Of a stretch of DNA of 64,000 bases, positions 1 through 64,000 are shown piece after piece. The notes below the pieces were generated by a model. It was given only the letters and a program-made list of their open reading frames with translations, made no database searches and was not told where the DNA came from. The position numbers and the translations under genes are program-made. Within the stretch, counting starts at the first letter, position 1; every line of letters begins with the position of its first letter. The DNA is from Gammaproteobacteria bacterium (GTDB lineage: Bacteria; Pseudomonadota; Gammaproteobacteria; Eutrophobiales; Eutrophobiaceae), in NCBI GenBank assembly GCA_004297165.1, contig SCUJ01000008.1, forward strand, positions 1 through 64,000. Reading direction: 5' to 3'.

Positions 1-121
1 CAAACTTCAAACTCATCACCTTCGTGATCGCCGCCGTCAGCGTCGTCTTCCCGTGATCCACATGACCAATCGTCCCAACATTTACATGTGGCTTCGTGCG
101 TTCGAATTTTGCTTTGGACAT
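1..121 (-). CDS. tuf: Elongation factor Tu, N-terminal fragment
   Basis: Only the first 40 codons are inside the window; the gene continues past the left edge. The translation begins [20 protein letters not shown] and contains the G1/P-loop [10 protein letters not shown], which binds GTP phosphates. EF-Tu delivers aminoacyl-tRNA to the ribosome. The gene lies directly downstream of tRNA-Tyr, tRNA-Gly and tRNA-Thr on the same strand. This is the tRNA-tufB arrangement of gammaproteobacteria, so co-transcription with the tRNAs is likely. Whether a second tuf copy exists cannot be seen here. Confidence 0.97.
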
Positions 122-182
122 TGTCTGGAACTCCTTGGTTAAAGGTGTATAAACATCAAGAATTCGTTATCTCTGATCATGC

Positions 183-258
<76 letters not shown>

Positions 259-337
259 ATATATCCGGTAAGGCCCTAAACGTGTGAAAAGTCATGCCGG
301 TCGCGCTTTTCATCCGGTTCTCCTTACTTCACTCACC

Positions 338-411
<74 letters not shown>

Positions 412-476
412 CTGTCATGCGTCACTGGTAACAAACCACCTGCTGTTAGCCGCCCGGCGCCCGGCCGTCATCATCA

Positions 477-561
477 TGGTGGAGGGGGTAGGATTTGAAC
501 CTACGAAGGCATCGCCAGCAGATTTACAGTCTGCCCCCGTTGACCACTTGGGTACCCCTCC
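477..561 (-). tRNA. tRNA-Tyr (GTA)
   Basis: An 85-nt tRNA on the minus strand with the long variable arm of bacterial class II tRNAs. The acceptor stem is GGAGGGG paired with CCCCTCC, and CCA is encoded at 477-479. The anticodon stem CAGAC.../...TCTG holds GTA (tyrosine). It is the first gene of the tRNA-tuf unit, just downstream of the promoter at 579-607. Confidence 0.95.
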
Positions 562-578
562 AAAAAGTCGAGCCGCAC

Positions 579-607
579 ATTTTCAGTTAATCACCCTGAC
601 CTGTCAA
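579..607 (-). promoter_or_regulatory. Sigma-70 promoter of the tRNA-tuf operon
   Basis: Read on the minus strand: a perfect TTGACA -35 box (602-607), a 17-bp spacer and a GAAAAT -10 box (579-584). A GC-rich stretch follows before tRNA-Tyr, whose 5' end is at 561. A near-consensus -35, optimal spacing and a GC-rich discriminator are typical of stable-RNA promoters under stringent control. The assignment is by eye only. Confidence 0.6.
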
Positions 608-639
608 TAATAATACCTGGTGGTGGCGCCAAGGTAATA

Positions 640-1218
640 TCACGACAGGCCGATCAGGTCTTTAGCAGCGCTCCTCAAGACTTCCCCAGAATCCGCCCTT
701 CTGATTTCAGTGGGTGACGCATGATCACCTACCTTGCCAGGTAGGATACAATCCAATTGGTCCCGGAAATACGCCCTGACACGGATACCGGTCCTGGCTG
801 GGGCAAGTCCCTCGGGATTAGCGCTTGTGGATATCAGTGGCCCAGTCAGACGGCACAATTCTCCGGCCACCGGGTGGGCGGTGACCCGAACCGCGATCCC
901 AGCATGATTACCCCGGAGCCACTGCGGAACCCCTGGCCTCGCGGGGATCACCCAAGTAACCGGTCCCGGCCAAGTGCTTTGTAGTTCATCCATGGATATA
1001 CCGCCGTTCAAATCGATTAGCGGCGCCAGTTGTTCGATTTCAGCGGCTATGACAATCAGTCCCTTGGCTGGGTCCCTGCGCTTCAAGGTCAGGATACGCG
1101 CAACGGCTCCGGCATCCCATGGTCGGCAGCCCAAACCGAATACTGCCTCGGTTGGATAGGCAATGACGCCGCCGGTATTGAGGATGCGGGCCGCCTTTCG
1201 CAGATGCCAGCGATTCAC
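640..1218 (-). CDS. tsaC: Threonylcarbamoyl-AMP synthase TsaC
   Basis: A 192-residue Sua5/YciO/YrdC-family protein, the usual short TsaC length without a Sua5 domain. It makes threonylcarbamoyl-AMP from threonine, bicarbonate and ATP for the t6A37 modification of ANN-decoding tRNAs. Visible hallmarks are GGVIAYPTEAVFGLGC near the N-terminus, KRRDPAKGLIVIA around residue 45, and ISTSANPEG around residue 130. Its start overlaps the purE stop by 4 bp, indicating translational coupling in a minus-strand run with purE and topA. Confidence 0.95.
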   Translation of the reverse strand: MNRWHLRKAARILNTGGVIAYPTEAVFGLGCRPWDAGAVARILTLKRRDPAKGLIVIAAEIEQLAPLIDLNGGISMDELQSTWPGPVTWVIPARPGVPQWLRGNHAGIAVRVTAHPVAGELCRLTGPLISTSANPEGLAPARTGIRVRAYFRDQLDCILPGKVGDHASPTEIRRADSGEVLRSAAKDLIGLS

Positions 1219-1730
1219 TCCATGTGCCTCTTTCGCAGGTCTTGCAAGGCAGCATCCTTTTCCAGAATGGTCTTCGCGTTACCCACCCGGTCCTGTTGCA
1301 ACGCCGTGCTCAATTGAGAGTCGTACAACGCCAGGATCTGTGCCGCAAGATAGCCCGCGTTCCTGGCCCCGGCCTTGCCAATGGCCATACAGGCTACGGG
1401 TATGCCTCCAGGCATCTGCACGGTGGATAACAGGGCGTCCATCCCGTTCAGGGGGCCTGCCTCCATGGGCACGCCAATAACAGGTTTCACGCTGAGCCCG
1501 GCCAAGGTTCCCGCTAGATGCGCCGCGAGACCTGCGGCGGCGATGAACACGGAGCAACCCCTCGCTTCTGCGTCATGTACGTAGGCATGCGTCGCCTCCG
1601 GAGTGCGGTGTGCGGAGAGGATCCGGATTTCCCATGCTATACCGAACTTTTCCAAAATCTCCAAGGTGGATTGCATAGTGGTCAGATCCGAATCGGAACC
1701 CATGAGTACGGCGACAAATCTTGTATTCAT
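1215..1730 (-). CDS. purE: N5-carboxyaminoimidazole ribonucleotide mutase PurE
   Basis: A 171-residue class I PurE. It interconverts N5-CAIR and CAIR in de novo purine synthesis. The family signatures are visible: MGSDSDLTTM near the N-terminus, ILSAHRTPE around residue 40, the AAGLAAHLAGTLAG loop and PVIGVPM, then VACMAIGKAGARNAGYLAAQIL. The usual partner purK does not follow; tsaC does, overlapping by 4 bp. So purK must lie elsewhere. Confidence 0.95.
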   Translation of the reverse strand: MNTRFVAVLMGSDSDLTTMQSTLEILEKFGIAWEIRILSAHRTPEATHAYVHDAEARGCSVFIAAAGLAAHLAGTLAGLSVKPVIGVPMEAGPLNGMDALLSTVQMPGGIPVACMAIGKAGARNAGYLAAQILALYDSQLSTALQQDRVGNAKTILEKDAALQDLRKRHME

Positions 1731-1760
1731 TGCGATACTCCTATCGGAATACTAACCTGA

Positions 1761-4079
1761 TCATGCCTTCTTGCTTTTGGCCTTCCTTTGGCCCCTGGCT
1801 GGCGGGGCTTCGCTCAGCAAGGTCTGACACTCCTCCAAATTAAGACCGGCAGCGTCCCGATCCTTCGGCACTCGTACGTTGCGCGTGCCATCCGTTATAT
1901 AGGGTCCATAGCGACCGTTCAACACAGATATCCCGGTATCATCGAAGACCTTGATTTGCTTTTCCGAATCTGCTTTTTGCTTTTCCGCGATCAACTCCAA
2001 TGCCCGATCCAGTTCAATCGTATAGGGGTCATCATGTTTTATGGAGACAAATTTGGCGCCGTAACGGATATAGGGGCCGAATCTGCCAATCCCGATTACA
2101 ACAGGTTCCCCAATCGCTGTTTCTCCAAGGGCGCGTGGCATCTTGAACAGCTCCAAGGCCTGCTCCAGAGTGATACTGTCCATACGCAGGCCGGGGCGCA
2201 GGCCGGCGTACTTCGGTTTGGATTTATCCTCGTCATCGTGAGTGCCGATTTGGGCATACGGACCGTAACGCCCCATGCGCACCGACACCTGGAGACCGGT
2301 TTTCGGATCCGTTCCCAGAACCTTGGCCTGGGCCGCCTGGCTGCGAGTCACTGACTCCTCCTTGTCCTTAACTTGTTTGGAGAATTGATCCCAGAAACCA
2401 CGTAATAACGGGATCCATTCCTTCTCGCCGCGGGAAACAGCGTCGAGTTCATCCTCGAGGCGCGCAGTGAAATCATAATCCACATAGTCATGGAAGTGTT
2501 CGGTTAGAAAGCGGTTGACGATCCTACCCACATCCGTCGGAATGAATCGCTTCTTGTCTATCTCGACATATTCCCGCTGCCGCAAGGTCGAGATTATCGA
2601 GGCGTATGTGGATGGTCTGCCGATGCCATATTCCTCCAGAGACTTGACCAAGCTCGCTTCGGAATATCTCGGCGGGGGTTCGGTAAAATGCTGATCCGCC
2701 CGTATATCTTGCAAACTGATTTTCTCTCCGATGTCGAGTGCGGGCAGGGCGCCCTCACCGGACTCGTGCTGTTGTTCGTCAACACTTTCTTCATAAATTT
2801 CCAGAAATCCTTTCTCCTCAATCGTCGAACCCGTTGCACGGAAGGTGTTCCCCTTGCCACAGGCGAGATCGATGGCAACCGTATTTATGGTTGCGTGCTT
2901 CATCTGGCTTGCCAGTGTCCGCTTCCATATAAGTTCATACAATTTGAACTGTTCCCCAGTTAGGTTCTGTTTCACTGCTGCGGGGGTGCGGTAAATCGAT
3001 GTCGGCCGAACCGCTTCATGAGCTTCCTGTGCATTCTTGGATCGTGTCTTGAATTCGCGGGGCGAGGTCGGCAGATTATCCTTGCCATAGGTTTTTTGAA
3101 TATACTCCCGCATTTCATTCACGGCTTCCTGCGCCAGGTTGACCGAATCCGTGCGCATATAAGTGATGAGCCCTACTGCGCCTTCGCCTACGTCAATACC
3201 TTCGTATAATTGTTGTGCTGTCCGCATAACCTTCTGGGCCGTAAACCCGAGCTTTCTCACGCCTTCCTGCTGGAGCGTGGAGGTGATGAAGGGCGGTGCT
3301 GGCTGACGTCGACGGGTTTTCTTTTCCACGTTCGCCACACTCAGAAATCCACCCGCCTCATTCAGCAATCGGCTTCGCGTCTCGTTCGCCTGCACGCCGG
3401 ACTCGATGCTGAATTGTTTGAGTTTTTCTTCGTTGAACTGGATAAGCTTCCCAGTGAAAGCCAATTTTTTATGATTCAGATCGGCCTCAATTGTCCAGTA
3501 TTCACGCTTGACGAATTTTTCGATCTCAATCTCACGCTCCACGATCATGCGCAGGGCTGGACTTTGCACCCTTCCCGCTGACAGTCCTCTTCTAATTTTC
3601 TTCCACAACAATGGCGAGAGATTGAAACCAACCAGATAATCCAGGGCGCGGCGCGCCTGCTGCGCGTTGATCAACTCGTAAGAAAGTTCGCGGGGATGAG
3701 CCATCGCCTCCTGAATCGCGCTCTTGGTCACTTCATGAAAAACCACGCGCTTCACGCTCTTTCCCTTCAGCGCCCCCTTGTTCCGCAGCAATTCGTATAG
3801 ATGCCAGGAGATTGCCTCCCCTTCGCGATCCGGATCAGTCGCCAGATAAAGCGCATCGGCTTTTTTCAGGGAATCCGAGATGGCCTTGACCGCCTTGGCG
3901 TTTTTTTCGATAACCTCGTACTGCATCGCAAAATCATTTTCCGTATCCACAGCGCCCGATTTCGGCAACAGGTCCCGCACATGGCCGTTGGAGGCAAGTA
4001 CATGAAAATTCGGGCCGAGATAGCGATTGATTGTTTTCGCCTTCGCCGGTGATTCGACAATTACAAGAGCATTAGTCAT
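1761..4079 (-). CDS. topA: DNA topoisomerase I
   Basis: Type IA topoisomerase that relaxes negative supercoils. I start it at the ATG at 4079 (MTNALVIVESPAKAKTI), which begins right at the Toprim domain; an in-frame ATG 63 bp upstream adds a non-conserved leader. The product is 772 residues. It carries the SPAKAKTI motif, the TDPDREGEAIS Toprim acids and the active-site tyrosine in GLITYMRTDS. The C-terminus has no Cys4 zinc ribbons. Instead it has three GRYGPY-type Toprim C-terminal repeats (GRYGPYAQIG, GRFGPYIRYG, GRYGPYITDG) and a basic tail, which probably grips DNA. Confidence 0.97.
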   Translation of the reverse strand: MTNALVIVESPAKAKTINRYLGPNFHVLASNGHVRDLLPKSGAVDTENDFAMQYEVIEKNAKAVKAISDSLKKADALYLATDPDREGEAISWHLYELLRNKGALKGKSVKRVVFHEVTKSAIQEAMAHPRELSYELINAQQARRALDYLVGFNLSPLLWKKIRRGLSAGRVQSPALRMIVEREIEIEKFVKREYWTIEADLNHKKLAFTGKLIQFNEEKLKQFSIESGVQANETRSRLLNEAGGFLSVANVEKKTRRRQPAPPFITSTLQQEGVRKLGFTAQKVMRTAQQLYEGIDVGEGAVGLITYMRTDSVNLAQEAVNEMREYIQKTYGKDNLPTSPREFKTRSKNAQEAHEAVRPTSIYRTPAAVKQNLTGEQFKLYELIWKRTLASQMKHATINTVAIDLACGKGNTFRATGSTIEEKGFLEIYEESVDEQQHESGEGALPALDIGEKISLQDIRADQHFTEPPPRYSEASLVKSLEEYGIGRPSTYASIISTLRQREYVEIDKKRFIPTDVGRIVNRFLTEHFHDYVDYDFTARLEDELDAVSRGEKEWIPLLRGFWDQFSKQVKDKEESVTRSQAAQAKVLGTDPKTGLQVSVRMGRYGPYAQIGTHDDEDKSKPKYAGLRPGLRMDSITLEQALELFKMPRALGETAIGEPVVIGIGRFGPYIRYGAKFVSIKHDDPYTIELDRALELIAEKQKADSEKQIKVFDDTGISVLNGRYGPYITDGTRNVRVPKDRDAAGLNLEECQTLLSEAPPARGQRKAKSKKA

Positions 4080-4174
4080 GAGAGAATATGCATTACCAGA
4101 TAGTTTGTGGAACCGTGATTGCCATGGCGCATGGCGAATCAAATATAGTGGCGTACTTGCGCCGGGAATGACGT

Positions 4175-4654
4175 TTAATGTCTGAGTGTGTTGACGTCAT
4201 CCAACACAACATCTTCCATCCACGTGCATGCGGCCTCCTTGCCTGGTTGGTTGAGAAGCACCATCAGCACTACCCATTTTAATTGCTGGAGATTAATCTC
4301 GCTCGATTCCAGTGCCATTAATCTGTCGATCACCACTTCCCGGTCGCAGGCATCCAGCACGCCACTACGCTCCAGGAACAGGATGAACCCACGACATTCC
4401 GTATCCAGTTTCTCCATTTCCGCCTTGGTAAACAACCGAAGGGTCTGATTCCCGACCGGAGTCCCGGTCTGAATGAAATCCTTCTGCCGGGTCAGACCAT
4501 CCAGCCAATCGAATGCCTTGTCGACCAGGACATCCCCGAATCCGGCCTTGATAAGTTCGAACTTGAGCGCATCCTGGTCCGTGTTTATCTCATAACAATC
4601 CTCAAAATAATGATCGAAAAGATACATCAAGATATCAAAAACCGATTCTTTCAT
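4175..4654 (-). CDS. smg: Smg / DUF494 family protein
   Basis: A 159-residue acidic cytoplasmic protein beginning MKESVFDILMYLFDHYFED, the hallmark N-terminus of the Smg (DUF494) family. Its place between dprA and topA is conserved in gammaproteobacteria. No catalytic motif is visible and the molecular role is not established; linkage to dprA suggests DNA metabolism, but that is inference. It ends 15 bp after the dprA stop region, so the two probably share a transcript. Confidence 0.9.
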   Translation of the reverse strand: MKESVFDILMYLFDHYFEDCYEINTDQDALKFELIKAGFGDVLVDKAFDWLDGLTRQKDFIQTGTPVGNQTLRLFTKAEMEKLDTECRGFILFLERSGVLDACDREVVIDRLMALESSEINLQQLKWVVLMVLLNQPGKEAACTWMEDVVLDDVNTLRH

Positions 4655-4669
4655 TTATATTCCTGCACA

Positions 4670-5779
4670 TTAACACCGTCTGTATTCCCCGCCAGGCAGT
4701 TGTTCAACAAACCCTCCGAGCTCAAGTATAAGCAAGGAAGCCGTAATCGCGCCGACGCTCAAACCCGTTTCTTGCACCAATGTATCCACTCCGACGGGCT
4801 GCATGCCTATATTATGAAGCAAGAGTTTGCCGTCCGCGTCAAGTGCCTCCGGGATGTTACCACTCCTTGGCTGCACGCAGCGAGGCGGGATTAAGGCGGA
4901 TTGGATCGGCGAGATCTCCTCGAGGATATCATCCACAATCTCGACCAGTTTAGCGCCATCGCGGATGAGTCGATGACATCCCTGGCTGAGTGGATTATGT
5001 ATCGATCCAGGTACGGCGAATACCTCGCGGCCTTGCTCCAGAGCCAAGCTTGCCGTGATTAGCGACCCACTGCTCAGTGTCGCCTCGACCACCAGTGTAC
5101 CCATGCTAAGTCCGCTGATGATGCGGTTGCGTCTCGGGAAATTAATCGCCATGGGCCTCGTGCCAGGCGGGTATTCAGAGACCAGCGCGCCGTTTTGCGT
5201 CAGTTGCTCGGCCAAGGGACGATTACACGCAGGATAAATGACATCGAGGCCGCTGCCAAGCACGGCAATGGTTCTGCCAGCAACATCCAAGGCCCCGAGA
5301 TGCGCACAGGTATCGAGCCCCACAGCCAGTCCGCTGGTGATGGTGAATCCGCAACGGGCAAGATTCCCGGCAAATTCGCGCGCATTCCGCCGGCCATCCG
5401 GGGAAGGATTGCGGCTGCCGATAACGCTTATCTGTGTGGATTCGAGGATATCGGCAATGCCCTGGACGTACAACACAAGCGGCGGATCGTGGATCTGGCG
5501 AAGCAGATGTGGATATCTCACGTCTTCCCAGGTTATCAAATGGCGATTCGGGTTCGCCAGCCACTTGAGATCGACATCGATACCTCGCCGATCAGGGTTC
5601 TTCACCGAGTTGATTGCATCCTCGTACAGCCCCAAGGCGGCGAGCGCGGAAGGTTCAGCGGAAAATATGGCCGCCGCTGTATCGAATGCCCGCAGAAGGA
5701 GATGCCATTTGCGGACACTAATGCCACGGGTTCTTCCCATGGCCAGCCAATAAAATGCAGTCTCATCCTGATTTGGCAT
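4670..5779 (-). CDS. dprA: DNA-processing protein DprA
   Basis: A 369-residue protein that binds incoming single-stranded DNA and loads RecA during natural transformation. The Rossmann-type core holds SVIGSRNPSPDGRRNA, ITSGLAVGLDTCAHLGAL, AVLGSGLDVIYP, NFPRRNRIISGLS and LITASLALEQGREVFAVPG, all canonical. A C-terminal winged-helix (DML1-like) segment (roughly residues 300-369: VDTLVQETGLSVGAITASLLILEL) completes the gammaproteobacterial form. It is in an operon-like array with smg downstream and the LysM protein upstream. Confidence 0.96.
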   Translation of the reverse strand: MPNQDETAFYWLAMGRTRGISVRKWHLLLRAFDTAAAIFSAEPSALAALGLYEDAINSVKNPDRRGIDVDLKWLANPNRHLITWEDVRYPHLLRQIHDPPLVLYVQGIADILESTQISVIGSRNPSPDGRRNAREFAGNLARCGFTITSGLAVGLDTCAHLGALDVAGRTIAVLGSGLDVIYPACNRPLAEQLTQNGALVSEYPPGTRPMAINFPRRNRIISGLSMGTLVVEATLSSGSLITASLALEQGREVFAVPGSIHNPLSQGCHRLIRDGAKLVEIVDDILEEISPIQSALIPPRCVQPRSGNIPEALDADGKLLLHNIGMQPVGVDTLVQETGLSVGAITASLLILELGGFVEQLPGGEYRRC

Positions 5780-5905
5780 GACATCCCTGTCCTGTAATAT
5801 CCCGACGGCTTGCGGTCAGCGCGCACGGTTGCGCGGGAAATTCTGCCTCGAAGAGGAACGACTTTTAATTTCGGGCCGGCGGCAGCCCATCGCCGTCCCC
5901 CTACA

Positions 5906-7021
5906 TCAAAGATTACTGACGGCGTCGTGCAGATGTATTGACGCTGTCGCCTCCATTATCAGACCGTAACTAACGCGGTCGAAGGTTCGGAATATCATGA
6001 CGACCCCTGCATATTCTTCGGGCAACTGTACATTACGAACCTTCGGTTTTGGGCGCCCCAGATATTCCACTAGCGCCGTATCGTTGATATTTTTACGACC
6101 ACTCTTGTTCGTTATCGTATCATCCTCTACTACCTTGCCGGATTGATAGATACCCAGCACATTCCCCCGTTGCAACCCGTCCTGAGTCCCCACGTCCAAG
6201 ATGACAACTTGATACTGACTGATTTGCGAGACGCCATCGAGAACGGCGATGATGTTACCCTGCACATTCGAACCCGGAACACTTGGAATATAGTCGGTGT
6301 CGATTTCCTCGTCAGAGACCGGCGCCAGTCTGTCGCCGATCATGATCTCCCTGTTGGACGTGGTAATCATGGCAGTGGCTGGTTCACCGCTTTCGACGAT
6401 GACGGCATCCCCGATATGGATGGCTTCATATCCAAGTGTGGTTCCGCTATCGTGACTTTGTGCGATATAGGGTTCGCCCTTCCGATAAATAGAATAATTT
6501 TTTACCCCATTGCTCGCATCCAACCCTCGTATGTATATCTTGTTGCGGGCACCCGAGATCAGATGCTGGTCGAGGTTAGATAAAACGTATGGCCAAGCAT
6601 CAATTTCGCTCTCTTCGAGCACGAGAGGTCGGTTCAGGAAATGCCGGATTGCTTCTATCGGTATGGCAGGAATAGCTTTGCTGCGCTCGTGCGAGCGGAT
6701 CTCCGGTGAGAGCTTGACCAGTCGGCCGGCGACTCCCCCTGCGCCTCTGCTCACCGTTAATCTTGGTTGCCCGCCTTCATAGACGAGGGATATGACATCG
6801 CCCGGATAAATGAGATGGGGGTCGGCAATCTGCGGGTTGGTTTCCCATATCTCCGACCAGCGCCAGGGCTCGGTCAAAAAACGACCTGCTATAGCCCACA
6901 ACGTATCCCCCTCGACCACCACGTAACTGTCCGGATGATCCGGATTGATCTTGACATCATCCTGAGCGAATCCTGGGACACTCAGGAACAACAAAGAGAG
7001 CAGTAGAATTTTGTTTAACAT
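5906..7021 (-). CDS. Secreted LysM-domain protein
   Basis: A 371-residue protein with an N-terminal signal peptide (MLNKILLLSLLFLSVPGFAQ). One LysM domain follows at about residues 32-80 (YVVVEGDTLWAIAGRFL ... NPQIADPHLIYPGDVISL), which binds peptidoglycan glycan chains. The rest has no enzymatic motif I recognise. The same gene sits between dprA and def in Pseudomonas and relatives. It is divergent from def across a 150-bp region. A periplasmic envelope role is likely; the precise function is unknown. Confidence 0.9.
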   Translation of the reverse strand: MLNKILLLSLLFLSVPGFAQDDVKINPDHPDSYVVVEGDTLWAIAGRFLTEPWRWSEIWETNPQIADPHLIYPGDVISLVYEGGQPRLTVSRGAGGVAGRLVKLSPEIRSHERSKAIPAIPIEAIRHFLNRPLVLEESEIDAWPYVLSNLDQHLISGARNKIYIRGLDASNGVKNYSIYRKGEPYIAQSHDSGTTLGYEAIHIGDAVIVESGEPATAMITTSNREIMIGDRLAPVSDEEIDTDYIPSVPGSNVQGNIIAVLDGVSQISQYQVVILDVGTQDGLQRGNVLGIYQSGKVVEDDTITNKSGRKNINDTALVEYLGRPKPKVRNVQLPEEYAGVVMIFRTFDRVSYGLIMEATASIHLHDAVSNL

Positions 7022-7126
7022 ATGCGGTACCTTACGTGGAATCCTTAACGTAGATTAGCAAAAAGTCTAGCAAACTTTTCGGATCCGCACCATGTTTCGC
7101 GCATGAGGGTTTAAGATGACTATATT

Positions 7127-7154
7127 CCTGTATACTATCAGTAAGTTATACAGG
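7127..7154. promoter_or_regulatory. Dyad overlapping the def promoter
   Basis: A perfect 8-bp inverted repeat, CCTGTATA (7127-7134) and TATACAGG (7147-7154), separated by 12 bp. A TATACT hexamer at 7131-7136 inside the left arm is a reasonable -10 box for def, whose ATG is at 7172. The dyad would lie at or just after the transcription start, as an operator would. The regulator is unknown. It is not a LexA box, because the CTGT/ACAG spacing is 18 rather than 8. Confidence 0.35.
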
Positions 7155-7171
7155 TTCCATGGAGCCCAAGC

Positions 7172-7684
7172 ATGCCGGTCCTCACTGTCTTGCATTACCC
7201 CGACCCCAAACTGCGCAAGATCGCCGCACCGGTGGAAGCCATCGACAACACAGTAAATAAGCTGACAGCCGACATGCTAGAAACCATGTATCAGGCGAAA
7301 GGGATTGGCCTCGCGGCAACGCAAGTGAACGTGCAGCAGCGCGTGGTCGTGATGGATCTGTCGGAAACCAGGGATCAACCGTTGGTGTTGATCAATCCAA
7401 TCATAATTCATCAGGATGGTTTCGAGGAGATGCAGGAAGGTTGCCTATCCGTACCGGGTTTTTATGAAACTGTCCGACGCGCCGAGAAGATATCCTGCCG
7501 CTATCTGACCTTGGAGGGCGAGAGCATTGAAATTGAAGCCGATGGCCTGCTGGCAGTGTGCATCCAGCATGAAATCGATCACCTCGATGGAAAATTGTTC
7601 ATCGACTATCTGTCACCGCTGAAACGGGAACTGATCAGGAAAAAGATCCGCAAACAGGATCGCGAAGAGCAAAAGGTATTGTGA
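7172..7684 (+). CDS. def: Peptide deformylase
   Basis: A 170-residue metalloenzyme that removes the formyl group from nascent N-terminal methionine. All three motifs are intact: GIGLAATQV (motif 1), EGCLSVPG with the metal-ligand Cys (motif 2), and [12 protein letters not shown] with the two His ligands and catalytic Glu (motif 3). It is first gene of the def-fmt-rsmB unit, paired with fmt, which adds the formyl group that Def removes. Its stop overlaps the fmt GTG by 4 bp. Confidence 0.98.
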
Positions 7685-8634
7685 ACGACAACGCCATGCA
7701 ACTGGCCTTCGCCGGGTCCCCCGAGTTTGCGGCTGTGATTCTCGAGTCTTTGGCTGACAACCCCGGCATGCGGATCCGCCAAGTCTACACCCAGCCGGAT
7801 CGGGCCGCCGGACGTGGACGCAAGACCGCCCGCAATCCTGTAGCCTTGCTTGCGGACAAGCGCGGCATTCCTGTGCTCCAACCCGAGCGTCCCGCCGACA
7901 TCGACCCCGAGGATCGGCTGTCTGGAATCGATGCGTTGATCGTCGCTGCTTACGGCATGTTGCTGCCGGCAGAAATCCTTAACAAACCGAAATGGGGTTG
8001 CATCAATGTGCATACCTCCCTCCTGCCGCGCTGGCGAGGCGCCGCTCCGATCCAGCGCGCACTGGAGGCGGGCGATCGGGAAACGGGCATCACTATTATG
8101 CGAATGGATGCCGGGCTGGATACCGGTCCGATACTCATGCAGGAGGCTTGCCCGATCCTTCCCACGGATACAGCCGGCATATTACACGATAGACTCGCGC
8201 AACTTGGGGCCGGCTGTCTCATGCGCTGTCTCGACAGGCTCGCGGATGGGAGTGTTTCACTGCGAATACAAGATGATCGGATAGCCACCTATGCCAGAAA
8301 GATTAGCAAAGAAGAGGCCCGGATTGTCTGGTCCCGGCCGGCCGTGGAGATAGAGCGGCAAGTGCGGTCTTTCAATCCGCAACCGGTGGCCTTCACCGAA
8401 GTCAATGGCATGCAAGTCAGGATCTGGGAGGTCGAGTTGCTGGAGCAGGACTTGCCCGGTGCAATGCCGGGACGCTTTTTCCGATCGGCGTCAGACCTGA
8501 TTGTGCAAACCGGACGTGGATCTCTGCGCATCGTGCGTCTGCAAGCGCCGGGGAAACGACCTGTCGCAGCCCGCGACTTTCTCAACGGTCATCCAGAGTT
8601 GGCGCACGCCACCGCGAAATCACCCGTACATTAA
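7681..8634 (+). CDS. fmt: Methionyl-tRNA formyltransferase
   Basis: Formylates initiator Met-tRNA using 10-formyl-THF. The product is 317 residues. The catalytic region shows [18 protein letters not shown] and [17 protein letters not shown], with a C-terminal OB-like domain after about residue 205. I use the GTG at 7681, which overlaps the def stop as in translational coupling. An ATG at 7696 ([11 protein letters not shown]) is an alternative that starts directly at the first beta strand. Confidence 0.97.
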
Positions 8635-8648
8635 TTCCAGCCAAACTC

Positions 8649-9962
8649 ATGTCCGGAAATCCACGCGCAATCGCGGCCAGGATCCTTGCCTCCCTTTTAC
8701 GGGAACATCGGCCGCTGGATCAATTACTGAAAGACAAATCGGTAACCGCTCTGGACCATCGCGATCAAGCCTTCGTCCAGGAACTCTGTTACGGCGTCGC
8801 CCGCTGGTATTTCCGTCTGGAATTCCTCCTGGGAAAATTGCTCAACAAGGCCCCGCGGGAAAAGGATCTTGAGATTAAAACCTTGCTGTTGTGCGGCATG
8901 TACCAGATTGAGTTTCTGCGCACGCCAGCGCATGCCGCCGTATCGGCTTCTGTCGATGCCGTACAGACCTTGGGCAGGGATTGGGCGCGCGGCACCGTAA
9001 ACGCCGTGCTCCGTCGGTATCTGCGGGAACGCGTACCGCTGCAAGAAAAATTGTCCAACGACATCATGACCCATGCCCATCCCGGCTGGTTGCTCGATCT
9101 GCTGCGCGAGGACTGGCCGGACAAATGGGAACAGATCGCCGCCGGAAACAACGAACGCCCGCCGCTGCACCTCCGCGTCAATCGTCTCCGCATCGCACGT
9201 ACGGATTACCTGCGCACACTGGAGGAAATGGGGATCGCGGCGCACTCCATGGCCTGGAATGACTGCGGCATCGCCCTGGCGGCGCCAGTGGATGTCGCTG
9301 CCTTGCCCGGATTTCAAGAGGGACTGGTTTCGGTGCAGGATTGCGGGGCGCAATTTGCCGCGGGACTTCTGGACGCACAACCTGGAGAGCGGGTGCTCGA
9401 TGCCTGCGCGGCGCCTGGGGGCAAGGCCGGTCATATACTTGAAAGCCAGCCCCAACTCCAGGAGCTGATTGCCGTCGAACATAACCCGATGCGCGTCAAA
9501 TTGTTGCGCCAGACTTTGGATCGCCTTGGTCTGAGCGCCACCGTGATCCATGCCGATGTCAGTGATACCGCCGCGTGGTGGGATGGCGAACAATTCGATC
9601 GGATCCTGCTGGACGTCCCGTGCAGCGCGACCGGGGTGATCCGGCGCCATCCCGACATCAAGCTGTCTGGTCGTCTGGAAACGCTGCCCCTCCTGCTGAA
9701 GACACAGCGTCAGATCCTTGGTTCGATCTGGCCTCTACTCAAGCGTAAGGGTAAGCTTGTGTACTCAACCTGTTCCATACTCCGCCGGGAAAACGATGAC
9801 CAAATCGCTGCGCACCTGCAACAGCATCCAGATGCCGCCGTGGTTCCCGTTGATGCCGAGTGGGGCTGCGCGACAGTGCATGGCAGACAGACGTTGCCGG
9901 GTTTTGACGAAATGGATGGTTTCTATTATGCAATCCTGGAAAAACAGAACGCCGGCGCATAG
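8649..9962 (+). CDS. rsmB: 16S rRNA m5C967 methyltransferase RsmB
   Basis: A 437-residue enzyme that methylates C967 of 16S rRNA. An N-terminal NusB-like RNA-binding domain (about residues 5-130) precedes the Rossmann methyltransferase, with LDACAAPGGKAGHIL as SAM motif I. Both cysteines of the family are present: DVPCSATGVIRRHPDI (motif IV nucleophile region) and YSTCSILRRENDDQI. It lies 14 bp after fmt and its 3' end overlaps the next gene by 35 bp. Confidence 0.97.
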   Translation: MSGNPRAIAARILASLLREHRPLDQLLKDKSVTALDHRDQAFVQELCYGVARWYFRLEFLLGKLLNKAPREKDLEIKTLLLCGMYQIEFLRTPAHAAVSASVDAVQTLGRDWARGTVNAVLRRYLRERVPLQEKLSNDIMTHAHPGWLLDLLREDWPDKWEQIAAGNNERPPLHLRVNRLRIARTDYLRTLEEMGIAAHSMAWNDCGIALAAPVDVAALPGFQEGLVSVQDCGAQFAAGLLDAQPGERVLDACAAPGGKAGHILESQPQLQELIAVEHNPMRVKLLRQTLDRLGLSATVIHADVSDTAAWWDGEQFDRILLDVPCSATGVIRRHPDIKLSGRLETLPLLLKTQRQILGSIWPLLKRKGKLVYSTCSILRRENDDQIAAHLQQHPDAAVVPVDAEWGCATVHGRQTLPGFDEMDGFYYAILEKQNAGA

Positions 9963-10521
9963 TCCGGCCGATCTCTCCAATAAGATAATCCGGCTGCTGA
10001 TCCTGTCTTGCCTCCTCTTCACCCATCCGCTTCAGGCGCAAGTCAGGATCAGCGAGGCTGCCAGTCCTCTCGATGGCGATTATTATGTCATCAACGCCGG
10101 CCTGGACATCGAACTGGATGAAACGGCGCTGACCGCTCTGCACGCAGGCGTGCAACTCGAAATCAATGTCGCGATCCGCCTGGAGCGGGTGCGGGGCTGG
10201 CTCTGGGATCCAATCGTCAAGGAAGACAACATTTCGATGCGGCTGGAGCGCCATCCGCTGGTAGGCACGTATCAGATCACGTGGCTCGCAACGGGAGAAA
10301 AGGCTCAATATCAGGGCCTGGAAGAAGCGCTGGCCGCGTTGCGCAGCATCGCTGGTCACCCTCTTATCAACAAGGACATCCTGGATCCGGAGTCCGCTTA
10401 TGTCATCCATATGCTGGCCACGCTCGATGTGGAAACCCCGCCGGCGCCGCTGCGACTGATGACCGCCATCGCAAAAAAATGGGACCAGCGCAGCGACTGG
10501 CGTAGTTGGCCGCTGCGATAA
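9928..10521 (+). CDS. DUF4390 secreted protein
   Basis: I start this gene at the ATG at 9928, inside the rsmB 3' end, because that gives a typical export signal (KIIRLLILSCLLFTHPLQAQ) followed by the DUF4390 domain. The longer open frame upstream is an rsmB shadow. The product is 197 residues, with the domain from VRISEAA to KKWDQRSDW. DUF4390 proteins sit between rsmB and ntrY in many proteobacteria. A role as a periplasmic accessory of NtrY is a contextual inference; no function is established. Confidence 0.85.
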   Translation: MQSWKNRTPAHSPADLSNKIIRLLILSCLLFTHPLQAQVRISEAASPLDGDYYVINAGLDIELDETALTALHAGVQLEINVAIRLERVRGWLWDPIVKEDNISMRLERHPLVGTYQITWLATGEKAQYQGLEEALAALRSIAGHPLINKDILDPESAYVIHMLATLDVETPPAPLRLMTAIAKKWDQRSDWRSWPLR

Positions 10522-10524
10522 TTC

Positions 10525-12732
10525 ATGAAACACAGCGGCAGGTTAATCTTTATCACCGGCAGTGGGTTATTCCTGTTCATGCTGATGTCGCTCGTCATGA
10601 TGAGCGACGCCTTGCAGAATTCGGACCGCTTCAGTGAGCTGTATTCCGGCTTGTTGCTGTTCAACGCCATTGGCCTGTTCGTCCTGATCATCCTGATTGG
10701 CATCAATTTCCGCCGGCTGGCGGGAGAATTGCGGCAGCGCGTCCCCGGTTCCCGCATCCGCCTCCGGATGGTCGTGATCTTTACGGTGCTTTCCGTCACG
10801 CCGGTGCTGATTCTGTATTATTTCTCGCTCGATTTCCTGCAACGCGGCATCGACAGCTGGTTCGACCTGCGGGTGGAACAATCCCTCGACGATTCGCTGG
10901 AGTTGAGCCAGATCGCCTTCGATTTGCGTAAAAAGGATCTCTCTCTCCAGACCACGCAAATCGCCCGGGAGTTCGCCGGCATGAATGACGCCGTAATCCC
11001 CTTCGAGATCGACGATTACCGGTCCAAGAGCGGCGCCGAGGAACTTACATTGATGACGCGGCAGGGATCGATTCTCGCCTCCAGTGTCAGCGACATGTCG
11101 CGCCTGGTCCCGGATCGGCCGAGCGATACGATCCTGTTTCAGGTGCAGCAGGGCAACAATCATATTGGTCTGGACACCGTCAGCGGCGAGGGGCTTTCCG
11201 TCCGCGTGGTGGTCAATCTGCCGGATTCCGGGATCGACAATGAACGCCGCATCCTGCAAGCGCTGTACCCCATCCCGGAGCGGATGAATTTGCTTGCGGA
11301 TCTGGTCCAGACCTCCTACGTGAAGTACAAGGAGCTGACCTACCTCAGGGAGCAACTGAAACGCGGTTTTGCACTGGTCCTCACGCTGGTGCTCCTCTTC
11401 AGCATCTTCTCGATCGTCTGGACCGCATTCTATTCAGCGGGGCGGCTCATGGCGCCGATCCGGGATCTCGCCGCCGGCACCCAGGCGGTGGCCGCAGGCG
11501 ATTACAACACCCAACTGCCCGTCCCCGGTCACGATGAACTCGGGTTCCTCGTGGCCTCGTTCAATGAAATGACCCGCCGGATCAGTCAGGCCCGCGATGA
11601 GGTCAGGACCAGCCAGCAGGCCCTGGAGGCGCAACGGACCTACCTGGAGGCCGTGCTGGTGCGACTCTCTTCCGGCGTGCTGGTGCTGGATGAGCAGCGG
11701 CGCATTCGCACCGCGAATATCAGTTGCCGCCGGATCCTCGGCGTCGAACCCCAATTGCTGATCGGCAGATCGCTCGCCGAGCTGCGGCTCGAATACCGGT
11801 ATCTGGAACAGTTCCTGCAACTTATCGAATCGCGCCTCGAAACCAGGGCCAGCGACTGGCGGGAACAGGTAACCCTCTTCGGCGGCGCGGGCCGTGAGAT
11901 CCTGATGTGCAACGGCACTTCGCTGACATTGTCTGAAGACCAGACTTTTGTGTATGTCGTCGTCTTCGATGACATAACCGCCCTGATTCAGGGCCAGCGC
12001 GACGCGGCCTGGGGCGAGATGGCGCGACGCCTGGCGCATGAAATTAAGAATCCACTGACCCCGATCCAGCTTGCGGCCGAACGACTGCGCCACAAATATC
12101 ATGGCAAACTCGATCTCGATGAATTTGTCATCCTGAATCGCCTGACCAACACCATAATCCAGCAGGTCAAGACCATGAAGGATATGGTCAACGCCTTTCA
12201 GGAGTACGCCAAGCCGCCAGTGATGCGACTGGAAAACGTCAACCTCAACGAGTTGCTGCGGGAGGTTGTGGATCTGTTCAGCAACCTCGACAGCCGGGCG
12301 GAGATCAGCATGCAGCTTGATGACCGTCTGCCGGTAATCCAGGCCGACCCGGGCCGTCTACGGCAGGTCTTCAATAACATTCTGAATAACGCCTTCGACG
12401 CCGGCGCGCCTCTCGGCCGCACCAGCCTTGAGATCACCACCAGTTATGTCGTCGAGACCGGGGTCGATTACATCGAGATACGGATCCTGGACTCGGGCCC
12501 AGGGATCACCGAGGATATCATCGGCGCCATATTCGAACCTTATGTGACCACCAAGAAGAAGGGGACGGGATTGGGTCTGGCAATTGTTAAAAAAATAATC
12601 GAGGAACATGGAGGATTGGTCCTGTTGCGGAATAATCCCGACCGGCCCGGGGCCTGCGCCATTATCCGCTTGCCCGTGACCGGCGAGGCCAGTCATCATT
12701 CAGAACCCAGCTTGAGACGGGAGGCAATATGA
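10525..12732 (+). CDS. ntrY: NtrY-type membrane sensor histidine kinase
   Basis: A 735-residue hybrid of N-terminal membrane helices (residues ~8-30, 42-60, 80-100 and a further helix near 290), a periplasmic or extracytoplasmic segment between, a HAMP linker (APIRDLAAGTQAVAAGDY), a PAS domain (~375-480), a phosphoacceptor helix RRLAHEIKNPLTPIQ and a HATPase domain with NILNNAFDA, DSGPGI and GTGLGLAIV. It phosphorylates the NtrX-like regulator encoded next, whose start overlaps its stop by 4 bp. NtrYX systems respond to nitrogen, redox or envelope cues depending on the species; the signal here is unknown. Confidence 0.93.
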   Translation: MKHSGRLIFITGSGLFLFMLMSLVMMSDALQNSDRFSELYSGLLLFNAIGLFVLIILIGINFRRLAGELRQRVPGSRIRLRMVVIFTVLSVTPVLILYYFSLDFLQRGIDSWFDLRVEQSLDDSLELSQIAFDLRKKDLSLQTTQIAREFAGMNDAVIPFEIDDYRSKSGAEELTLMTRQGSILASSVSDMSRLVPDRPSDTILFQVQQGNNHIGLDTVSGEGLSVRVVVNLPDSGIDNERRILQALYPIPERMNLLADLVQTSYVKYKELTYLREQLKRGFALVLTLVLLFSIFSIVWTAFYSAGRLMAPIRDLAAGTQAVAAGDYNTQLPVPGHDELGFLVASFNEMTRRISQARDEVRTSQQALEAQRTYLEAVLVRLSSGVLVLDEQRRIRTANISCRRILGVEPQLLIGRSLAELRLEYRYLEQFLQLIESRLETRASDWREQVTLFGGAGREILMCNGTSLTLSEDQTFVYVVVFDDITALIQGQRDAAWGEMARRLAHEIKNPLTPIQLAAERLRHKYHGKLDLDEFVILNRLTNTIIQQVKTMKDMVNAFQEYAKPPVMRLENVNLNELLREVVDLFSNLDSRAEISMQLDDRLPVIQADPGRLRQVFNNILNNAFDAGAPLGRTSLEITTSYVVETGVDYIEIRILDSGPGITEDIIGAIFEPYVTTKKKGTGLGLAIVKKIIEEHGGLVLLRNNPDRPGACAIIRLPVTGEASHHSEPSLRREAI

Positions 12733-14084
12733 TCGCAGCAAACATACTGGTCGTGGACGATGAGCCGGACATCTGCTCTTTGGTCAAGGAGATCCTGGAA
12801 GATGAAGGATTCAATGTCACGGTCGCGAAAAATGCCGCGGAGGCGCGGGCCGCCCGTGGCGGGATCAACTTCGATCTGATCCTGTTGGACATCTGGATGC
12901 CGGATACCGACGGCATCAGCCTGCTCAAGGAATGGTCCGAATCCGGGCTAGGCAGCCTGCCTGTGATTATGATGTCGGGACACGGGACGGTGGAAACCGC
13001 CGTGGAGGCCACCCGGCTCGGGGCCTATGACTTTCTCGAAAAACCGCTGTCACTCGCGAAGCTCGTACTGACCGTCAAGCATGCCCTGGAGACGGCAGAT
13101 CTTCAGCAGGAGAATCTCAGACTGCGCCAGTACGGTCCGCATACCGCCGAGATCATCGGCAGGAGCGAGGCCATGCGACAATTGCGGGAACAGATAAAGC
13201 GGGTCGCGAGCCACAACGCCCCGGTGCTGATCATCGGCGAGGCCGGCACCGACAAGGAAGCCGTCGCCAGGGTGCTCCACAATCAGAGTGCTTATTGCGA
13301 TGGGCCGTTTGTCCCGGTAACCATGACGGCGCTCTCGCAGGACGGTCCCGCGATCGAACTCTTCGGCAAGGAGAGCGGTGGGCAAATCGCTCCCGGCTAT
13401 ATCGAGAAGGCCACTGGCGGCACGCTCTTTCTGAAGGATATCACCGGCATGGGCATGGCCACGCAATCGAAGCTCCAGGCGGCCCTGGAAGGCCGCAGTT
13501 TCACCCGCATCGGCGGCGTGGAGCCGGTCACACTCGACGCCCGCGTCGTGGCGGCCACCCCCGCGCCACTCGATGAACGGGTTCGGGAAGGGAGTTTCAG
13601 GAACGATCTGTATTTCCAACTCAATATCGTGCCGATCCTCGTGCCACCCATCCGCGAACACTATGAGGACATCCCGGAGATCCTTGATTACTATGTGAAC
13701 TTCTTCGTCGAATCCGAAGGCCTGCCCTACAAGCGCTTCTCCACCGCCGCGCAAAACCGGCTGCGCATGTACAGCTGGCCGGGCAATGTCCGCGAGATCA
13801 AGAACCTGGTCCAGCGCCTGTTGATCATCGGCGCATCGGACACTATCGATCTGCCGGACGTGGAGAAAAGCCTGGGCGAGCAGCCGGGCAAGGAAAAGGT
13901 GGAGAGTCTCTACAACTTCGATATGCCGCTGCGGGATGCGCGGGACCGCTTCGAAAAGGCCTATCTCGAGCATCAGTTGAAACTCTATAACGGGAGCGTC
14001 AGCAAGATTGCCAAGGTTGCGGGCATGGAACGCACACACCTCTATCGCAAATTGAAATCCCTCAATATCGAATTGAAGAGTTGA
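12729..14084 (+). CDS. ntrX: NtrX-like response regulator with degenerate AAA+ domain
   Basis: A 451-residue regulator: receiver domain (VVDDEPD acid pocket, phosphoacceptor Asp in LLDIWMPD), a sigma-54 AAA+-type domain (~140-370), and a Fis-type helix-turn-helix (NGSVSKIAKVAGMERTHLYR). The AAA+ domain is eroded. Walker A reads GEAGTDKE instead of GESGTGKE. The GAFTGA loop is absent (KESGGQIAPGYIEKA in its place). Walker B reads GGTLFLKDI instead of GGTLFLDEI. NtrX proteins commonly lack GAFTGA, but the Walker changes go further. It probably does not activate sigma-54 and may act as a phosphorylation-dependent DNA-binding factor. Confidence 0.9.
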   Translation: MIAANILVVDDEPDICSLVKEILEDEGFNVTVAKNAAEARAARGGINFDLILLDIWMPDTDGISLLKEWSESGLGSLPVIMMSGHGTVETAVEATRLGAYDFLEKPLSLAKLVLTVKHALETADLQQENLRLRQYGPHTAEIIGRSEAMRQLREQIKRVASHNAPVLIIGEAGTDKEAVARVLHNQSAYCDGPFVPVTMTALSQDGPAIELFGKESGGQIAPGYIEKATGGTLFLKDITGMGMATQSKLQAALEGRSFTRIGGVEPVTLDARVVAATPAPLDERVREGSFRNDLYFQLNIVPILVPPIREHYEDIPEILDYYVNFFVESEGLPYKRFSTAAQNRLRMYSWPGNVREIKNLVQRLLIIGASDTIDLPDVEKSLGEQPGKEKVESLYNFDMPLRDARDRFEKAYLEHQLKLYNGSVSKIAKVAGMERTHLYRKLKSLNIELKS

Positions 14085-14126
14085 CCGACGCGCCATATTC
14101 TGCCCCGTTCCAAATGTCCCGCTGAC

Positions 14127-14702
14127 ATGCACCCGGATGCGGAAAAATGGGACCGTATCTATCTTGACGGCGGATCTTGCAAGGAACAGTCGCCTGCGCG
14201 GGTGCTGGCGGACTTCCAGCATCTGCTGCCGGCCTCGGGACGCGCGCTGGATCTCGCCTGCGGTCGCGGCGCGAACGCCCTGCTGCTTGCTGCGCGCGGA
14301 CTGGAAACCCATGCCTGGGATATCTCCGGCGAGGCCATCCGCCAACTGACTGCCGCCGCCAATGGCGCAATACACTGCGTCCAACGGGATGTGGCTGCCG
14401 AACCGCCTCAACCTGAATCCTTCGATGTGATTGTGGTCACGCGGTTTCTCGATCGTGGACTGATCCCGTACATCATCGCCGCCCTGCGCCCGCGGGGCCT
14501 GGTCTTCTATCAGACCTTCACGCGGGAACGAGTCGATGACAGCGGCCCCGGTAATCCGGACTATCGTCTGGCTGTCAATGAGTTGCTCGCCTTGTTTGTC
14601 GGCCTGCGAATCATGTTATATCGCGAGGAAGGCCGGATCGGGGATCCCGCGCGGGGATTCAGGAACGAGGCCATGCTAATCGCGATGAAGGAACGATCGT
14701 GA
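14127..14702 (+). CDS. Class I SAM-dependent methyltransferase
   Basis: A 191-residue small-molecule-type methyltransferase. SAM motif I is ALDLACGRGANALLLAARG (~residues 37-55), followed by the acidic loop HAWDIS and a motif IV region SFDVIVVTRFLDRGL. It resembles the TehB/tellurite-resistance subfamily in size and motif I, but the substrate cannot be read from sequence. Its stop overlaps the start of the downstream membrane-protein gene by 4 bp, so the two are probably co-translated, and it begins about 40 bp after ntrX. Confidence 0.8.
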   Translation: MHPDAEKWDRIYLDGGSCKEQSPARVLADFQHLLPASGRALDLACGRGANALLLAARGLETHAWDISGEAIRQLTAAANGAIHCVQRDVAAEPPQPESFDVIVVTRFLDRGLIPYIIAALRPRGLVFYQTFTRERVDDSGPGNPDYRLAVNELLALFVGLRIMLYREEGRIGDPARGFRNEAMLIAMKERS

Positions 14703-16531
14703 ACGCCCTCCGGCAACCTGCCGCCGGCCTGCTGCTTGGCCTGCTGCTCGCGATCGCCTTCTACAGCTATATGCCGGGAGCGGCCGGCCCCTTCATAGTC
14801 GATGACATCCCCAATATCCTGGAAAATGACTTCCTGGTACTGCCTGAACTCAGCCTCGAGTCCTTGCGCGAGGCAGCGCTCTCCTCCCCGGCAAGCCGTT
14901 TTCGCCGGCCACTCGCCATGTTGAGTCTCGCTTTGGATTTCACCCTCGCGGGCGGCAAATCCGAACTCGCCGCCAAGACTGTCAATATCCTCCTGCACCT
15001 GATCTGCGGCCTGGGGGTGTATCTTCTTACTGTAAAACTTTTGACCCGATTTCATAACCGGACATTAATTCCCGACATCAACACTCAGATTCGCGGCGCC
15101 GCTCTGCTTGTCGCCGGCATGTTTCTGCTGCACCCGCTCTATGTTTCGACTGTACTGTACGCCATTCAGCGGATGGCGATCCTGAGCAACCTGTTCATCA
15201 TCTACGGTTGCCTTGGTTATATTTATCTGCGCGACCGGACACTAAGACTGGGCGCGGGACTCCCTGGCCTGATCGCATCGGGCGTATTGTTCACGGTGCT
15301 CGGATTTTTCTCCAAGGAAAACGGGGCGTTGCTGCCGGGATTTCTGCTGCTCATCGAACTCTTCTGCTTTAATTTTCGATTTCATCCCGAGGCACACCCT
15401 CGATCCGGGCTCGTCCTCGGCGCATTCCTCGGGATTCCCGTGGTAGTGATCGGCAGTTACCTGCTGTTCATATTTCTACTACATGCCGGAGAACCTCTGG
15501 CCCCTTACGGTTTCACACCCTGGGAACGTCTGCTTACAGAGGCCCGGGTATTATGGTCCTATGCCGGCTGGTTGACCTTTCTCAATCCCTCGCCCATGGG
15601 GATCTACCACGATGATCTCACGGTTTCGACAGGCCTGGCTCAGCCATGGACAACGATGCCCGCGGCCGTGGGATGGTTGATCGTTGTCGTGCTGACGGCC
15701 CGGTTGTCCCTGCGCCGGCATGTCATCGCCTTCGGCCTCCTCTGGTTCCTCTGGGGCCATATCCTCGAATCGACAGTCCTGCCGCTCGCGCCGATGTTCG
15801 AGCATCGCAATTACCAGCCGGGTCTGGGACTGTTCCTGGTCCTCGTGCTCCTGATCCGCCATGCGGGCGTAACCCTGGCGCCCAATCCTTACCTGCGCCA
15901 TGCCCTGTGCCTGTTAATCTTCGTGCTCATGCCGCTCTATACCCTGCAAGCTCGGGTGGCTGACTGGGGCGATCGCAAATCGCTGACGCTCGCCCTGCTC
16001 AGGGACAAACCGTATTCGGCGCAGAGCCTGATCATGGCGGCGAAATTCCTCGCCGAAGGCGGGGATCGCGATAATGCCCTGCTGGCGGCTCGCCAGGCCC
16101 AATTGCTGGATCCTGACGAACCGTCTCATGTGATGGCTGAGGCCTTAATCCACTGTAATGCCAACCGGTCTGCTAGATTCAGCACGGGACTGGAGGATCG
16201 TCTGCGCGGACTGCGCGTGACAGGATTTGTGTCCGTGAATACGCTAAGACAACTGCGCCAGATGATCCCTATATGCCAGTCCTCGCGATCGAACGAGGAT
16301 GTCCTTCTCGCCTTGTATGATCATCTCAGCATACATGCCGATGACCGCCTGGCGATGCTGGGCATGTACGGCAGCGGCACGATTCACATGCAGCAGCGGA
16401 AATACATGGAGGTCGTGCATGACTGGGAGGCGGCCATGGCCCGTCATCCGGATGCGGCGGGACTCAAGCCCGCCCTGGAATGGGCGCGGCGGCAGATTAA
16501 CCAGGGTGAGGATCACCCTGCATCAAGGTAA
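14699..16531 (+). CDS. GT-C-like polytopic membrane protein with C-terminal TPR-like region
   Basis: A 610-residue protein with about ten hydrophobic helices between residues 7 and 425, then a soluble alpha-helical region with repeat-like character (LLAARQAQLLDPDEPSHVMAEA). After the first helix comes the acidic motif FIVDDIPNILEN, reminiscent of the catalytic Asp loop of GT-C glycosyltransferases (TMTC/PMT-like), and later HPLYVSTVLYAIQRMAILSNL. It could transfer a sugar from a polyprenyl donor to exported proteins, perhaps pilins of the nearby MSHA locus, but that is inference. Its 3' end overlaps the convergent pyrD by 9 bp. Confidence 0.7.
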   Translation: MNALRQPAAGLLLGLLLAIAFYSYMPGAAGPFIVDDIPNILENDFLVLPELSLESLREAALSSPASRFRRPLAMLSLALDFTLAGGKSELAAKTVNILLHLICGLGVYLLTVKLLTRFHNRTLIPDINTQIRGAALLVAGMFLLHPLYVSTVLYAIQRMAILSNLFIIYGCLGYIYLRDRTLRLGAGLPGLIASGVLFTVLGFFSKENGALLPGFLLLIELFCFNFRFHPEAHPRSGLVLGAFLGIPVVVIGSYLLFIFLLHAGEPLAPYGFTPWERLLTEARVLWSYAGWLTFLNPSPMGIYHDDLTVSTGLAQPWTTMPAAVGWLIVVVLTARLSLRRHVIAFGLLWFLWGHILESTVLPLAPMFEHRNYQPGLGLFLVLVLLIRHAGVTLAPNPYLRHALCLLIFVLMPLYTLQARVADWGDRKSLTLALLRDKPYSAQSLIMAAKFLAEGGDRDNALLAARQAQLLDPDEPSHVMAEALIHCNANRSARFSTGLEDRLRGLRVTGFVSVNTLRQLRQMIPICQSSRSNEDVLLALYDHLSIHADDRLAMLGMYGSGTIHMQQRKYMEVVHDWEAAMARHPDAAGLKPALEWARRQINQGEDHPASR

Positions 16532-17470
16532 GCGCAGGGTCCCGACCAGTTCTCCGATATTGCCGAGGCCCTGCCCCCGCAGATAATCCGCCACGCCGGC
16601 ATTAATCTTTTTACAGATCATCGGGTCATAAAAGAGCGCTGTGCCGATCCCCACCGCGCTTGCGCCCGCGATGATGAATTCCAGAGCGTCCTCCACGGTG
16701 GTTATGCCGCCCTGACCGATGATCGGGATATTGTGCCGTTTTGCCACCTGATAAACCTGATGAACCTTGAGGAGCGCGATCGGTTTGATGGCCGGGCCGG
16801 ACAAGCCACCCTGGACATTCCCCAACACCGGCTGTCGGTTGCGAATATCCACTGCCATGCCCATGAGGGTGTTGATTGCGGAGAAGGCATCGCAGCCGGC
16901 CTCGATGCAGCGGCGGGCATTCTCCGCGATATCCGTCTGGTTGGGCGAGAGCTTGGCGATCACGGGCTTTCGGGTGGCGCGGCGGCAGGCCGCGATGACC
17001 TCCGCCGACATGCGCGGGTAATTGCCGAAGGCCGCCCCGCCCTCCTTGACGTTGGGACAGGAGATATTGATCTCCATGGCGGCAACCGGTGAGTCATCAA
17101 AGATGCGGGTGACCTCGGCGTATTCCTCCACCGTCGAACCGCAGACATTGGCAATGAAGCGCGTCTCGCTGAAATCGAGGGCCGGCAGGTATTTCTCCAC
17201 GACCGCGCGGACCCCTGGGTTCTGCAGGCCGATCGAATTCAGCATTCCCCCCGGGGTTTCATAGACGCGGTGCGGGGGGTTGCCGAGGCGCGGTTCGAGG
17301 GTTGTGCCCTTGAGGCAGATGGCGCCCGCATCCCGGTTGGAAAACCCCTGAATGCGGGTATATTCCTCGCCGAAGCCGACGCACCCGGAGAGCAGCACGA
17401 TGGGAGAGGTGATATGGAGGCCGCAGAACTCCTGTTCCAGCAGGGCTGCATTCTCGCTCTGATCTTGCAT
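16523..17470 (-). CDS. pyrD: Dihydroorotate dehydrogenase, class 1B-like catalytic subunit
   Basis: A 315-residue FMN TIM-barrel enzyme oxidising dihydroorotate to orotate in pyrimidine synthesis. The active-site loop contains Cys (EINISCPNVKEGG), the class 1 signature; class 2 membrane enzymes have Ser. The GGLSGPAIKPIAL and IIGQGGITTVEDALEFI motifs match the NAD-dependent class 1B catalytic subunit. No N-terminal membrane helix is present. The partner electron-transfer subunit PyrK is not in this window. Most gammaproteobacteria use the class 2 quinone-linked enzyme, so this is noteworthy. Confidence 0.88.
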   Translation of the reverse strand: MQDQSENAALLEQEFCGLHITSPIVLLSGCVGFGEEYTRIQGFSNRDAGAICLKGTTLEPRLGNPPHRVYETPGGMLNSIGLQNPGVRAVVEKYLPALDFSETRFIANVCGSTVEEYAEVTRIFDDSPVAAMEINISCPNVKEGGAAFGNYPRMSAEVIAACRRATRKPVIAKLSPNQTDIAENARRCIEAGCDAFSAINTLMGMAVDIRNRQPVLGNVQGGLSGPAIKPIALLKVHQVYQVAKRHNIPIIGQGGITTVEDALEFIIAGASAVGIGTALFYDPMICKKINAGVADYLRGQGLGNIGELVGTLRLP

Positions 17471-17507
17471 GGCTTGTAATTCCGGATCCGGGGGCTAGAC
17501 TGGCGGG

Positions 17508-18005
17508 ATGTTTCACTTGGCCCTCTACGAACCCGAGATCCCGCCCAACACGGGCAACATTATACGCCTCTGCGCCAACACCGGCACCCGCCTGCATCTG
17601 ATTCATCCCCTGGGATTTCGTCTGGAGGATCGGCAGTTGCGCCGCGCCGGTCTCGATTACCACGAATATGCCGCCATCTGCGAGCATGCCTCCTTCGCGC
17701 AATTCCTGGATGAACATCGAGGCGGCAGGCTCTTTGCCGTCAGCACCAGGGGCCGCAGCCGTTACGACGAGACGCGCTACCTGCCAGGCGACATCTTCCT
17801 CTTTGGACCGGAGTCCCGCGGTCTGCCCGAGGACGTACTCGCTGCGCTGCCCTCGGAACGGACCTTGCGCATCCCCATGCAGAGCGGCAGCCGCAGCCTG
17901 AATCTGTCCAACGCGGCCGCGGTGATCATCTATGAGGCCTGGCGGCAGAATGAATTCGAACTCGCGGTGCAGGTAACGGCAAGCCGAATGCCGGACACGC
18001 GGTAA
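17508..18005 (+). CDS. trmL: tRNA (cytidine(34)-2'-O)-methyltransferase TrmL
   Basis: A 165-residue SPOUT-class methyltransferase that 2'-O-methylates the wobble base of tRNA-Leu isoacceptors. It has the family start FHLALYEPEIPPNTGNIIRL, the GPESRGLPEDVL knot loop and the C-terminal IPMQSGSRSLNLSNAAAV motif that forms the SAM-binding trefoil knot. It is divergent from pyrD across 37 bp and convergent with the MSHA locus, so it is probably a single-gene transcript. Confidence 0.95.
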   Translation: MFHLALYEPEIPPNTGNIIRLCANTGTRLHLIHPLGFRLEDRQLRRAGLDYHEYAAICEHASFAQFLDEHRGGRLFAVSTRGRSRYDETRYLPGDIFLFGPESRGLPEDVLAALPSERTLRIPMQSGSRSLNLSNAAAVIIYEAWRQNEFELAVQVTASRMPDTR

Positions 18006-18103
18006 ATGCATCCATGCAGGCTCGGGCGCCGCTCCAACGCGGCGCGCTGCCCGTCACTTCGGCCTGCTCGCTCCCTGCCTGAGATCATTCCCAAAAATTA
18101 ATA

Positions 18104-18517
18104 TCATGGCGCCGTTGTAACGCTGGCCATCAGCTTCCGCCGGTAATAATCGACCCCGCCGATGGTTCCCTTCTCGGCGACCGCGGTGAGATGAAAGACA
18201 TTATAGTTGTCTGGTCCTTCATCGACATTATTCGCGAGACAGGTGAGGGTAACTGTGTAGCCATCGCTCGCGCCGCCGCTTAGCGTGAAAGTGTCGTTCG
18301 GCGCGGCGAAGCAGGCATCATTTGCGATGACATAACCAATCGCCCATTGCATGCCGCCCTCGACGGCGAATTGCGCCCTGGAACTCATGAGTGAATAGAC
18401 GGATGTCGTTTGCTGGACGCTGCCTATGGTGACCATGAAGGTCGCGAGCGACGCCACCACGACGATGAGGAAGATTGCCCCGATCAAGGTAAAACCCCTG
18501 GCGCGACGCATGTTCAT
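18104..18517 (-). CDS. mshP: MshP-like minor pilin-type protein
   Basis: A 137-residue prepilin-like protein: short basic leader MNMRRARG, then FTLIGAIFLIVVVASLATFMV as the hydrophobic stem. The residue at mature position 5 is Gly, not the usual Glu; this is a feature of GspK/MshP-type tip subunits that cannot form the standard N-terminal salt bridge. Two Cys pairs may form disulfides in the globular part. It is last gene of the minus-strand MSHA unit and overlaps mshO by 4 bp. No mshQ follows. Confidence 0.82.
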   Translation of the reverse strand: MNMRRARGFTLIGAIFLIVVVASLATFMVTIGSVQQTTSVYSLMSSRAQFAVEGGMQWAIGYVIANDACFAAPNDTFTLSGGASDGYTVTLTCLANNVDEGPDNYNVFHLTAVAEKGTIGGVDYYRRKLMASVTTAP

Positions 18518-19455
18518 GGGACGTTCGGCACCTGGATCTCATCCATGAGTCGGACGATATTCGCGTTCCCCTGACTGTCGGTGGACGTAAACGTAAGGTC
18601 CACGAGCAACAGGGCGTTGCGCGAATGACTACCTTGGATATACGTGAAGGTGCAGGCAGTAATGCGATCCCCCAGCACCGCGCCGGGCGGGCCGGGGCTG
18701 ATGGACTGGGCGGCAGTAATGGCATACTCGGCGCGCCGGCTTATCTCACCCGTCCCGGCGCCCGGATTGCAGACGAAACTCACCGGCGTGTCCACGATCT
18801 GGAAACGTTGGCGCGGCGAAGGGAAGGGAAAGCGCGTGACCCCGGCGGCGCCGCTGATATCGAAGGTGATGGCGCTCGCCGAGGCCGCCTGCAAGCCGGC
18901 GATATTGTCGGCATCCCAAGCATTCGCCCCCGCCTGTCCGGTGTTAAAAATCACGATGCAATCGACCGTCCCCGTGAGGCAATCGTCCTGATCGGCCCCA
19001 GGGGCGGCGACCGGCAAGATCCCGCTCATGCCACCCATGATCTCGAAACAGTCATTGCTCGCGGTAAAACGGATACGATCCTGACCGGGGCTGCCGCAAG
19101 GGCCGGCGCTGCCATCCGGCAGCCGACGATAACGGCCGCCGTTTTGGGTGCGCAGGATCTCCACCGCGCACTGACCCCCGCCGGTGGTCGCGGTGCAGCT
19201 TTGCAGATATTGCGTCGCCCCGTCGGTGATCCGCAGGCTGTTCGGCAAGGCCAGCCGGATCTCCCGCGAGATCCGGCGCAAGGTCAATTCCGCGGCTTCC
19301 ACGAGCACAGCGCGCTGGCCGAGGTCGATGAATCCCGCCACGGGCCGGCTGATGTTTCGGGCGGCGATCAAAGCGATGATCCCGGTGAGCGTGATGACCA
19401 CCACCAGCTCGATCAGGGTGAAGCCGCGCTGTGTGATCCTGGCGCTAAGCATCAA
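18514..19455 (-). CDS. mshO: MshO-like minor pilin
   Basis: A 313-residue large minor pilin. The leader MMLSARITQRG is followed by FTLIELVVVITLTGIIALIA with Glu5 intact, as in class IV prepilins cleaved by the PilD peptidase. The globular domain is long and Cys-containing, the usual character of MshO, which probably joins a tip or initiation complex with MshC, MshD and MshP. Start and stop codons overlap those of mshD and mshP by 4 bp, so the four are translated as a block. Confidence 0.87.
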   Translation of the reverse strand: MMLSARITQRGFTLIELVVVITLTGIIALIAARNISRPVAGFIDLGQRAVLVEAAELTLRRISREIRLALPNSLRITDGATQYLQSCTATTGGGQCAVEILRTQNGGRYRRLPDGSAGPCGSPGQDRIRFTASNDCFEIMGGMSGILPVAAPGADQDDCLTGTVDCIVIFNTGQAGANAWDADNIAGLQAASASAITFDISGAAGVTRFPFPSPRQRFQIVDTPVSFVCNPGAGTGEISRRAEYAITAAQSISPGPPGAVLGDRITACTFTYIQGSHSRNALLLVDLTFTSTDSQGNANIVRLMDEIQVPNVP

Positions 19456-20000
19456 TAACGGGTCCGGAATCCCGTGAGACGGATGTCATCCGCCAATGCA
19501 TCGTGTGAGACAGTCACATCGATCCGTACTGCTGCACCGCTCGCGGCGCTCAGCGGGGCGCCGGCCGGCCCCAGACTGAAGACTGAATCCACGACCTGCA
19601 CGTTGACGTTGTAGGAACCGAGTCCTGACAGGGCATTGCCGTCCTGATCCTTCGCGCCGGAGTCGCTCAAGCCGTCATAATCGCAGACGTCGTCAAACTG
19701 ATCCCGGTTGGCGGGACCTTCCGCCACGGTGCAGGTCGCGAGCCCGCAGGCGCTGCTGGTGCAGGCGGTCGCGCAATCCGTCGCCACATCGGGATCGCAG
19801 TAGGATTTCTGAGTGACCTCTTCCATGTAGGCCTGCGCCACCGCGACTGCCTGCTCATGGATCATGGGGTCCACGCTGCGGCCCTCCGATTGGCTGGTGA
19901 GGGTTATCAACGTGATCAGCGCGATGCTGACGATGACGATCGTGACAATAAGTTCGATCAGGGTGGCGCCACGAGATGAGTTCAACATCCGGCTATACAC
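19452..20000 (-). CDS. mshD: MshD-like minor pilin
   Basis: A 182-residue prepilin with leader MYSRMLNSSRG and stem ATLIELIVTIVIVSIALITL; Glu5 is present and the mature residue 1 would be Ala instead of Phe. Six Cys in the globular region (YCDPDVATDCATACTSSACG and the following CTV, VCD) suggest several disulfides. Its 5' end overlaps the mshC 3' end by 19 bp and its 3' end overlaps mshO by 4 bp. Confidence 0.87.
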   Translation of the reverse strand: MYSRMLNSSRGATLIELIVTIVIVSIALITLITLTSQSEGRSVDPMIHEQAVAVAQAYMEEVTQKSYCDPDVATDCATACTSSACGLATCTVAEGPANRDQFDDVCDYDGLSDSGAKDQDGNALSGLGSYNVNVQVVDSVFSLGPAGAPLSAASGAAVRIDVTVSHDALADDIRLTGFRTRY

Positions 20001-20476
20001 CGGGTGAACCCGGTCTCCGCTTCGATCCGCAGGGTACGGCTACCGATGGTGATATCCACAGCCGCAACCAGCAGGCTGCCTGGCACAGAGCTGGCATCAT
20101 GGGGCCGCCCGATGGGGTCGAAATACAGCAAGGCCGGAAAACCGCCTCCCCCCAAAACCACCCCGGTGGGGGGCGGATCGGCGAAGGCGCTGTTACTGCC
20201 GGGCTCTGTCACCGGCACGCTCGCGCCCACTCCGGCATCGCAACCGGCCCACCGATCCAGGGCATAACCCGAGGCATCGATGGTAACTCGGACATCGCAA
20301 TCGCTCGCAATGGCGAGTTTCTGGGCGTAATGCACCGCGGCCTGGAGGCTTTCGAAATAACCGCGTTTATCGAAATCGGAGATGGTGAAGAACCGGGGCA
20401 AGGCGATCGCGGCGAGGATCCCGACGATCAGGATCACTGTGACCAATTCGATAAGAGTAACGCCGCGTTCAGTCAT
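19982..20476 (-). CDS. mshC: MshC-like minor pilin
   Basis: A 164-residue prepilin with a very short leader (MTERG) and stem VTLIELVTVILIVGILAAIA, Glu5 intact. I place the start at the ATG at 20476; the longer open frame to 20527 would put a non-leader peptide, encoded by a terminator hairpin, before the cleavage site. No clear Shine-Dalgarno sequence precedes this ATG because the U-tract of the hairpin at 20481-20509 occupies that place. Translation may depend on read-through transcripts whose hairpin is opened. Confidence 0.87.
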   Translation of the reverse strand: MTERGVTLIELVTVILIVGILAAIALPRFFTISDFDKRGYFESLQAAVHYAQKLAIASDCDVRVTIDASGYALDRWAGCDAGVGASVPVTEPGSNSAFADPPPTGVVLGGGGFPALLYFDPIGRPHDASSVPGSLLVAAVDITIGSRTLRIEAETGFTRCIAGC

Positions 20477-20480
20477 AGAC

Positions 20481-20509
20481 AAAAAAGGCCCATGGAAACC
20501 ATGGGCCTT
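20481..20509 (-). terminator. Rho-independent terminator after the major pilin gene
   Basis: On the minus strand: a perfect 11-bp stem AAGGCCCATGG / CCATGGGCCTT (arms 20499-20509 and 20485-20495) with a TTT loop, followed by a T run completing TTTTTT (20481-20486). It lies 30 bp past the pilin stop and ends 4 bp before the mshC ATG. It should stop most pilin transcripts and leave lower read-through into mshC-D-O-P, matching the need for many major and few minor pilins. Confidence 0.85.
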
Positions 20510-20538
20510 GGTGTAACGGTACAACACGTGTTACAGGA

Positions 20539-20967
20539 TCAGCAACCGCCAGTGGTTACCGCGACCGTTGGCGAGACGTTGGCGGATGCGGGTTGGGTGT
20601 AGGTCACCCTGCAACCTGCCGGCGTTGGGGCGCTGCTGAAAGAAAAGGCGCCCGCCGCAAAACTGAACCCGGAAAAATCCTGGAGGGCATCATCGATCCC
20701 TGCGGTAGCGGGGTATTTGAATGCCATAGTCACCGTAGTGCCTTCCAGAGACACCGATTGCGAGGCTGTGGCCCCGGTCACCAGGGACACGGAATGGGCC
20801 AGGGCAGCCGCCGCCCGGACGCTGCCCGCCAGTCCGTTGACCGCCGCCATTCTGGCCCTGGTCTCCAGGCCCGCGAAACGGGGCAGGGCGAAGGCCGCCA
20901 GTATCCCCAGGATGGTGATCACCACCACCAGTTCAATCAAGGTAAAACCACGTTGTTGTGTTTTCAT
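20539..20967 (-). CDS. mshA: MSHA-type major pilin
   Basis: A 142-residue prepilin: leader MKTQQRG, then FTLIELVVVITILGILAAFALPRF, the canonical N-methylated stem with Glu5. The globular domain is small, Ala/Ser/Val-rich and ends with two Cys (CRVTYTQPASANV ... TTGGC) that can form the C-terminal disulfide loop of type IV pilins. Position in the locus (after the mshG-F region, before mshC), small size and the terminator behind it mark it as the main structural subunit. A GAGG-containing Shine-Dalgarno (CTGAGGAGTC) lies just before the ATG. Confidence 0.9.
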   Translation of the reverse strand: MKTQQRGFTLIELVVVITILGILAAFALPRFAGLETRARMAAVNGLAGSVRAAAALAHSVSLVTGATASQSVSLEGTTVTMAFKYPATAGIDDALQDFSGFSFAAGAFSFSSAPTPAGCRVTYTQPASANVSPTVAVTTGGC

Positions 20968-21019
20968 GTTGACTCCTCAGTCAGATGGGCCGCAGCCCGG
21001 TTTACGGATGCCGTTTTAT

Positions 21020-21062
21020 CCCCCGCCGCGGCGGGGGAGGATCCCGTTCCCTCGAGGGATCC
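21020..21062. other. GC-rich palindromes in the pilin leader region
   Basis: An 18-bp perfect palindrome made only of G and C (21020-21037) is followed by an imperfect dyad GGATCCC (21039-21045) / GGGATCC (21056-21062). Both lie in the 168-bp gap upstream of the pilin gene. On the pilin transcript they would form two strong stem-loops in the 5' leader, or they are protein-binding sites. No T tract follows on either strand, so a terminator is unlikely. Confidence 0.45.
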
Positions 21063-21135
21063 CTGCCTCCAATAATTGCCCCCGGCTCCACCGGAGGTAT
21101 TCCAGGCACAGTGGCCCTGAATTCTTGTAATTGCC

Positions 21136-21726
21136 CTACAACATACCCCACAGTTGGATCAGGATATATAAACTCCCGATGGTCACCAGCAGGCCCATCA
21201 GGCGCGGCTGCTGGCCGAAGACCCGATCCGGGGCCTTGAGCTGCACATCCAGGCGCTTGAGGGAGCTGTCGACGGCAAACCATCTGTTACCCCAACTCTC
21301 CAGGTGTTTCAAGAGGCTTGGCCGGAACATGATAACCAGGCCGATAAAAAAGATTACCGTACTGAAGGCGCGGCATAGAAATATGATCGATGCCGTCAGC
21401 CACTCGTTGGCGGTGGCGCTGGCGAAGATCCTCAACACATAGCCGCGATCGATTCCCCAAATAAAAGTTACGAAGATGTACAGCGAAGCGAGGGCAAGCA
21501 GAACGCCTGAGATGATATGGTACCGGTAAAAGAACTTCTCGCTGCCCTGCGGCCGGTCGAGATTACTAAAGAACTGGTCTGTAGAGACCCAACGATTCAG
21601 TCGCCGTCCGGCCTTGATGATGAGATCCGGCGAGACCAGCATGCAGCAGCCAATGATCAGCATCACGACCCCGGCCGAGAAGGATATATGGATGAGCAGT
21701 TCCGAGAACGTGATTCCGGTATTCAT
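21136..21726 (-). CDS. Four-helix membrane protein of unknown function in the mshB position
   Basis: A 196-residue protein with four predicted membrane helices (about residues 10-31, 69-92, 108-134 and 174-194) and no prepilin leader. In Vibrio and Shewanella loci the gene between mshF and mshA is mshB, a pilin; here that slot holds this polytopic protein. Residues 40-60 and 140-165 contain similar NRW-containing segments (LNRWVSTDQFFSNLD and GNRWFAVDSSLKRLD), pointing to an internal duplication of a two-helix unit. I do not recognise the family. Same strand and 14-bp spacing to mshF suggest co-expression. Confidence 0.75.
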   Translation of the reverse strand: MNTGITFSELLIHISFSAGVVMLIIGCCMLVSPDLIIKAGRRLNRWVSTDQFFSNLDRPQGSEKFFYRYHIISGVLLALASLYIFVTFIWGIDRGYVLRIFASATANEWLTASIIFLCRAFSTVIFFIGLVIMFRPSLLKHLESWGNRWFAVDSSLKRLDVQLKAPDRVFGQQPRLMGLLVTIGSLYILIQLWGML

Positions 21727-21740
21727 GTCGTTTTTATCAC

Positions 21741-22277
21741 TTAATAATTCCAGGAATAGCGATCCATGACTTTCACCAGCAATTGCCGTGGGACATCCCT
21801 CCCCGGCGAATACCGGCCGTCATGGTCCCGGTCCTCATAACCCAATTCGAAATCCAGCCGCACCAGCGGCAGACCGCCGGTCTCGTTATGAAAATAATCC
21901 GTATTCGACACCCGGTAGACCAGCCGGCCCGTGTCCGTCTCGAACACCCAGGATCCTGGCGCCATGTTTACTTCATCCACATCCGCCACCGCGCCGGCGT
22001 AGTTGGCGGGCGGCTGGAAGGCGATATCCACCGGATTTGCGCCGGCATACGTCGCAATCTCAGCGTACTTCTGGTCGATCAGTTTTTCCGCCGACCAGAT
22101 CATCAATTCCGCGCGGATCTGGTTGATGGCCAGTTCCAGATACCGATCCTCCGCCGCCACCGTCATGATCAACACCCTCTGGAGAAACAGACTGGCGAAG
22201 ATGCACACCAGCAGAAACGAGAGCGCCAGCTCCAGCAGCGATAAGGACCGGGACATGCGCAGTTGTTCATAAGCCAT
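21741..22277 (-). CDS. mshF: MshF-like protein
   Basis: A 178-residue protein with one N-terminal hydrophobic helix (LSLLELALSFLLVCIFASLFLQ) and a soluble remainder with a conserved-looking GSWVFETDTGRLVYRV segment. The helix is pilin-stem-like (with LLELAL) but has no clear Gly cleavage site, as in MshF proteins. It lies 6 bp after mshG. An internal ATG at residue 8 (MSRSLSLL) is an alternative start. Assignment rests on position and general form; sequence conservation of MshF is low. Confidence 0.75.
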   Translation of the reverse strand: MAYEQLRMSRSLSLLELALSFLLVCIFASLFLQRVLIMTVAAEDRYLELAINQIRAELMIWSAEKLIDQKYAEIATYAGANPVDIAFQPPANYAGAVADVDEVNMAPGSWVFETDTGRLVYRVSNTDYFHNETGGLPLVRLDFELGYEDRDHDGRYSPGRDVPRQLLVKVMDRYSWNY

Positions 22278-22283
22278 GCCTGT

Positions 22284-23513
22284 TCACTGATTGCGCATGC
22301 TCACGGAGGCGAGGTCCCACATGGGCAGGAAGACGCCAAGCGCCAGCACCAGCACCATGCCCCCGATGATGACGATCATCACCGGCTCAATGGTGCCGCT
22401 CAGATTCTTGATGTCGTAATCCACCTCGCGCTCGTAGAATCCCGCGACCTCTTCCATCATCTCGTCCACCTGCCCGGTCTCCTCGCCGACAAACAGCATC
22501 TGCAACACCAGCGGCGTGAACATGTTGGTGGCGGCGGCGGTGCGGGTGATGCTCTCGCCGCGCTCGATGCCGTTGCGCATGTTGAAGATATGGTCACCCA
22601 CATAATCGTTATCCACGGCGCGGGCCACGACGGTGAGCGCCTGCACTAACGGGACACCCGCCGCGAGTGACATGGCGAAGGCCCGCGAGAAGCGACCCAG
22701 CGTGGCGCGCAGCAGGATGTCTCCCACCAGGGGTAGCCGCAGTTTGTACTTTCCCCAGGTATAGCGGCCGCGCTCGGTCTTGACGTAGTAGGACAAACCC
22801 GTGATCGACAGGACCAGGCCAATGCCCATTAACAACCAGTAATCGACAAAGAAATTTGAGGTGGCCACCAGGATCCGGGTGTAGATCGGAAGCTCCGCGT
22901 GCGCCCGTTCGAAGACCTTGGCAAAGGCGGGGATCACCACCAGATTGATGATGGTGAGGGCGACGCCCATCGCGACGATCACCATGGCCGGATAGCGCAG
23001 GGCTGATTTGACTCGCTCCCGCGTATCTTTTTCCAGCTCGAGGTATTCGGAGATCCGCAGAAAAGCGGCGTCCAGATTACCGGTGCCTTCACCCACGCGG
23101 ATCATGCTGATATAGAGCGGCGTGAAAATCTCGGGATAACGGGCGAAGGCCGAGGACAGCTCCCGGCCGGATTCGATCTGGGTTTGTACATCCCTGAACA
23201 CGCGCTTGAGCCGCAGGTTCTTGGTGGCCTCGATGATGCCCGTCATCGCGCGGATGATCGGGACCCCGGCGCGCATCAGGGAATGCATCTGCCGGCTGAA
23301 CAGGATCAGATCGGTGAGGGTGGGGCTGCGGGTGTTGAGCCAATCCTGCAGCGCCTGGAATGGATTATCGCCCGCCACCCGCGCCGCGATGTCGATGGGC
23401 ACGATATTACTGTTCAACAATTGAGTGGCGACGGCATCGATGGAGGGCGCGTCGATGACGCCGGTCATCAGATCCCCCCGGCTGCTGCGCCCCTTGTATT
23501 GGAATTCCGGCAT
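22284..23513 (-). CDS. mshG: MshG inner-membrane platform protein
   Basis: A 409-residue GspF/PilC-family protein. Two cytoplasmic GspF domains (~70-195 and ~275-395), each with the glutamate-rich signature (GTGNLDAAFLRISEYLE and ETGQVDEMMEEVAGFYE), are linked by three membrane helices (about 170-195, 222-245, 375-398). It forms the platform in the inner membrane on which the MshE motor acts. Just downstream of mshE with a 15-bp gap. Confidence 0.95.
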   Translation of the reverse strand: MPEFQYKGRSSRGDLMTGVIDAPSIDAVATQLLNSNIVPIDIAARVAGDNPFQALQDWLNTRSPTLTDLILFSRQMHSLMRAGVPIIRAMTGIIEATKNLRLKRVFRDVQTQIESGRELSSAFARYPEIFTPLYISMIRVGEGTGNLDAAFLRISEYLELEKDTRERVKSALRYPAMVIVAMGVALTIINLVVIPAFAKVFERAHAELPIYTRILVATSNFFVDYWLLMGIGLVLSITGLSYYVKTERGRYTWGKYKLRLPLVGDILLRATLGRFSRAFAMSLAAGVPLVQALTVVARAVDNDYVGDHIFNMRNGIERGESITRTAAATNMFTPLVLQMLFVGEETGQVDEMMEEVAGFYEREVDYDIKNLSGTIEPVMIVIIGGMVLVLALGVFLPMWDLASVSMRNQ

Positions 23514-23528
23514 GGCGAAGGCGGCCTG

Positions 23529-25298
23529 TTAATGGGTTTCCTGAGGTCTGTCCGGAACCTCCAGGATTCCGTTGACCGCCCTCGACTCCGCCGGCGTGTC
23601 CGTATCAACCTCGGCGGTTATCCGCATCACTTCCTCGATGGTGGTGATCCCGTTCGTGGCCGCCTCCAGTGCGGCTTGCGCCAGGGTGAAATACCCCGGG
23701 CTTTTCGCCGCCGCGTCCGTAAATTCGTTGCTGTCGCCGCGGCCGAGGATCCGAGCCAGTTCATGATCGATCAGCAACAGTTCATAGATCCCGACCCGCC
23801 CGTGATAACCCGTGAAGTTGCAGCGGCTGCAACCGATGCCCCGCTTAAAGCCGTTCCAAGCCGCCTGGTCCCCGCCGATGGCCCGGATATAGGCCATTTT
23901 TTCCGCGCCGATGACGGTGTCCTGCGCGCAACCGATGCACACGCGCCGCACCAATCGCTGGGCAATCACCGCATTCAGGGCGCTCGCCAGGAGGTAGCTC
24001 CTGATATTCATGTCGAGCAGGCGATTGATGGTGCTGATGGCGTTGTTGGTGTGTAACGTGGAAAGCACCAGATGTCCGGTCATGGCGGCGCGCACGGCGA
24101 TCTCCGCCGTCTCCTCGTCGCGGATCTCGCCGACCAGTACGATATCCGGGTCCTGGCGCAGGGCGGATCGCAAGACCCTGGAGAAGGTAAGACCGATATC
24201 GGCGTTGACCTGCACCTGGTTGACGCGTGACAGGCGATACTCCACCGGATCCTCAACAGTGATGATCTTGGTTTCCGGGGTATTCAGCAGCCGCAGGCCG
24301 GCATATAGCGTCGTGGTTTTGCCGCTGCCCGTGGGGCCGGTCACCAGGACCATGCCATGCGGGTGTTTGAGTACATGTTCGTAGGCGGAGCGTATCCTGG
24401 GCGGCATCCCCAGTTCCTCGAGCTCGAAGGTGCCACGGGTCTGATCGAGCAGGCGCATGACCACGGATTCACCGTTCTGCATGGGCATGGTCGAGATGCG
24501 GACATCCACGTTGTGGGCCTTCACATTAACGGTAAAGCGGCCGTCCTGTGGCAGACGTTTCTCGGAGATGTCGAGACCCGCGATCAACTTCAGGCGCGAG
24601 ACCACCGCCGCGGCGATGTTCGCCTCGTCGACCACCTGCTCCTGGAGGATGCCGTCCACCCGCAGACGGATCCTGACCATCTTTTCCTCCGGCTCGATGT
24701 GGATGTCGGAGGCGTTGACCTGCACCGCATCCTCGAACACGGATTGCAGGAGTTTGACCACCGGGGCATCGGACACATCCGCGTCCGAGACAAGCGCCTG
24801 GAGGTCGACGTCGCTCGCGTGGAGTTCAGTGCTCAGCCGGCCGGCGAACTCGGTGATCTCGTCGGTCTTGCGATAGACGTTGTCCAGCGTCGACAACAGA
24901 TCGCTCTCCCGCACCACCGCGAGCCGCAGGGGTAATTGCAGGATTCGGGACAGTTCGTCGAAGCCAAAGATGTCAGTCGGGTCGGCCATCCCCACCATGA
25001 GGCTGTCCTCGCTCCGGGCCAGCGCAATCGCCCTGAAGCGCCGGGCCTGAACCTCCGGCAGGAGCTTGATCACCTCCGGCTTGAACTTGTAATGCAACAG
25101 GTCGACGAACGGGATATTGAGCTGCCGGGAGAGAACTTCGAGGATCAGATTCTCGGCCACATAGCCATGCTCGATCAGGATCCGGCCGAGCTTGCGGCCG
25201 GTCTTTTTCTGGTCGGCGAGCGCGTCCTCGAGCTGGGCCTGGGAGATCAACTTCTGTTCCACCAGCAGGTCGCCGATGCGGATCTTCTTGCGGATCAT
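23529..25298 (-). CDS. mshE: MshE pilus extension ATPase with c-di-GMP-binding MshEN domain
   Basis: A 589-residue GspE-type hexameric ATPase driving pilus extension. I start it at the ATG at 25298 (MIRKKIRIGDLLVEQ), which overlaps the mshN stop as TAATG; the longer frame upstream is an mshN shadow. The N-terminus carries two tandem MshEN motifs (RIGDLLVEQKLISQAQLEDAL and KLGRILIEHGYVAENLILEVL), the known c-di-GMP site. The core has Walker A GPTGSGKTT, the Asp box, Walker B DIVLVGEIRDEETAE, and a Cys4 zinc site (CIGCAQ ... CSRC). Confidence 0.96.
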   Translation of the reverse strand: MIRKKIRIGDLLVEQKLISQAQLEDALADQKKTGRKLGRILIEHGYVAENLILEVLSRQLNIPFVDLLHYKFKPEVIKLLPEVQARRFRAIALARSEDSLMVGMADPTDIFGFDELSRILQLPLRLAVVRESDLLSTLDNVYRKTDEITEFAGRLSTELHASDVDLQALVSDADVSDAPVVKLLQSVFEDAVQVNASDIHIEPEEKMVRIRLRVDGILQEQVVDEANIAAAVVSRLKLIAGLDISEKRLPQDGRFTVNVKAHNVDVRISTMPMQNGESVVMRLLDQTRGTFELEELGMPPRIRSAYEHVLKHPHGMVLVTGPTGSGKTTTLYAGLRLLNTPETKIITVEDPVEYRLSRVNQVQVNADIGLTFSRVLRSALRQDPDIVLVGEIRDEETAEIAVRAAMTGHLVLSTLHTNNAISTINRLLDMNIRSYLLASALNAVIAQRLVRRVCIGCAQDTVIGAEKMAYIRAIGGDQAAWNGFKRGIGCSRCNFTGYHGRVGIYELLLIDHELARILGRGDSNEFTDAAAKSPGYFTLAQAALEAATNGITTIEEVMRITAEVDTDTPAESRAVNGILEVPDRPQETH

Positions 25299-26491
25299 TA
25301 CGGGTTCGCCTGGCTGAGCGCGGCGATCTTTTGTTCCACGAAGTCGCGCAACTCGGCGGTCAATCGGTCGGTGTTTATCGCCTGCCGGTAAGCCTGCAAG
25401 GACTCGGGATTGCGCTGCTCCGCTTCCAGCGATATCGCGAGCCCCATCCACCACACGCCATAGCCCGGCTGGTATCGCAACACCTCGCGATAGGCGGTTA
25501 TGGCCTCGGCATGCCGGTTGCGCCGCTGATAGAGGGCGGCGAGAAAGGCGTGATAATCCGGGTCCTGGGCCACCTGCGGGGGATGCCGTGCGAGGGTGTT
25601 AATCGCGGCGTCATCCTCGTCCTGCGCAACCATGATCCTGGCCGCGAGTTTGATCCATTCGACGGTTTCTGGCTGTCGTTGCAGTCCTTCCTCCAGCAAT
25701 GCGCGCGCCTCTGCCAGGCGTCCCTGGGACTGCCATTGGACCGCCAGTTGCGATCGGGCGGCCACATGGTCCGGATCCTGTTTAAGCGCCTCCTCGAGCC
25801 GGGCATTGGCTGCCTCGATCTGTCCGATCTGGATGAGCCGTTTGGCCTCGTTGACCAGCGCGCCCGCGCCATCCCCAGGTTGCTGCTCCCCGCTGCGCTT
25901 GCGTTGCATCTCCCCCGACATAGACACCGCCGCTGGCGCTTGGCCCGCGAGCGTCTCTACCGGGAATGGAGGAATCGTATCCGCAATGGGCGCCGGTTCC
26001 TCCGAGGGGACAAGCTCGCGGGATTCGATTGCCGCATCCGCCGCCGTGGTTTCGACCGGGGATATCTCAAGCGGCAATTCGCTCGTTTCCTCCCCAGTCC
26101 TTGTCTCGGCAACCGCCGGGCTCAGCGAGAAATCGAGCTTCAAACCGGCGGACGTCGGCGCGGCAATCGCGTTAGTTTCTGCCGCCGTGGATTCCGCGAT
26201 AGCCGGCGTCGCCGCGGGCATCGCGGGCTGGGCGATGGGTTCGGCGATTGCGACAGGCGCGACAGCTTCTTGGGTGCGCATGCCATCTTCCGAGAACAGC
26301 GTCCAGGCGCCCACGGCAAGGGCAATGATGAGAAACAATTGATTCAGGCGGGCCGACGGACGCGGGCGATCCGTCCCGGCATCCTCCGCGGATGCGGAAA
26401 GTCCCGCCATCACCGAGCCGGAGTTGCCGGTATTCACAGCCAGACCCTGCCGGGCCTCCAGGTCCGCCAGCACCTTGTTCACCAGGCTCAT
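25298..26491 (-). CDS. mshN: MshN TPR protein
   Basis: A 397-residue bitopic protein: short cytoplasmic N-terminus (MSLVNKVLADLEARQG, typical of MshN), one membrane helix (~50-66), a long Pro/Ala/Glu-rich periplasmic linker to about residue 205, and C-terminal TPR repeats (EAKRLIQIGQIEAANARLEE and following, ~210-385). It probably acts as an assembly scaffold with MshM and MshL across the periplasm. It overlaps mshM by 4 bp and abuts mshE. Confidence 0.9.
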   Translation of the reverse strand: MSLVNKVLADLEARQGLAVNTGNSGSVMAGLSASAEDAGTDRPRPSARLNQLFLIIALAVGAWTLFSEDGMRTQEAVAPVAIAEPIAQPAMPAATPAIAESTAAETNAIAAPTSAGLKLDFSLSPAVAETRTGEETSELPLEISPVETTAADAAIESRELVPSEEPAPIADTIPPFPVETLAGQAPAAVSMSGEMQRKRSGEQQPGDGAGALVNEAKRLIQIGQIEAANARLEEALKQDPDHVAARSQLAVQWQSQGRLAEARALLEEGLQRQPETVEWIKLAARIMVAQDEDDAAINTLARHPPQVAQDPDYHAFLAALYQRRNRHAEAITAYREVLRYQPGYGVWWMGLAISLEAEQRNPESLQAYRQAINTDRLTAELRDFVEQKIAALSQANP

Positions 26492-27423
26492 GGGAGCAGA
26501 CCTTTAAGTTCGCCGGCCCGCAATAGCAGGATGAGGGTGATCACGGCCAGCCCGCCGAATAACCAACGGCCAAGCAGCGGGAACCAGTAACCGAACAGCG
26601 GTTGTTTGATCTTCTGGGTCTCGATGGTATCGCGCGCGGCATGCCGCGCGTGCCGCAGCCGGACCAACGTATCCCCCTCCCCCCAGGCCACCATCAACGC
26701 CTTGTGACAAAGGATGTTAATCAATCTGGGGATGCCGCGGCTGACCTGATGCAGATAATCGACGGCCTGTCCGGAAAAGAGGTCCTTGCGGCTCATGCCC
26801 GCCACGACCAGGCGGTGCCGGATATACGCCTTGCACGCGACCTGGTTCAACGGCAGGAGACGGTAGGAAAATGTGATGCGCTGGCGCAATTGCCGCACCG
26901 AGGGTTGTTCCAGCAGGTCGTCGAGTTCGGGTTGCCCGAAGAGAACGACCTGGATCAGTTTCCTTTTTTCAGTCTCGAGATTGGTCAGGAGCCGCAGGGT
27001 CTCCAGCGTCTCGACCGGCATGGCCTGCACCTCGTCGAGACACAGGACCACGGTCTTCCCGTCCCGGTAATGCTCCATGAGTCGGTCAGTGATGTGTTTC
27101 AACATCGCATACTGGGTTGCGTTTGCCTCATATTCGATCTCGAGTTCATCGGCTATGGCGTACAACAGGCTCTCGGGCTTAAGGTAAGGATTATGGATAT
27201 AGGCGGAGACGGCCTGGTCGCCCAGAGACTTCAGCAATTTCCGGCACAGCAGGGTCTTGCCCACCCCGACCTCGCCGACCACCTTGATGAACCCCTCGCC
27301 GCTGCGCAATGCCACCACCAGGACATTGAGGGCATCCTGGTAACCCGCGCGGTTCATGAAGAACTCCGTGTCGGGGGTGATGGTGAAGGGCAGGGCCTTG
27401 AGGTTGAAATGTTCGAGATACAT
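26488..27423 (-). CDS. mshM: MshM AAA-type ATPase
   Basis: A 311-residue ExeA-family ATPase beginning MYLEHFNLKALPFTITPD. Walker A is GEVGVGKTLLCR (~45-56) and Walker B VVLCLDEVQAM (~127-137). Unlike ExeA of type II secretion it ends in a single membrane helix (LFGGLAVITLILLLRA) with no peptidoglycan-binding domain. It likely helps place or assemble the secretin through the cell wall with MshN. It lies between mshL (24 bp upstream) and mshN (4-bp overlap). Confidence 0.92.
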   Translation of the reverse strand: MYLEHFNLKALPFTITPDTEFFMNRAGYQDALNVLVVALRSGEGFIKVVGEVGVGKTLLCRKLLKSLGDQAVSAYIHNPYLKPESLLYAIADELEIEYEANATQYAMLKHITDRLMEHYRDGKTVVLCLDEVQAMPVETLETLRLLTNLETEKRKLIQVVLFGQPELDDLLEQPSVRQLRQRITFSYRLLPLNQVACKAYIRHRLVVAGMSRKDLFSGQAVDYLHQVSRGIPRLINILCHKALMVAWGEGDTLVRLRHARHAARDTIETQKIKQPLFGYWFPLLGRWLFGGLAVITLILLLRAGELKGLLP

Positions 27424-27447
27424 GGTGCGTGCCGGTCGGTCGGGGGA

Positions 27448-29229
27448 TCAAGGTCCCGCCGGAAGCCTCGATTTCAGCGTGGTGTTCAGATCCCGCAGCG
27501 TCTCGAGGGAATCCTGCATGTCGGCATTCCAGGTCCGGCCGTCGTCCACGACGACAGGCTTAAGCAGGATGACCAGCTCGCTCTTCTGGGAGGATTTCTT
27601 GACGTGCTTGAAGAGATTGCCGAACAGCGGCACATCCTTCGCGCCCGGCGTCCCGGCCGTCTGATCGTTGATGATGTCCTGCATCAGGCCGCCAATGACG
27701 ATGACCTGCCCTGACGCGGCGCGGACGATGCTGTCCGTCTCACGCACCGTGCTGCGGGCGAGCGGGATCTCCTGGGTCGCGGTGCCGATGGTGACGGTCT
27801 TCTGCTGGTCCACCACATCGCTGATGGAGGGGTGGATGTGCAGGGTGACATTGTTATCTCCGCTGATCTGCGGGGTGACATCGAGCGCCACCCCCGAGAA
27901 GAACGGCGTGAGCGTGACCGATGGATTAGTTGTTGTGGTATTGCCGGAGGCAACGCTGGTCGAGGAGATATCCGTGACGAAGAATTCGTCCACGCCAACC
28001 TTGATCACCGCCTTCTGGTTATTGAGCGTCGCGACCCTGGGACTGGAAAGCACCTGTACATTGCCCTGGGATTCCAGCAGCTCGATGAAGGAGCTGAAAT
28101 CGCCGATTTTGAGCGCGAGCGAGAATACGCCGCCGAAGGCGGAGGTGACCGCCCCGTCGATGGGGATGGCGGGGCTGCGGGTCACGACGCCGCTGACCGG
28201 GCCCGGATCCACAGGGTCGAGCGAACCGCTGGCCCCGGCGATGTCGCTGACGCCGCTCTCATTGACCAGCACGCTACCGCCGCCCACCTGTGAGCCGGTG
28301 ATGGAATTCGTTCCGGACTGCAAGAGCCCGCTCCAGTTGATACCGGTCTGGAATCCGTCAAACAGGCGGACCTCGATGATCTTGGCCTCCAGGATCACCT
28401 GCCGCTGCACGATCAACTGCGTCGCCTCGAGAAAGCGCTCCACCTCCCGGAGTTCACTCGGCAGGGCCCGCACGACCACGACGCCGGATTGGGGATTAAC
28501 CACCACGCCCCGGCCTTCACCGGTGCCGACGATCGCCTCGATGGAGGTCTTGACCTCCTGCCAGAAGGTCGTCTCGGGCAGATCCGTATTGATGGTGGTC
28601 CCGGCCGGGACCGACTCCCGCCTTGCGCCGCCGCCTTCGTCCTCGGTGCCGAGGATGGTGAGCGATCCCGAACTCACCAGGGTCCGCGATTCCCCGGAGC
28701 GGTTGATGTTCAGATAATTGATCTGATAGATCCGCGCCTGCAACCGACCCGGGAGGACCTGGAAACCGTAACCGGTATTGACGAACTCATAACCGTAGAC
28801 ATCGCGCACGGCCTGCAACACATCCGGTATCGTCACATTCGAGAGGTTGAGCGTAATGCTCCCCGATACCTCGGGATGCACGACCATGTTGTATTTGGTG
28901 CCATCCACGAGACTCATGAAGAATTGCACCGCGGGGACGTTATTGACCGTCACGTCGAAGCGTTCCTCGTCCACGAGTTCAGGCAGTTGCGAGGATCCGA
29001 GGGCGATGCTCGGGATCAACGCGCTGGAGACCGCGGCCGGTACCGGCAGCTTCTCGTTCGACTCGATCCCAGCGGCGATCTCCTGGTCCATCGCCACGGC
29101 GACATCATCCTTGGCCTTTTCGATGGCGCAACCGCCCAGCAGTACGGTCAACAAAAATGAATGCAGCAGGGTCATCCCCCGCATGGTTTTCAGCAACACT
29201 GAGGTCTGGTTTATGTTTCTGATAATCAT
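27448..29229 (-). CDS. mshL: MshL outer-membrane secretin
   Basis: A 593-residue secretin that forms the outer-membrane gate for the pilus. A signal ends in the lipobox-like LLGGC (around residue 34 from the ATG at 29229), so it is probably a pilotin-independent lipoprotein. An N0/STN-type domain lies at ~95-165, N1-like domains follow, and the secretin beta domain runs ~360-570 with the terminal VPLFGNLFKHVKKSSQKSELVILLKP signature in part. The ATG at 29229 overlaps mshK by 4 bp; ATG codons 15 and 18 codons later give a shorter signal. Confidence 0.94.
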   Translation of the reverse strand: MIIRNINQTSVLLKTMRGMTLLHSFLLTVLLGGCAIEKAKDDVAVAMDQEIAAGIESNEKLPVPAAVSSALIPSIALGSSQLPELVDEERFDVTVNNVPAVQFFMSLVDGTKYNMVVHPEVSGSITLNLSNVTIPDVLQAVRDVYGYEFVNTGYGFQVLPGRLQARIYQINYLNINRSGESRTLVSSGSLTILGTEDEGGGARRESVPAGTTINTDLPETTFWQEVKTSIEAIVGTGEGRGVVVNPQSGVVVVRALPSELREVERFLEATQLIVQRQVILEAKIIEVRLFDGFQTGINWSGLLQSGTNSITGSQVGGGSVLVNESGVSDIAGASGSLDPVDPGPVSGVVTRSPAIPIDGAVTSAFGGVFSLALKIGDFSSFIELLESQGNVQVLSSPRVATLNNQKAVIKVGVDEFFVTDISSTSVASGNTTTTNPSVTLTPFFSGVALDVTPQISGDNNVTLHIHPSISDVVDQQKTVTIGTATQEIPLARSTVRETDSIVRAASGQVIVIGGLMQDIINDQTAGTPGAKDVPLFGNLFKHVKKSSQKSELVILLKPVVVDDGRTWNADMQDSLETLRDLNTTLKSRLPAGP

Positions 29230-29582
29230 TGCTCGTCAGTCGCTCCGGATGCCGGACTTTTGATATCCCGAATCAGTAATTTAACGGCGAAGCGTTGTTG
29301 ATCCCGCAACAGGATTACCTCCGCCGGATTTATCTCGATGATGCGCGCCCCATCCAGGGCGTCTCCCTCCCGCACGAGTTTGCCGTTGAGAATGGCGGTT
29401 TTCCCTGTGGGCTTGATCTTTATTCCGCTCAGGGCCCAGAGCATCTCCTCACCCTGTGCGTAAGACCGGGTCTCCATCAGGCTGTCATATTCATAAGGCT
29501 TGGTCGGGTCGATTGAAGTCAGGGCCGCCGCCGCATTGGCAAGGGCCAGGGAAAGCAGTGTTGTGCTGAATACCTTGCGCAT
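29226..29582 (-). CDS. mshK: MshK-like periplasmic protein
   Basis: A 118-residue secreted protein: signal peptide MRKVFSTTLLSLALANAAAA, then a small domain resembling the PilP/GspC homology region (LSGIKIKPTGKTAILNGKLVREGDALDGARIIEINPAEVILLRD), which in related machines links the inner-membrane complex to the secretin. Its stop overlaps the mshL start by 4 bp. It lies 5 bp after mshJ. Confidence 0.88.
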   Translation of the reverse strand: MRKVFSTTLLSLALANAAAALTSIDPTKPYEYDSLMETRSYAQGEEMLWALSGIKIKPTGKTAILNGKLVREGDALDGARIIEINPAEVILLRDQQRFAVKLLIRDIKSPASGATDEQ

Positions 29583-29587
29583 GGTCG

Positions 29588-30274
29588 TCAGATGCTTATC
29601 CAGTTGCTGTCCAGACTTATCGTATACAAAGTTAACGTGGTCACGGCCAGGGGATATTCCGTAACCTTGTAATCGATGCCTTCCCAGAAAAAACCGCCCG
29701 CAAGCTTTTCGAGCGCCTCGATGTATGCCAGGGTCTCCAGAAAACCGCCGCGGAATTCGATCTTCATCCCGTGCCGGTAGGCCGCGTTCAGGCCCTCGCG
29801 CGCGCCCTCGGCTGGCTTGGTCTCAGCGGCAGCGCCGCCTTGTGCCTCATCCAGCAAGGGCGTGGCGCCCAGACCCTGCAGGCGTATCAGCGCGAGGCCG
29901 GCTGTTCGATTCAGCACCTGTTGCAGGATGTCCGGCATCTGTTCCGGAGCGACGAGATTCACGGTGGCTTGCTGCAACGCCTCCTGCCCCAGCCGGATCT
30001 CCTCGCGCAGGGTCTGGAGGCGGGCGCGGTCGATCTCTTCGGGATCGCTGTTCAAACGGCGGGACATCTCGTCCAGTTGGGAATTCAAGGTCTGAAGCTG
30101 ATTGCTTTTCTCTCCCAGTTGCTGTTGCAACGCGGTCTGCTCCTTCAGGATGGGCTCCATCAACCAGGCATACCAGCCTAAAAACAGAATGACGAGGATC
30201 CCCGTCATGACGATCCCACGCTCCCTGAGACTGAGATCATCGATCCTCGCCAGATAGGATTTCAGTATTTCCAT
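29588..30274 (-). CDS. mshJ: MshJ (PilO-like) protein
   Basis: A 228-residue bitopic protein. I start at the ATG at 30274 (MEILKSYLARIDDLSLRERG); the longer frame is a shadow of the upstream pilN-like gene. One membrane helix (~24-43), a long coiled coil (EQTALQQQLGEKSNQLQTLN, to about residue 115), and a C-terminal alpha/beta domain that fits the PilO/GspM fold. It should pair with the PilN-like protein encoded just upstream to form the alignment complex. Confidence 0.88.
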   Translation of the reverse strand: MEILKSYLARIDDLSLRERGIVMTGILVILFLGWYAWLMEPILKEQTALQQQLGEKSNQLQTLNSQLDEMSRRLNSDPEEIDRARLQTLREEIRLGQEALQQATVNLVAPEQMPDILQQVLNRTAGLALIRLQGLGATPLLDEAQGGAAAETKPAEGAREGLNAAYRHGMKIEFRGGFLETLAYIEALEKLAGGFFWEGIDYKVTEYPLAVTTLTLYTISLDSNWISI

Positions 30275-30281
30275 ATCGCCG

Positions 30282-30875
30282 TCACTCGCCGGTCGCCACC
30301 ACGAACAGGACCCGATCCGGTTCCTCGCCTGAGCGCTCCAGTTCGACGGTATTGAAACTGCTGTTGTCGAAGACCTCGGCCTCCGCCAGGCGCTTGATAT
30401 AGACGGGCACCAGCTCCGGATCGATCGACACGCCATTGATGGTCAGCTTGCGGCCGCCGGAGGCGAGGTTGAACGAGGTAAGCCAGGCGCCATTGACATG
30501 GCTTTCGGCCAGGGCCTCCAGATGGGCGGAAAATCCCGTATTATTGCCGATCGCGCCGGAGGTGAGCGCGCTCCGCGCCAGGTTGATCCGCTCGAGTTCG
30601 AGTTCGGCGCGCTCCAATTCGCCTTTGACGATGCCGCCGGCTTGCCGCGTGGCCAGATCCGCCGAGACTACTTCTATCCTTTCGGTCAGTTTGAGGAACT
30701 GCGCGTTGTTGCGATCCAGTTCTTCGCGAAACGGTTGCAGTTGTAATTTGCTGTAGAGATAAATCCCGCCCAGCACCACGATGAAAAAACCGGTGATCTG
30801 CAGCATCGCAACCGCGGAGAAGACCTTCTTCTGTTTGCGGAAGATGGGTTGATAGAGATTTATCTGCTGTCTCAT
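30282..30875 (-). CDS. PilN-domain alignment protein (MshI2-like)
   Basis: A 197-residue bitopic protein starting MRQQINLYQPIFRKQKK. The INLYQP motif is the conserved cytoplasmic tail by which PilN binds the groove of PilM-type ATPases. A single membrane helix (~21-41) and coiled coil (~50-105) precede a ferredoxin-like domain. It sits between mshI (4-bp overlap) and mshJ, the usual pilM-N-O order, so the three should assemble together. Confidence 0.9.
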   Translation of the reverse strand: MRQQINLYQPIFRKQKKVFSAVAMLQITGFFIVVLGGIYLYSKLQLQPFREELDRNNAQFLKLTERIEVVSADLATRQAGGIVKGELERAELELERINLARSALTSGAIGNNTGFSAHLEALAESHVNGAWLTSFNLASGGRKLTINGVSIDPELVPVYIKRLAEAEVFDNSSFNTVELERSGEEPDRVLFVVATGE

Positions 30876-31813
30876 AGCGCCTTGCTCTCCAGTCGCAAGG
30901 CCGAGCCGATGGCCATGATGCAGGCGGATTGAACCGCCGCGGGGACCGGCGTCTCGACATCGATCAACTGATTTATGTCCATGGTTTTCACGGCGATCCC
31001 CAGTTGTTCCGCGAGGTGCTTTTCAATGCCGGGGATGGCCCTGGGCAGCGGCGTAAGCACGAGGTTGCCAATGGCGGGTTGGGAGAAGTTACTCTCGTAA
31101 TAGTCCATGGATCGCTGGATCTCGACCGTGATCCGATCCAGACGCGGTGCGGCGCTTTCCAGACTGCCGCCCAAGGCCTCGTATCCGGTCTCGATGCGCC
31201 GGGATAGATACAGGTTCGATTGACGGGTTATGGTTATCAAGCCGCGTTGGCGCCCCAGATGGAGAACGGCAACGCCGGCGACGTCTTCAGGCATCAGCGC
31301 AGCGATGTTTCTGATTGCGAGTTCGGGGATATCAATCACTTCCAATCTCAGATCCGCATTCGTCAGCAGGCTGACCACGCGTTTGATCCATTCCGCCTTG
31401 ACGGCGACGGCATACATCATCCGGCGATTCGCAGTGGTTCTCTGGTTCGGGATATCGAATACATCGATTACCGCATCGTCGATATGAAAATCGATCAGGT
31501 CTTTTACGCGCCAGCGGATGGCGGCTCGTAACTCGTTGGGCGGGACGTCCGGCGCCTCCACCAGGAGGAGGGAATAACTGCCCAATTCCAGGGCAGAGAC
31601 ACACTGCGGTCTGCCCAGGTCATGTTCCCTGACCAGGCGAACGACCTCGGCCCCCTGTATCGCCGTGTTCTCTACCGGCAGGAAGGCGCACAACTCCAGT
31701 GCGGGGGTGGTATCGCGATCACGGCGCACCCTCGCGCAGGTGATGCCATCTTCTCCGGGACAGACGGAGACCAAGGCATTCTTGTCGATTTTTTTTCCCA
31801 AGAAACCAAGCAC
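30872..31813 (-). CDS. mshI: MshI, PilM-like actin-fold protein
   Basis: A 313-residue cytoplasmic protein with actin-like fold features (VSVCPGEDGITCARVRRD at the N-terminus, IDIPELAIRNIAALMPED mid-protein, and a C-terminal AIGSALRLE helix). PilM-like MshI recruits the INLYxP tail of the PilN partner to link motor and alignment complexes. It is the first gene of the 13.7-kb locus, with about 218 bp of AT-rich upstream DNA as promoter region. No mshH (csrD) precedes it. Confidence 0.9.
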   Translation of the reverse strand: MLGFLGKKIDKNALVSVCPGEDGITCARVRRDRDTTPALELCAFLPVENTAIQGAEVVRLVREHDLGRPQCVSALELGSYSLLLVEAPDVPPNELRAAIRWRVKDLIDFHIDDAVIDVFDIPNQRTTANRRMMYAVAVKAEWIKRVVSLLTNADLRLEVIDIPELAIRNIAALMPEDVAGVAVLHLGRQRGLITITRQSNLYLSRRIETGYEALGGSLESAAPRLDRITVEIQRSMDYYESNFSQPAIGNLVLTPLPRAIPGIEKHLAEQLGIAVKTMDINQLIDVETPVPAAVQSACIMAIGSALRLESKAL

Positions 31814-32031
31814 TTAAAGCACCCGTCTCATCAGTTCAAGTGTTCGGCGGCTACCCCATTGCCGCCAGGAAATCTGTCAGGTCTGAAATCTAATAAAGTT
31901 CGATCTTTCTAACAGATAAGTTAAGTTTTTCACTCAAACTAACTAAAGTCAATGTATTTTCTTGTTATCTATGACTTTTTCAGAACCGCACATGGGGCTA
32001 TAAGGCCAAGGTGGCGACCCCCTGGTTTGTC
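31814..32031 (-). promoter_or_regulatory. AT-rich leader of the MSHA-like operon
   Basis: A 218-bp gap between gpsA (ends 32032) and mshI (starts 31813), clearly AT-richer than its surroundings around 31880-31980. A TTGACT hexamer on the minus strand (31947-31952) is a plausible -35, but the -10 at 17-bp spacing (AAAACT) is weak. No strong hairpin terminator for gpsA is evident. I regard it as the promoter zone of the locus without fixing a start site. Confidence 0.35.
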
Positions 32032-33033
32032 TTAATCCTGCTCGTTTCTGGGGTCCCTGGAGAGTAATTGTTGTACTGCGGCTTGGGGCGAGATCTCGCC
32101 ACTCAACACCTTATATATTTGTTCGCCAATCGGCATCTCCACACGGTATTCCGCGGCCAGGCTGCGCAGGGCCTCGGCGGTGCGCAGTCCCTCGATCGCC
32201 TGCCCAATCTCCCGCCTGGCGTCCGCCAGGCTTTTACCCGAGGCGAGAGCCAGGCCCAACCGGCGATTCCTGGACTGGTTATCGGTACAAGTGAGGACCA
32301 GATCCCCGATCCCGGCTAGACCCATGAAGGTTTCCTGCCGTGCGCCCATGGCCACCCCGAGGCGGGTGATCTCGGCGAGGCCCCTCGTGATGAGCGCCGC
32401 GCGCGTGTTGGCGCCGAAACCCAGGCCATCGGCGATCCCCGCTGCGATCCCCATGACGTTTTTCAACGCCCCGGCAATCTGTACGCCAATCAGGTCATTG
32501 TGAGTGTAGACCCGAAATACCTCGTTGTGGAAAAACGCGGCGAACTCCGCCGCCACGGCCGGATCGTCCGAGGCGATGGTAACCGCCGTCGGTAAACCCG
32601 CTGCAACTTCGGCGGCAAAAGACGGCCCAGAGAGCACCCCGAGCGACGCCATGCCAAGGTGGTCGCGGACAATGGCATGGGACAAGGCATGGGTGCCCGG
32701 TTCAAGGCCTTTGCACGCCAGACAAAACTTCACGTCCGTGCGCAGCCTGCCCTCCAGTCTCCGCAGAACCTCATGCAGACCGTCGCAGGGCACGGCGATG
32801 ACGACGGCCCGCGCCTCGCCGAGCAGGGGCTCGAGTGCCTTGCGCGGTTGCAACGCGGCTGGGAATGCCACCCCGGGCAGATGCCGGTTGTTGACCCGGT
32901 CCCGCGTCAGGTTCTCGATGTGGGTTGAATCGACGTCCCAGAGATCGACCGCATGACCGTTGCGCGCAAGCACGATCGAAAGCGCGGTCCCCCAGGAGCC
33001 GGCGCCAAGAACCAATAATCGATCATTCGCCAT
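32032..33033 (-). CDS. gpsA: Glycerol-3-phosphate dehydrogenase [NAD(P)+]
   Basis: A 333-residue cytosolic enzyme making sn-glycerol 3-phosphate from dihydroxyacetone phosphate for phospholipid synthesis. N-terminal Rossmann motif VLGAGSWGTALSIVLARNG; LSGPSFAAEVAAG and the substrate-binding/catalytic Lys region GALKNVMGIAAGIADGLGFG are intact; GLAGIGDLVLTCT follows. The gpsA-secB-rhodanese order matches E. coli (yibN-grxC-secB-gpsA) but without grxC. Confidence 0.97.
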   Translation of the reverse strand: MANDRLLVLGAGSWGTALSIVLARNGHAVDLWDVDSTHIENLTRDRVNNRHLPGVAFPAALQPRKALEPLLGEARAVVIAVPCDGLHEVLRRLEGRLRTDVKFCLACKGLEPGTHALSHAIVRDHLGMASLGVLSGPSFAAEVAAGLPTAVTIASDDPAVAAEFAAFFHNEVFRVYTHNDLIGVQIAGALKNVMGIAAGIADGLGFGANTRAALITRGLAEITRLGVAMGARQETFMGLAGIGDLVLTCTDNQSRNRRLGLALASGKSLADARREIGQAIEGLRTAEALRSLAAEYRVEMPIGEQIYKVLSGEISPQAAVQQLLSRDPRNEQD

Positions 33034-33126
33034 AAGGTAGCATCACGAGATCTCTTCCGGGGATTCAACCTCAGTCTGATTGGCTAGGGACATGCGCGCC
33101 GTGGCGTCCCGTGAAGCCTTCGCCGA

Positions 33127-33624
33127 TCAGTGCTTGGTCTCCGCGTCCGGCGTCTGTTCCGCCTGCCTGGCCAGTTTTTGCATATACAGCGCCTCGAAAT
33201 TGATGGGCGCGAGCAGGAGTTGCGGGAAGCCGCCCCGCACGACCAGGTCGGAGACCGCCTCGCGGGCAAAGGGAAACAGGATGTTCGGGCAGTGCGTGGC
33301 CACCATCCTGCCAATCCCTTCCTCATTGAATCCGCTGATCTGAAAGATCCCGGCCTGATGCACCTCGATCAGATAGACGCTCTTTTCCTCGAAACTCACC
33401 GTTATGGTGACCGCCAGCACCACCTCGTAATGATCCTTGCCCAGGGCCTTCGCGGTGTTGCCGATATCGAGATTGACCGTGGGTTTCCATTGCTCCTGGA
33501 AGATCTGCGGCGAGTTTGGCGTCTCGAAGGAGATATCTTTTGTGTAAATCTTCTGCAGGGAGAAGATGCCTGTCACCTTCTCGCCCTGGGCGTTGGTGTC
33601 GGGATTGGTTTTAATGTCGTTCAT
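33127..33624 (-). CDS. secB: Protein-export chaperone SecB
   Basis: A 165-residue SecB, normal length. It holds precursors unfolded and passes them to SecA. The conserved core is visible: FSLQKIYTKDISFETPNSP near residue 20, WKPTVNLDIGNTAKALGKDHYEVVLAVTI, then VHQAGIFQISGF and the CPNILFPFAREAVSDLVVRGGFP segment. The SecA-contacting acidic patch of the beta sheet is present. It lies between gpsA and the rhodanese gene on the same strand. Confidence 0.97.
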   Translation of the reverse strand: MNDIKTNPDTNAQGEKVTGIFSLQKIYTKDISFETPNSPQIFQEQWKPTVNLDIGNTAKALGKDHYEVVLAVTITVSFEEKSVYLIEVHQAGIFQISGFNEEGIGRMVATHCPNILFPFAREAVSDLVVRGGFPQLLLAPINFEALYMQKLARQAEQTPDAETKH

Positions 33625-33666
33625 CGTTGTTTCCAGTGCCTTGGTTCAACATTCATGGGGGGAAGA

Positions 33667-34092
33667 TTATTTGGCGCGGCTCAGGGGCAGGCCGGCGGCC
33701 TGCCAGGCGTTCAAACCGCCCCGCAGGTTATAAAGCTTGTCGAGGCCCGCGGCCTTGAGGGCCGCGATGCTCTTTACGGATGTCCCGCCGCTGTCATAAC
33801 AGACTACCGGCCGGTCCCGGTATTTTTCCAGTTCCCGAATCAGCCCGACGAGTTCCGCCGCAGGGATATTGATCGCGCTCAGCACGTGACCGCCGTTGAA
33901 TTCACCGGCGCCGCGCATATCGAGGATGACCGCGTCCTCGTGATTGATGAGCCGCGTCATCTCCGCCGGCGAGACCTGGGGGATCCCGCTGAAACTGTCC
34001 TTCATGAGATTCCACGCCAGGAGGGCGATTACCGCAACCAATGCGCCCACCAGCACGAGATGATTGCCTATGAATTCGGGAAGATGCTCCAT
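33667..34092 (-). CDS. yibN: Membrane-anchored rhodanese-like protein (YibN type)
   Basis: I start at the ATG at 34092, giving 141 residues: one N-terminal membrane helix (LVLVGALVAVIALLAWNLM) and a single rhodanese domain with active-site loop VVCYDSGGTSV; the catalytic Cys is present. The upstream extension of the open frame is non-conserved. Probable sulfurtransferase or Cys-phosphatase-like enzyme at the inner membrane; its substrate is unknown. It is divergent from gpmI. Confidence 0.9.
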   Translation of the reverse strand: MEHLPEFIGNHLVLVGALVAVIALLAWNLMKDSFSGIPQVSPAEMTRLINHEDAVILDMRGAGEFNGGHVLSAINIPAAELVGLIRELEKYRDRPVVCYDSGGTSVKSIAALKAAGLDKLYNLRGGLNAWQAAGLPLSRAK

Positions 34093-34284
34093 GAAATCGG
34101 ATCCGTATATGGAATTAGAATAAGGGTACAAACGTAAAACGCGGCCATGATACGTGATATACCCCGGAGAGAAAACCTGTCGCTGTCCCATGGCTCTTTC
34201 AGGCGCATCATCCCCTCCGGATATTCCGGGACGCGTTTCATGCTAGAATCTGGCCTCATCCCACCAATCGGTTGCCGAATCCCG

Positions 34285-35874
34285 ATGATCAAATCGCCGC
34301 AAAACAGACCGCTCGCGCTCATCATCCTCGACGGCTGGGGTTATTCTGAAAATCCCACCTGGAACGCCATACAAGAGGCCCGCAAACCCTGTTGGGACAA
34401 ACTTTGGGCAAACTATCCCCATACCCTGATCGACGCCTCGGGCACGCGCGTCGGTCTGCCTGGCGATCAGATGGGGAATTCCGAGGTGGGCCACATGAAT
34501 ATCGGCTCCGGCCGGGTCATCCGTCAGGAATTCTCGATGATCAGCGCGGCCATCGAAGACGGGACGTTCTTCAGCAATCCGACCCTGAATCACGCGTTGA
34601 AAGATACAGTAAAACGTCAGGGCAGCCTGCATATCCTTGGACTCGTCTCCCCCGGCGGCGTGCACTCGCACCAGGATCATATCGTGGCCCTCATCCGGCT
34701 CGCGGCCCGCTGCGGACTCGGGCGGATCTATCTGCATGCCTTCCTCGACGGCCGCGACACGCCGCCCCAAAGCGCCGGGGATTATCTGCGCGAGATCGAG
34801 ACCCGGATGGCGGAGATCGGCAGAGGCCGGATCGCGAGCATCACCGGACGCTATTACGCCATGGACCGGAACAACAACTGGGAGCGGACCCGGATCGCCT
34901 TCGAACTCATCACCGCCGGGCGCGCGGAATTTCACTCTCATGACGCTCAAACCGCGCTGGCCGCGGCCTACGCCCGCGGCGAGACGGATGAATTCGTCAA
35001 GCCGACGGGCATCCCGGACGGCGACGACTTGGTTATCCGTGTGCAACCCGAAGACCTGGTAGTATTCGCCAACTTTCGTGCCGATCGGGCGCGGCAACTC
35101 TCCCGCGCCTTTAACGACAAGGATTTCCAGGCGTTCCCGCGGGACTTCGTATCGCCGGAAGGCCGTTTCATCTCCATGACCTCCTACAAGGAAGAATTCA
35201 AATTCCCGGTCGTCTTTCCGAAACTGCGGCACAAGAATGTACTCGGCGAATATCTGGCCAAACTCGGTCTGCGCCAGCTCCGCATCGCCGAGACGGAAAA
35301 GTACGCGCATGTAACCTTCTTCTTCAACGGCGGCGAGGAGGTGGTGTTCGACCATGAGGACCGGATCCTGGTCCCCTCCCCGCCGGTGCCCACCTACGAC
35401 CTGAAGCCGGAGATGAGCGCCTTCGAGGTTGCCGATAAGATCGTGGAGGCCGTCCGCGCCGGGACCTATGACGTCATCATCGCGAACTTCGCCAATGCCG
35501 ACATGGTGGGACATACCGGGATTCACGCGGCCGCGGTCCGGGCCATCGAGGCCCTGGATCAATGCCTCGACCGGATCGTCGAGGCTATCCTGCGCGCGGG
35601 GGGCGAACTGTTGATCACCTCGGATCACGGCAACGCGGAGAAAATGCTCGATGACTCGGGCGAAAAACCGCAGCCGCATACCGCGCACACCAGCAATCTC
35701 GTGCCCCTGATCTACGTCGGCCGCAAGGCCGGGATGTTGCCGGGCGTCGGCGCGCTCTGCGACCTCGCCCCCACCATGCTGTACCTCATGGACCTCGCGG
35801 TCCCGCCGGAAATGACCGGGAGGCGATTGCTCCAACTGCATGCGCCAGAGATCCAGACCGTCGCGGCGGGCTAG
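34285..35874 (+). CDS. gpmI: 2,3-bisphosphoglycerate-independent phosphoglycerate mutase
   Basis: A 529-residue two-metal (Mn) enzyme interconverting 3- and 2-phosphoglycerate. The start at 34285 (MIKSPQNRPLALIILDGWGY) begins at the first strand with the metal-ligand Asp; the open frame extends 46 codons upstream without conservation. The catalytic Ser loop GNSEVGHMNIGSGRV and the C-terminal metal sites NADMVGHTG and ITSDHGNAEKM are intact. It is first gene of gpmI-envC-ctpA-yibQ. Confidence 0.97.
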   Translation: MIKSPQNRPLALIILDGWGYSENPTWNAIQEARKPCWDKLWANYPHTLIDASGTRVGLPGDQMGNSEVGHMNIGSGRVIRQEFSMISAAIEDGTFFSNPTLNHALKDTVKRQGSLHILGLVSPGGVHSHQDHIVALIRLAARCGLGRIYLHAFLDGRDTPPQSAGDYLREIETRMAEIGRGRIASITGRYYAMDRNNNWERTRIAFELITAGRAEFHSHDAQTALAAAYARGETDEFVKPTGIPDGDDLVIRVQPEDLVVFANFRADRARQLSRAFNDKDFQAFPRDFVSPEGRFISMTSYKEEFKFPVVFPKLRHKNVLGEYLAKLGLRQLRIAETEKYAHVTFFFNGGEEVVFDHEDRILVPSPPVPTYDLKPEMSAFEVADKIVEAVRAGTYDVIIANFANADMVGHTGIHAAAVRAIEALDQCLDRIVEAILRAGGELLITSDHGNAEKMLDDSGEKPQPHTAHTSNLVPLIYVGRKAGMLPGVGALCDLAPTMLYLMDLAVPPEMTGRRLLQLHAPEIQTVAAG

Positions 35875-35908
35875 CCCAAAACTCCTGACCGCCCCGCCAC
35901 TCCCCGGC

Positions 35909-37051
35909 ATGGGCAGGACGGGTCTCCTGTTCCTGGCCTTGTTGACTCTCGCTTTCTGGCGTAGCGGTCTCGCCGAAACGGAGGACGCTGAACACAAGGC
36001 CGCGGAACTTGAATCGGTGCGCGGGCAGATCCGCGCGGTCGAGGACAATCTCTCCACGGCGCGGACGCAGTCGCTGGAACTCAACAATGCATTGCGGGAA
36101 ACCGAACTGGCCGTCGCCGCCATCGGCGCGGAATTGCAAACCCTGGAGGGCCGCATCGAAGAGAACCGGCGCCAACTCGAAAGACTGGAACAGGAAAAGG
36201 CCGGACACGCGAGTCGTTTGCACGATGAACGCGAATACCTGAAACGGCAGATCCGCGCCGCCTACCGCATGGGCCGCGACGATTACGTAAAACTGCTCCT
36301 GAACCTGGAAGACCCCGACAGGATGGGGCGTATGCTCGCGTATTTCGATTACTACAACCATTCGCGCTCCGAGCGCATCGCAGCGATTGGCGAGGCCATG
36401 GCCGGACTCAGGCAGGTGGAGACGGAGATCAGAACCGGCGCAGCGAAGCTGGAGGAGTTGCGCGAGCGCGAGTCGCGCCAACTCGCCCTCCTCACTCAGG
36501 CGAAGGAGGCGCGCAACGGCGCGCTGGCGAAACTGGAAGACCATATCGATGCCGAGGGTAAACGCCTGCAAATCCTGCGACAGGACGCCGCCGAACTCGA
36601 GGCGCTGCTGGAACGGCTGCGGCAGCCGGATTTGGCGGCGGTCGGGGACCTGCAACCATTCGACTCCTTGAAGGGTAATCTCAAATGGCCCGTAAAGGGC
36701 CGCATCGCCGAGGGCTTCGGGTCGCTAAAGAAAGGCGGCAAATTGCGTCACCAGGGGGTGACCATCGCCGCCGAGAGCGGGACCGAGGTGCGTGCGGTGA
36801 GTCCCGGCAAGGTTGTCTTTGCCGACTGGTTCAGAAACCTCGGGCTGTTGTTGATCATCGATCACGGCGACGGTTACATGAGCCTGTATGGACACAACGG
36901 CAGATTGCTGAAAAAGGTGGGCGACTGGATTGCCGCCGATGAGGTCATCGGCAGCGTCGGCGACACCGGCGGCCAGACGCAGTCCGGGCTTTATTTCGAG
37001 ATCCGGCTGACGGGCGACCCGGTCGATCCCGCCATATGGTGCCGGGGGTAA
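35909..37051 (+). CDS. envC: EnvC-type LytM-domain murein hydrolase activator
   Basis: A periplasmic protein of about 380 residues from the chosen ATG, which starts a clean signal peptide (MGRTGLLFLALLTLAFWRSGLAE). An ATG at 35840 inside the gpmI 3' end is possible but gives a long basic leader. A long coiled coil (~residues 30-240) precedes a C-terminal LytM/M23 domain. The zinc motif is degenerate: HQGVTI replaces HxGxD, while LYGHN keeps one His. So, like E. coli EnvC, it should activate amidases at the septum rather than cut peptidoglycan. Confidence 0.9.
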   Translation: MGRTGLLFLALLTLAFWRSGLAETEDAEHKAAELESVRGQIRAVEDNLSTARTQSLELNNALRETELAVAAIGAELQTLEGRIEENRRQLERLEQEKAGHASRLHDEREYLKRQIRAAYRMGRDDYVKLLLNLEDPDRMGRMLAYFDYYNHSRSERIAAIGEAMAGLRQVETEIRTGAAKLEELRERESRQLALLTQAKEARNGALAKLEDHIDAEGKRLQILRQDAAELEALLERLRQPDLAAVGDLQPFDSLKGNLKWPVKGRIAEGFGSLKKGGKLRHQGVTIAAESGTEVRAVSPGKVVFADWFRNLGLLLIIDHGDGYMSLYGHNGRLLKKVGDWIAADEVIGSVGDTGGQTQSGLYFEIRLTGDPVDPAIWCRG

Positions 37052-37219
37052 TCCCGAACCCGCGCATAAGATTTCACGGCGCGCCGCTGCAAGCATCCAC
37101 TCTGAAACTGTTATATCATAAGCCGCATAAGACCAGTCAGGTCTAATCCATGTGGAGTTGAATCCGCGGCATCTTGCCGAGGTCATAACTTCACAGCGGG
37201 GATGCGCCTGGAGTTGACG

Positions 37220-38587
37220 ATGAAATACAGTCTGTTGTTTGTTATTGCCCTCACGACCTTAAGCCTTGCAAACGCCGCGCCCGCCGCGGAGGAAACCGCC
37301 ACGGCCCCGACGGAAGCGCCGGCTGCAGGCGCTCAAGCTGATGGAGATAAACCGCTGACGGAGCTGCCGCTTGACGAGATCCGCACCTTTACCGAGGTCT
37401 TCGCCAGGGTGAAGAGCGACTATGTCGAGAATATCGACGATCGGGACCTGCTGGAAAACGCCATCCGCGGCATGCTGGCCGGACTCGATCCGCATTCCTC
37501 GTATCTGAACGAGAAGGACTATGGCGAATTGCAGGAAGGGACCACCGGGGAATTCGGCGGGCTCGGCATCGAAGTGGGCATGGAAGACGGCTTCATCAGG
37601 GTCATCGCCCCCATCGACGACACCCCGGCGCAAGCCGCCGGCGTTCGCGCAGGCGATCTGATCGTCAAGCTCGATGAGACCCCGGTCAAGGGGCTCTCTC
37701 TGGAAGAGGCGGTGCAACTCATGCGCGGCAAACCCGGCACCCAGATCACCCTGACGATCATCCGGGAAAACGAGGAGAAACCACTCAACATCGTCATCAC
37801 GCGCAACGTGATCACCGTCAAGAGCGTGCGCACCCGGATGCTGGAACCCGGTCTCGCCTACCTGCGCATCTCGAACTTCCAGGCGCACACCGCGGAGGAT
37901 GCCCGCGCGGCCCTGCTGAAGCTCAAGGAAACCGCCAAGGAACCGATGCAGGGTCTGATCATGGATCTCCGCAACAACCCCGGCGGCATACTCAATTCGG
38001 CCGTGACCATTTCGGATCTCTTTCTCGACGAGGGCCTGATCGTCTACACCGAAGGGCGCGTCAGCGACGCGAAGATGCGGTTTGAAGCCAACCCGGACGA
38101 TATCCTCGACAACGCCCCCATGGTCGTGCTGGTCAACTCCGGTTCCGCGTCCGCATCCGAGATCGTCGCCGGCGCCCTCCAGGATCATCATCGCGCCATC
38201 ATCATGGGGCAGAAGACCTTCGGCAAGGGCTCCGTGCAGACCATCCTCCCGCTGCCCAACGACGCCGCGCTGAAGCTGACCACCGCCCGTTACTTCACGC
38301 CGAATGGCCGCTCCATCCAGGCCTCCGGGATCACCCCGGATATCCGCATCGACCGGCTCCGGGTGGAGAACCTCGAGGCGGACCCCACCCTCGTCATGGA
38401 GGCCGATCTCAACCGCCACCTCGATAACGGGAACGGCGCCGAGACCGGATCGGATCAACCCGAGGCGGAGGATGCCGTACCGGATTCCGTTACAAACGAG
38501 GAGACCTCGTTGTCCGAATCGGATTATGAACTCTACGCGGCCCTGAACGTGCTGAAGGGTCTGACGATCAGGCAGCAGGTCAACTGA
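37220..38587 (+). CDS. ctpA: C-terminal processing peptidase (S41 family)
   Basis: A periplasmic serine protease of 455 residues from the ATG at 37220, which has a GGAG Shine-Dalgarno 6 bp upstream; an ATG at 37202 is the alternative. Signal peptide, PDZ domain (~110-190; GEFGGLGIEVGM ... VRAGDLIVKLDE), and a peptidase core with nucleophile Ser in SGSASASEIVAGALQDH and general-base Lys in KTFGKGSVQT. It processes or degrades exported proteins. It sits between envC and yibQ, which are adjacent in E. coli. Confidence 0.95.
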   Translation: MKYSLLFVIALTTLSLANAAPAAEETATAPTEAPAAGAQADGDKPLTELPLDEIRTFTEVFARVKSDYVENIDDRDLLENAIRGMLAGLDPHSSYLNEKDYGELQEGTTGEFGGLGIEVGMEDGFIRVIAPIDDTPAQAAGVRAGDLIVKLDETPVKGLSLEEAVQLMRGKPGTQITLTIIRENEEKPLNIVITRNVITVKSVRTRMLEPGLAYLRISNFQAHTAEDARAALLKLKETAKEPMQGLIMDLRNNPGGILNSAVTISDLFLDEGLIVYTEGRVSDAKMRFEANPDDILDNAPMVVLVNSGSASASEIVAGALQDHHRAIIMGQKTFGKGSVQTILPLPNDAALKLTTARYFTPNGRSIQASGITPDIRIDRLRVENLEADPTLVMEADLNRHLDNGNGAETGSDQPEAEDAVPDSVTNEETSLSESDYELYAALNVLKGLTIRQQVN

Positions 38588-38594
38588 AACTCGC

Positions 38595-39371
38595 ATGTTC
38601 GAGCAACTGCGACGGCAGACAGCACGCTACAGCCTGATCCTGTCCTGTCTTTGTTGCATCGGCGTTGCCGCCGCGGATACCATCCTGCCGCTCCCGGCGA
38701 TCAGCATCGTCATCGACGATATCGGTTACCGTCACAGCGAGGATCTCCGCGCCATTGCCCTGCCGGGACAGGTGGCCTACGCCGTGATGCCCCATTCCCC
38801 TTATGGCAGGCGCATGGCCCGGCTGGCCAGCGCCGCCGGCCGGGTGGTGCTCCTGCATCTGCCCATGCAGGCAGAGGACTTCGGTAAAAACCGGATGCTG
38901 GGGCCGGGCGCACTGCTCCGGACGATGAACCGCGAACAGTTCCTGGAGACCCTGGAGATCAATCTGCGCGCGGTGCCGGACGCCATCGGGGTGAACAACC
39001 ACATGGGGAGCCTGATCTCCGGCGAGGCCGAGCAGATGCGCTGGCTGATGGAGATGTTGTACGATAAAAAGGTATTTTATCTGGACAGCCTGACCACCGG
39101 GCGCAGCGTGGCCAGGGTCGCGGCCAGCGAGAAACGGGTGCCCTTTCTCAAGCGGGATGTCTTCCTGGACAACGAGCGCGACGAGCGCCTCATCCAGTTG
39201 CAATTCGACAAACTGATCGACATGGCCAAAACGCATGGCCGCGCGATCGCCATCGGCCACCCGCATCCCGAGACCATCGCCGTGCTGGCCCGCAATCTCG
39301 CGCGGCTGGACAGCCGCGGGGTGCGGCTCATCAACCCGGCGGACATGGTCGGAGCGCTGCTCACTCCTTGA
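38595..39371 (+). CDS. yibQ: Divergent polysaccharide deacetylase YibQ
   Basis: A 258-residue protein with a signal peptide and a divergent polysaccharide-deacetylase fold (NodB-like, formerly DUF610). Visible signatures are ISIVIDDIGYRHSED (metal-site Asp pair), HLPMQ, GVNNHMGS and GRAIAIGHPHPETI. The substrate is not established for the family; conserved linkage with envC suggests cell-wall or septal peptidoglycan. It lies 7 bp after ctpA and overlaps convergent ubiB by 11 bp. Confidence 0.92.
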   Translation: MFEQLRRQTARYSLILSCLCCIGVAAADTILPLPAISIVIDDIGYRHSEDLRAIALPGQVAYAVMPHSPYGRRMARLASAAGRVVLLHLPMQAEDFGKNRMLGPGALLRTMNREQFLETLEINLRAVPDAIGVNNHMGSLISGEAEQMRWLMEMLYDKKVFYLDSLTTGRSVARVAASEKRVPFLKRDVFLDNERDERLIQLQFDKLIDMAKTHGRAIAIGHPHPETIAVLARNLARLDSRGVRLINPADMVGALLTP

Positions 39372-41025
39372 ACGCGAGGATCAGCAGCAGGAATCCCATG
39401 GCGCCCGCGACCCAGGACACCAGCGGGGCGCCGGCCAGAACGTACGGCGTATCGCCGCCCAGGCCGTAGACGATCGCGGAACTCATCAGCGCGCCGGAGC
39501 CGATCACCGAGAGCACCGTCCGCCGGTTATACGTGCGCATCTCCTCGCGGAGATAGCGGATGTCCTTGGAGTTGTTCTCGAGCTGAATCTTGCCGTCGCG
39601 CAGGCGGTCCATAAGGTCGATTATCTTGGCGGGCACATGCGGCAGGCGGTCCATCCAGTGCGGGAGATTTTCTTTCGTCCCGCGCCACAGTCCCCGCAGA
39701 CCCATCCGCTCGCTGATCCAGCGCTCCAGTTGCGGCCGGGCCGCCTCCCAGAGATCGAGTTCCGGGTAGAGCTGACGGCCGACGCCCTCGATGTTCACGA
39801 TCGTCTTCTGCAGGAGCAGCAGTTGCGGGAGGATCTCCATGTTGAAGCGCCGCGCCGTTTGCAACAGGCGCAGGAGCAGGTCGCCAAAGGAGATCTCCTT
39901 CAGCGGCCGATCGAACAGGGGTTCGCAGACCGCCCGGATCTCCGCCTCGAACTCGTCCACGCGGGTCCCTGGCGGCACCCAGCCCGACTCCACATGCAAC
40001 TCCGCCACGAGTTGATAATCCCGGTTGAGGAAGGCGAGCAGGTTTTCCGCCAGATAACGCTGATCGAATTCGGTCAGCGAACTCATGATGCCGAAATCCA
40101 CCACCATCACCCGCGCCGGCCGGTCCTCGGCGGGCGGCGAGACGAAGATGTTGCCTGGATGCATGTCGGCATGGAAGAAGCTGTCCCGGAACACCTGGAT
40201 GAAAAATATCTCCACTCCGTAACCGGACAGCCATTTCAGATCGACCCCGGCCCGTTTCAGGCCCTCGACATCGTTCACCGGGATCCCGGAGACCCGCTCC
40301 ATCACCAGCACATTGCGCCGGGTCAGGGACCAGACGATCTCGGGCACGTAATAGCGCGGCTCGTTGCGGAAATTCCGGCGCAGTTGCGAGGCGTTGGCCG
40401 CCTCGCGCATCATGTCGAGTTCGCCGATGATGGTGCGTTCAAACTCGTCCACCACCCCGGTGAGCCGCAGAAAATTCCCGGCCAGCCTGTATTGTTCGGT
40501 CTTCTCCGCCAGAAAGCGCATGATCCCGAGGTCGCTGCGGATGTTTTTCTCGATGCCCGGCCGGATGACCTTGACGATGACCTCCCGGCCATCCTTCAGC
40601 CTGGCGGCATGCACCTGGGCGATGGACGCCGAGGCCAGCGGGACTTCGTTGAACTCCGCGAACACCTCCTCGATCCGTTTGCCGTAGGCCTCCTCGACGA
40701 TCTTCCGCGCCTCCCGGCCGGGGAATGGCGGCACGCTGTCCTGGAGTTTCTCCAATTCCGCGGCGATGTCCCCGGGCAGCAGATCCTGCCGCGTGGACAG
40801 GATCTGTCCGAACTTGACGAAGATGGGCCCGAGGTCCTCGATCGCGAGCCGCATGCGCACGGCGCGCGGCCCATAGTCGCGGCCCCACCAGTTCCAGGGC
40901 AGGAGATAACGCAGATAACGCACCGGCCGAAACAGATGCATGGCGAAGATGATCTCGTCGAAGCCATGGCGGATGAACACCCGTTGAATGGCAATCAATC
41001 TCGCCATCTGCCGCAGGGTCAGCAT
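39361..41025 (-). CDS. ubiB: UbiB atypical kinase, ubiquinone biosynthesis
   Basis: A 554-residue ABC1/ADCK-type protein needed for aerobic ubiquinone synthesis. It has the KFGQILSTRQDLLP (KxGQ) motif, a Lys in VIVKVIRPGIEKNI, the HADMHPGNIFV catalytic loop and VVDFGIMSSL (DFG). Two membrane helices close the C-terminus. It is probably an ATPase that organises or releases lipid intermediates in the Ubi complex. It overlaps ubiJ by 7 bp. Confidence 0.96.
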   Translation of the reverse strand: MLTLRQMARLIAIQRVFIRHGFDEIIFAMHLFRPVRYLRYLLPWNWWGRDYGPRAVRMRLAIEDLGPIFVKFGQILSTRQDLLPGDIAAELEKLQDSVPPFPGREARKIVEEAYGKRIEEVFAEFNEVPLASASIAQVHAARLKDGREVIVKVIRPGIEKNIRSDLGIMRFLAEKTEQYRLAGNFLRLTGVVDEFERTIIGELDMMREAANASQLRRNFRNEPRYYVPEIVWSLTRRNVLVMERVSGIPVNDVEGLKRAGVDLKWLSGYGVEIFFIQVFRDSFFHADMHPGNIFVSPPAEDRPARVMVVDFGIMSSLTEFDQRYLAENLLAFLNRDYQLVAELHVESGWVPPGTRVDEFEAEIRAVCEPLFDRPLKEISFGDLLLRLLQTARRFNMEILPQLLLLQKTIVNIEGVGRQLYPELDLWEAARPQLERWISERMGLRGLWRGTKENLPHWMDRLPHVPAKIIDLMDRLRDGKIQLENNSKDIRYLREEMRTYNRRTVLSVIGSGALMSSAIVYGLGGDTPYVLAGAPLVSWVAGAMGFLLLILAFKE

Positions 41026-41672
41026 CGGGGTTTCTCCCGCAACGAGAGTTGCAGCCGGGCGATGCGTTGTTCCAGCTTCGCCACGACCTCCGCGAGCTCG
41101 CGCACCTGCCGGCTGTAGGCGCTCACGGTCTCCTGATTCGGCAGGACCTGCTGTTCATGGCGCAGATACTCGCTGAGATCCGCCCGTAAAGTCGTACTCG
41201 CGCGCCGGGTAAAATCCACGGCATCGCGCAGCAGATTCGCAACCCGCCGCGCCGCGAGTTCGCCGGTAAAGGTCGCCAGTCTGGCCTCCCAGTCGAATTC
41301 GAAATCCTTCATGATGGCCTGGAATTTTTGCGCGAGGGCGATATCGCCCGTGATGGTCAGATTGCCGGCGAAGGAATTTCCCAGCCCCCGCGAGGCCATG
41401 AGATACGCGACGAGGTCGCCCGGCTTGCCGCGGATGGAGACATGGGCCCCGGCGGCGTGCTCCGGCGAGAGGGTCAGGCCTTCCGGACCGGGACAGATGC
41501 AGATCCGTATCCCGGCGCCTTCGAATTCCAGCGCCAGGACCTTGCCGGTCAGTTCGGCCAGCGCCAAGAGGGTGTCGGGATCGTCCCGCAGGCTGGCGTT
41601 CACCAGCCTGCCGAGCCAGGCGTATGTCAGTTCGCCCGCAACCTCCCGGGCCTGCCCCCGGTCTGGGCTCAT
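41019..41672 (-). CDS. ubiJ: UbiJ ubiquinone biosynthesis accessory factor
   Basis: A 217-residue protein with an N-terminal SCP2 lipid-binding domain (GRLVNASLRDDPDTLLALAELTG ... ISIRGKPGDLVAYLMASRG) and a C-terminal coiled coil (TVSAYSRQVRELAEVVAKLEQRI). UbiJ binds ubiquinone intermediates and scaffolds the soluble Ubi complex. It sits between ubiE and ubiB with overlaps of 4 and 7 bp, the standard ubiE-J-B order. Confidence 0.93.
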   Translation of the reverse strand: MSPDRGQAREVAGELTYAWLGRLVNASLRDDPDTLLALAELTGKVLALEFEGAGIRICICPGPEGLTLSPEHAAGAHVSIRGKPGDLVAYLMASRGLGNSFAGNLTITGDIALAQKFQAIMKDFEFDWEARLATFTGELAARRVANLLRDAVDFTRRASTTLRADLSEYLRHEQQVLPNQETVSAYSRQVRELAEVVAKLEQRIARLQLSLREKPRC

Positions 41673-42418
41673 AGCTTATAGCCTCGATGGATGGCGACGA
41701 TCCCGCCCGAGAGATTATGCACATCCACACGGGAAAAACCGGCCTGCTCCATCATTGCCTTGAGGGTCTGTTGATCGGGATGGCGGCGGATCGATTCCAC
41801 GAGGTATTCATAACTGCCCCGGTCACCCGCGATCAGGCTGCCGAGTCGGGGTATGAGTTCAAAGGAGTAACGATCGTAAAGACGAGCGAGCAGCGGCAAT
41901 ACCACGGTCGAGAACTCCAAGATCAGGAGCGCCCCGCCGAAGGCGAGCTTGTCGTGCATGGATTGCAGGGCGCGCTGTTTGTCGGTGACGTTGCGCAGGC
42001 CGAAGGCGATGACGATGCCATCGAAGGCATTATCTTGAAACGGGAGGGCCTCGGCGTCCGCGAGGACATACTCGACGCCGCGCGTTATCCCCCGGTTCAG
42101 CAGGCGGTCGCGCCCGACGCGCAGCATCTCCTCGTTGACGTCGCTGAGAACAATGCGCCCCTCCGGACCGAGGCGTTTCCTGAGCAACACCGTCATATCG
42201 CCGGTGCCGCCGGCGACATCCAGGACGCGGGCGTTGCGCCGCAACGGCGCGATGTGAACGGCGTACCGCTTCCAGAGGCGATGCGCGCCCAAGGACATCA
42301 GGTCGTTCATCAGGTCATATCTGCCGGAGACGGAGCTGAACACCTCGCGCACGCGGCGCGTCTTCTCCGCGGGGGAGACCTGTCGGTAACCGAAATCCGT
42401 CGTCCCCGGATTAACCAT
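41669..42418 (-). CDS. ubiE: Ubiquinone/menaquinone C-methyltransferase UbiE
   Basis: A 249-residue SAM methyltransferase that C-methylates the benzoquinol ring. The family signatures are VSGRYDLMNDLMSLGAHRLWKR, VLDVAGGTGDMTVLL (SAM motif I), NAFDGIVIAFGLRNVTDK and the C-terminal FSRVDVHNLSGGIVAIHRGYKL. It is first of the ubiEJB block. Its start overlaps the DUF971 gene by 8 bp. Confidence 0.97.
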   Translation of the reverse strand: MVNPGTTDFGYRQVSPAEKTRRVREVFSSVSGRYDLMNDLMSLGAHRLWKRYAVHIAPLRRNARVLDVAGGTGDMTVLLRKRLGPEGRIVLSDVNEEMLRVGRDRLLNRGITRGVEYVLADAEALPFQDNAFDGIVIAFGLRNVTDKQRALQSMHDKLAFGGALLILEFSTVVLPLLARLYDRYSFELIPRLGSLIAGDRGSYEYLVESIRRHPDQQTLKAMMEQAGFSRVDVHNLSGGIVAIHRGYKL

Positions 42419-42779
42419 CCGTCTTGCGATCCACGCCCGCGCGCTTCAGGGACTCGAGATATGTTTGCCAATACTCCTGCTGATGGCTGCCGAGGTCATA
42501 AAGATAATCCCAACTGTAGATCCCGGTGCTGTGGCCGTCGTCGAAGACCAGCTTGACGCCATAATTGCCCACCGGCTCCACGTCGGTGATGGCGACGTTT
42601 TCCTTGTGGAGTTGCAGGGACTCCTGGCCGGGTCCGTGGCCGCGAACCTCGGCGGAGGGCGAATGGATCCGCAGGAATTCGCAGCTCATCTCGAAATCCG
42701 AGCCATCGTCGAAGCTGACGCCGAGCAGGCGGGATTTGGTGTGGAGGTTGAGCGCCGTGGGTTGTGGTTTGTGCGTCAT
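42411..42779 (-). CDS. DUF971 (gamma-butyrobetaine hydroxylase N-domain-like) protein
   Basis: A 122-residue DUF971 protein. Features include LHTKSRLLGVSFDDGSDFEMSCEFLRIHSPSAEVRGHG and VEPVGNYGVKLVFDDGHSTGIYSWDYLYDLG, the conserved core. In other proteins this domain is the N-terminal, zinc-containing part of gamma-butyrobetaine hydroxylase; stand-alone versions are linked to iron-sulfur or quinone genes. Position between hslU and ubiE is conserved in gammaproteobacteria. Exact role unknown. Confidence 0.9.
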   Translation of the reverse strand: MTHKPQPTALNLHTKSRLLGVSFDDGSDFEMSCEFLRIHSPSAEVRGHGPGQESLQLHKENVAITDVEPVGNYGVKLVFDDGHSTGIYSWDYLYDLGSHQQEYWQTYLESLKRAGVDRKTDG

Positions 42780-42797
42780 GGGTCTGCAAATCCGGGT

Positions 42798-44123
42798 CTA
42801 GAGAATATAGCGGGTCAGGTCTTCGTCCTTCAACAATGCCCCGAGATGCGAGTCCACGTATTCGGCGTCCAGCCGGAAACCCTCGCCGGGCCGATCCGGG
42901 GCCTCGAAGGAGATGCACTCCAGCAGGCGTTCCATGACCGTGTGGAGCCGCCGGGCCCCGATGTTCTCGGTGGATTCGTTCACCTGCCAGGCGATCTCGG
43001 CGATCCGGGCGATCCCGTCGGCGGTGAATTCCAAGGTAACGCCTTCCGTGGCCATGAGCGCGGTGTACTGCTCGGTGAGCGAGGCGTCGGGCTCGGTCAG
43101 GATGCGGATGAAATCCGCCGCGACCAGGGCATCGAGCTCCACGCGGATCGGCAGGCGCCCTTGCAACTCCGGGATGAGGTCGGAGGGCTTCGCCAGATGG
43201 AAGGCCCCCGAGGCGATGAAGAGGATGTGATCGGTCCTGACCATGCCGTAGCGGGTCGAGACCGTGCAGCCTTCCACCAGCGGCAGCAGATCGCGTTGCA
43301 CGCCTTCGCGGGAGACATCCGGACCGCTCGTCTCGGAGCGGCGGGTGACCTTGTCGATCTCGTCGAGGAAGACCAGGCCGTTCTGCTCGACGCTTTCCAG
43401 CGCCCGCAGCTTGATGTCGTCCTCGTTGATCAGCTTCGCGGCCTCCTCCTCCCTGAGCAGTTTCAGGGCCTCGCGGATCCGCAGCTTGCGCATTTTCTTC
43501 TTGCCGCCGCCCAGATTCTGAAACATGCTCTGCAACTGTCCGGTCATCTCCTCCATGCCCGGCGGGGCCATGATCTCGACTCCGATCGCCGGCATCGAGA
43601 CCTCGACCTCTATCTCCTTCTCGTCCAGCTTTCCGGCGCGCAGTTTTTCCCGGAATTTGTTGCGGGTCGCGGCGCCGGCCTCATCCTCGTCAGTCTGCGC
43701 GGCCCTAGGCATGGGCAGCAGCAGATCCAGGACCCGCTCCTCCGCCGCCTCGTGGGCGCGATCCCGCACCTTCTCCAGGGCGGCCTCGCGGGTCATCTTG
43801 ACCGCGACATCCGAGAGGTCGCGGATGATCGAATCCACGTCGCGACCGACGTAACCGACCTCGGTGAACTTGGTGGCCTCCACCTTGATGAACGGGGCAT
43901 TCGCCAACCGGGCGAGCCGGCGGGCGATCTCGGTCTTGCCGACGCCGGTCGGGCCAATCATCAATATATTCTTCGGCGTGATCTCGTTGCGCAGCTCGGG
44001 ATCCACCTGCATGCGCCGCCAGCGGTTGCGCAAGGCGATCGCCACCGCGCGCTTGGCCCGGTCCTGGCCGATGATGTGTTTATCCAGTTCGGAAACGATT
44101 TCCCTGGGGGTCAGTTCGCTCAT
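42798..44123 (-). CDS. hslU: ATP-dependent protease ATPase subunit HslU
   Basis: A 441-residue AAA+ unfoldase of the HslUV (ClpYQ) protease. Walker A is [15 protein letters not shown], Walker [12 protein letters not shown], with the GYVGRD pore loop upstream and the I-domain (about residues 110-240) between. The C-terminal tail (LTRYIL) docks into HslV. It follows hslV by 16 bp. Confidence 0.97.
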
Positions 44124-44139
44124 GTCGCTCCTGTCGCTG

Positions 44140-44688
44140 TTAATTCTGCCGTAATTCTTCGATGGTCGTGCTGTGATTGGTGTAGATGCAGATGTCGGCC
44201 GCGATCTTCAGCGCCTTTTCCACGATCTGCCGGGCGTCGAGGCTGGTGTTCTCCAGCAGGGCAAGCGCCGCAGCGCGGGCATAGGCCCCGCCCGAGCCAA
44301 TGGCCATGAGATCGTGCTCGGGCTCGATCACATCGCCGTTGCCCGTGATGATGAACGAGGCGTTGCGATCGGCGACGCAGAGCAGGGCCTCCAGGCGGCG
44401 CAACATCCGGTCGGTCCGCCAGTCTTTCGCCAGCTCCACGGCGGAGCGCAACAGGTTGCCCTGGTGCTTTTCCAGTTTGGCCTCGAACCGCTCGAACAGG
44501 GTGAAGGCGTCCGCCGTGCCACCGGCAAAACCGGCGATGATCCGGTCCTGATAAAGCTTGCGCACCTTGCGGGCGTTGCCCTTCATGATCGTGTCCCCGG
44601 TCGAGACCTGGCCATCGCCGCCGATGACCACCAGACCGTCGCGGCGCACGCACAGGATGGTGGTGCCTCTGAATTGTTCCAAACTCAT
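44140..44688 (-). CDS. hslV: ATP-dependent protease subunit HslV
   Basis: A 182-residue threonine peptidase forming a double hexamer with HslU caps. The short propeptide MSLEQFRG is cleaved so that the Thr of GTTILCVRR becomes the nucleophile. Other signatures: [53 protein letters not shown]. Pairing with hslU follows in the same transcript. Confidence 0.97.
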
Positions 44689-44757
44689 CTCCTGGGATAT
44701 GTACAGCGCGAATTGTACACGATGCCGGCGCCAACCGGGGATGATCCGCCGGTGGGC

Positions 44758-45657
44758 TCAGGCCTTTTTGCGGGCGCGGGGGTGGGCCTGGTCGTAGACC
44801 TTGGCCAGGTGCTGAAAATCCAGATGCGTGTAGACCTGCGTGGTGCTGATGTCGGCATGGCCGAGGAGTTCCTGGACGGCGCGCAGGTCGCCGCTCGATT
44901 CGAGGACGTGCGTGGCGAAGGAATGCCGCAGCATGTGCGGATGCACATGCGTTGCGAGCCCCTGCTTCACGCCCCACTCGGCCAGACGCTTCTGGATGAC
45001 CCGCTGGCCGAGCCGCCGGCCGGTGCGGCCGACGAACAGCGCCGTCTCATCGCTGTCCGAACTGAGGAACGTTTGTCTGACCTTGAACCATTCTCGCAGG
45101 GCCTTGAGGGCGTGGCGGCCGACCGGGACCTTGCGGGTCTTCCGGCCCTTGCCGGTGACGGTCGCCATGGCATCCGGCAGATCGAGGTCATCCAGATTCA
45201 TGGCCGCCAGTTCCGCAAGCCGCAGGCCGGAGGAGTAGAGCAATTCGAGGATCGCCCGATCCCGGACCGCGAGCGGTTCTTCGCCCCGGATCTCGACCAG
45301 CCGCGCGGCCTGATCCACATCGAGGGTGGCGGGGAGTTTTTTCGCCGTCTTCGGGGTCAGGATCCCGAGCGCCGGATTGTGTTTGACGAGCCCCTGTTTG
45401 TTGAGAAACCGGTAGAACGAACGGATGGCCGACAGTCCGCGTTGCAGGCTGCGGCCGTTCATGCCCTCCCGGTGACGGCGCGCGGTGAAATTGCCGAGCG
45501 TGCGGCCATCCAGCGCCTGCCAGGAGGCAATGCCTTCCCGTTCGCAATACGCCTGCAAAACACCCAGATCGCGGGCATAGGCCGCGCGGGTGTGCGGAGA
45601 GAGATGTCCCAGGCTGTGGAGAAAGTTCCGGAGCTTGTCCGTCTCGCCCGGGAGCAT
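44758..45657 (-). CDS. xerC: Tyrosine recombinase XerC
   Basis: A 299-residue site-specific recombinase resolving chromosome dimers at dif with XerD. An N-terminal SAM-like DNA-binding domain (HTRAAYARDLGVLQAYCE) and the catalytic domain with Arg in YSSGLRLAELAAMN, Lys in GKGRKTRKVPV, HMLRHSFATH, and the nucleophile Tyr in ISTTQVYTHLDF are complete. The order hslV-xerC-DUF484-dapF is the conserved gammaproteobacterial arrangement, so this is XerC and not a mobile integrase. Confidence 0.96.
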   Translation of the reverse strand: MLPGETDKLRNFLHSLGHLSPHTRAAYARDLGVLQAYCEREGIASWQALDGRTLGNFTARRHREGMNGRSLQRGLSAIRSFYRFLNKQGLVKHNPALGILTPKTAKKLPATLDVDQAARLVEIRGEEPLAVRDRAILELLYSSGLRLAELAAMNLDDLDLPDAMATVTGKGRKTRKVPVGRHALKALREWFKVRQTFLSSDSDETALFVGRTGRRLGQRVIQKRLAEWGVKQGLATHVHPHMLRHSFATHVLESSGDLRAVQELLGHADISTTQVYTHLDFQHLAKVYDQAHPRARKKA

Positions 45658-45660
45658 GGT

Positions 45661-46365
45661 TCAGCGTGTGGCGATCCAGGGCTTGATGATGAAACTCAGG
45701 ACCTCGCCGAGGTTGGCGAGGAGTTCCACCCCCATGCCCTCCAGGAATTTATCCGGGTCGCTGCTGCCGATGACCAGTACGCCGCCCCAGTTCGCGCCAT
45801 GCAGCGGGACGATCACCGCCGAGGAGATCACGTCGCCGTCCACGCCGAACAGAAAGGCCTGCTGCTGCCGTTTCAACCGGCCGCTGATGGGCGAACGCTT
45901 CTCGATGATGTGTCTGAACAACTCCTTCTCCCGGATCTCCGGTCCGACAAACTCCTCGCCGGGAAACGTGTCGATGAAGGCCGGGTTGGCGAAGAGCTTC
46001 ACGATGACGCGATCCGCCCGGAAGTTGCGGCGCAGGTTCTCGTACAAAGTCGCGAAGATCTCCCGCGAATCGGTGGCGTCCATCAGGGTGAGCACCAGTT
46101 GATGCAGGCGCTTGGCGAGTTCCTCGTTCTGCCGCGCGATCTCGATCAACTCGTGCATGCGCTTGCGCAATTGCTCGTTCTGTTCGCGCAGCGCCGCCAC
46201 CTGCTTGGCGACCAGAGAAACCGCCTCGCCGCTCGGATGCGGGACCTCGATCTCCGTCAACAACTCGGGATATTCATTGAAAAACCCTGGATGCGACCTG
46301 AGATATTCCGCCACATCGTCGGCGATGCCGGTCCGGGTTCCAGGTTTTTTTGTCTGTACCGTCAT
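45661..46365 (-). CDS. DUF484 family GAF-like protein
   Basis: A 234-residue protein: an N-terminal helix pair (VAEYLRSHPGFFNEYPELL), a coiled coil (~residues 50-90), and a C-terminal GAF-like domain with VVPLHGANWGGVLVIGSSDPDKF. DUF484 genes are almost always found between dapF and xerC. Function is not established; a GAF fold suggests ligand or nucleotide sensing. The start overlaps dapF by 4 bp, and xerC follows 3 bp downstream. Confidence 0.9.
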   Translation of the reverse strand: MTVQTKKPGTRTGIADDVAEYLRSHPGFFNEYPELLTEIEVPHPSGEAVSLVAKQVAALREQNEQLRKRMHELIEIARQNEELAKRLHQLVLTLMDATDSREIFATLYENLRRNFRADRVIVKLFANPAFIDTFPGEEFVGPEIREKELFRHIIEKRSPISGRLKRQQQAFLFGVDGDVISSAVIVPLHGANWGGVLVIGSSDPDKFLEGMGVELLANLGEVLSFIIKPWIATR

Positions 46366-47192
46366 AATTCGATTTGCCCTTGATAGACCGTGGCCGCCGG
46401 ACCCGTCATCCAGACCGGATGGCCTTCGCCCTCCCAGCTTACCACCAGATGGCCGCCTTTTAACCCGATATCCACCTGCTTTTCAAGTCCCTGATGCAAC
46501 CGCCCGCAGACCATCGCCGCGCACGCCCCGGTGCCACAGGCGAGCGTCTCGCCGACGCCGCGTTCGTAAACCCTGAGCGCGATCCGCGCCGGGTCGAGCA
46601 ATTCCATGAAACCGACGTTGACCCCTTCCGGAAAGACCCCGCTCCCCTGCACGGCCCTGGCGATCCGCTCCACCTCCGCCGCCGCGCAGTCCGGCACGCG
46701 AATGACCGCGTGCGGGTTGCCCATGGATGCGGCCATGAATTCGACGCGCCCGGCGGCGGTCTCCGCCGCATAAAACGCCTGCCGCCGATCGGCCCGCAAC
46801 GGGATCCGCGCCGGTTCAAGGACCGGCACGCCCATGTTCACGCGGACCTGTCCATCCGCCTGCGGATACAGCGTGATCACGCCCTTCATGGTCGCTGCCC
46901 GGATCTCGCCGCCGTTCACGCGGCCCTGGTCGACCAGGTACTTGGCGACGCAGCGCGCCCCGTTGCCGCATTGCTCGACCTCCTCGCCCGCGGCGTTGAA
47001 GATCCGGTAACGGACGTCAATAGAGGGATCCTTGTCCGGCTCGATCAGCAGGACCTGATCGCAACCGATGCCGAAATGCCGATCGGCGAGCGTACGCACC
47101 TGTTCCGGCGCAAGCGCGATCGCCTGTCGGAAGCCGTCCAGCAGGATGAAATCGTTGCCCAGGCCGTGCATCTTTGTGAAGTGGAGTTGCAT
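46362..47192 (-). CDS. dapF: Diaminopimelate epimerase
   Basis: A 276-residue PLP-independent epimerase converting LL-DAP to meso-DAP for lysine and peptidoglycan. Both catalytic Cys are visible: EQCGNGARCVAKY and TLACGTGACAAMV. The N-terminus MQLHFTKMHGLGNDFILLDG is canonical. It is the first gene of the dapF-DUF484-xerC-hslVU-DUF971-ubiEJB run, all on the minus strand. Confidence 0.97.
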   Translation of the reverse strand: MQLHFTKMHGLGNDFILLDGFRQAIALAPEQVRTLADRHFGIGCDQVLLIEPDKDPSIDVRYRIFNAAGEEVEQCGNGARCVAKYLVDQGRVNGGEIRAATMKGVITLYPQADGQVRVNMGVPVLEPARIPLRADRRQAFYAAETAAGRVEFMAASMGNPHAVIRVPDCAAAEVERIARAVQGSGVFPEGVNVGFMELLDPARIALRVYERGVGETLACGTGACAAMVCGRLHQGLEKQVDIGLKGGHLVVSWEGEGHPVWMTGPAATVYQGQIEL

Positions 47193-47261
47193 GCAGGATA
47201 GGTTACCGCTTGTGCTATGGCGGGGAAAGCGGATTGCGCAACCTCGCGATCAGCAGACTGA

Positions 47262-47376
47262 TAAGGAAACTCTGATTACATGCGTTCGCATTGAGCCTGT
47301 CGAAATGCGCGTTTGTAAAATCAAAGGCTTCGACAAGCTCAGCCCGAATGGTGGGTGCTTATTCAGAGTTTCCTTA
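47262..47376. repeat. Nested inverted-repeat (MITE/REP-like) element
   Basis: Outer 14-bp perfect terminal repeats TAAGGAAACTCTGA (47262-47275) and its complement (47363-47376) enclose an inner imperfect 22-bp inverted repeat (47283-47304 and 47329-47350) with GAGC(C/T)TGTCGAA cores. The inner core is a motif I recall from dispersed bacterial repeats. TA flanks both ends. The element fills the dapF-rtcB gap and its right terminal repeat includes the rtcB stop codon (47374-47376). No coding capacity. Confidence 0.7.
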
Positions 47377-48570
47377 ACCCTTGACGCAGACGATCTGCTT
47401 CAGAGTATGCACCACCTCGACCAGGTCCTGCTGGTTCGCCATGACCGTGTCGATGTCCTTGTAGGCGGCGGGGATCTCGTCGATCACCCCGCGGTCCTTG
47501 CGGCATTCGACCCCGGCGGTCTGCGTTTCGAGGTCATGGATATTGTATTTCCGCTTCGCCTGCGTGCGGCTCATCCTACGGCCCGCGCCGTGGGCGGAAG
47601 AACAGAAGGATTCCGCGTTGCCGAGTCCGCGCACGATGTAGGACTTCGCCCCCATGCTGCCGGGGACGATGCCGAGATCGCCGAACCCCGCGCGGATCGC
47701 CCCCTTGCGCGTGAGATAGACCTCGCGGCCGAAGTGCCGCTCACGCTCCACATAGTTGTGATGACAATTGATCGCCTCGCGGGTCACCGTAAAAGGCGGC
47801 AGGCATCGTTGCAGGGCCTCGAGGATGAGCCGCATCATCACCCGGCGGTTTTCCATGGCGTATTCCTGCGCCCATTTCACCGCCGCGAAATAATCGTCGA
47901 AATGCCGCGCGCCCTCCTTGAAATACGCCAGGTCGCGATCCGGCAGATGCACATGCTGGCGTTCAATGTCCCGCCGCGCCAGCTCGATGAAATACGTCCC
48001 TATCCGGTTCCCGGTCCCGCGGCTGCCTGAATGCAACATGACCCAGACCTCCCCCGCCTCATCCTGACACAACTCGATGAAATGATTGCCGCCGCCCAGC
48101 GTGCCCAACTGGAGGATCCAGATATCCGCCCCCTGGTTGCGCGAGGGCGCAATGCCGGGGTGCTTGCCGAGCAGTTCCGCGAGAGGTCGTTCAAGTGTGC
48201 GAATCACGCCGCGTTCCGCAGCAGGCACATGATGAGAGTCGAAGCCCACCGGCACCGCCGCCTCGATTGCGGACCGGATCCGGGACAGATTGTCGGGCAG
48301 TTGGGAGACGGTGAGCGAGAGGCGCAGCGCGTTCATGCCGCAGCCGATATCGACCCCGACCGCGGCCGGGATGATCGCGCCGACCGTGGGGATCACCGAG
48401 CCGACCGTCGCGCCAATCCCCGTATGCACATCGGGCATCGCGGCCACATGGTTGTGGATGATGGGCAGATCCGCAAGAGCGCGGAGTTGCCGCAGTGACG
48501 ACTCGTCGACGTCGTCGGTGTAGATCTTCACCGGCACGCGACCGTCTGTAATGATCTTTTTTACCGGCAT
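47374..48570 (-). CDS. rtcB: RtcB-type RNA ligase
   Basis: A 398-residue Mn/GTP-dependent 3'-phosphate RNA ligase, close to bacterial RtcB length. Key sites are present: AAVGVDIGCGMNALRL (metal Cys), GGGNHFIELC, VMLHSGSRGTGN, and the guanylylated His in SSAHGAGRRMSR. It joins 2',3'-cyclic-phosphate or 3'-phosphate ends to 5'-OH ends, as in repair of cleaved tRNA. No rtcA, archease or rtcR is in the window. It is divergent from a DUF4258/YgiT pair. Confidence 0.94.
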   Translation of the reverse strand: MPVKKIITDGRVPVKIYTDDVDESSLRQLRALADLPIIHNHVAAMPDVHTGIGATVGSVIPTVGAIIPAAVGVDIGCGMNALRLSLTVSQLPDNLSRIRSAIEAAVPVGFDSHHVPAAERGVIRTLERPLAELLGKHPGIAPSRNQGADIWILQLGTLGGGNHFIELCQDEAGEVWVMLHSGSRGTGNRIGTYFIELARRDIERQHVHLPDRDLAYFKEGARHFDDYFAAVKWAQEYAMENRRVMMRLILEALQRCLPPFTVTREAINCHHNYVERERHFGREVYLTRKGAIRAGFGDLGIVPGSMGAKSYIVRGLGNAESFCSSAHGAGRRMSRTQAKRKYNIHDLETQTAGVECRKDRGVIDEIPAAYKDIDTVMANQQDLVEVVHTLKQIVCVKG

Positions 48571-48623
48571 GCCGGTATTTTATGACTCCAGCGCTAACCT
48601 CGCCATCAGCTTCCGGCTTGATA

Positions 48624-48637
48624 TACAATGCGTTGTA
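48624..48637. promoter_or_regulatory. Operator-like dyad between rtcB and the DUF4258 gene
   Basis: Inverted repeat TACAA (48624-48628) / TTGTA (48633-48637), within a longer near-palindrome ATATACAATGCGTTGTACAT (48621-48640). A TACAAT hexamer at 48624-48629 could be a -10 for the plus-strand toxin-antitoxin-like genes starting at 48696. Such dyads over promoters are usual autoregulatory sites of toxin-antitoxin operons, but no regulator is proven. Confidence 0.4.
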
Positions 48638-48695
48638 CATTCTCGATCAACTACGATATGGATATAACAAAACCCATAGGCGGGGTCGATAACGG

Positions 48696-49010
48696 ATGAA
48701 GCTACTGTCCTCCCTACGCGCACAACTTGCGGCAGGCAAGTTCGAATTCACGCAACATGCATTGAAGCGAGTGGTCGAACGCGACATCGGTAACGCCGAA
48801 ATCCGCGAGGCTGGGAAAAGCGCCGTCATTATCGAAGACTATCCCGCCGACAAATATGGCCCCAGTTGCCTGCTACTCGGTTTCAGCCTCGCGAATCGAC
48901 CGCTGCATATCCAGGTCGCCAGACAAGCCGGGCAGACCAACCTGAAAATCATTACACTGTACGAACCTGACCCTGCGGAATGGGTCAATTACGTGGTAAG
49001 GAGAAAGTAG
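48696..49010 (+). CDS. DUF4258 protein, putative toxin of a type II pair
   Basis: A 104-residue protein with the DUF4258 pattern: FTQHALKRVVERDIGNAEIREAG, IIEDYPADKYGPSCLLLGF, PLHIQVARQ and ITLYEPDPAEWVNYVVRRK. The family has a RelE/BrnT-like look (conserved HxxxRxxER and C-terminal YxPDxxxW), and members are commonly paired with a YgiT-type zinc-finger gene, as here (2 bp downstream). A toxin or RNase role is inferred from pairing; no catalytic evidence is visible. Confidence 0.85.
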   Translation: MKLLSSLRAQLAAGKFEFTQHALKRVVERDIGNAEIREAGKSAVIIEDYPADKYGPSCLLLGFSLANRPLHIQVARQAGQTNLKIITLYEPDPAEWVNYVVRRK

Positions 49011-49012
49011 TC

Positions 49013-49240
49013 ATGTCCAAATGCGTAATCTGCGGCAACCAGGATTTCCGCCGGGAAGAGGTGGAAGAAATTTTCCACATCGACGATCACTATGTGCTGG
49101 TTGAGCACATTCCGGCAACAGTGTGCGTCCAGTGCGGCGAAAAAACCTTCACGGCCGAAACGACCGAAGGCATTCGCAAAATGCTGCGGGAGCGGCGACC
49201 GCCGTCACGATCGGTAGCAATGGATGTATTCGCGTACTGA
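49013..49240 (+). CDS. YgiT-type zinc-finger protein, putative antitoxin
   Basis: A 75-residue protein starting at the ATG at 49013 (MSKCVICGN); the longer frame is not conserved. Two CxxC knuckles (CVICG and CVQCGE) form the zinc site of the MqsA N-terminal/YgiT family, and HIPATVCVQCGEKTF is the family signature. There is no C-terminal HTH, so unlike full MqsA it may bind the partner toxin but not DNA by itself. It follows the DUF4258 gene by 2 bp. Confidence 0.88.
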   Translation: MSKCVICGNQDFRREEVEEIFHIDDHYVLVEHIPATVCVQCGEKTFTAETTEGIRKMLRERRPPSRSVAMDVFAY

Positions 49241-49361
49241 GTTCAAAGAAATCCCTCTTTGACCACCCGCTTTCCGGCTGGAAGCGCCACACTGCCTATT
49301 GACCCGCGCAGGAACACACTCGGCTGACGTTCTCACATTTGCCTTTGACCCTGTACCGATA

Positions 49362-50024
49362 ATGAACGCCGCAGAATACGACACCTGGTACGAGACGCCC
49401 CGGGGCCGTTGGGTCGGAGAGCGGGAGACGGCGCTGATCCTCGAACAACTGCAACCGTGCCAGGGGGAGTCACTGCTCGATGTCGGCTGCGGCACCGGTT
49501 ACTTCACCCGCAATCTCGCCGCCGCCATCAATGGCCCGGTGACGGGTGTGGACATCAATCCGGAATGGGTGGCCTACGCGCGCGGCCGGGATCCCGGCAA
49601 GACAACGTACGATATTGCGGATGCGCGAGCCTTGCCTTTCGCGGACCGCAGCTTCGATCTGGCGACATCCATCACCGCCCTGTGTTTCATCGCGGAGGAA
49701 CAGACCGCCATCTCCGAGATCCTCAGGGTCGCCCGCCGCCGCTTCGCAATCGGCCTGCTCAATCGTCACAGCCTGCTCTGGCTGCGGGAAGGCAAAAAAG
49801 GCGGGGGTTACCAGGGCGCGCACTGGCACACCGTGCGTGAGGCCACGAGGCTATTCCAGGATCATCCGGTGAAAAACCTGCGGGTTAATACCGCGATCCA
49901 GATACCTACCGACAGCGAATTCGCGCGGATAATCGAGCGCCTCCTGCCCCCCACGCTCCCGACCGGCGCATTCATCCTTGTGACGGGCGACAAAGCCGAT
50001 ATGGGCAAAGGAGGATCGGACTGA
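49362..50024 (+). CDS. Class I SAM-dependent methyltransferase
   Basis: A 220-residue methyltransferase from the ATG at 49362 (MNAAEYDTWYETPRGRWVGERE). SAM motif I is LLDVGCGTGYFTRNLA and the acidic loop GVDINPEWVAYARG; motif SFDLATSITALCFI follows. It is of the Methyltransf_11/UbiE-like type. The substrate cannot be inferred. It overlaps the next gene as TGATG, so the two are translationally coupled. Confidence 0.85.
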   Translation: MNAAEYDTWYETPRGRWVGERETALILEQLQPCQGESLLDVGCGTGYFTRNLAAAINGPVTGVDINPEWVAYARGRDPGKTTYDIADARALPFADRSFDLATSITALCFIAEEQTAISEILRVARRRFAIGLLNRHSLLWLREGKKGGGYQGAHWHTVREATRLFQDHPVKNLRVNTAIQIPTDSEFARIIERLLPPTLPTGAFILVTGDKADMGKGGSD

Positions 50025-50578
50025 TGGCCAAGGTGCATCCGCGAATCGATGCAGGTTTGCAGCAATGGATTGCGCGGCAGAAGGTCTTCTTCGTGGCGAC
50101 GGCCCCATTATCCGGCGCGGGACACATCAACTGCTCGCCGCGCGGCGGCGATTTCCTGCGGGTGCTCGACGATCATACCGTCGCCTGGCTCGACCTGACG
50201 GGGAGCGGGGCAGAGACCATCGCTCATCTGAAGGAGAACGGGCGCATTGTGATCATGTTCTGCGCCTTCTCCGGCCCGCCTAAGGTCCTGCGCCTGCACG
50301 GCCGGGGCGAGGCGCTGCCGGCGGGCACGCCGGAGTTTTCCCGCCTCCGGCCACTCTTCCCGGATGCCTATGGGGATCGAGCCATCATCCGCGTGGACGT
50401 GGAGCGGATCAGCGATTCCTGCGGTTACGGGGTGCCCTTGCTGGATTTCCGCGCCGAGCGCGACAATCTGGATCGCTGGACCCGAGCCAAAGATCCGGAA
50501 GTACTCGCGCGATATCAGGCCGATCACAACACAACCAGCATCGATGGCCTGCCCGGTCTGGCGCCGTCTGAAAAATAA
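50024..50578 (+). CDS. Pyridoxamine 5'-phosphate oxidase-family protein
   Basis: A 184-residue split-barrel flavin-binding-fold protein. It begins MAKVHPRIDAGLQQWIARQKVFFVATAPLSGAGHINCSPRGG, then FLRVLDDHTVAWLDLTGSGAETIAHLKENGRIVIMFCAF and VLRLHGRGEAL, typical of the PNPOx-like clade that includes F420- and FMN-dependent reductases. Distinct from PdxH. The enzymatic activity is unknown. Coupled to the methyltransferase upstream. Confidence 0.85.
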   Translation: MAKVHPRIDAGLQQWIARQKVFFVATAPLSGAGHINCSPRGGDFLRVLDDHTVAWLDLTGSGAETIAHLKENGRIVIMFCAFSGPPKVLRLHGRGEALPAGTPEFSRLRPLFPDAYGDRAIIRVDVERISDSCGYGVPLLDFRAERDNLDRWTRAKDPEVLARYQADHNTTSIDGLPGLAPSEK

Positions 50579-50648
50579 TCCCTCGCCTCGCCATCCGCCC
50601 TGGCCCTGCGGTACAATGCTTCGCACATTTTTATCGCGGAGACTGCAA

Positions 50649-50747
50649 ATGCGCGGCGTCACTTTTACCGAACTCGGGGATCAATCCAGGCATTTTTTCG
50701 TCCTGGTCGAGGCCGGTAAATCCTGCGGTCGTTGCGCAAGTTTTTAA
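50649..50747 (+). CDS. Possible 32-residue mini-protein with CxxC
   Basis: A short open frame encoding 32 residues, MRGVTFTELGDQSRHFFVLV followed by EAGKSCGRCASF. A GGAG Shine-Dalgarno sits 7 bp before the ATG, and a TACAAT box lies about 40 bp upstream (near 50611). It is 14 bp before uppP. The CGRC knuckle near the C-terminus is not expected by chance. It could be a true mini-protein, a leader peptide of uppP or a relic of a longer gene; I do not recognise it. Confidence 0.4.
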   Translation: MRGVTFTELGDQSRHFFVLVEAGKSCGRCASF

Positions 50748-50761
50748 CGCACTGACTCCCG

Positions 50762-51568
50762 ATGACACGGCTGGATGCGATCATCCTCGGTCTGGTCGAG
50801 GGATTCACGGAGTTTCTGCCCATCTCCTCGACCGGCCATTTAATCCTCACCCGTTCCCTGTTAGGCCTGGAAGGCAAATCGATCGATGGCCTGCTTATCG
50901 TGATCCAGGGCGCGGCGGTGCTCGCGGTATGCTACGAGTATCGACGCCGCCTGTGGAACACACTCTGCAAACTGCCAGATGACCCTGTTGCGCGCCGTTT
51001 CGGCATAAACGTCGCGGTTGCGTTCCTCCCGCTTGCGGCGCTCGGGTTCTACTTCGGGGACTGGATCGAAAACCTCCTCTTCGCTCCGCTTCCTGTCGCG
51101 ATCGCCCTGATCGTTGGCGGCGCACTGATCCTCTGGGCCGAACGCCGTAAGCATATTGTGAGTCTGCACTCAGTCGACGACATAAGACCCGGCGCTGCGC
51201 TCAAGATTGGATTCTTTCAGGCGCTCGCGCTCATCCCCGGCACGAGCCGGGCGGCGGCGACGATCCTGGGCGGTCTGCTTATCGGGATGAGACGCGAGGT
51301 TGCCACCGAATTCTCGTTCTTTGTGGCCATTCCCACTTTGTTGATCGCGACTGCGTATAAGCTCTGGCAGATGCGCACCGTGCTGGATGGCGCCGAGATC
51401 GAGAACCTCCTATTGAGTTCCGTCGTCTCGTTTCTGACCGCCCTGATCACCATTCGCTGGCTGCTGCGTTTCGTGAGCCGGCATTCCTTCGTCGGGTTTG
51501 CCTGGTACCGCATCGGCTTCGGAGGGATCGTCATTCTGACGGATGTCTTTGGCCTGCTCCGCTGGTAG
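50762..51568 (+). CDS. uppP: Undecaprenyl-diphosphatase UppP (BacA)
   Basis: A 268-residue multi-pass inner-membrane phosphatase that recycles undecaprenyl pyrophosphate to the monophosphate carrier for peptidoglycan synthesis; overexpression gives bacitracin resistance. Signatures: GLVEGFTEFLPISSTGHLIL near the N-terminus and QALALIPGTSRAAATILGGL around residue 155, holding the catalytic Glu and Arg regions. About eight membrane helices. It is the last plus-strand gene before hairpin repeats. Confidence 0.96.
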   Translation: MTRLDAIILGLVEGFTEFLPISSTGHLILTRSLLGLEGKSIDGLLIVIQGAAVLAVCYEYRRRLWNTLCKLPDDPVARRFGINVAVAFLPLAALGFYFGDWIENLLFAPLPVAIALIVGGALILWAERRKHIVSLHSVDDIRPGAALKIGFFQALALIPGTSRAAATILGGLLIGMRREVATEFSFFVAIPTLLIATAYKLWQMRTVLDGAEIENLLLSSVVSFLTALITIRWLLRFVSRHSFVGFAWYRIGFGGIVILTDVFGLLRW

Positions 51569-51605
51569 ACGCCCGATGACAACCCGACATTAGTCTTACC
51601 TCCTT

Positions 51606-51732
51606 GCTTCCACACCCTCTCCCCAGCCCTCCCCCGTCCAGGGGGTGGGAGTTAAGGTTCCGTCAAGAAATAGCTGGATAGGACTTACATTCCCCTCTCC
51701 CCAAGCGGGAGAGGGGTAGGGGGAGAGGGGGG
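51606..51732. repeat. CCCTCTCCC-type hairpin repeats between uppP and the DUF4870 gene
   Basis: Two hairpin-forming sequences. The first (about 51628-51648) pairs CCCCC with GGGGG around GTCCA; the second is a perfect 10-bp stem CCCCTCTCCC (51692-51701) / GGGAGAGGGG (51707-51716) with a 5-nt loop. Related CCCTCTCCCC units flank both sides. They lie between convergent genes and could act as bidirectional terminators or be copies of a dispersed REP-like repeat. Confidence 0.55.
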
Positions 51733-51778
51733 TATCGGTCCCCTTACGAGGACCTCGAAATAGCAGGAATATTGTTTT

Positions 51779-52126
51779 TTATTTAATCAGCCTGAGTGCG
51801 AAAGGCACGCGAAACTCCTTGCCGGAGGAGGCCGCGACCGCGCCCATGATGCCGAACACCACATTGCAAAGAAACACGAGGGGCAGAATGAGCACGCCGA
51901 TGAAGAGAAACGTCAACACGAAACCGGCAAAATAACCGATGCAGGCCGTGATCGACCAGTTCAGGGACTCCTTTGCCTGATCGAGGATGTAGGCATCGTC
52001 CTTCTTGATAAGATAAAAGATCAAACCGGGGATAAAGCCGAAAAAGATGGTGCCCACCCAAATCAGCACCGCCATGTTTTTGGAATCTTGAGATACTTGG
52101 GATACTTGGGGGATTTCGTCGGTCAT
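51779..52126 (-). CDS. DUF4870 membrane protein
   Basis: A 115-residue protein with three hydrophobic segments (about residues 20-40, 58-78, 79-100) and the DUF4870 hallmark DDAYILDQAKESLNWSI. DUF4870 proteins are small membrane proteins of unknown role; several resemble Tic20-like proteins. The N-terminal QVSQVSQDS is encoded by a partial tandem repeat of GATACTTGGG on the plus strand (52090-52110). It is transcribed against the neighbouring bactofilin-like gene. Confidence 0.85.
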   Translation of the reverse strand: MTDEIPQVSQVSQDSKNMAVLIWVGTIFFGFIPGLIFYLIKKDDAYILDQAKESLNWSITACIGYFAGFVLTFLFIGVLILPLVFLCNVVFGIMGAVAASSGKEFRVPFALRLIK

Positions 52127-52464
52127 GTCGTCTCTACCTTGCAGGTTGATTGTACGGTTGTACTTCTGATTGTTATAGACAACGACGAAAACTTACTCCC
52201 TGTCCGGCTGATTTGCAACCGGGGCCGTGAGTCCGCACGGGGATCCCATCCTGGATATTTAAAACAGCAACCTGGACACCCCGGATATTGGCTACCTATA
52301 CTTTGGCTTCAAGGTAACGCAATAAAAAAGGAGGTTTCACGGATGTCCAGACGTACTCTTATATATTGTTATCGGACAAAGTGTCCGGTATACCCTAGTT
52401 GAATCTCAAAACCGCTCTTTGCCATGTGACTTCTCACAGATCATGACGACATTAAAGGATAACT
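52127..52464. other. AT-richer intergenic region upstream of the bactofilin-like gene
   Basis: 338 bp without a normal-length gene. It holds a short open frame with a strong ribosome site (52343-52402), the dyad CGGACA (52373-52378) / TGTCCG (52382-52387), and a GGATAAC stretch before the bactofilin-like ATG at 52465. Base composition changes visibly from the flanking GC-rich genes. No transposase remnant or terminal repeat was seen in it. Confidence 0.6.
52343..52402 (+). CDS. Possible 19-residue leader peptide
   Basis: An open frame of 19 codons, MSRRTLIYCYRTKCPVYPS, preceded by a near-perfect AGGAGG Shine-Dalgarno (52329-52334) 8 bp upstream of the ATG. The dyad CGGACA/TGTCCG lies inside the frame, 62 bp before the bactofilin-like gene. 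It could be a leader peptide controlling the downstream gene, a fragment, or a chance frame. The ribosome site is the only strong evidence. Confidence 0.35.
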   Translation: MSRRTLIYCYRTKCPVYPS

Positions 52465-52908
52465 ATGCGAACTGAAAGCGGAATAATTGAAGGCGACCTC
52501 GAAATCAAAGGTGACTTCGCCCTCGATGGAATGGTCACAGGAAATATCGTAGTAAACTCAGGAGGGACTCTCGATCTCCATGGCATGTGCATGAGAAACG
52601 TGATTGTTCGTTCTGGCGGTATTGCGAGACTTCACGGAATGGTAAGTGGCGATGCCATAAATGAAGGAGGCTCTCTTGAAGTGCATGGCACCGTAAATGG
52701 TGCGGTCCGAACTGTCAACGGAACAACTAACGTTTCCCCATCCGCAGTAGTTGTTCGCGGGGTATCGCAAGCAACCGGCGACAATTCGCAAGTTGTCGGG
52801 TTTATCGGTGGCGCGGCTCTCGGTGCAGCCATTGGTGGGCCGGTCGGTGCTGTCGTTGGTGGTGTCATCGGCGCAATCCTAGGCAAAGACGCTAAGGGAC
52901 TCGGCTGA
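52465..52908 (+). CDS. Bactofilin-like repeat protein with C-terminal glycine zipper
   Basis: A 147-residue protein. Residues 5-95 form a bactofilin-like beta-helix of short repeats (GDLEIKGDFALDGMVTGNI, LDLHGMCMRNVIVRSGG, ARLHGMVSGDAINEGGS, LEVHGTVNGAVRTVNGT) with a G-x-hydrophobic-x-G rhythm. Residues ~111-143 form a glycine zipper (IGGAALGAAIGGPVGAVVGGVIGAILG) capable of membrane insertion. The combination suggests a membrane-tethered polymer rather than a cytoplasmic bactofilin. The gene is AT-richer than its neighbours. Confidence 0.75.
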   Translation: MRTESGIIEGDLEIKGDFALDGMVTGNIVVNSGGTLDLHGMCMRNVIVRSGGIARLHGMVSGDAINEGGSLEVHGTVNGAVRTVNGTTNVSPSAVVVRGVSQATGDNSQVVGFIGGAALGAAIGGPVGAVVGGVIGAILGKDAKGLG

Positions 52909-52909
52909 G

Positions 52910-53242
52910 ATGGACGCCACCACTGTCGGCATCGCACTAGGAATCACCATGTCCGCTCTGTATGCAGCCATTCGCGCCTATGCGAGACAACCATTTGAGT
53001 TAAATCACACAATACTCATCTTTCTTGCCTCTTTTAGCGTTCCGGGCGGCGTTACTCTAATTGCTGCGGGCTTTATTGGAAACGCAAACAACCTCCCATC
53101 GACTTGGAGGGAGCACGTTACTGTTGCTGGGATTGTCGCCATTGGCCTCGCTGTACATTATATATTCACAGCGTTTCGAGACTGCTGGCTAGCACATCAA
53201 AAGTCTGAGAAACAACCGTCTAAGGTAGCAGAGAGTGAATAG
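52910..53242 (+). CDS. Small membrane protein of unknown function
   Basis: A 110-residue protein with three predicted membrane helices (about residues 5-24, 34-56, 70-92) and a charged C-terminal tail (HQKSEKQPSKVAESE). The ATG is 1 bp after the stop of the bactofilin-like gene, so the two are one translational unit. I recognise no family. A partner role to the membrane-tethered bactofilin-like protein is inferred from coupling only. Confidence 0.65.
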   Translation: MDATTVGIALGITMSALYAAIRAYARQPFELNHTILIFLASFSVPGGVTLIAAGFIGNANNLPSTWREHVTVAGIVAIGLAVHYIFTAFRDCWLAHQKSEKQPSKVAESE

Positions 53243-53331
53243 TCATAGCCAGCAAGGATCCAACCATGCGATACGGGCGGCGATACGCACAGTCGCGCAG
53301 TGCCGGTGAATTTAAATGATAGGCGGCGTCA

Positions 53332-53745
53332 TTAGCCATGTGTAGGTTCAATTCGGAGCTGTTCCCAAAAACCACGGGGCGTCAATATTCGTAGTGGCGC
53401 GTTGCTGGCGATGTCGAGCAAGTCGCGGTCACCGGTCACAAGCACGTTGGCGCCACCGCCGACCGCCTCCGCCAAAACTGGAATGTCCGACTTGTCGCGG
53501 AGTTTTACAGCGAGTACAGGCGCCCTTTCGATCACCAACGCCTCGCTACGCAGAAAGGCATCCGTCTCCTGAATAATCTCAGCGGGCGCCTTTATCTTGT
53601 CACGCAGGACCCGGCGGAGTTCAGTCAATACCGTCGCTCCGACAATCAGTTGATGCTCGGCCAAAATGACATGCAGGAGATCGGCGCACAGCCCCCTCGT
53701 GGCGAAGGCGCTTACGAGGACGTTTGTATCGAGAGCAACCTTCAC
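53332..53745 (-). CDS. PIN-domain toxin-like ribonuclease
   Basis: A 137-residue PIN-domain protein (COG1569 type). Acid residues of the site are visible: Asp in VALDTNVLVSAF, Glu in TVLTELRRVLRDK, Asp in KSDIPVLAEA and Asp in VLVTGDRDLLDIA. Such proteins cleave RNA, often initiator tRNA in VapC relatives. It overlaps the upstream RHH gene by 4 bp (ATGA), the common antitoxin-toxin arrangement. Confidence 0.9.
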   Translation of the reverse strand: MKVALDTNVLVSAFATRGLCADLLHVILAEHQLIVGATVLTELRRVLRDKIKAPAEIIQETDAFLRSEALVIERAPVLAVKLRDKSDIPVLAEAVGGGANVLVTGDRDLLDIASNAPLRILTPRGFWEQLRIEPTHG

Positions 53746-53972
53746 GAGACGTCGCGGAAAATATCCTCGTCGGTCAGGTACCCCCGAGCCTCGGCCAAGG
53801 GCATGATCCGGCGGCGCAGATCCTCAAACTGGGTCAATGCGAGTTGGCGCCGAACGGCATCGCGCACCACTTCGCTCCGACTCCGGCCAGTGCGCCGGGC
53901 TAAGCGGGCAACCTGCTGTTCGAGGTTCGGGTCCAGGCGGATCGTGAGAGCGGAAGTCTTCATGTCATGCAT
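53742..53972 (-). CDS. Ribbon-helix-helix antitoxin
   Basis: A 76-residue RHH/CopG-type protein: the N-terminal strand KTSALTIRLDPNLEQQVARLA and helices RTGRSRSEVVRDAVRRQLAL form the DNA-binding fold; the C-terminal DLRRRIMPLAEARGYLTDED would bind the toxin. It precedes the PIN gene with a 4-bp overlap and probably autoregulates the operon. An in-frame Met four residues in (MKTSALTI) is an alternative start. Confidence 0.9.
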   Translation of the reverse strand: MHDMKTSALTIRLDPNLEQQVARLARRTGRSRSEVVRDAVRRQLALTQFEDLRRRIMPLAEARGYLTDEDIFRDVS

Positions 53973-53984
53973 TGTAATACAACA

Positions 53985-54045
53985 GGCATCTCCTAACCAG
54001 CAGCTCCAGGCCGACGTTTGCCGCGGCTGAGACGCGTCGTTATAA
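53985..54045. other. Possible decayed integron attC-like site
   Basis: Just upstream of the RHH gene, CTCCTAAC (about 53991-53998) is followed by CAGCTCCAGGCCGACG, then GCCGCGGCTGAG and CGTCGTTATA. Order and partial pairing (CTCCAGGCCG with CGGCTGAG) resemble attC sites, but neither end fits RYYYAAC/GTTRRRY exactly. It may be the remnant of a cassette boundary, since small toxin-antitoxin pairs are common cassette cargo. Confidence 0.3.
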
Positions 54046-54080
54046 ACCCACTGAAACTCAGTCAGATACGCAACCTGTGG

Positions 54081-55013
54081 TCAATACAGCGGAACCAGCT
54101 TGAAACCCCGCTCCCGCAACAGACTAAGGATCCCTTCATCCCCAGGCAGATGCATGGCCCCGACGGCGATGAAGGCCGCGCCCTGTTCCAGATAAGGCAG
54201 CATCCGCTCGGCCATCACCTGGTTTCTACGCGTGAGAAGATTGGTCAACAGTTCCTTGTACATCGGTTCGTCCGTGGCGGCATAACGGTTGCTGTATTCA
54301 TAAAGTCCCTTCAGATCGCGGGACAGGTACAAGCGTTTCATGACGGCGAAATCGTCCGTGACCACCTCATAATGACACACCGTGTCCGCCAGCAAGCGTA
54401 ACTGCTGGTCTTGCGGCAGGTCCTCGAAGATATCCAGTTGCTCCCGCATGCTTTCCAACCCGTGCGTCGCGGCGCCCTGTTCAAGGGCGCGGTTCAGCAA
54501 CATCTCATCCAGCACGGCGCCGGACCCGGCCGGGTAATTCATGGTGAGAAAGGCTGCCCAGGGCTTTATCCGGGACACATTCTCCGGCGAGAGGAAGTAA
54601 GCCTCCAGGATCTCGGCGGTCCGGTCGAACAAGGGCCGCGAGATCAGCTTGCGCAGAGATTCACCCTGCTGAAAGAACAACAATTCCGGCAGGGCCGCGA
54701 GTTGTTCAAGATCGGGCAAGGTCTCCATCACGAACACCTTACTCGCCGCGAGGGCCTCGCTCACCGGCGTCGGGATAGCGAGGATCTCCCGATCGGCGAC
54801 ATGGATGGTCCCGAAGAGATGACTGGGCGTTGCGGCATTCCCTTCGATCCGCCACAACAACCCCCGATCATATATGGCTGGCCCGGAGTAACTATATGCC
54901 GCAAGCTCCAGGCCGCGGCATTCCGGGGCCTCGAGGGCGAACGCCTGCATGCTCACGAGCCAGAGCATGCCGGCGTAAATCAAGGTAAACCGATCAGGAC
55001 TGGATCGTATCAT
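54081..55013 (-). CDS. TraB/GumN-family protein
   Basis: A 310-residue secreted protein from the ATG at 55013; the longer frame is a nagZ shadow. A signal peptide (LIYAGMLWLVSMQAFA) is followed by the TraB/PrgY/GumN domain, with LLWRIEGNAATPSHLFGTIHVADREI near residue 55 and a C-terminal GAAFIAVGAMHLPGDEGILSLLRERG. The paired Gx2H motifs (GTIH, GAMHLPG) are thought to mark an erythromycin-esterase/Tiki-like metalloprotease. The substrate is unknown. Its 5' end overlaps the nagZ 3' end by 20 bp. Confidence 0.88.
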   Translation of the reverse strand: MIRSSPDRFTLIYAGMLWLVSMQAFALEAPECRGLELAAYSYSGPAIYDRGLLWRIEGNAATPSHLFGTIHVADREILAIPTPVSEALAASKVFVMETLPDLEQLAALPELLFFQQGESLRKLISRPLFDRTAEILEAYFLSPENVSRIKPWAAFLTMNYPAGSGAVLDEMLLNRALEQGAATHGLESMREQLDIFEDLPQDQQLRLLADTVCHYEVVTDDFAVMKRLYLSRDLKGLYEYSNRYAATDEPMYKELLTNLLTRRNQVMAERMLPYLEQGAAFIAVGAMHLPGDEGILSLLRERGFKLVPLY

Positions 55014-56064
55014 CGCCCAATCCGAGTTCCGGGGTGCGGTTGAGCGAGGCGAGCGGGGCCACTGCCGTTTGCCATCGCTCCTCCCGGCGCAGGTCAGCAA
55101 GCGCAAGACCTGGGCCGCGGCCGTGCATCCGCATGAGTCTCGCCTGCAAAAGGGGGTGCGGAACATAGGCGAGTTTTTCGAGCACCTGCCTCGCCGCTTT
55201 CTGGTTGTTGCAGACCAGGACCATGTCGCAACCGGCCGCGAGCGCCGCGGCGGCGCGCTCGGGGTAATCGCCCGCCACCTCCGCGGCCGCCATGTTGATA
55301 TCGTCGCTGAACACGGTTCCCTTGAAACGCAACCGGGTGCGCAACACCTCTTCAATCCAGCGCCGCGAATAACCGGCCGGTTTTGCGTCCACTTTGGGAT
55401 AGATTACATGCGCCGGCATGATGCCTGGCAGGCCCGCATCGATCAGCCGTTCGAAGGGCACGAGGTCCTGCAAGGCGATGTCCTCGAGGCCGCGCGGGTC
55501 CCTCGGCACGGCATGATGGGAATCCTCGCGTACGCTGCCGTGGCCGGGGAAATGTTTGCCGACGGCGGCCATGCCGGCCGTGCGCATGCCCTGCATGAAA
55601 CGTCGGGCGAGGATAGCGACGGTCTCGGGTAGCCTATGAAAGGCGCGATCGCCGATGACCTGGCTAACCCCCGTGTCCAGATCCAGCACCGGGGCAAAAC
55701 TGAGATCCACGCCCGCTGCGAGTAGTTCCGCGGCCATCAACCAACCGGCCTGTTCCGCAAGCGCCTGCGCCATGTGGGGATCGTCGGCGTAAACCCGGCC
55801 GAATGCGGCGCACGGGGGCAGATCGGTAAACTCGCCATGAAAACGCTGCACCCTGCCGCCCTCGTGATCGACCGCGATGAGCAAGGGTGGGTTGCGCAGG
55901 GCATGGATGGCGTCGCATAGCGACCGGAGTTGTGCGATCCCGGTAAAATTGCGGGAGAAGAGGATCACCCCACCCACCAGCGGGTGCAGCAGTAATTCGC
56001 GCTCATCCTGCTCCAGGGCGGCGCCCCGCAGGTCGAGCATGATCGGACCGAGACTCATCCGCAA
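54994..56064 (-). CDS. nagZ: Beta-N-acetylhexosaminidase NagZ
   Basis: A 356-residue GH3 enzyme removing GlcNAc from anhydro-muropeptides in peptidoglycan recycling. The mobile loop KHFPGHGSVREDSHHAVP contains the catalytic Asp/His pair, and the nucleophile Asp is in TVFSDDINM. GHEGGRVQRF is read as DHEGGRVQRFHG near residue 67. Length is normal. It is the upstream gene of the TraB/GumN protein and lies 16 bp before the CoA-transferase genes on the same strand. Confidence 0.95.
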   Translation of the reverse strand: MRMSLGPIMLDLRGAALEQDERELLLHPLVGGVILFSRNFTGIAQLRSLCDAIHALRNPPLLIAVDHEGGRVQRFHGEFTDLPPCAAFGRVYADDPHMAQALAEQAGWLMAAELLAAGVDLSFAPVLDLDTGVSQVIGDRAFHRLPETVAILARRFMQGMRTAGMAAVGKHFPGHGSVREDSHHAVPRDPRGLEDIALQDLVPFERLIDAGLPGIMPAHVIYPKVDAKPAGYSRRWIEEVLRTRLRFKGTVFSDDINMAAAEVAGDYPERAAAALAAGCDMVLVCNNQKAARQVLEKLAYVPHPLLQARLMRMHGRGPGLALADLRREERWQTAVAPLASLNRTPELGLGDDTIQS

Positions 56065-56080
56065 CCCTCTTAAAAGTGAA

Positions 56081-56755
56081 TCAGATCTCAGGCGCGCTGA
56101 GTATTTTCCAATCGGAGGCGAGCCGCAAGTTGGCGCTGGTCATGGCCTGCAAGTCGGCGAGCTGAATCCCTTCGATCATCTCCCGGACCACGAAACCTTC
56201 CGCGTCCCGATCGATCACGGCGTGATCGGTGTAGACGGCGCTGACACAGGCCTGGCCGGTCAGCGGCAGGGTGCAATGTTTCAGGATCCTGGGCGCGCCA
56301 TCCTTGGAACAGTGTTCCATCATCACAAAGACCTGTTTGGCGCCGGTCGCCAGATCCATCGCCCCGCCCACCGCCGGGGCGCGCGAGCCGTCGGGCAGCA
56401 TCCAGTTGGCGAGATCGCCGTTCTCCGCGACTTCATACGCCCCGAGCACGCTGACATCGACATGTCCGCCGCGGATCATCGCGAAGGAATCGGCGTGATG
56501 AAAGAGCGCGGCCCCCGGCAGCAGCGTAATCGGGATGTTGCCGGCGTTGCGCAGGTTCCGGTTTTCCTTACCCGCCTCTGGTCGCGGGCCGAAACCGAGT
56601 ATCCCGTTCTCGCTGTGAAAGATCACCTCGCGATCGGGCGGCACGAAGTTGGAGACGGCGAGCGGCATCCCCGCCCCGAGATTCACCACCTGCCCCTCTA
56701 ACAGATCCTGGGCGAGCCGCCAGGCGATCTGCAAACGATTCAATTTCCCCGGCAT
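56081..56755 (-). CDS. CoA-transferase family I, subunit B
   Basis: A 224-residue beta subunit of a 3-oxoacid-type CoA-transferase. The catalytic Glu lies in HSENGILGFGP, with NAGNIPITLLPGAALF and GGHVDVSVLGAYEVAENGDLANWM following, all family signatures. It acts with subunit A encoded just upstream (3-bp gap). Closest relatives by motif are the AtoA/PcaJ/ScoB group; the acyl substrate cannot be assigned. It is the last gene of the minus-strand cluster. Confidence 0.9.
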   Translation of the reverse strand: MPGKLNRLQIAWRLAQDLLEGQVVNLGAGMPLAVSNFVPPDREVIFHSENGILGFGPRPEAGKENRNLRNAGNIPITLLPGAALFHHADSFAMIRGGHVDVSVLGAYEVAENGDLANWMLPDGSRAPAVGGAMDLATGAKQVFVMMEHCSKDGAPRILKHCTLPLTGQACVSAVYTDHAVIDRDAEGFVVREMIEGIQLADLQAMTSANLRLASDWKILSAPEI

Positions 56756-56758
56756 GCT

Positions 56759-57424
56759 TCAGTCCTCCAGCTTCACGACGCGCTTGACGAAGATCCCCGG
56801 CGTGACGACGGCCGCCGGATCGATCGCGCCCGCCGGGACGATCTCCCGCACCTGGGCGATGGTGACCCGCGCCCCCATGGCCATCACGGGGTTGAAGTTC
56901 CGCAGCGACCCGGCATAGGTCAGGTTCCCCCAGCGATCCGCGCGTTCCGCGTTGATGAGGGCGAAATCCCCGCGGATCGCGTTCTCGAAGATATAAGTCT
57001 CCCCGTTGAACTCCCGATGCTCCTTGCCCTCGGCGAGCGGCGTGCCGACCGCGGTACGGGTATAGAAACCGGGGATCCCGGCGCCGGCCGATCGGACTCG
57101 TTCCGCCAGCGTGCCCTGCGGGACCACCTCGAGTTCAAGTTTGCCCTCGCCGATCAATTGTTCGATGTAATCAGAACTCGGCGATCTGGGGAAGGAGCAG
57201 ACGAGCTTGCCGATGCAGCCCGCGCGCAGCAGCATCTCCATACCGCGTTTGTTGACCGATGGGTTATTGGCGACGACGGTCAGGTTCCGCGGCTTACGTT
57301 CCGCGAGCGCCTCCAACAGCCGGTCGGGCGTGCCCTGGTCGATGAAACCGCCGATCAGGACCACGGACCCGTCGGCAATGTCCCGGACGGCCTCGGCGAG
57401 GGATGGCGCGATCTTGTCGATCAT
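56759..57424 (-). CDS. CoA-transferase family I, subunit A
   Basis: A 221-residue alpha subunit. It has the CoA-binding GGFIDQGTPDRLLEAL (family pattern GGFxxxGxPxxL), then GIPGFYTRTAVGTPLAEGKEHREF, RADRWGNLTYAGSLRNFNPVMAMGA and VTPGIFVKRVV, as in 3-oxoacid/3-oxoadipate transferases. Together with subunit B it would transfer CoA between two carboxylic acids, activating one for metabolism. It lies 9 bp after the URO-D family gene and is presumably co-transcribed. Confidence 0.9.
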   Translation of the reverse strand: MIDKIAPSLAEAVRDIADGSVVLIGGFIDQGTPDRLLEALAERKPRNLTVVANNPSVNKRGMEMLLRAGCIGKLVCSFPRSPSSDYIEQLIGEGKLELEVVPQGTLAERVRSAGAGIPGFYTRTAVGTPLAEGKEHREFNGETYIFENAIRGDFALINAERADRWGNLTYAGSLRNFNPVMAMGARVTIAQVREIVPAGAIDPAAVVTPGIFVKRVVKLED

Positions 57425-57433
57425 GATTTCGCG

Positions 57434-58816
57434 TCAGGCGGTCGCCAGACTGGCGCGCCGGTTTCCTGCGCCGCATTCCTTGGCCGCCGCCAGCATGGCG
57501 CGGAGATTCTCCGGATCGCCCTTGTCGATGCCCGCACCGCCGGTGAGGATGAAACCCCCGCCCTTGCCGCAGCGCTCGATCAACTGGAGGCAATTCTCCC
57601 TGACCATCTCCGGCGCGCCGGTGCAAAGCATCGAGGCAGGGACATTGCCGGCGATGCAGGCGACATCCCCGAGTACATCCTTGGCCCGGAACATGTCCGT
57701 CTGGTCGAAATGCCAGATGACCGATCCCTTGGGCAGGTCGCGGATGACCTCCAGCCGGTTGTTGTATTTGCCCTCCGCGAACAGGAAGGGCGTCAGACCC
57801 TCCTCGATAAGTTGCAGCATCACCCAGCGGAAGCTCGGCCAGTAGAAGGTGCGGAACTGCTGGTCGGACATGAAGGCGTCGTCCCCCTTGTGCAGCGGCA
57901 TGAAGACCATCGGGCAAAGGGTCGCGTCGGCCTGGCTCAATACCCGCTTCACCAGCATGGGGGCGAGCTTGTCCATCGCCCGGTGGATTTCGTCCGGCCG
58001 GCGATACATGTCCATCGCGATCTCCCGGGTCCCGCGCAGGAGGTCGCCGATGTTGTCGAAGGGGGCCGAGGTCATCTGGCCGCGGATGGGCGGTATCCCC
58101 ATCGCCAGGATCTTGTTGGAGATCTCCATCACCACGGCGCGCCACTTGCGGTGCTCCTCGCCCGCGCGTTTCAGGGTCTCGAAGGCGGCGGCGAATTCCG
58201 GATCGCCGGCGAGGGCCAGGATCTGGTGGGCGACGTCATGGGTGGAAAGATGTTTGCCAATCTTCCGGAACGGGGTGAACACCCCCCAGGTGCGGGGCAG
58301 ATAACAGCGCAGGTAAAAATCCAGAGGATCGTCGATGAAATCCTGGTATTCGCTCGCGGTCATGTTTTCGGCTTCGACAAATTGCGCGATGCTGACGGCA
58401 TCGCCAAGACCGTGACCTGGCCATTTCAGCGTCTTCGTGTCCACCATCTCCAGGAACCGGCCGGGATGGATCAGGGCTGGCCCATGGAAGGTGTCGAGTT
58501 CGAAATCGCCGATGAATTTGTACCACACCCGGCGCAGTTCATCGTAGTCGTACATCATCGCCTGCAAGCTCGAGCCGGCGTAGTAGGCGGGGTAGGTCCC
58601 CACCGGCAGGATCACCGGTGCGCGATCGCCCTCGCGCAGGCAGATCGCGTCGATGAAGCGGTTCACGCGTTCCTGATAGAGCTGTTCCGCGGCGGGATTG
58701 TCGAATTTGACCCCCGCCGGTTGCAGCCAGCGCGCGAACCGGCGCTGGCGTTTCTCCTGCCAGGTCAATTTACCCCATTCTTTTTCGGCTTCGGTCATGC
58801 TCCCCCCAAATTTCAT
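57434..58816 (-). CDS. Uroporphyrinogen decarboxylase-family protein, divergent
   Basis: A 460-residue URO-D superfamily (COG0407) protein, longer than true HemE (about 355). The C-terminal half has LTPFLFAEGKYNNRLEVI, GSVIWHFDQTDMFRAKDVLG, CIAGNVPASMLCTGAPE and GGGFILTGGAGIDKGDPENL, a pattern of catabolic-cluster members. The HxC metal-site motif of MtaA/CmuA methyltransferases is not visible. It may be a corrinoid- or CoA-linked enzyme of unknown reaction; heme synthesis is unlikely. Neighbours are the CoA-transferase genes and a MITE. Confidence 0.8.
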   Translation of the reverse strand: MKFGGSMTEAEKEWGKLTWQEKRQRRFARWLQPAGVKFDNPAAEQLYQERVNRFIDAICLREGDRAPVILPVGTYPAYYAGSSLQAMMYDYDELRRVWYKFIGDFELDTFHGPALIHPGRFLEMVDTKTLKWPGHGLGDAVSIAQFVEAENMTASEYQDFIDDPLDFYLRCYLPRTWGVFTPFRKIGKHLSTHDVAHQILALAGDPEFAAAFETLKRAGEEHRKWRAVVMEISNKILAMGIPPIRGQMTSAPFDNIGDLLRGTREIAMDMYRRPDEIHRAMDKLAPMLVKRVLSQADATLCPMVFMPLHKGDDAFMSDQQFRTFYWPSFRWVMLQLIEEGLTPFLFAEGKYNNRLEVIRDLPKGSVIWHFDQTDMFRAKDVLGDVACIAGNVPASMLCTGAPEMVRENCLQLIERCGKGGGFILTGGAGIDKGDPENLRAMLAAAKECGAGNRRASLATA

Positions 58817-58837
58817 TCTTTAATTTAAGTTGGTGAC

Positions 58838-58986
58838 TTAACAGGCTATTGAAAAACGTCGCGAGCGACGGCAGAACCAGGCGCGAGCGGGCGAAAAACC
58901 GCAGTTTACACGATAGTAAATGAGGATTTTGAGCCCGTTCGCAACGCCGTTATGCCTAGCGCAACAGTTTTTCAACAGCCTGTTAA
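58838..58986. mobile_element. 149-bp MITE-like element
   Basis: 20-bp terminal inverted repeats: left (58838-58857) TTAACAGGCTATTGAAAAAC, right (58967-58986) its complement with one mismatch. TA dinucleotides sit at both junctions, fitting TA target duplication as for Tc1/IS630-type elements. The interior has short dyads (GTCGCGAGCGAC) and no gene. It lies between the URO-D and SDR genes. The right terminal repeat supplies the SDR stop codon (58983-58985). Confidence 0.8.
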
Positions 58987-59756
58987 AACGCGATGTGCTG
59001 CATATAACCCCCATCCACATGCAAATTCTGTCCGGTGGTGAACCCCGAGACCGGGCTCGCGAGGAAGACCACAGCTGAGGCCACCTCCTCGGGCGTCCCG
59101 AGCCGGCCGATCACGCATTGCTCCAGGGCGTCATCATACATCTTCGGGGCCATCTGGCGGATGTGATCCCAGGGGCCGCCGATGAAATAGATGGGGCCTG
59201 GGGACACGGAATTCACGCGGATCCCCGCTGGGGCGAGTTCCTTCGCCATCTGCGCCCCGTAGGCGATCAGGGCCGCCTTGCAGGAACCGTAGGCCAACAC
59301 CCCGGCCGCGCGCAGGGCCTTGGACATCACCCCGGAGATGCTGGCGATGAGCACGATGGAGGGGGCCTCCGATTTTCTGAGATACGGCAACACCGTCTCG
59401 GTCCCGCGGACCGCGCCCATGACATCGCCCTCGAAGCATTTATGCCAGCCCTCTTCGCCGCCCTCCCCCGGGCCATTGGAGACGTTGGAGATAAAGATGT
59501 CGATGCCGCCCAACTGCCCGGCCATCTTGTGGATCCAGGGGATATAGGAATCCGGATCCATGACATCGGCGGCATCCCCGAAGGCGCGCACGCCCCTGGC
59601 CTTGAGCTCCGCCACGGCCTCCGCCACGGAGGACTCGGTGCGCGAACAGATGCCGACATCCACGCCCTCGTCCGCGAGCGCCCGGGCGATGCGCAGACCG
59701 ATGCCGCGGGATGCGCCCGTGACGATGGCCTTTTTGCCCTTCAGTTTGAGATCCAT
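58983..59756 (-). CDS. SDR-family oxidoreductase
   Basis: A 257-residue classical short-chain dehydrogenase/reductase. Cofactor motif VTGASRGIGLRIARALA, then the NNAG equivalent ISNVSNG (altered), catalytic Ser in ASISGVMSKALR, and the catalytic Tyr/Lys in YGSCKAALIAYG. The C-terminus DGGYMQHIAF is complete, ending at a stop codon inside the MITE terminal repeat. It probably oxidises a secondary alcohol or reduces a ketone in the cluster pathway. Divergent from the ThDP enzyme gene. Confidence 0.9.
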   Translation of the reverse strand: MDLKLKGKKAIVTGASRGIGLRIARALADEGVDVGICSRTESSVAEAVAELKARGVRAFGDAADVMDPDSYIPWIHKMAGQLGGIDIFISNVSNGPGEGGEEGWHKCFEGDVMGAVRGTETVLPYLRKSEAPSIVLIASISGVMSKALRAAGVLAYGSCKAALIAYGAQMAKELAPAGIRVNSVSPGPIYFIGGPWDHIRQMAPKMYDDALEQCVIGRLGTPEEVASAVVFLASPVSGFTTGQNLHVDGGYMQHIAF

Positions 59757-59981
59757 GAACGACTCCCCCCGTATGGTTGCCTTGAGTTGCAGGATTGTTG
59801 AAGCGAACTTCGGGATGCCTTGAATGAGCGTCCATTATTGCATTATTTCCCCGGCGATGGGATAAGCGGAAGCGGGGCGCGCCGGCAATTTATATATGTA
59901 CCGCTCTGGGTTAACATGCCGGTGGATATGGGGTGCGAGGACCCCAGGGCGATTGGGTCATAACCGGAGAGATGAGCACGC
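59757..59981. promoter_or_regulatory. Divergent promoter region between the SDR and ThDP-enzyme genes
   Basis: A 225-bp region shared by outward-facing genes. An AT-rich TTTATATATG patch (about 59888-59898) is the only -10-like sequence and can be read on either strand; no good -35 accompanies it. A GGAG (near 59963) is at somewhat long spacing before the ATG at 59982. No operator dyad was recognised. Confidence 0.3.
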
Positions 59982-61700
59982 ATGAATGAATCGAACAAGC
60001 CGGCGCAGCCGGCCGCGGTAAGTTTTATACAGACCCTGCTCGAACTGGGGATCGAATACGTCTTCGCCAACGCCGGGACCGATTTCGCCCCGGTGATTGA
60101 GGCCCTGGTCGATCTCCAGGCGCAAGGCCGGCCCCATCCACGTTTCTTTACCGTCCCACATGAAGGCGTGGCGCTCGCTATGGCGCATGGCTATTACCTC
60201 GCGAGCGGCAGGCCGGCGGCGGTCATGGTGCATGTCTCGGTCGGCACCGCGAACACCCTGTGCGGGATAATGAACGCCGCACGGGACAATACCCCCGTCC
60301 TGCTGGTGGCCGGCCGCACCCCCAACACGGAGGTTGGACATATCGGTTCGCGCAACGGCGGCATCCATTGGGGCCAGGAGAGTTTCGATCAGGGCGGCAT
60401 GCTGAGGGAATTCGTCAAATGGGATTACGAGCTGCGGGCCGGTCAGTCGATTGCCGAGATCACCCGCCGGGCGCTGGATATCGCGATGACCGAGCCCCGC
60501 GGACCGGTCTACCTCGCCCTGCCCCGCGAGGTGCTCGCGGATCCGGACCCGCTCCCGCCCACGCCGCCCCGCAACCGCGCATTGGGCGCCGTGCAGGCGC
60601 TGCCGGACCCGCACGAGATCGATCGCGCCGCGCAAAAACTGGCGGCGGCGCGCTTTCCCCTCATCATCACCGCGAACAGCGGACGCTATCCGGAGAATGT
60701 CGCGTTGTTGAGTGCGCTCGCGGAGGAGTTCGGCATCGCCGTGGCCCAGCCGGGGCCGCCCGGCGCGCGGGACCTCAACATCCCCTGGAATCACCCCATG
60801 TTTCTGGGTTCGAACAACGTCCACGCCCTGCGCCAGGCGGATGTGATCCTCGTCCTGGATTGCGACGTCCCCTGGTGGCCGAAGGTCGCCGCGCCGAATC
60901 CAGATGCCTGGTTGATCCATGCGGGACCCGATCCGTTTTTCTCCCGCCTGCCCCTGCGCGGCTTCGCCATGGATCAGGCCATCGCCGGTTCGACCACGGC
61001 TGCGCTCTCGATGTTGCGGGCCAGCCTGGAGACGCACGCCTCAACCCGGCGCGCAGGGATTGAAGCGCGCCGCAAGACGATTACTGAACTCCATCGACAC
61101 CGCATGGATGATTACGCACGCAGCGAACACAACTCGGCCGGGATGCGGCCCATCGAGGCCACCTGGGTCGCCGCCTGTCTGAACGCGGCAAAGGCCGAGG
61201 ACGCCATCATCGTCAACGAGCTGGGCCTGCCCGCGGACCTGCTGGCGCTGACCCGACCAAAAACCTATATCTCCAGCAGCACCGCCGGAGGCCTGGGTTT
61301 CGCCCTGGGCGCCTCGCTCGGCGCGAAACTCGCGCATCCCGACCGGCAGGTGATCGCGGTGGTGGGCGACGGGACCTACATGTTCTGCAATCCCACCTCA
61401 GCGCATTTCACGGGCCGGGCGGAGGGCCTGCCGACGCTGACCATCGTGTTGAATAACAACCGCTGGAACGCGGTGCGCATGTCCACCGCCGCGATGTATC
61501 CGGAAGGCAAGGCCGTTGCGAGCGAACGGATGCCGCTCGTCCCGCTCCAGCCCTCTCCGGCCTTCGAGAAGACCATCGAGGCCTGCGGCGGACATGGCGA
61601 ACGGGTCGAGGACCCGGCAGATCTCACGGCCGCAATCCGTCGCGGACTGGACGCCACGGCGCGCGGGATCCCGGCGCTGTTGAATGTGATCATGCGATAG
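59982..61700 (+). CDS. Thiamine-diphosphate-dependent enzyme, acetolactate synthase-like
   Basis: A 572-residue ThDP enzyme with three classical domains: PYR domain with the catalytic Glu in FTVPHEGVALAMAHGY (~residue 58), a central domain, and the PP domain with GDGTYMFCNPTSA ... LNNNRW (~residues 463-492), the Mg-ThDP motif. It is not an obvious IlvB: the FAD-region and subunit partner are not seen. Probable lyase or decarboxylase acting on a 2-oxo or acyl-CoA substrate in the same module as the divergent SDR/URO-D/CoA-transferase genes. Confidence 0.88.
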   Translation: MNESNKPAQPAAVSFIQTLLELGIEYVFANAGTDFAPVIEALVDLQAQGRPHPRFFTVPHEGVALAMAHGYYLASGRPAAVMVHVSVGTANTLCGIMNAARDNTPVLLVAGRTPNTEVGHIGSRNGGIHWGQESFDQGGMLREFVKWDYELRAGQSIAEITRRALDIAMTEPRGPVYLALPREVLADPDPLPPTPPRNRALGAVQALPDPHEIDRAAQKLAAARFPLIITANSGRYPENVALLSALAEEFGIAVAQPGPPGARDLNIPWNHPMFLGSNNVHALRQADVILVLDCDVPWWPKVAAPNPDAWLIHAGPDPFFSRLPLRGFAMDQAIAGSTTAALSMLRASLETHASTRRAGIEARRKTITELHRHRMDDYARSEHNSAGMRPIEATWVAACLNAAKAEDAIIVNELGLPADLLALTRPKTYISSSTAGGLGFALGASLGAKLAHPDRQVIAVVGDGTYMFCNPTSAHFTGRAEGLPTLTIVLNNNRWNAVRMSTAAMYPEGKAVASERMPLVPLQPSPAFEKTIEACGGHGERVEDPADLTAAIRRGLDATARGIPALLNVIMR

Positions 61701-61720
61701 GAAAGTGTCACCGGAGTCGC

Positions 61721-61796
61721 GTAGGGTGGGCACGTCGTTTGTGCCCACGCGGATGGATGAGTGACAGCGTGGGCACAAACGACGTGCCCACCCTAC
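61721..61796. repeat. Perfect 30-bp inverted repeat (hairpin)
   Basis: Two perfect 30-bp arms (61721-61750 and 61767-61796) starting GTAGGGTGGGCACG and separated by 16 bp. It lies in the gap between the ThDP-enzyme gene and the convergent membrane-anchored protein gene, where it can terminate both transcripts. The GTAGGGTGGGCAC / GTGCCCACGC unit resembles dispersed repeats found in many bacterial genomes. TA lies at each outer edge. Confidence 0.8.
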
Positions 61797-61815
61797 TTAC
61801 TGCGCTTCATCCAGG

Positions 61816-62589
61816 CTATGATTTCTGGGACAGCAGACCAACAAGAGTGGCGCCCTCCTCGGCGCAGGCGGCGATCTCCTCTGGCGAGATCCTTGGCGCC
61901 GACCAGTGCAGGGTGAGACCGTGCCGGTCCCAAAGCAGGGCTACACCGCTGGCATGCGCCTTGATCAGCCAATCCCGCACTGGTGCGGTCAGCCGGGTTG
62001 AAAGGTCAGTCTGATCGCACCAGACTCCGTAGCACTGACCGAAGACCTGGTCTTCCAGGACCCGGCGTTGCGACGGCGCAACCGACCATTCCTTGGCCCG
62101 GACTGCGCCAAAACGTTGGCGCACATAGAGATCGAGCGCCATTTCTCCCGCCTTGGCGCGGATTGCCGAGAGCAATCCACCCGTGTCTTTCGACTCGGCT
62201 ATGGCCTGCGGCTGGCCCTTGGGCAGATTCATCAACAGCAGGCTGCCCCTGTCCGCGATACATTGGGTCGCGGTCCAGCGTGTGAAGTTGATCGAATTGA
62301 CATTGCGGGTGACCAGACCGTCATCCACCTCACTGGCGAGACGCAGGACTTCGGCCGTCCACGCCACACCGTGAGTGTCGCCCGAGAACCGATGCAGATC
62401 CCGGTCGGTAAATGTGTCCGGCGAACTGCTGGCAGGGGCTGCATAATCCATTTTCTTTTGCGCGGCATCCGCGGCAATGCGCCGGTGCTGCGTCGCATGA
62501 CGTCCGCGGATAACGAAGTACCCGATGACCACCGCAGCCAGCGCCAACGGCCAGATCTGTGACATGAGGTTGGACAAAGTCAGACTCAT
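61816..62589 (-). CDS. Membrane-anchored protein of unknown function
   Basis: A 257-residue protein from the ATG at 62589 (MSLTLSNLMSQIWPLALAAV); an ATG 30 bp upstream is the alternative. One N-terminal membrane helix (~residues 10-28) followed by a basic stretch and a soluble domain with no family I recognise. Features: DTHGVAWTAEVLRLASEVDDG, a mid-domain EMALDLYVRQRFGA, and Trp-rich WSVAPSQ and TLHWSAPRISPEEI. Cytoplasmic orientation of the domain is likely. Divergent from the next gene. Confidence 0.7.
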   Translation of the reverse strand: MSLTLSNLMSQIWPLALAAVVIGYFVIRGRHATQHRRIAADAAQKKMDYAAPASSSPDTFTDRDLHRFSGDTHGVAWTAEVLRLASEVDDGLVTRNVNSINFTRWTATQCIADRGSLLLMNLPKGQPQAIAESKDTGGLLSAIRAKAGEMALDLYVRQRFGAVRAKEWSVAPSQRRVLEDQVFGQCYGVWCDQTDLSTRLTAPVRDWLIKAHASGVALLWDRHGLTLHWSAPRISPEEIAACAEEGATLVGLLSQKS

Positions 62590-62744
62590 CGGCGGATTGT
62601 AAAGACCGAACAGACCCACCTCAAGCTCACAAACCCATTTTAAGGAATCTCTGAAAAACCTACCCCTCGTCTTGTTTCAGGGCATCGATTACCCGGTCGA
62701 GGTTATAATGGCGCGCAAATTCCACCGGGGAACCTGTTCAATAT

Positions 62745-64000
62745 ATGCACCTGAATCGCAGTCGTCTCGGGGCATATGCCCGACTCGCATATGGAATGCT
62801 GCTGTCCGGCATGTTCGGGCTCTCTCTCACGGAACTGCCGGCCGCCGAAACCGATAGTCCGGGGCCCGCCGAATACCGGCGCTGGATCGAGACAATGAAG
62901 ACTGCGCCGCGCGGCCCTTTCAGTCAGATCCGCTGGTTTTGCAACGATGGCGCGATCCTGCCGCCCGGTCCCAATGTCTGCGACGGCCGCGGCGGCGGGA
63001 CCCAGCACGGGGAATACACGGATCGGGTCAAGTGGCTGCGGGCGGACGGTTATTACGTCGCCAATATCCTCGCGGACATCAAGGCGGATGCCTTCCTCGC
63101 CGATCCCGCCCATCTCGACCGGCTCGCGCAAACCCTCATCGAGCAATTCCTGATCGCCATCGACGACGGCTGGATCCTGCGCCGTGCCCGCTTTTACCGT
63201 GGCGCGTTGCAGGAGGAAGGCGAGCGGCGCGCCGCCCGCCGTCTGCTGTACAAGATGGCGGAGCGCCGGGAATGGCTGGAACAACGCTATCTCCTGCTGC
63301 GCACCGCCGCCCGCATGCTGCCCCACGGCGCGGAGACCGATCAGGTCAGCGAGATCCGGCAAAAGAGCACGGAGCTTGCCATCCTCGATCCGCGCTTCCA
63401 GACGATCCGCAACAAGATCCACATCAGCCCGGACGCCAGAGATGCCGACCGCGTGCGCGAATACGCCGGGACACTGGATTCGCCCGAACACGCTGGCGAT
63501 TACCACGCCCTTGCCGATCTGATCCAGGAGGTCCATCGCCCCACCGCCCTGGCGGAACATCTCGATCGGGCGGCGCAGCGCCTCGCCAATACCGGCGATC
63601 TGGGCGAACTCCTCACCTCCGCGCGCGATCATTTCAATGCTACTTCCGATCCCAGGGAGCGCTACCTGCGCAGCGCCATGTTGTTGCGGCAACTCCGGGA
63701 ACGTCTGCTGCTGCCGAACGGCCCCGAGGGCCGCATGCTGCTTCTGGATACATCGCTCAGGCTGGAGAATGAATTTTACGCGGCGGGGTCGCAACTCCGG
63801 GATACGCTGCCTGCCGCCACCCGCGGCGAGATCCTGTCCTGGCTGGAGGCGGCGGTCTCCGCGGCCTACGGGACCGGCCTGATCTCGCCCCGGCAACTCG
63901 AGGCGCAACTGGAAGCCGTGTCCGCCAGTGCTGGCGAGATGGAACTGGACCTCGCACGTTACCGGGAAACGCTCGGTTATCTGGGACTGCTGAATGACTG
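62745..64000 (+). CDS. PEP/pyruvate-binding domain protein, N-terminal part (truncated by window edge)
   Basis: An open frame from the ATG at 62745 that runs off the right edge (418 codons visible). A signal-like hydrophobic start (YGMLLSGMFGLSLTELPAAE) is followed by PRGPFSQIRWFCNDGAILPP and GGTQHGEYTDRVKWLRADGYYVANILADIKADAF. This N-terminus is what I recall of large PEP-synthase-like PEP/pyruvate-binding-domain proteins in gammaproteobacteria. The catalytic part would lie beyond the window. A TATAAT box at 62704-62709 is a likely -10, with no clear -35. Confidence 0.75.
   Translation, partial: MHLNRSRLGAYARLAYGMLLSGMFGLSLTELPAAETDSPGPAEYRRWIETMKTAPRGPFSQIRWFCNDGAILPPGPNVCDGRGGGTQHGEYTDRVKWLRADGYYVANILADIKADAFLADPAHLDRLAQTLIEQFLIAIDDGWILRRARFYRGALQEEGERRAARRLLYKMAERREWLEQRYLLLRTAARMLPHGAETDQVSEIRQKSTELAILDPRFQTIRNKIHISPDARDADRVREYAGTLDSPEHAGDYHALADLIQEVHRPTALAEHLDRAAQRLANTGDLGELLTSARDHFNATSDPRERYLRSAMLLRQLRERLLLPNGPEGRMLLLDTSLRLENEFYAAGSQLRDTLPAATRGEILSWLEAAVSAAYGTGLISPRQLEAQLEAVSASAGEMELDLARYRETLGYLGLLND

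Follow-up and report, generated by a model that had tools for sequence, protein, structure and literature searches.

Among response regulators with the domain order of sigma-54 activators, can a member that has lost the residues for contacting sigma-54 and handling ATP still act through its AAA+ domain, and if not, what does the protein do? This question is raised by the ntrX (plrR-like) gene at positions 12729–14084 (plus strand) of a 64,000-nt stretch of a gammaproteobacterial contig, hereinafter the window.

An NtrX-family regulator in a PlrPSR-like locus

The gene codes for a 451-aa protein with a receiver domain (aa 4–120, 12738–13088, plus strand; Pfam PF00072, 99.6 bits), a central AAA+ domain and a Fis-type HTH (aa 398–448, 13920–14072, plus strand; PF02954, 30.2 bits), with the matches to Response_reg, Sigma54_activat, AAA_lid_14 and HTH_8 all exceeding the Pfam cut-offs. 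This domain order, combined with the NtrX equivalog NF051870 as the top NCBIfam match (E 1.5e-129), places it in the NtrYX family in the broad sense; at 432.8 bits it falls short of the curated cut-off of 600 bits and is not filed under the equivalog itself. The original prediction of an NtrX with intact receiver and HTH domains is thus borne out, with Asp10/11, Asp54, Ser83 and Lys105 all in place in the receiver. The phospho-acceptor Asp54 (12888–12890, plus strand) is an Asp in 50 of the 51 members of the clade to which the protein belongs and falls in a gap in the remaining one. The best relatives show 70% identity, above the 39–58% of 80 loci from a scan of contigs.

The nearest solved relative and top PDB match by sequence is the NtrX of Brucella abortus (5m7n, E 3.9e-101). 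An AlphaFold2 model of the window protein (12-sequence alignment; mean pLDDT 82.4, pTM 0.54) and the comparison of folds support the expected fold: the Brucella protein is among the best fold matches (Z about 31), with an rmsd of about 20 over 418–426 residues, implying that the domains are positioned differently.

Upstream, ntrX overlaps by 4 bases with ntrY/plrS (10525–12732, plus strand), which codes for a sensor kinase with NtrY_N, HAMP, PAS, HisKA and HATPase_c domains (Pfam) and the H-box HEIKNP. All 44 clade loci that could be assessed have the two genes side by side on one strand; the other 7 of the 51 were excluded from the count for too short an upstream sequence. Directly before ntrY, and on the same strand, lie a plrP-like gene for a DUF4390 protein (domain coordinates 10039–10509; PF14334, 109.1 bits) and rsmB (8649–9962; PF01189, 196.6 bits), the 5′ neighbor of plrP-ntrY-ntrX. 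The presence of these two genes assigns the locus to the PlrPSR subset: it shares the DUF4390 partner and the order rsmB-plrP-plrS-plrR with the Bordetella PlrPSR system, a subset of the beta-proteobacterial NtrYX, as given in the excerpt of PMC13001219. In Bordetella, however, plrR is followed by trkA (same excerpt), whereas ntrX in the window is followed by a methyltransferase ORF. A search of the whole window for GCAN9TGC, a motif reported for R. sphaeroides and cited in the accessible part of PMC9223101, returned 34 matches as against 25.9 expected, a count reached in 7 of 100 shuffles; on this window-wide scale, the match at 9883–9897, in the 3′ end of rsmB, is not beyond chance level.

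Altered AAA+ motifs and their distribution

The terms switch Asn, sensor-I Asn and R fingers used here follow PMC7175178, as far as its excerpt goes, while the placing of its motif names onto our alignment columns was made in the present analysis. All motifs lie on the plus strand. Walker A reads GEAGTDKE (aa 170–177, 13236–13259), with Gly175 replaced by Asp, and Walker B reads LFLKDI (aa 233–238, 13425–13442), with Asp236 replaced by Lys and Glu237 by Asp. The L1 loop (aa 213–223, 13365–13397) has no GAFTGA, the sequence of aa 210–223 being ELFGKESGGQIAPG. These three lesions had been predicted exactly as they stand in the ORF, but the list was incomplete: the switch Asn is replaced by Thr198, the sensor-I Asn is lost from VAATP (aa 274–278, 13548–13562; Pro278), and in FRNDLYFQLN (aa 290–299, 13596–13625) the first R finger is kept and the second is Gln297. 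The sensor II region WPGNVREIK (aa 350–358, 13776–13802) retains Arg355 and Lys358. The sequence shows that the loop contacting sigma-54 is gone, along with important residues of Walker A, of Walker B, of sensor I and of one R finger; of the marks of NtrC-type sigma-54 bEBPs, the protein lacks GAFTGA, GK/DE, the sensor-I and switch Asn and the second R finger. As the original prediction had held on the strength of the missing GAFTGA and Walker residues, the protein is very probably unable to remodel sigma-54.

Gly175 and Asp236 are each substituted in 50 of the 51 clade sequences, with an acidic residue or Asn occupying position 175 in 50. The bEBP paralogues encoded in the same genome are canonical for GxGK and DE in 9 of 9 cases. 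A local sequencing or assembly error, which had been raised as a possible source of the Walker changes, has a negligible probability, being ruled out by the recurrence of the same substitutions in separate genomes; the close orthologues carry the changes and not the canonical Walker residues that would have spoken against the original prediction. Of 165 NtrX sampled outside the clade, 163 retain Gly175, whereas Walker B is often eroded and GK and DE are present together in only 45. The Walker-A change is thus a trait marking a clade rather than a peculiarity of one gene, while Walker-B erosion is common among the other sampled gammaproteobacterial NtrX. An exact GAFTGA or GAFSGA occurs in none of the 51 clade members, in none of the 165 others and in 9 of 9 outgroup sequences.

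As judged from the alignments, the Walker changes are fixed across the clade, the AAA+ domain is under purifying selection, and the receiver, HTH and kinase are intact. The AAA+ core has a dN/dS of 0.03–0.27 in the 25 closest of 88 clade pairs, which argues that the domain is being kept. Of all domains compared, the HTH changes most slowly within the clade, at 0.72 times its rate in the other sampled NtrX. An rpoN gene is present in 35 of 37 searched genomes of the family, including that of the window, which suggests that the other bEBPs retain their partner and that NtrX abandoned its sigma-54 role by itself.

The role of the AAA+ domain

An Asp at the P-loop Gly before the Lys is expected to clash with and repel phosphate. 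We take position 175 to be equivalent to the Gly replaced by Ala in Ras G15A, the P-loop Gly that likewise precedes the Lys. That Ras mutant has been employed as a nucleotide-free form (PMC11835592, excerpt). Since an Asp occupies this Walker-A position, the NtrX of the window is predicted not to bind nucleotide. We posit, with a probability of roughly three in four, that it is phosphorylated by NtrY and regulates sigma-70-type promoters by binding DNA without any need for ATP, its AAA+ domain being a pseudo-ATPase that serves as a nucleotide-free scaffold. Under this proposal, NtrY, whose activity the periplasmic DUF4390 protein probably adjusts, would phosphorylate Asp54, and phosphorylation would alter the dimeric or oligomeric state; the Fis-type HTH would then bind operators and either activate or repress sigma-70-type promoters without ATP, the promoter type and the direction of control being what we infer.

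Precedents for such a regulator come from GAFTGA-less relatives that work at sigma-70 promoters, one of them reportedly independent of ATP (PMC10274813, excerpt), and from beta-proteobacterial NtrX, in which the AAA+ domain is said to be missing (PMC13001219, excerpt). Against it, the GAFTGA-less NtrC of Caulobacter still depends on its Walker residues (PMC10274813, excerpt), the NtrX of Acidithiobacillia is treated as a sigma-54 activator in the seen portion of a comparative paper (PMC12194929), and the Brucella NtrX, which also lacks GAFTGA, was crystallized with ATP and with ADP according to the titles of 5m7n and 5m7p. Furthermore, Lys176 and Glu177 are invariant (51/51), which would be odd for a pocket without a role and leaves room for residual or altered ligand binding.

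That last observation also counts for two other readings. One is that the AAA+ domain continues to bind ATP, or a different ligand such as c-di-GMP, without hydrolysis and as an allosteric signal. It can draw on the kept Lys176 and Glu177, on Arg355 (43/51), on the requirement of the Rhodobacter capsulatus NtrC for ATP binding rather than hydrolysis (PMC10274813, excerpt) and on the c-di-GMP site of FleQ adjoining Walker A (PMC9303241, excerpt). Nevertheless, with a Lys in place of the Walker-B Asp and the predicted effect of Asp175 on phosphate, we consider it quite improbable. In addition, the LFRS motif, part of the FleQ c-di-GMP site according to the same excerpt, is not found ahead of the AAA+ domain (aa 137–147 are PHTAEIIGRSE), and the protein thus does not show this mark of a FleQ-type c-di-GMP receptor.

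In the second, the pocket is locked by charges of its own, with Asp/Glu175 and Lys236, together with Lys176, Glu177, Asp237 and Lys358, mimicking the nucleotide-bound state in a constitutive oligomerization module controlled by phosphorylation only. This is a special form of the pseudo-ATPase reading, with which its odds overlap, and we hold it as a possibility of the more doubtful kind; the nucleotide may have been replaced by a fixed network of charges. Asp/Glu175 occurs with Lys236 in 42 of 51 tips (37 D-K and 5 E-K, L070 included), Asn236 accompanies Asn175 in 5 of the 6 sequences that carry the latter (L070 included), and the replacement of Asp by Asn at 175 and that of Lys by Asn at 236 fall on the same six-tip branch. 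However, acidic 175 arose once by parsimony, on a background where Lys236 was already present, leaving the pairing almost without statistical power; salt-bridge covariation was accordingly rejected as proof. Two sequences (L067 and L069) combine Asp175 with Asn or Asp236, L029 retains Gly175 alongside Lys236, and 17 sequences outside the clade do the same. In the pocket, Lys176, Glu177 and Lys358 are invariant in the clade as against 126, 91 and 98 of 165 outside, and among sites with at least 15 changes Glu177 and Lys358 are the two most slowed (0 changes versus 45 outside). A 36-residue pocket-motif set, defined after the ranking was seen, contains six of the 20 most slowed sites (P 0.003). 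Outside the clade neither Glu177 and Lys358 (Fisher p 0.43) nor Lys236 and Glu177 (p 0.21) covary. Still more tentatively, and rather on the unlikely side, we suggest that the pocket was rebuilt in this clade, with an acidic 175–Lys236 salt bridge replacing Mg-ATP, so that the AAA+ domain, “loaded” for good and no longer consuming ATP, changed what was an activator driven by ATP into a pure phospho-switch. The steps preserved in related genomes would be the loss of GAFTGA, the erosion of Walker B, the sealing of Walker A and the deletion of the domain.

A further reading is neutral decay, in which the domain is on its way out and the particular residues carry no meaning. The widespread Walker-B erosion in other NtrX fits this, as do an AAA+ core whose rate in the clade is 1.37 times that in the other NtrX and the variability of the first R finger (R in 39/51) and of the switch Asn column (N in 16/51). 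A 240-aa NtrX (L277) that has its receiver and HTH and lacks an AAA+ domain, found in the same kind of locus, can be counted for decay as well as for the pseudo-ATPase reading. Decay sits poorly with the low dN/dS of the core, with three invariant pocket residues and with the near-uniform acidic residue or Asn at 175, and we judge it unlikely.

Relation to known regulators

The Brucella NtrX (5m7n, 5m7o, 5m7p) resembles the window protein in its REC-AAA+-HTH order and missing GAFTGA; in contrast to Asp175 and Lys236, it has GPSGAGKE and LYLDEV. The beta-proteobacterial NtrX of PMC13001219 (excerpt) differ in the other direction, having no AAA+ domain where that of the window is retained and altered. 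The NtrC proteins of R. capsulatus and Caulobacter have likewise lost the loop that contacts sigma-54 and act at sigma-70 promoters, but reportedly depend on ATP binding or on Walker residues, key ones of which the window protein has lost (PMC10274813, excerpt). The NtrC-like VpsR of Vibrio cholerae is described as working with sigma-70 polymerase (PMC9303241, excerpt, which elsewhere terms it a sigma-54-dependent regulator) and without ATP (PMC10274813, excerpt). Its structure 7v2b matches the fold of the window NtrX with Z 26.6 and rmsd 22.6 over 354 residues. VpsR answers to c-di-GMP, a response of which the window protein gives no sign.

Within the literature searched, of which coverage was partial, we identified no report of Walker-motif loss in NtrX, and the excerpts of PMC5892882 and PMC7240162 contain nothing on it; four classes of NtrX regulator mentioned in the excerpt of a review (PMC12697260) may already cover part of the finding. 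The sequences form a natural series, from GAFTGA-bearing NtrX in the outgroups through loop loss in the alphaproteobacteria sampled, Walker-B erosion in gammaproteobacteria and the sealed P-loop of the clade to the AAA+-less form. It bears on how sigma-54-type ATPase activators are converted to ATP-free sigma-70 regulators, and its intermediates can be expressed and compared. The Sigma54_activat match of the window NtrX (142 bits, Pfam) illustrates how such genes can be misassigned to the sigma-54 regulon by annotation.

Erosion of the AAA+ motifs in the window NtrX

The NtrX response regulator of the window (12729–14084, forward strand, 451 aa) combines, according to Pfam, a receiver, a Sigma54_activat/AAA+ core with its lid and a Fis-type HTH domain. 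NtrX is its top NCBIfam model (432.8 bits, E = 1.5e-129; below the curated cut-off of 600), and its closest solved relative by sequence is Brucella NtrX (E = 3.9e-101). Walker A reads GEAGTDKE (Gly175 to Asp), Walker B reads LFLKDI (Asp236 to Lys, Glu237 to Asp) and GAFTGA is absent from the L1 loop, confirming the original prediction that all three motifs are altered or lost. The alignment extends this list to the switch Asn (Thr198), the sensor-I Asn (Pro278) and the second R finger (Gln297), and shows the first R finger Arg291, sensor-II Arg355 and Walker-A Lys176 as kept (motif names as used in PMC7175178). The receiver chemistry is likewise intact in the alignment, which together with the HTH detected by Pfam agrees with what had been said of these two domains. 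As a control, nine other NtrC-type AAA+ proteins brought in by a search of the same genome (L002–L010) all possess GxGK, DE and a GAFTGA-like loop.

An AlphaFold2 model (mean pLDDT 82.4, pTM 0.54) matches NtrC1, Brucella NtrX and NtrC4 at Z ~31, the large rmsd of 16–20 arising because the domains are placed differently; its AAA+ part superimposes on FleQ with Z 29.6 and rmsd 2.0 over 246 residues. The predicted fold is thus kept despite the motif loss.

Distribution and history of the losses

Some match is present in 57 of the 58 genomes searched, the window's own included, with matches at E = 1e-100 or better in 50 of 53 genomes of its family. Our alignment of 229 distinct sequences comprises a clade of 51 (50 from the family and L070 from another), supported at 1.0 in a tree with the Walker columns removed, 165 others, four alphaproteobacterial sequences and nine outgroups labeled Deltaproteobacteria, Desulfobaccales, Nitrospira or Nitrospirales, Acidobacteria and Rokubacteria. 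Of the 165, which are biased to closer sequences because lower-scoring matches were left out, 128 come from genomes of the window's class and the remaining 37 are named records, most of them labeled Gammaproteobacteria or as groups within that class.

Position 175 is D in 39, N in six, E in five and G in only one of the 51 clade sequences, versus G in 163 of the 165 others. Position 236 is K in 43, N in six, D in one and S in one within the clade, and elsewhere D (70), N (25), S (18), K (17), E (12), G (7) or rarer residues; position 237 is D in 50 and E in one, and elsewhere E (89), D (65), G (7), N (3) or S (1). Close orthologues therefore share the altered Walker residues, so that the check proposed with the original prediction speaks against a local sequencing error, and the altered motifs are not confined to the window gene. 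The interpretation given there is mostly right, if too narrow: the Walker changes are common to the clade and further AAA+ motifs are lost. GK and DE are both retained in 45 of the 165 others, two of which also keep the sensor-I Asn. All nine outgroups have exact GAFTGA or GAFSGA, as compared to 0 of 51 clade and 0 of 165 other sequences. NtrX of Acidithiobacillus ferrivorans (L223) also lacks GAFTGA, although PMC12194929 classes Acidithiobacillia NtrX as a sigma-54 activator. Within the clade, sensor-II Arg355 (43/51), the first (39/51) and second (2/51) R fingers and the switch Asn (16/51) vary; it is thus the Walker substitutions that are fixed.

Parsimony places the origin of Lys236 at the base of a group of 70 tips, earlier than the clade itself, with Asp175 gained a single time on this background. 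Within the clade, D changed to E twice and to N once, the latter on the branch where K also became N; in addition, G was regained once, and Lys236 was lost once while Asp175 stayed. Hence, the order was loop loss, Walker-B erosion and then Walker-A closure. We chose eight further loci by eye; their genomes lack an NtrX match at E = 1e-85 despite having DUF4390. In one (L277, G159:C1:500700-506500), an ORF located past DUF4390 and ntrY (from 2958, forward strand) encodes an NtrX of 240 aa that has the receiver and the HTH but lacks AAA+; according to PMC13001219, the NtrX proteins of beta-proteobacteria have no AAA+. Four (L279–L282) have a DUF4390-linked NtrX whose AAA+ shares 23–31% identity with the window's and whose receiver shares 50–64%. 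No part of NtrX was matched at E = 1e-3 in L275, whose sequence stops where ntrY ends, or in L276 and L278, which run ~2 kb and ~3.5 kb past ntrY; in the latter two (genomes G149 and G160), with DUF4390 and ntrY present, the kinase perhaps has a relocated or lost partner. The window protein is a variant within the NtrYX/PlrPSR response regulators, and related genomes keep the steps of an ATPase being switched off.

Selection on the AAA+ core and proposed mode of action

The AAA+ core evolves with dN/dS of 0.03 to 0.27 (closest 25 of 88 clade pairs with dS under 1.6), which indicates that the domain is not a relic. Rate ratios of the clade versus other sampled NtrX are 1.37 for the AAA+ core, 1.30 for the receiver, 1.02 for the lid and 0.72 for the HTH. 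All 51 clade sequences carry K176, E177 and K358, as compared to 126, 91 and 98 of 165 elsewhere; among sites with at least 15 changes, E177 and K358 are the two most slowed in the clade (0 versus 45 changes). The pocket motifs hold six of the 20 most slowed sites (P = 0.003, the motif set having been picked after the list was seen), a hint that the dead pocket may be held in a new fixed state.

We take the Walker-A Gly175 position to be equivalent to Ras Gly15. In Ras, the G15A change of this P-loop Gly before the Lys is reported to yield a nucleotide-free protein (PMC11835592). GAFTGA-less NtrC is described as targeting sigma-70 promoters, and ATP is reported as not needed by VpsR (both PMC10274813). 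In Sinorhizobium, phosphorylated NtrX reportedly recognizes palindromes of the form CAAN2-5TTG, and genes are downregulated where their start overlaps such a site (PMC9223101). Further, rpoN is found in 35 of 37 genomes of the family, including the window's; the loss is therefore NtrX-specific. From these precedents, the intact receiver, the kinase and the ntrY linkage, we infer that the window NtrX most likely regulates sigma-70-type promoters as an ATP-independent, phosphorylation-controlled activator or repressor. Against ATP independence, Brucella NtrX was crystallized with ATP and with ADP (PDB entry titles) and Caulobacter NtrC is reported to need its Walker residues (PMC10274813); Acidithiobacillia NtrX, classed from its domains as a sigma-54 activator (PMC12194929), also counts against this reading. 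The invariance of Lys176 and Glu177 could also speak against it, as the pocket may still bind some ligand.

Gene neighborhood and other features of the window

The ntrX gene overlaps ntrY, whose product has an H-box, by four bases, and ntrY adjoins ntrX in all 44 testable clade loci. The pair is preceded by a DUF4390 (plrP-like) gene and rsmB, the gene order described in PMC13001219 for PlrPSR systems of beta- and gamma-proteobacteria. A GCAN9TGC palindrome at 9883–9897 lies at the rsmB 3′ end just before plrP, the place matching that of the Bordetella plrP promoter (PMC13001219); such palindromes, this copy included, are not above chance in the window.

Pfam gave no match at E = 0.01 for the protein encoded at 14699–16531 (610 aa), apparently a membrane protein. 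Among a series of ORFs on the minus strand (18104–25454), several have prepilin-like starts (GFTLIELVVVITI). The ORFs that follow these presumably resemble type II secretion/type IV pilus assembly proteins. Three tRNA genes (186–561) lie at the window start. From the contig start to ntrX the distance is 12.7 kb, and it is likewise 11.4–13.4 kb in 14 other genomes of the family, perhaps because their assemblies all break at a repeat (an rRNA operon, for example).
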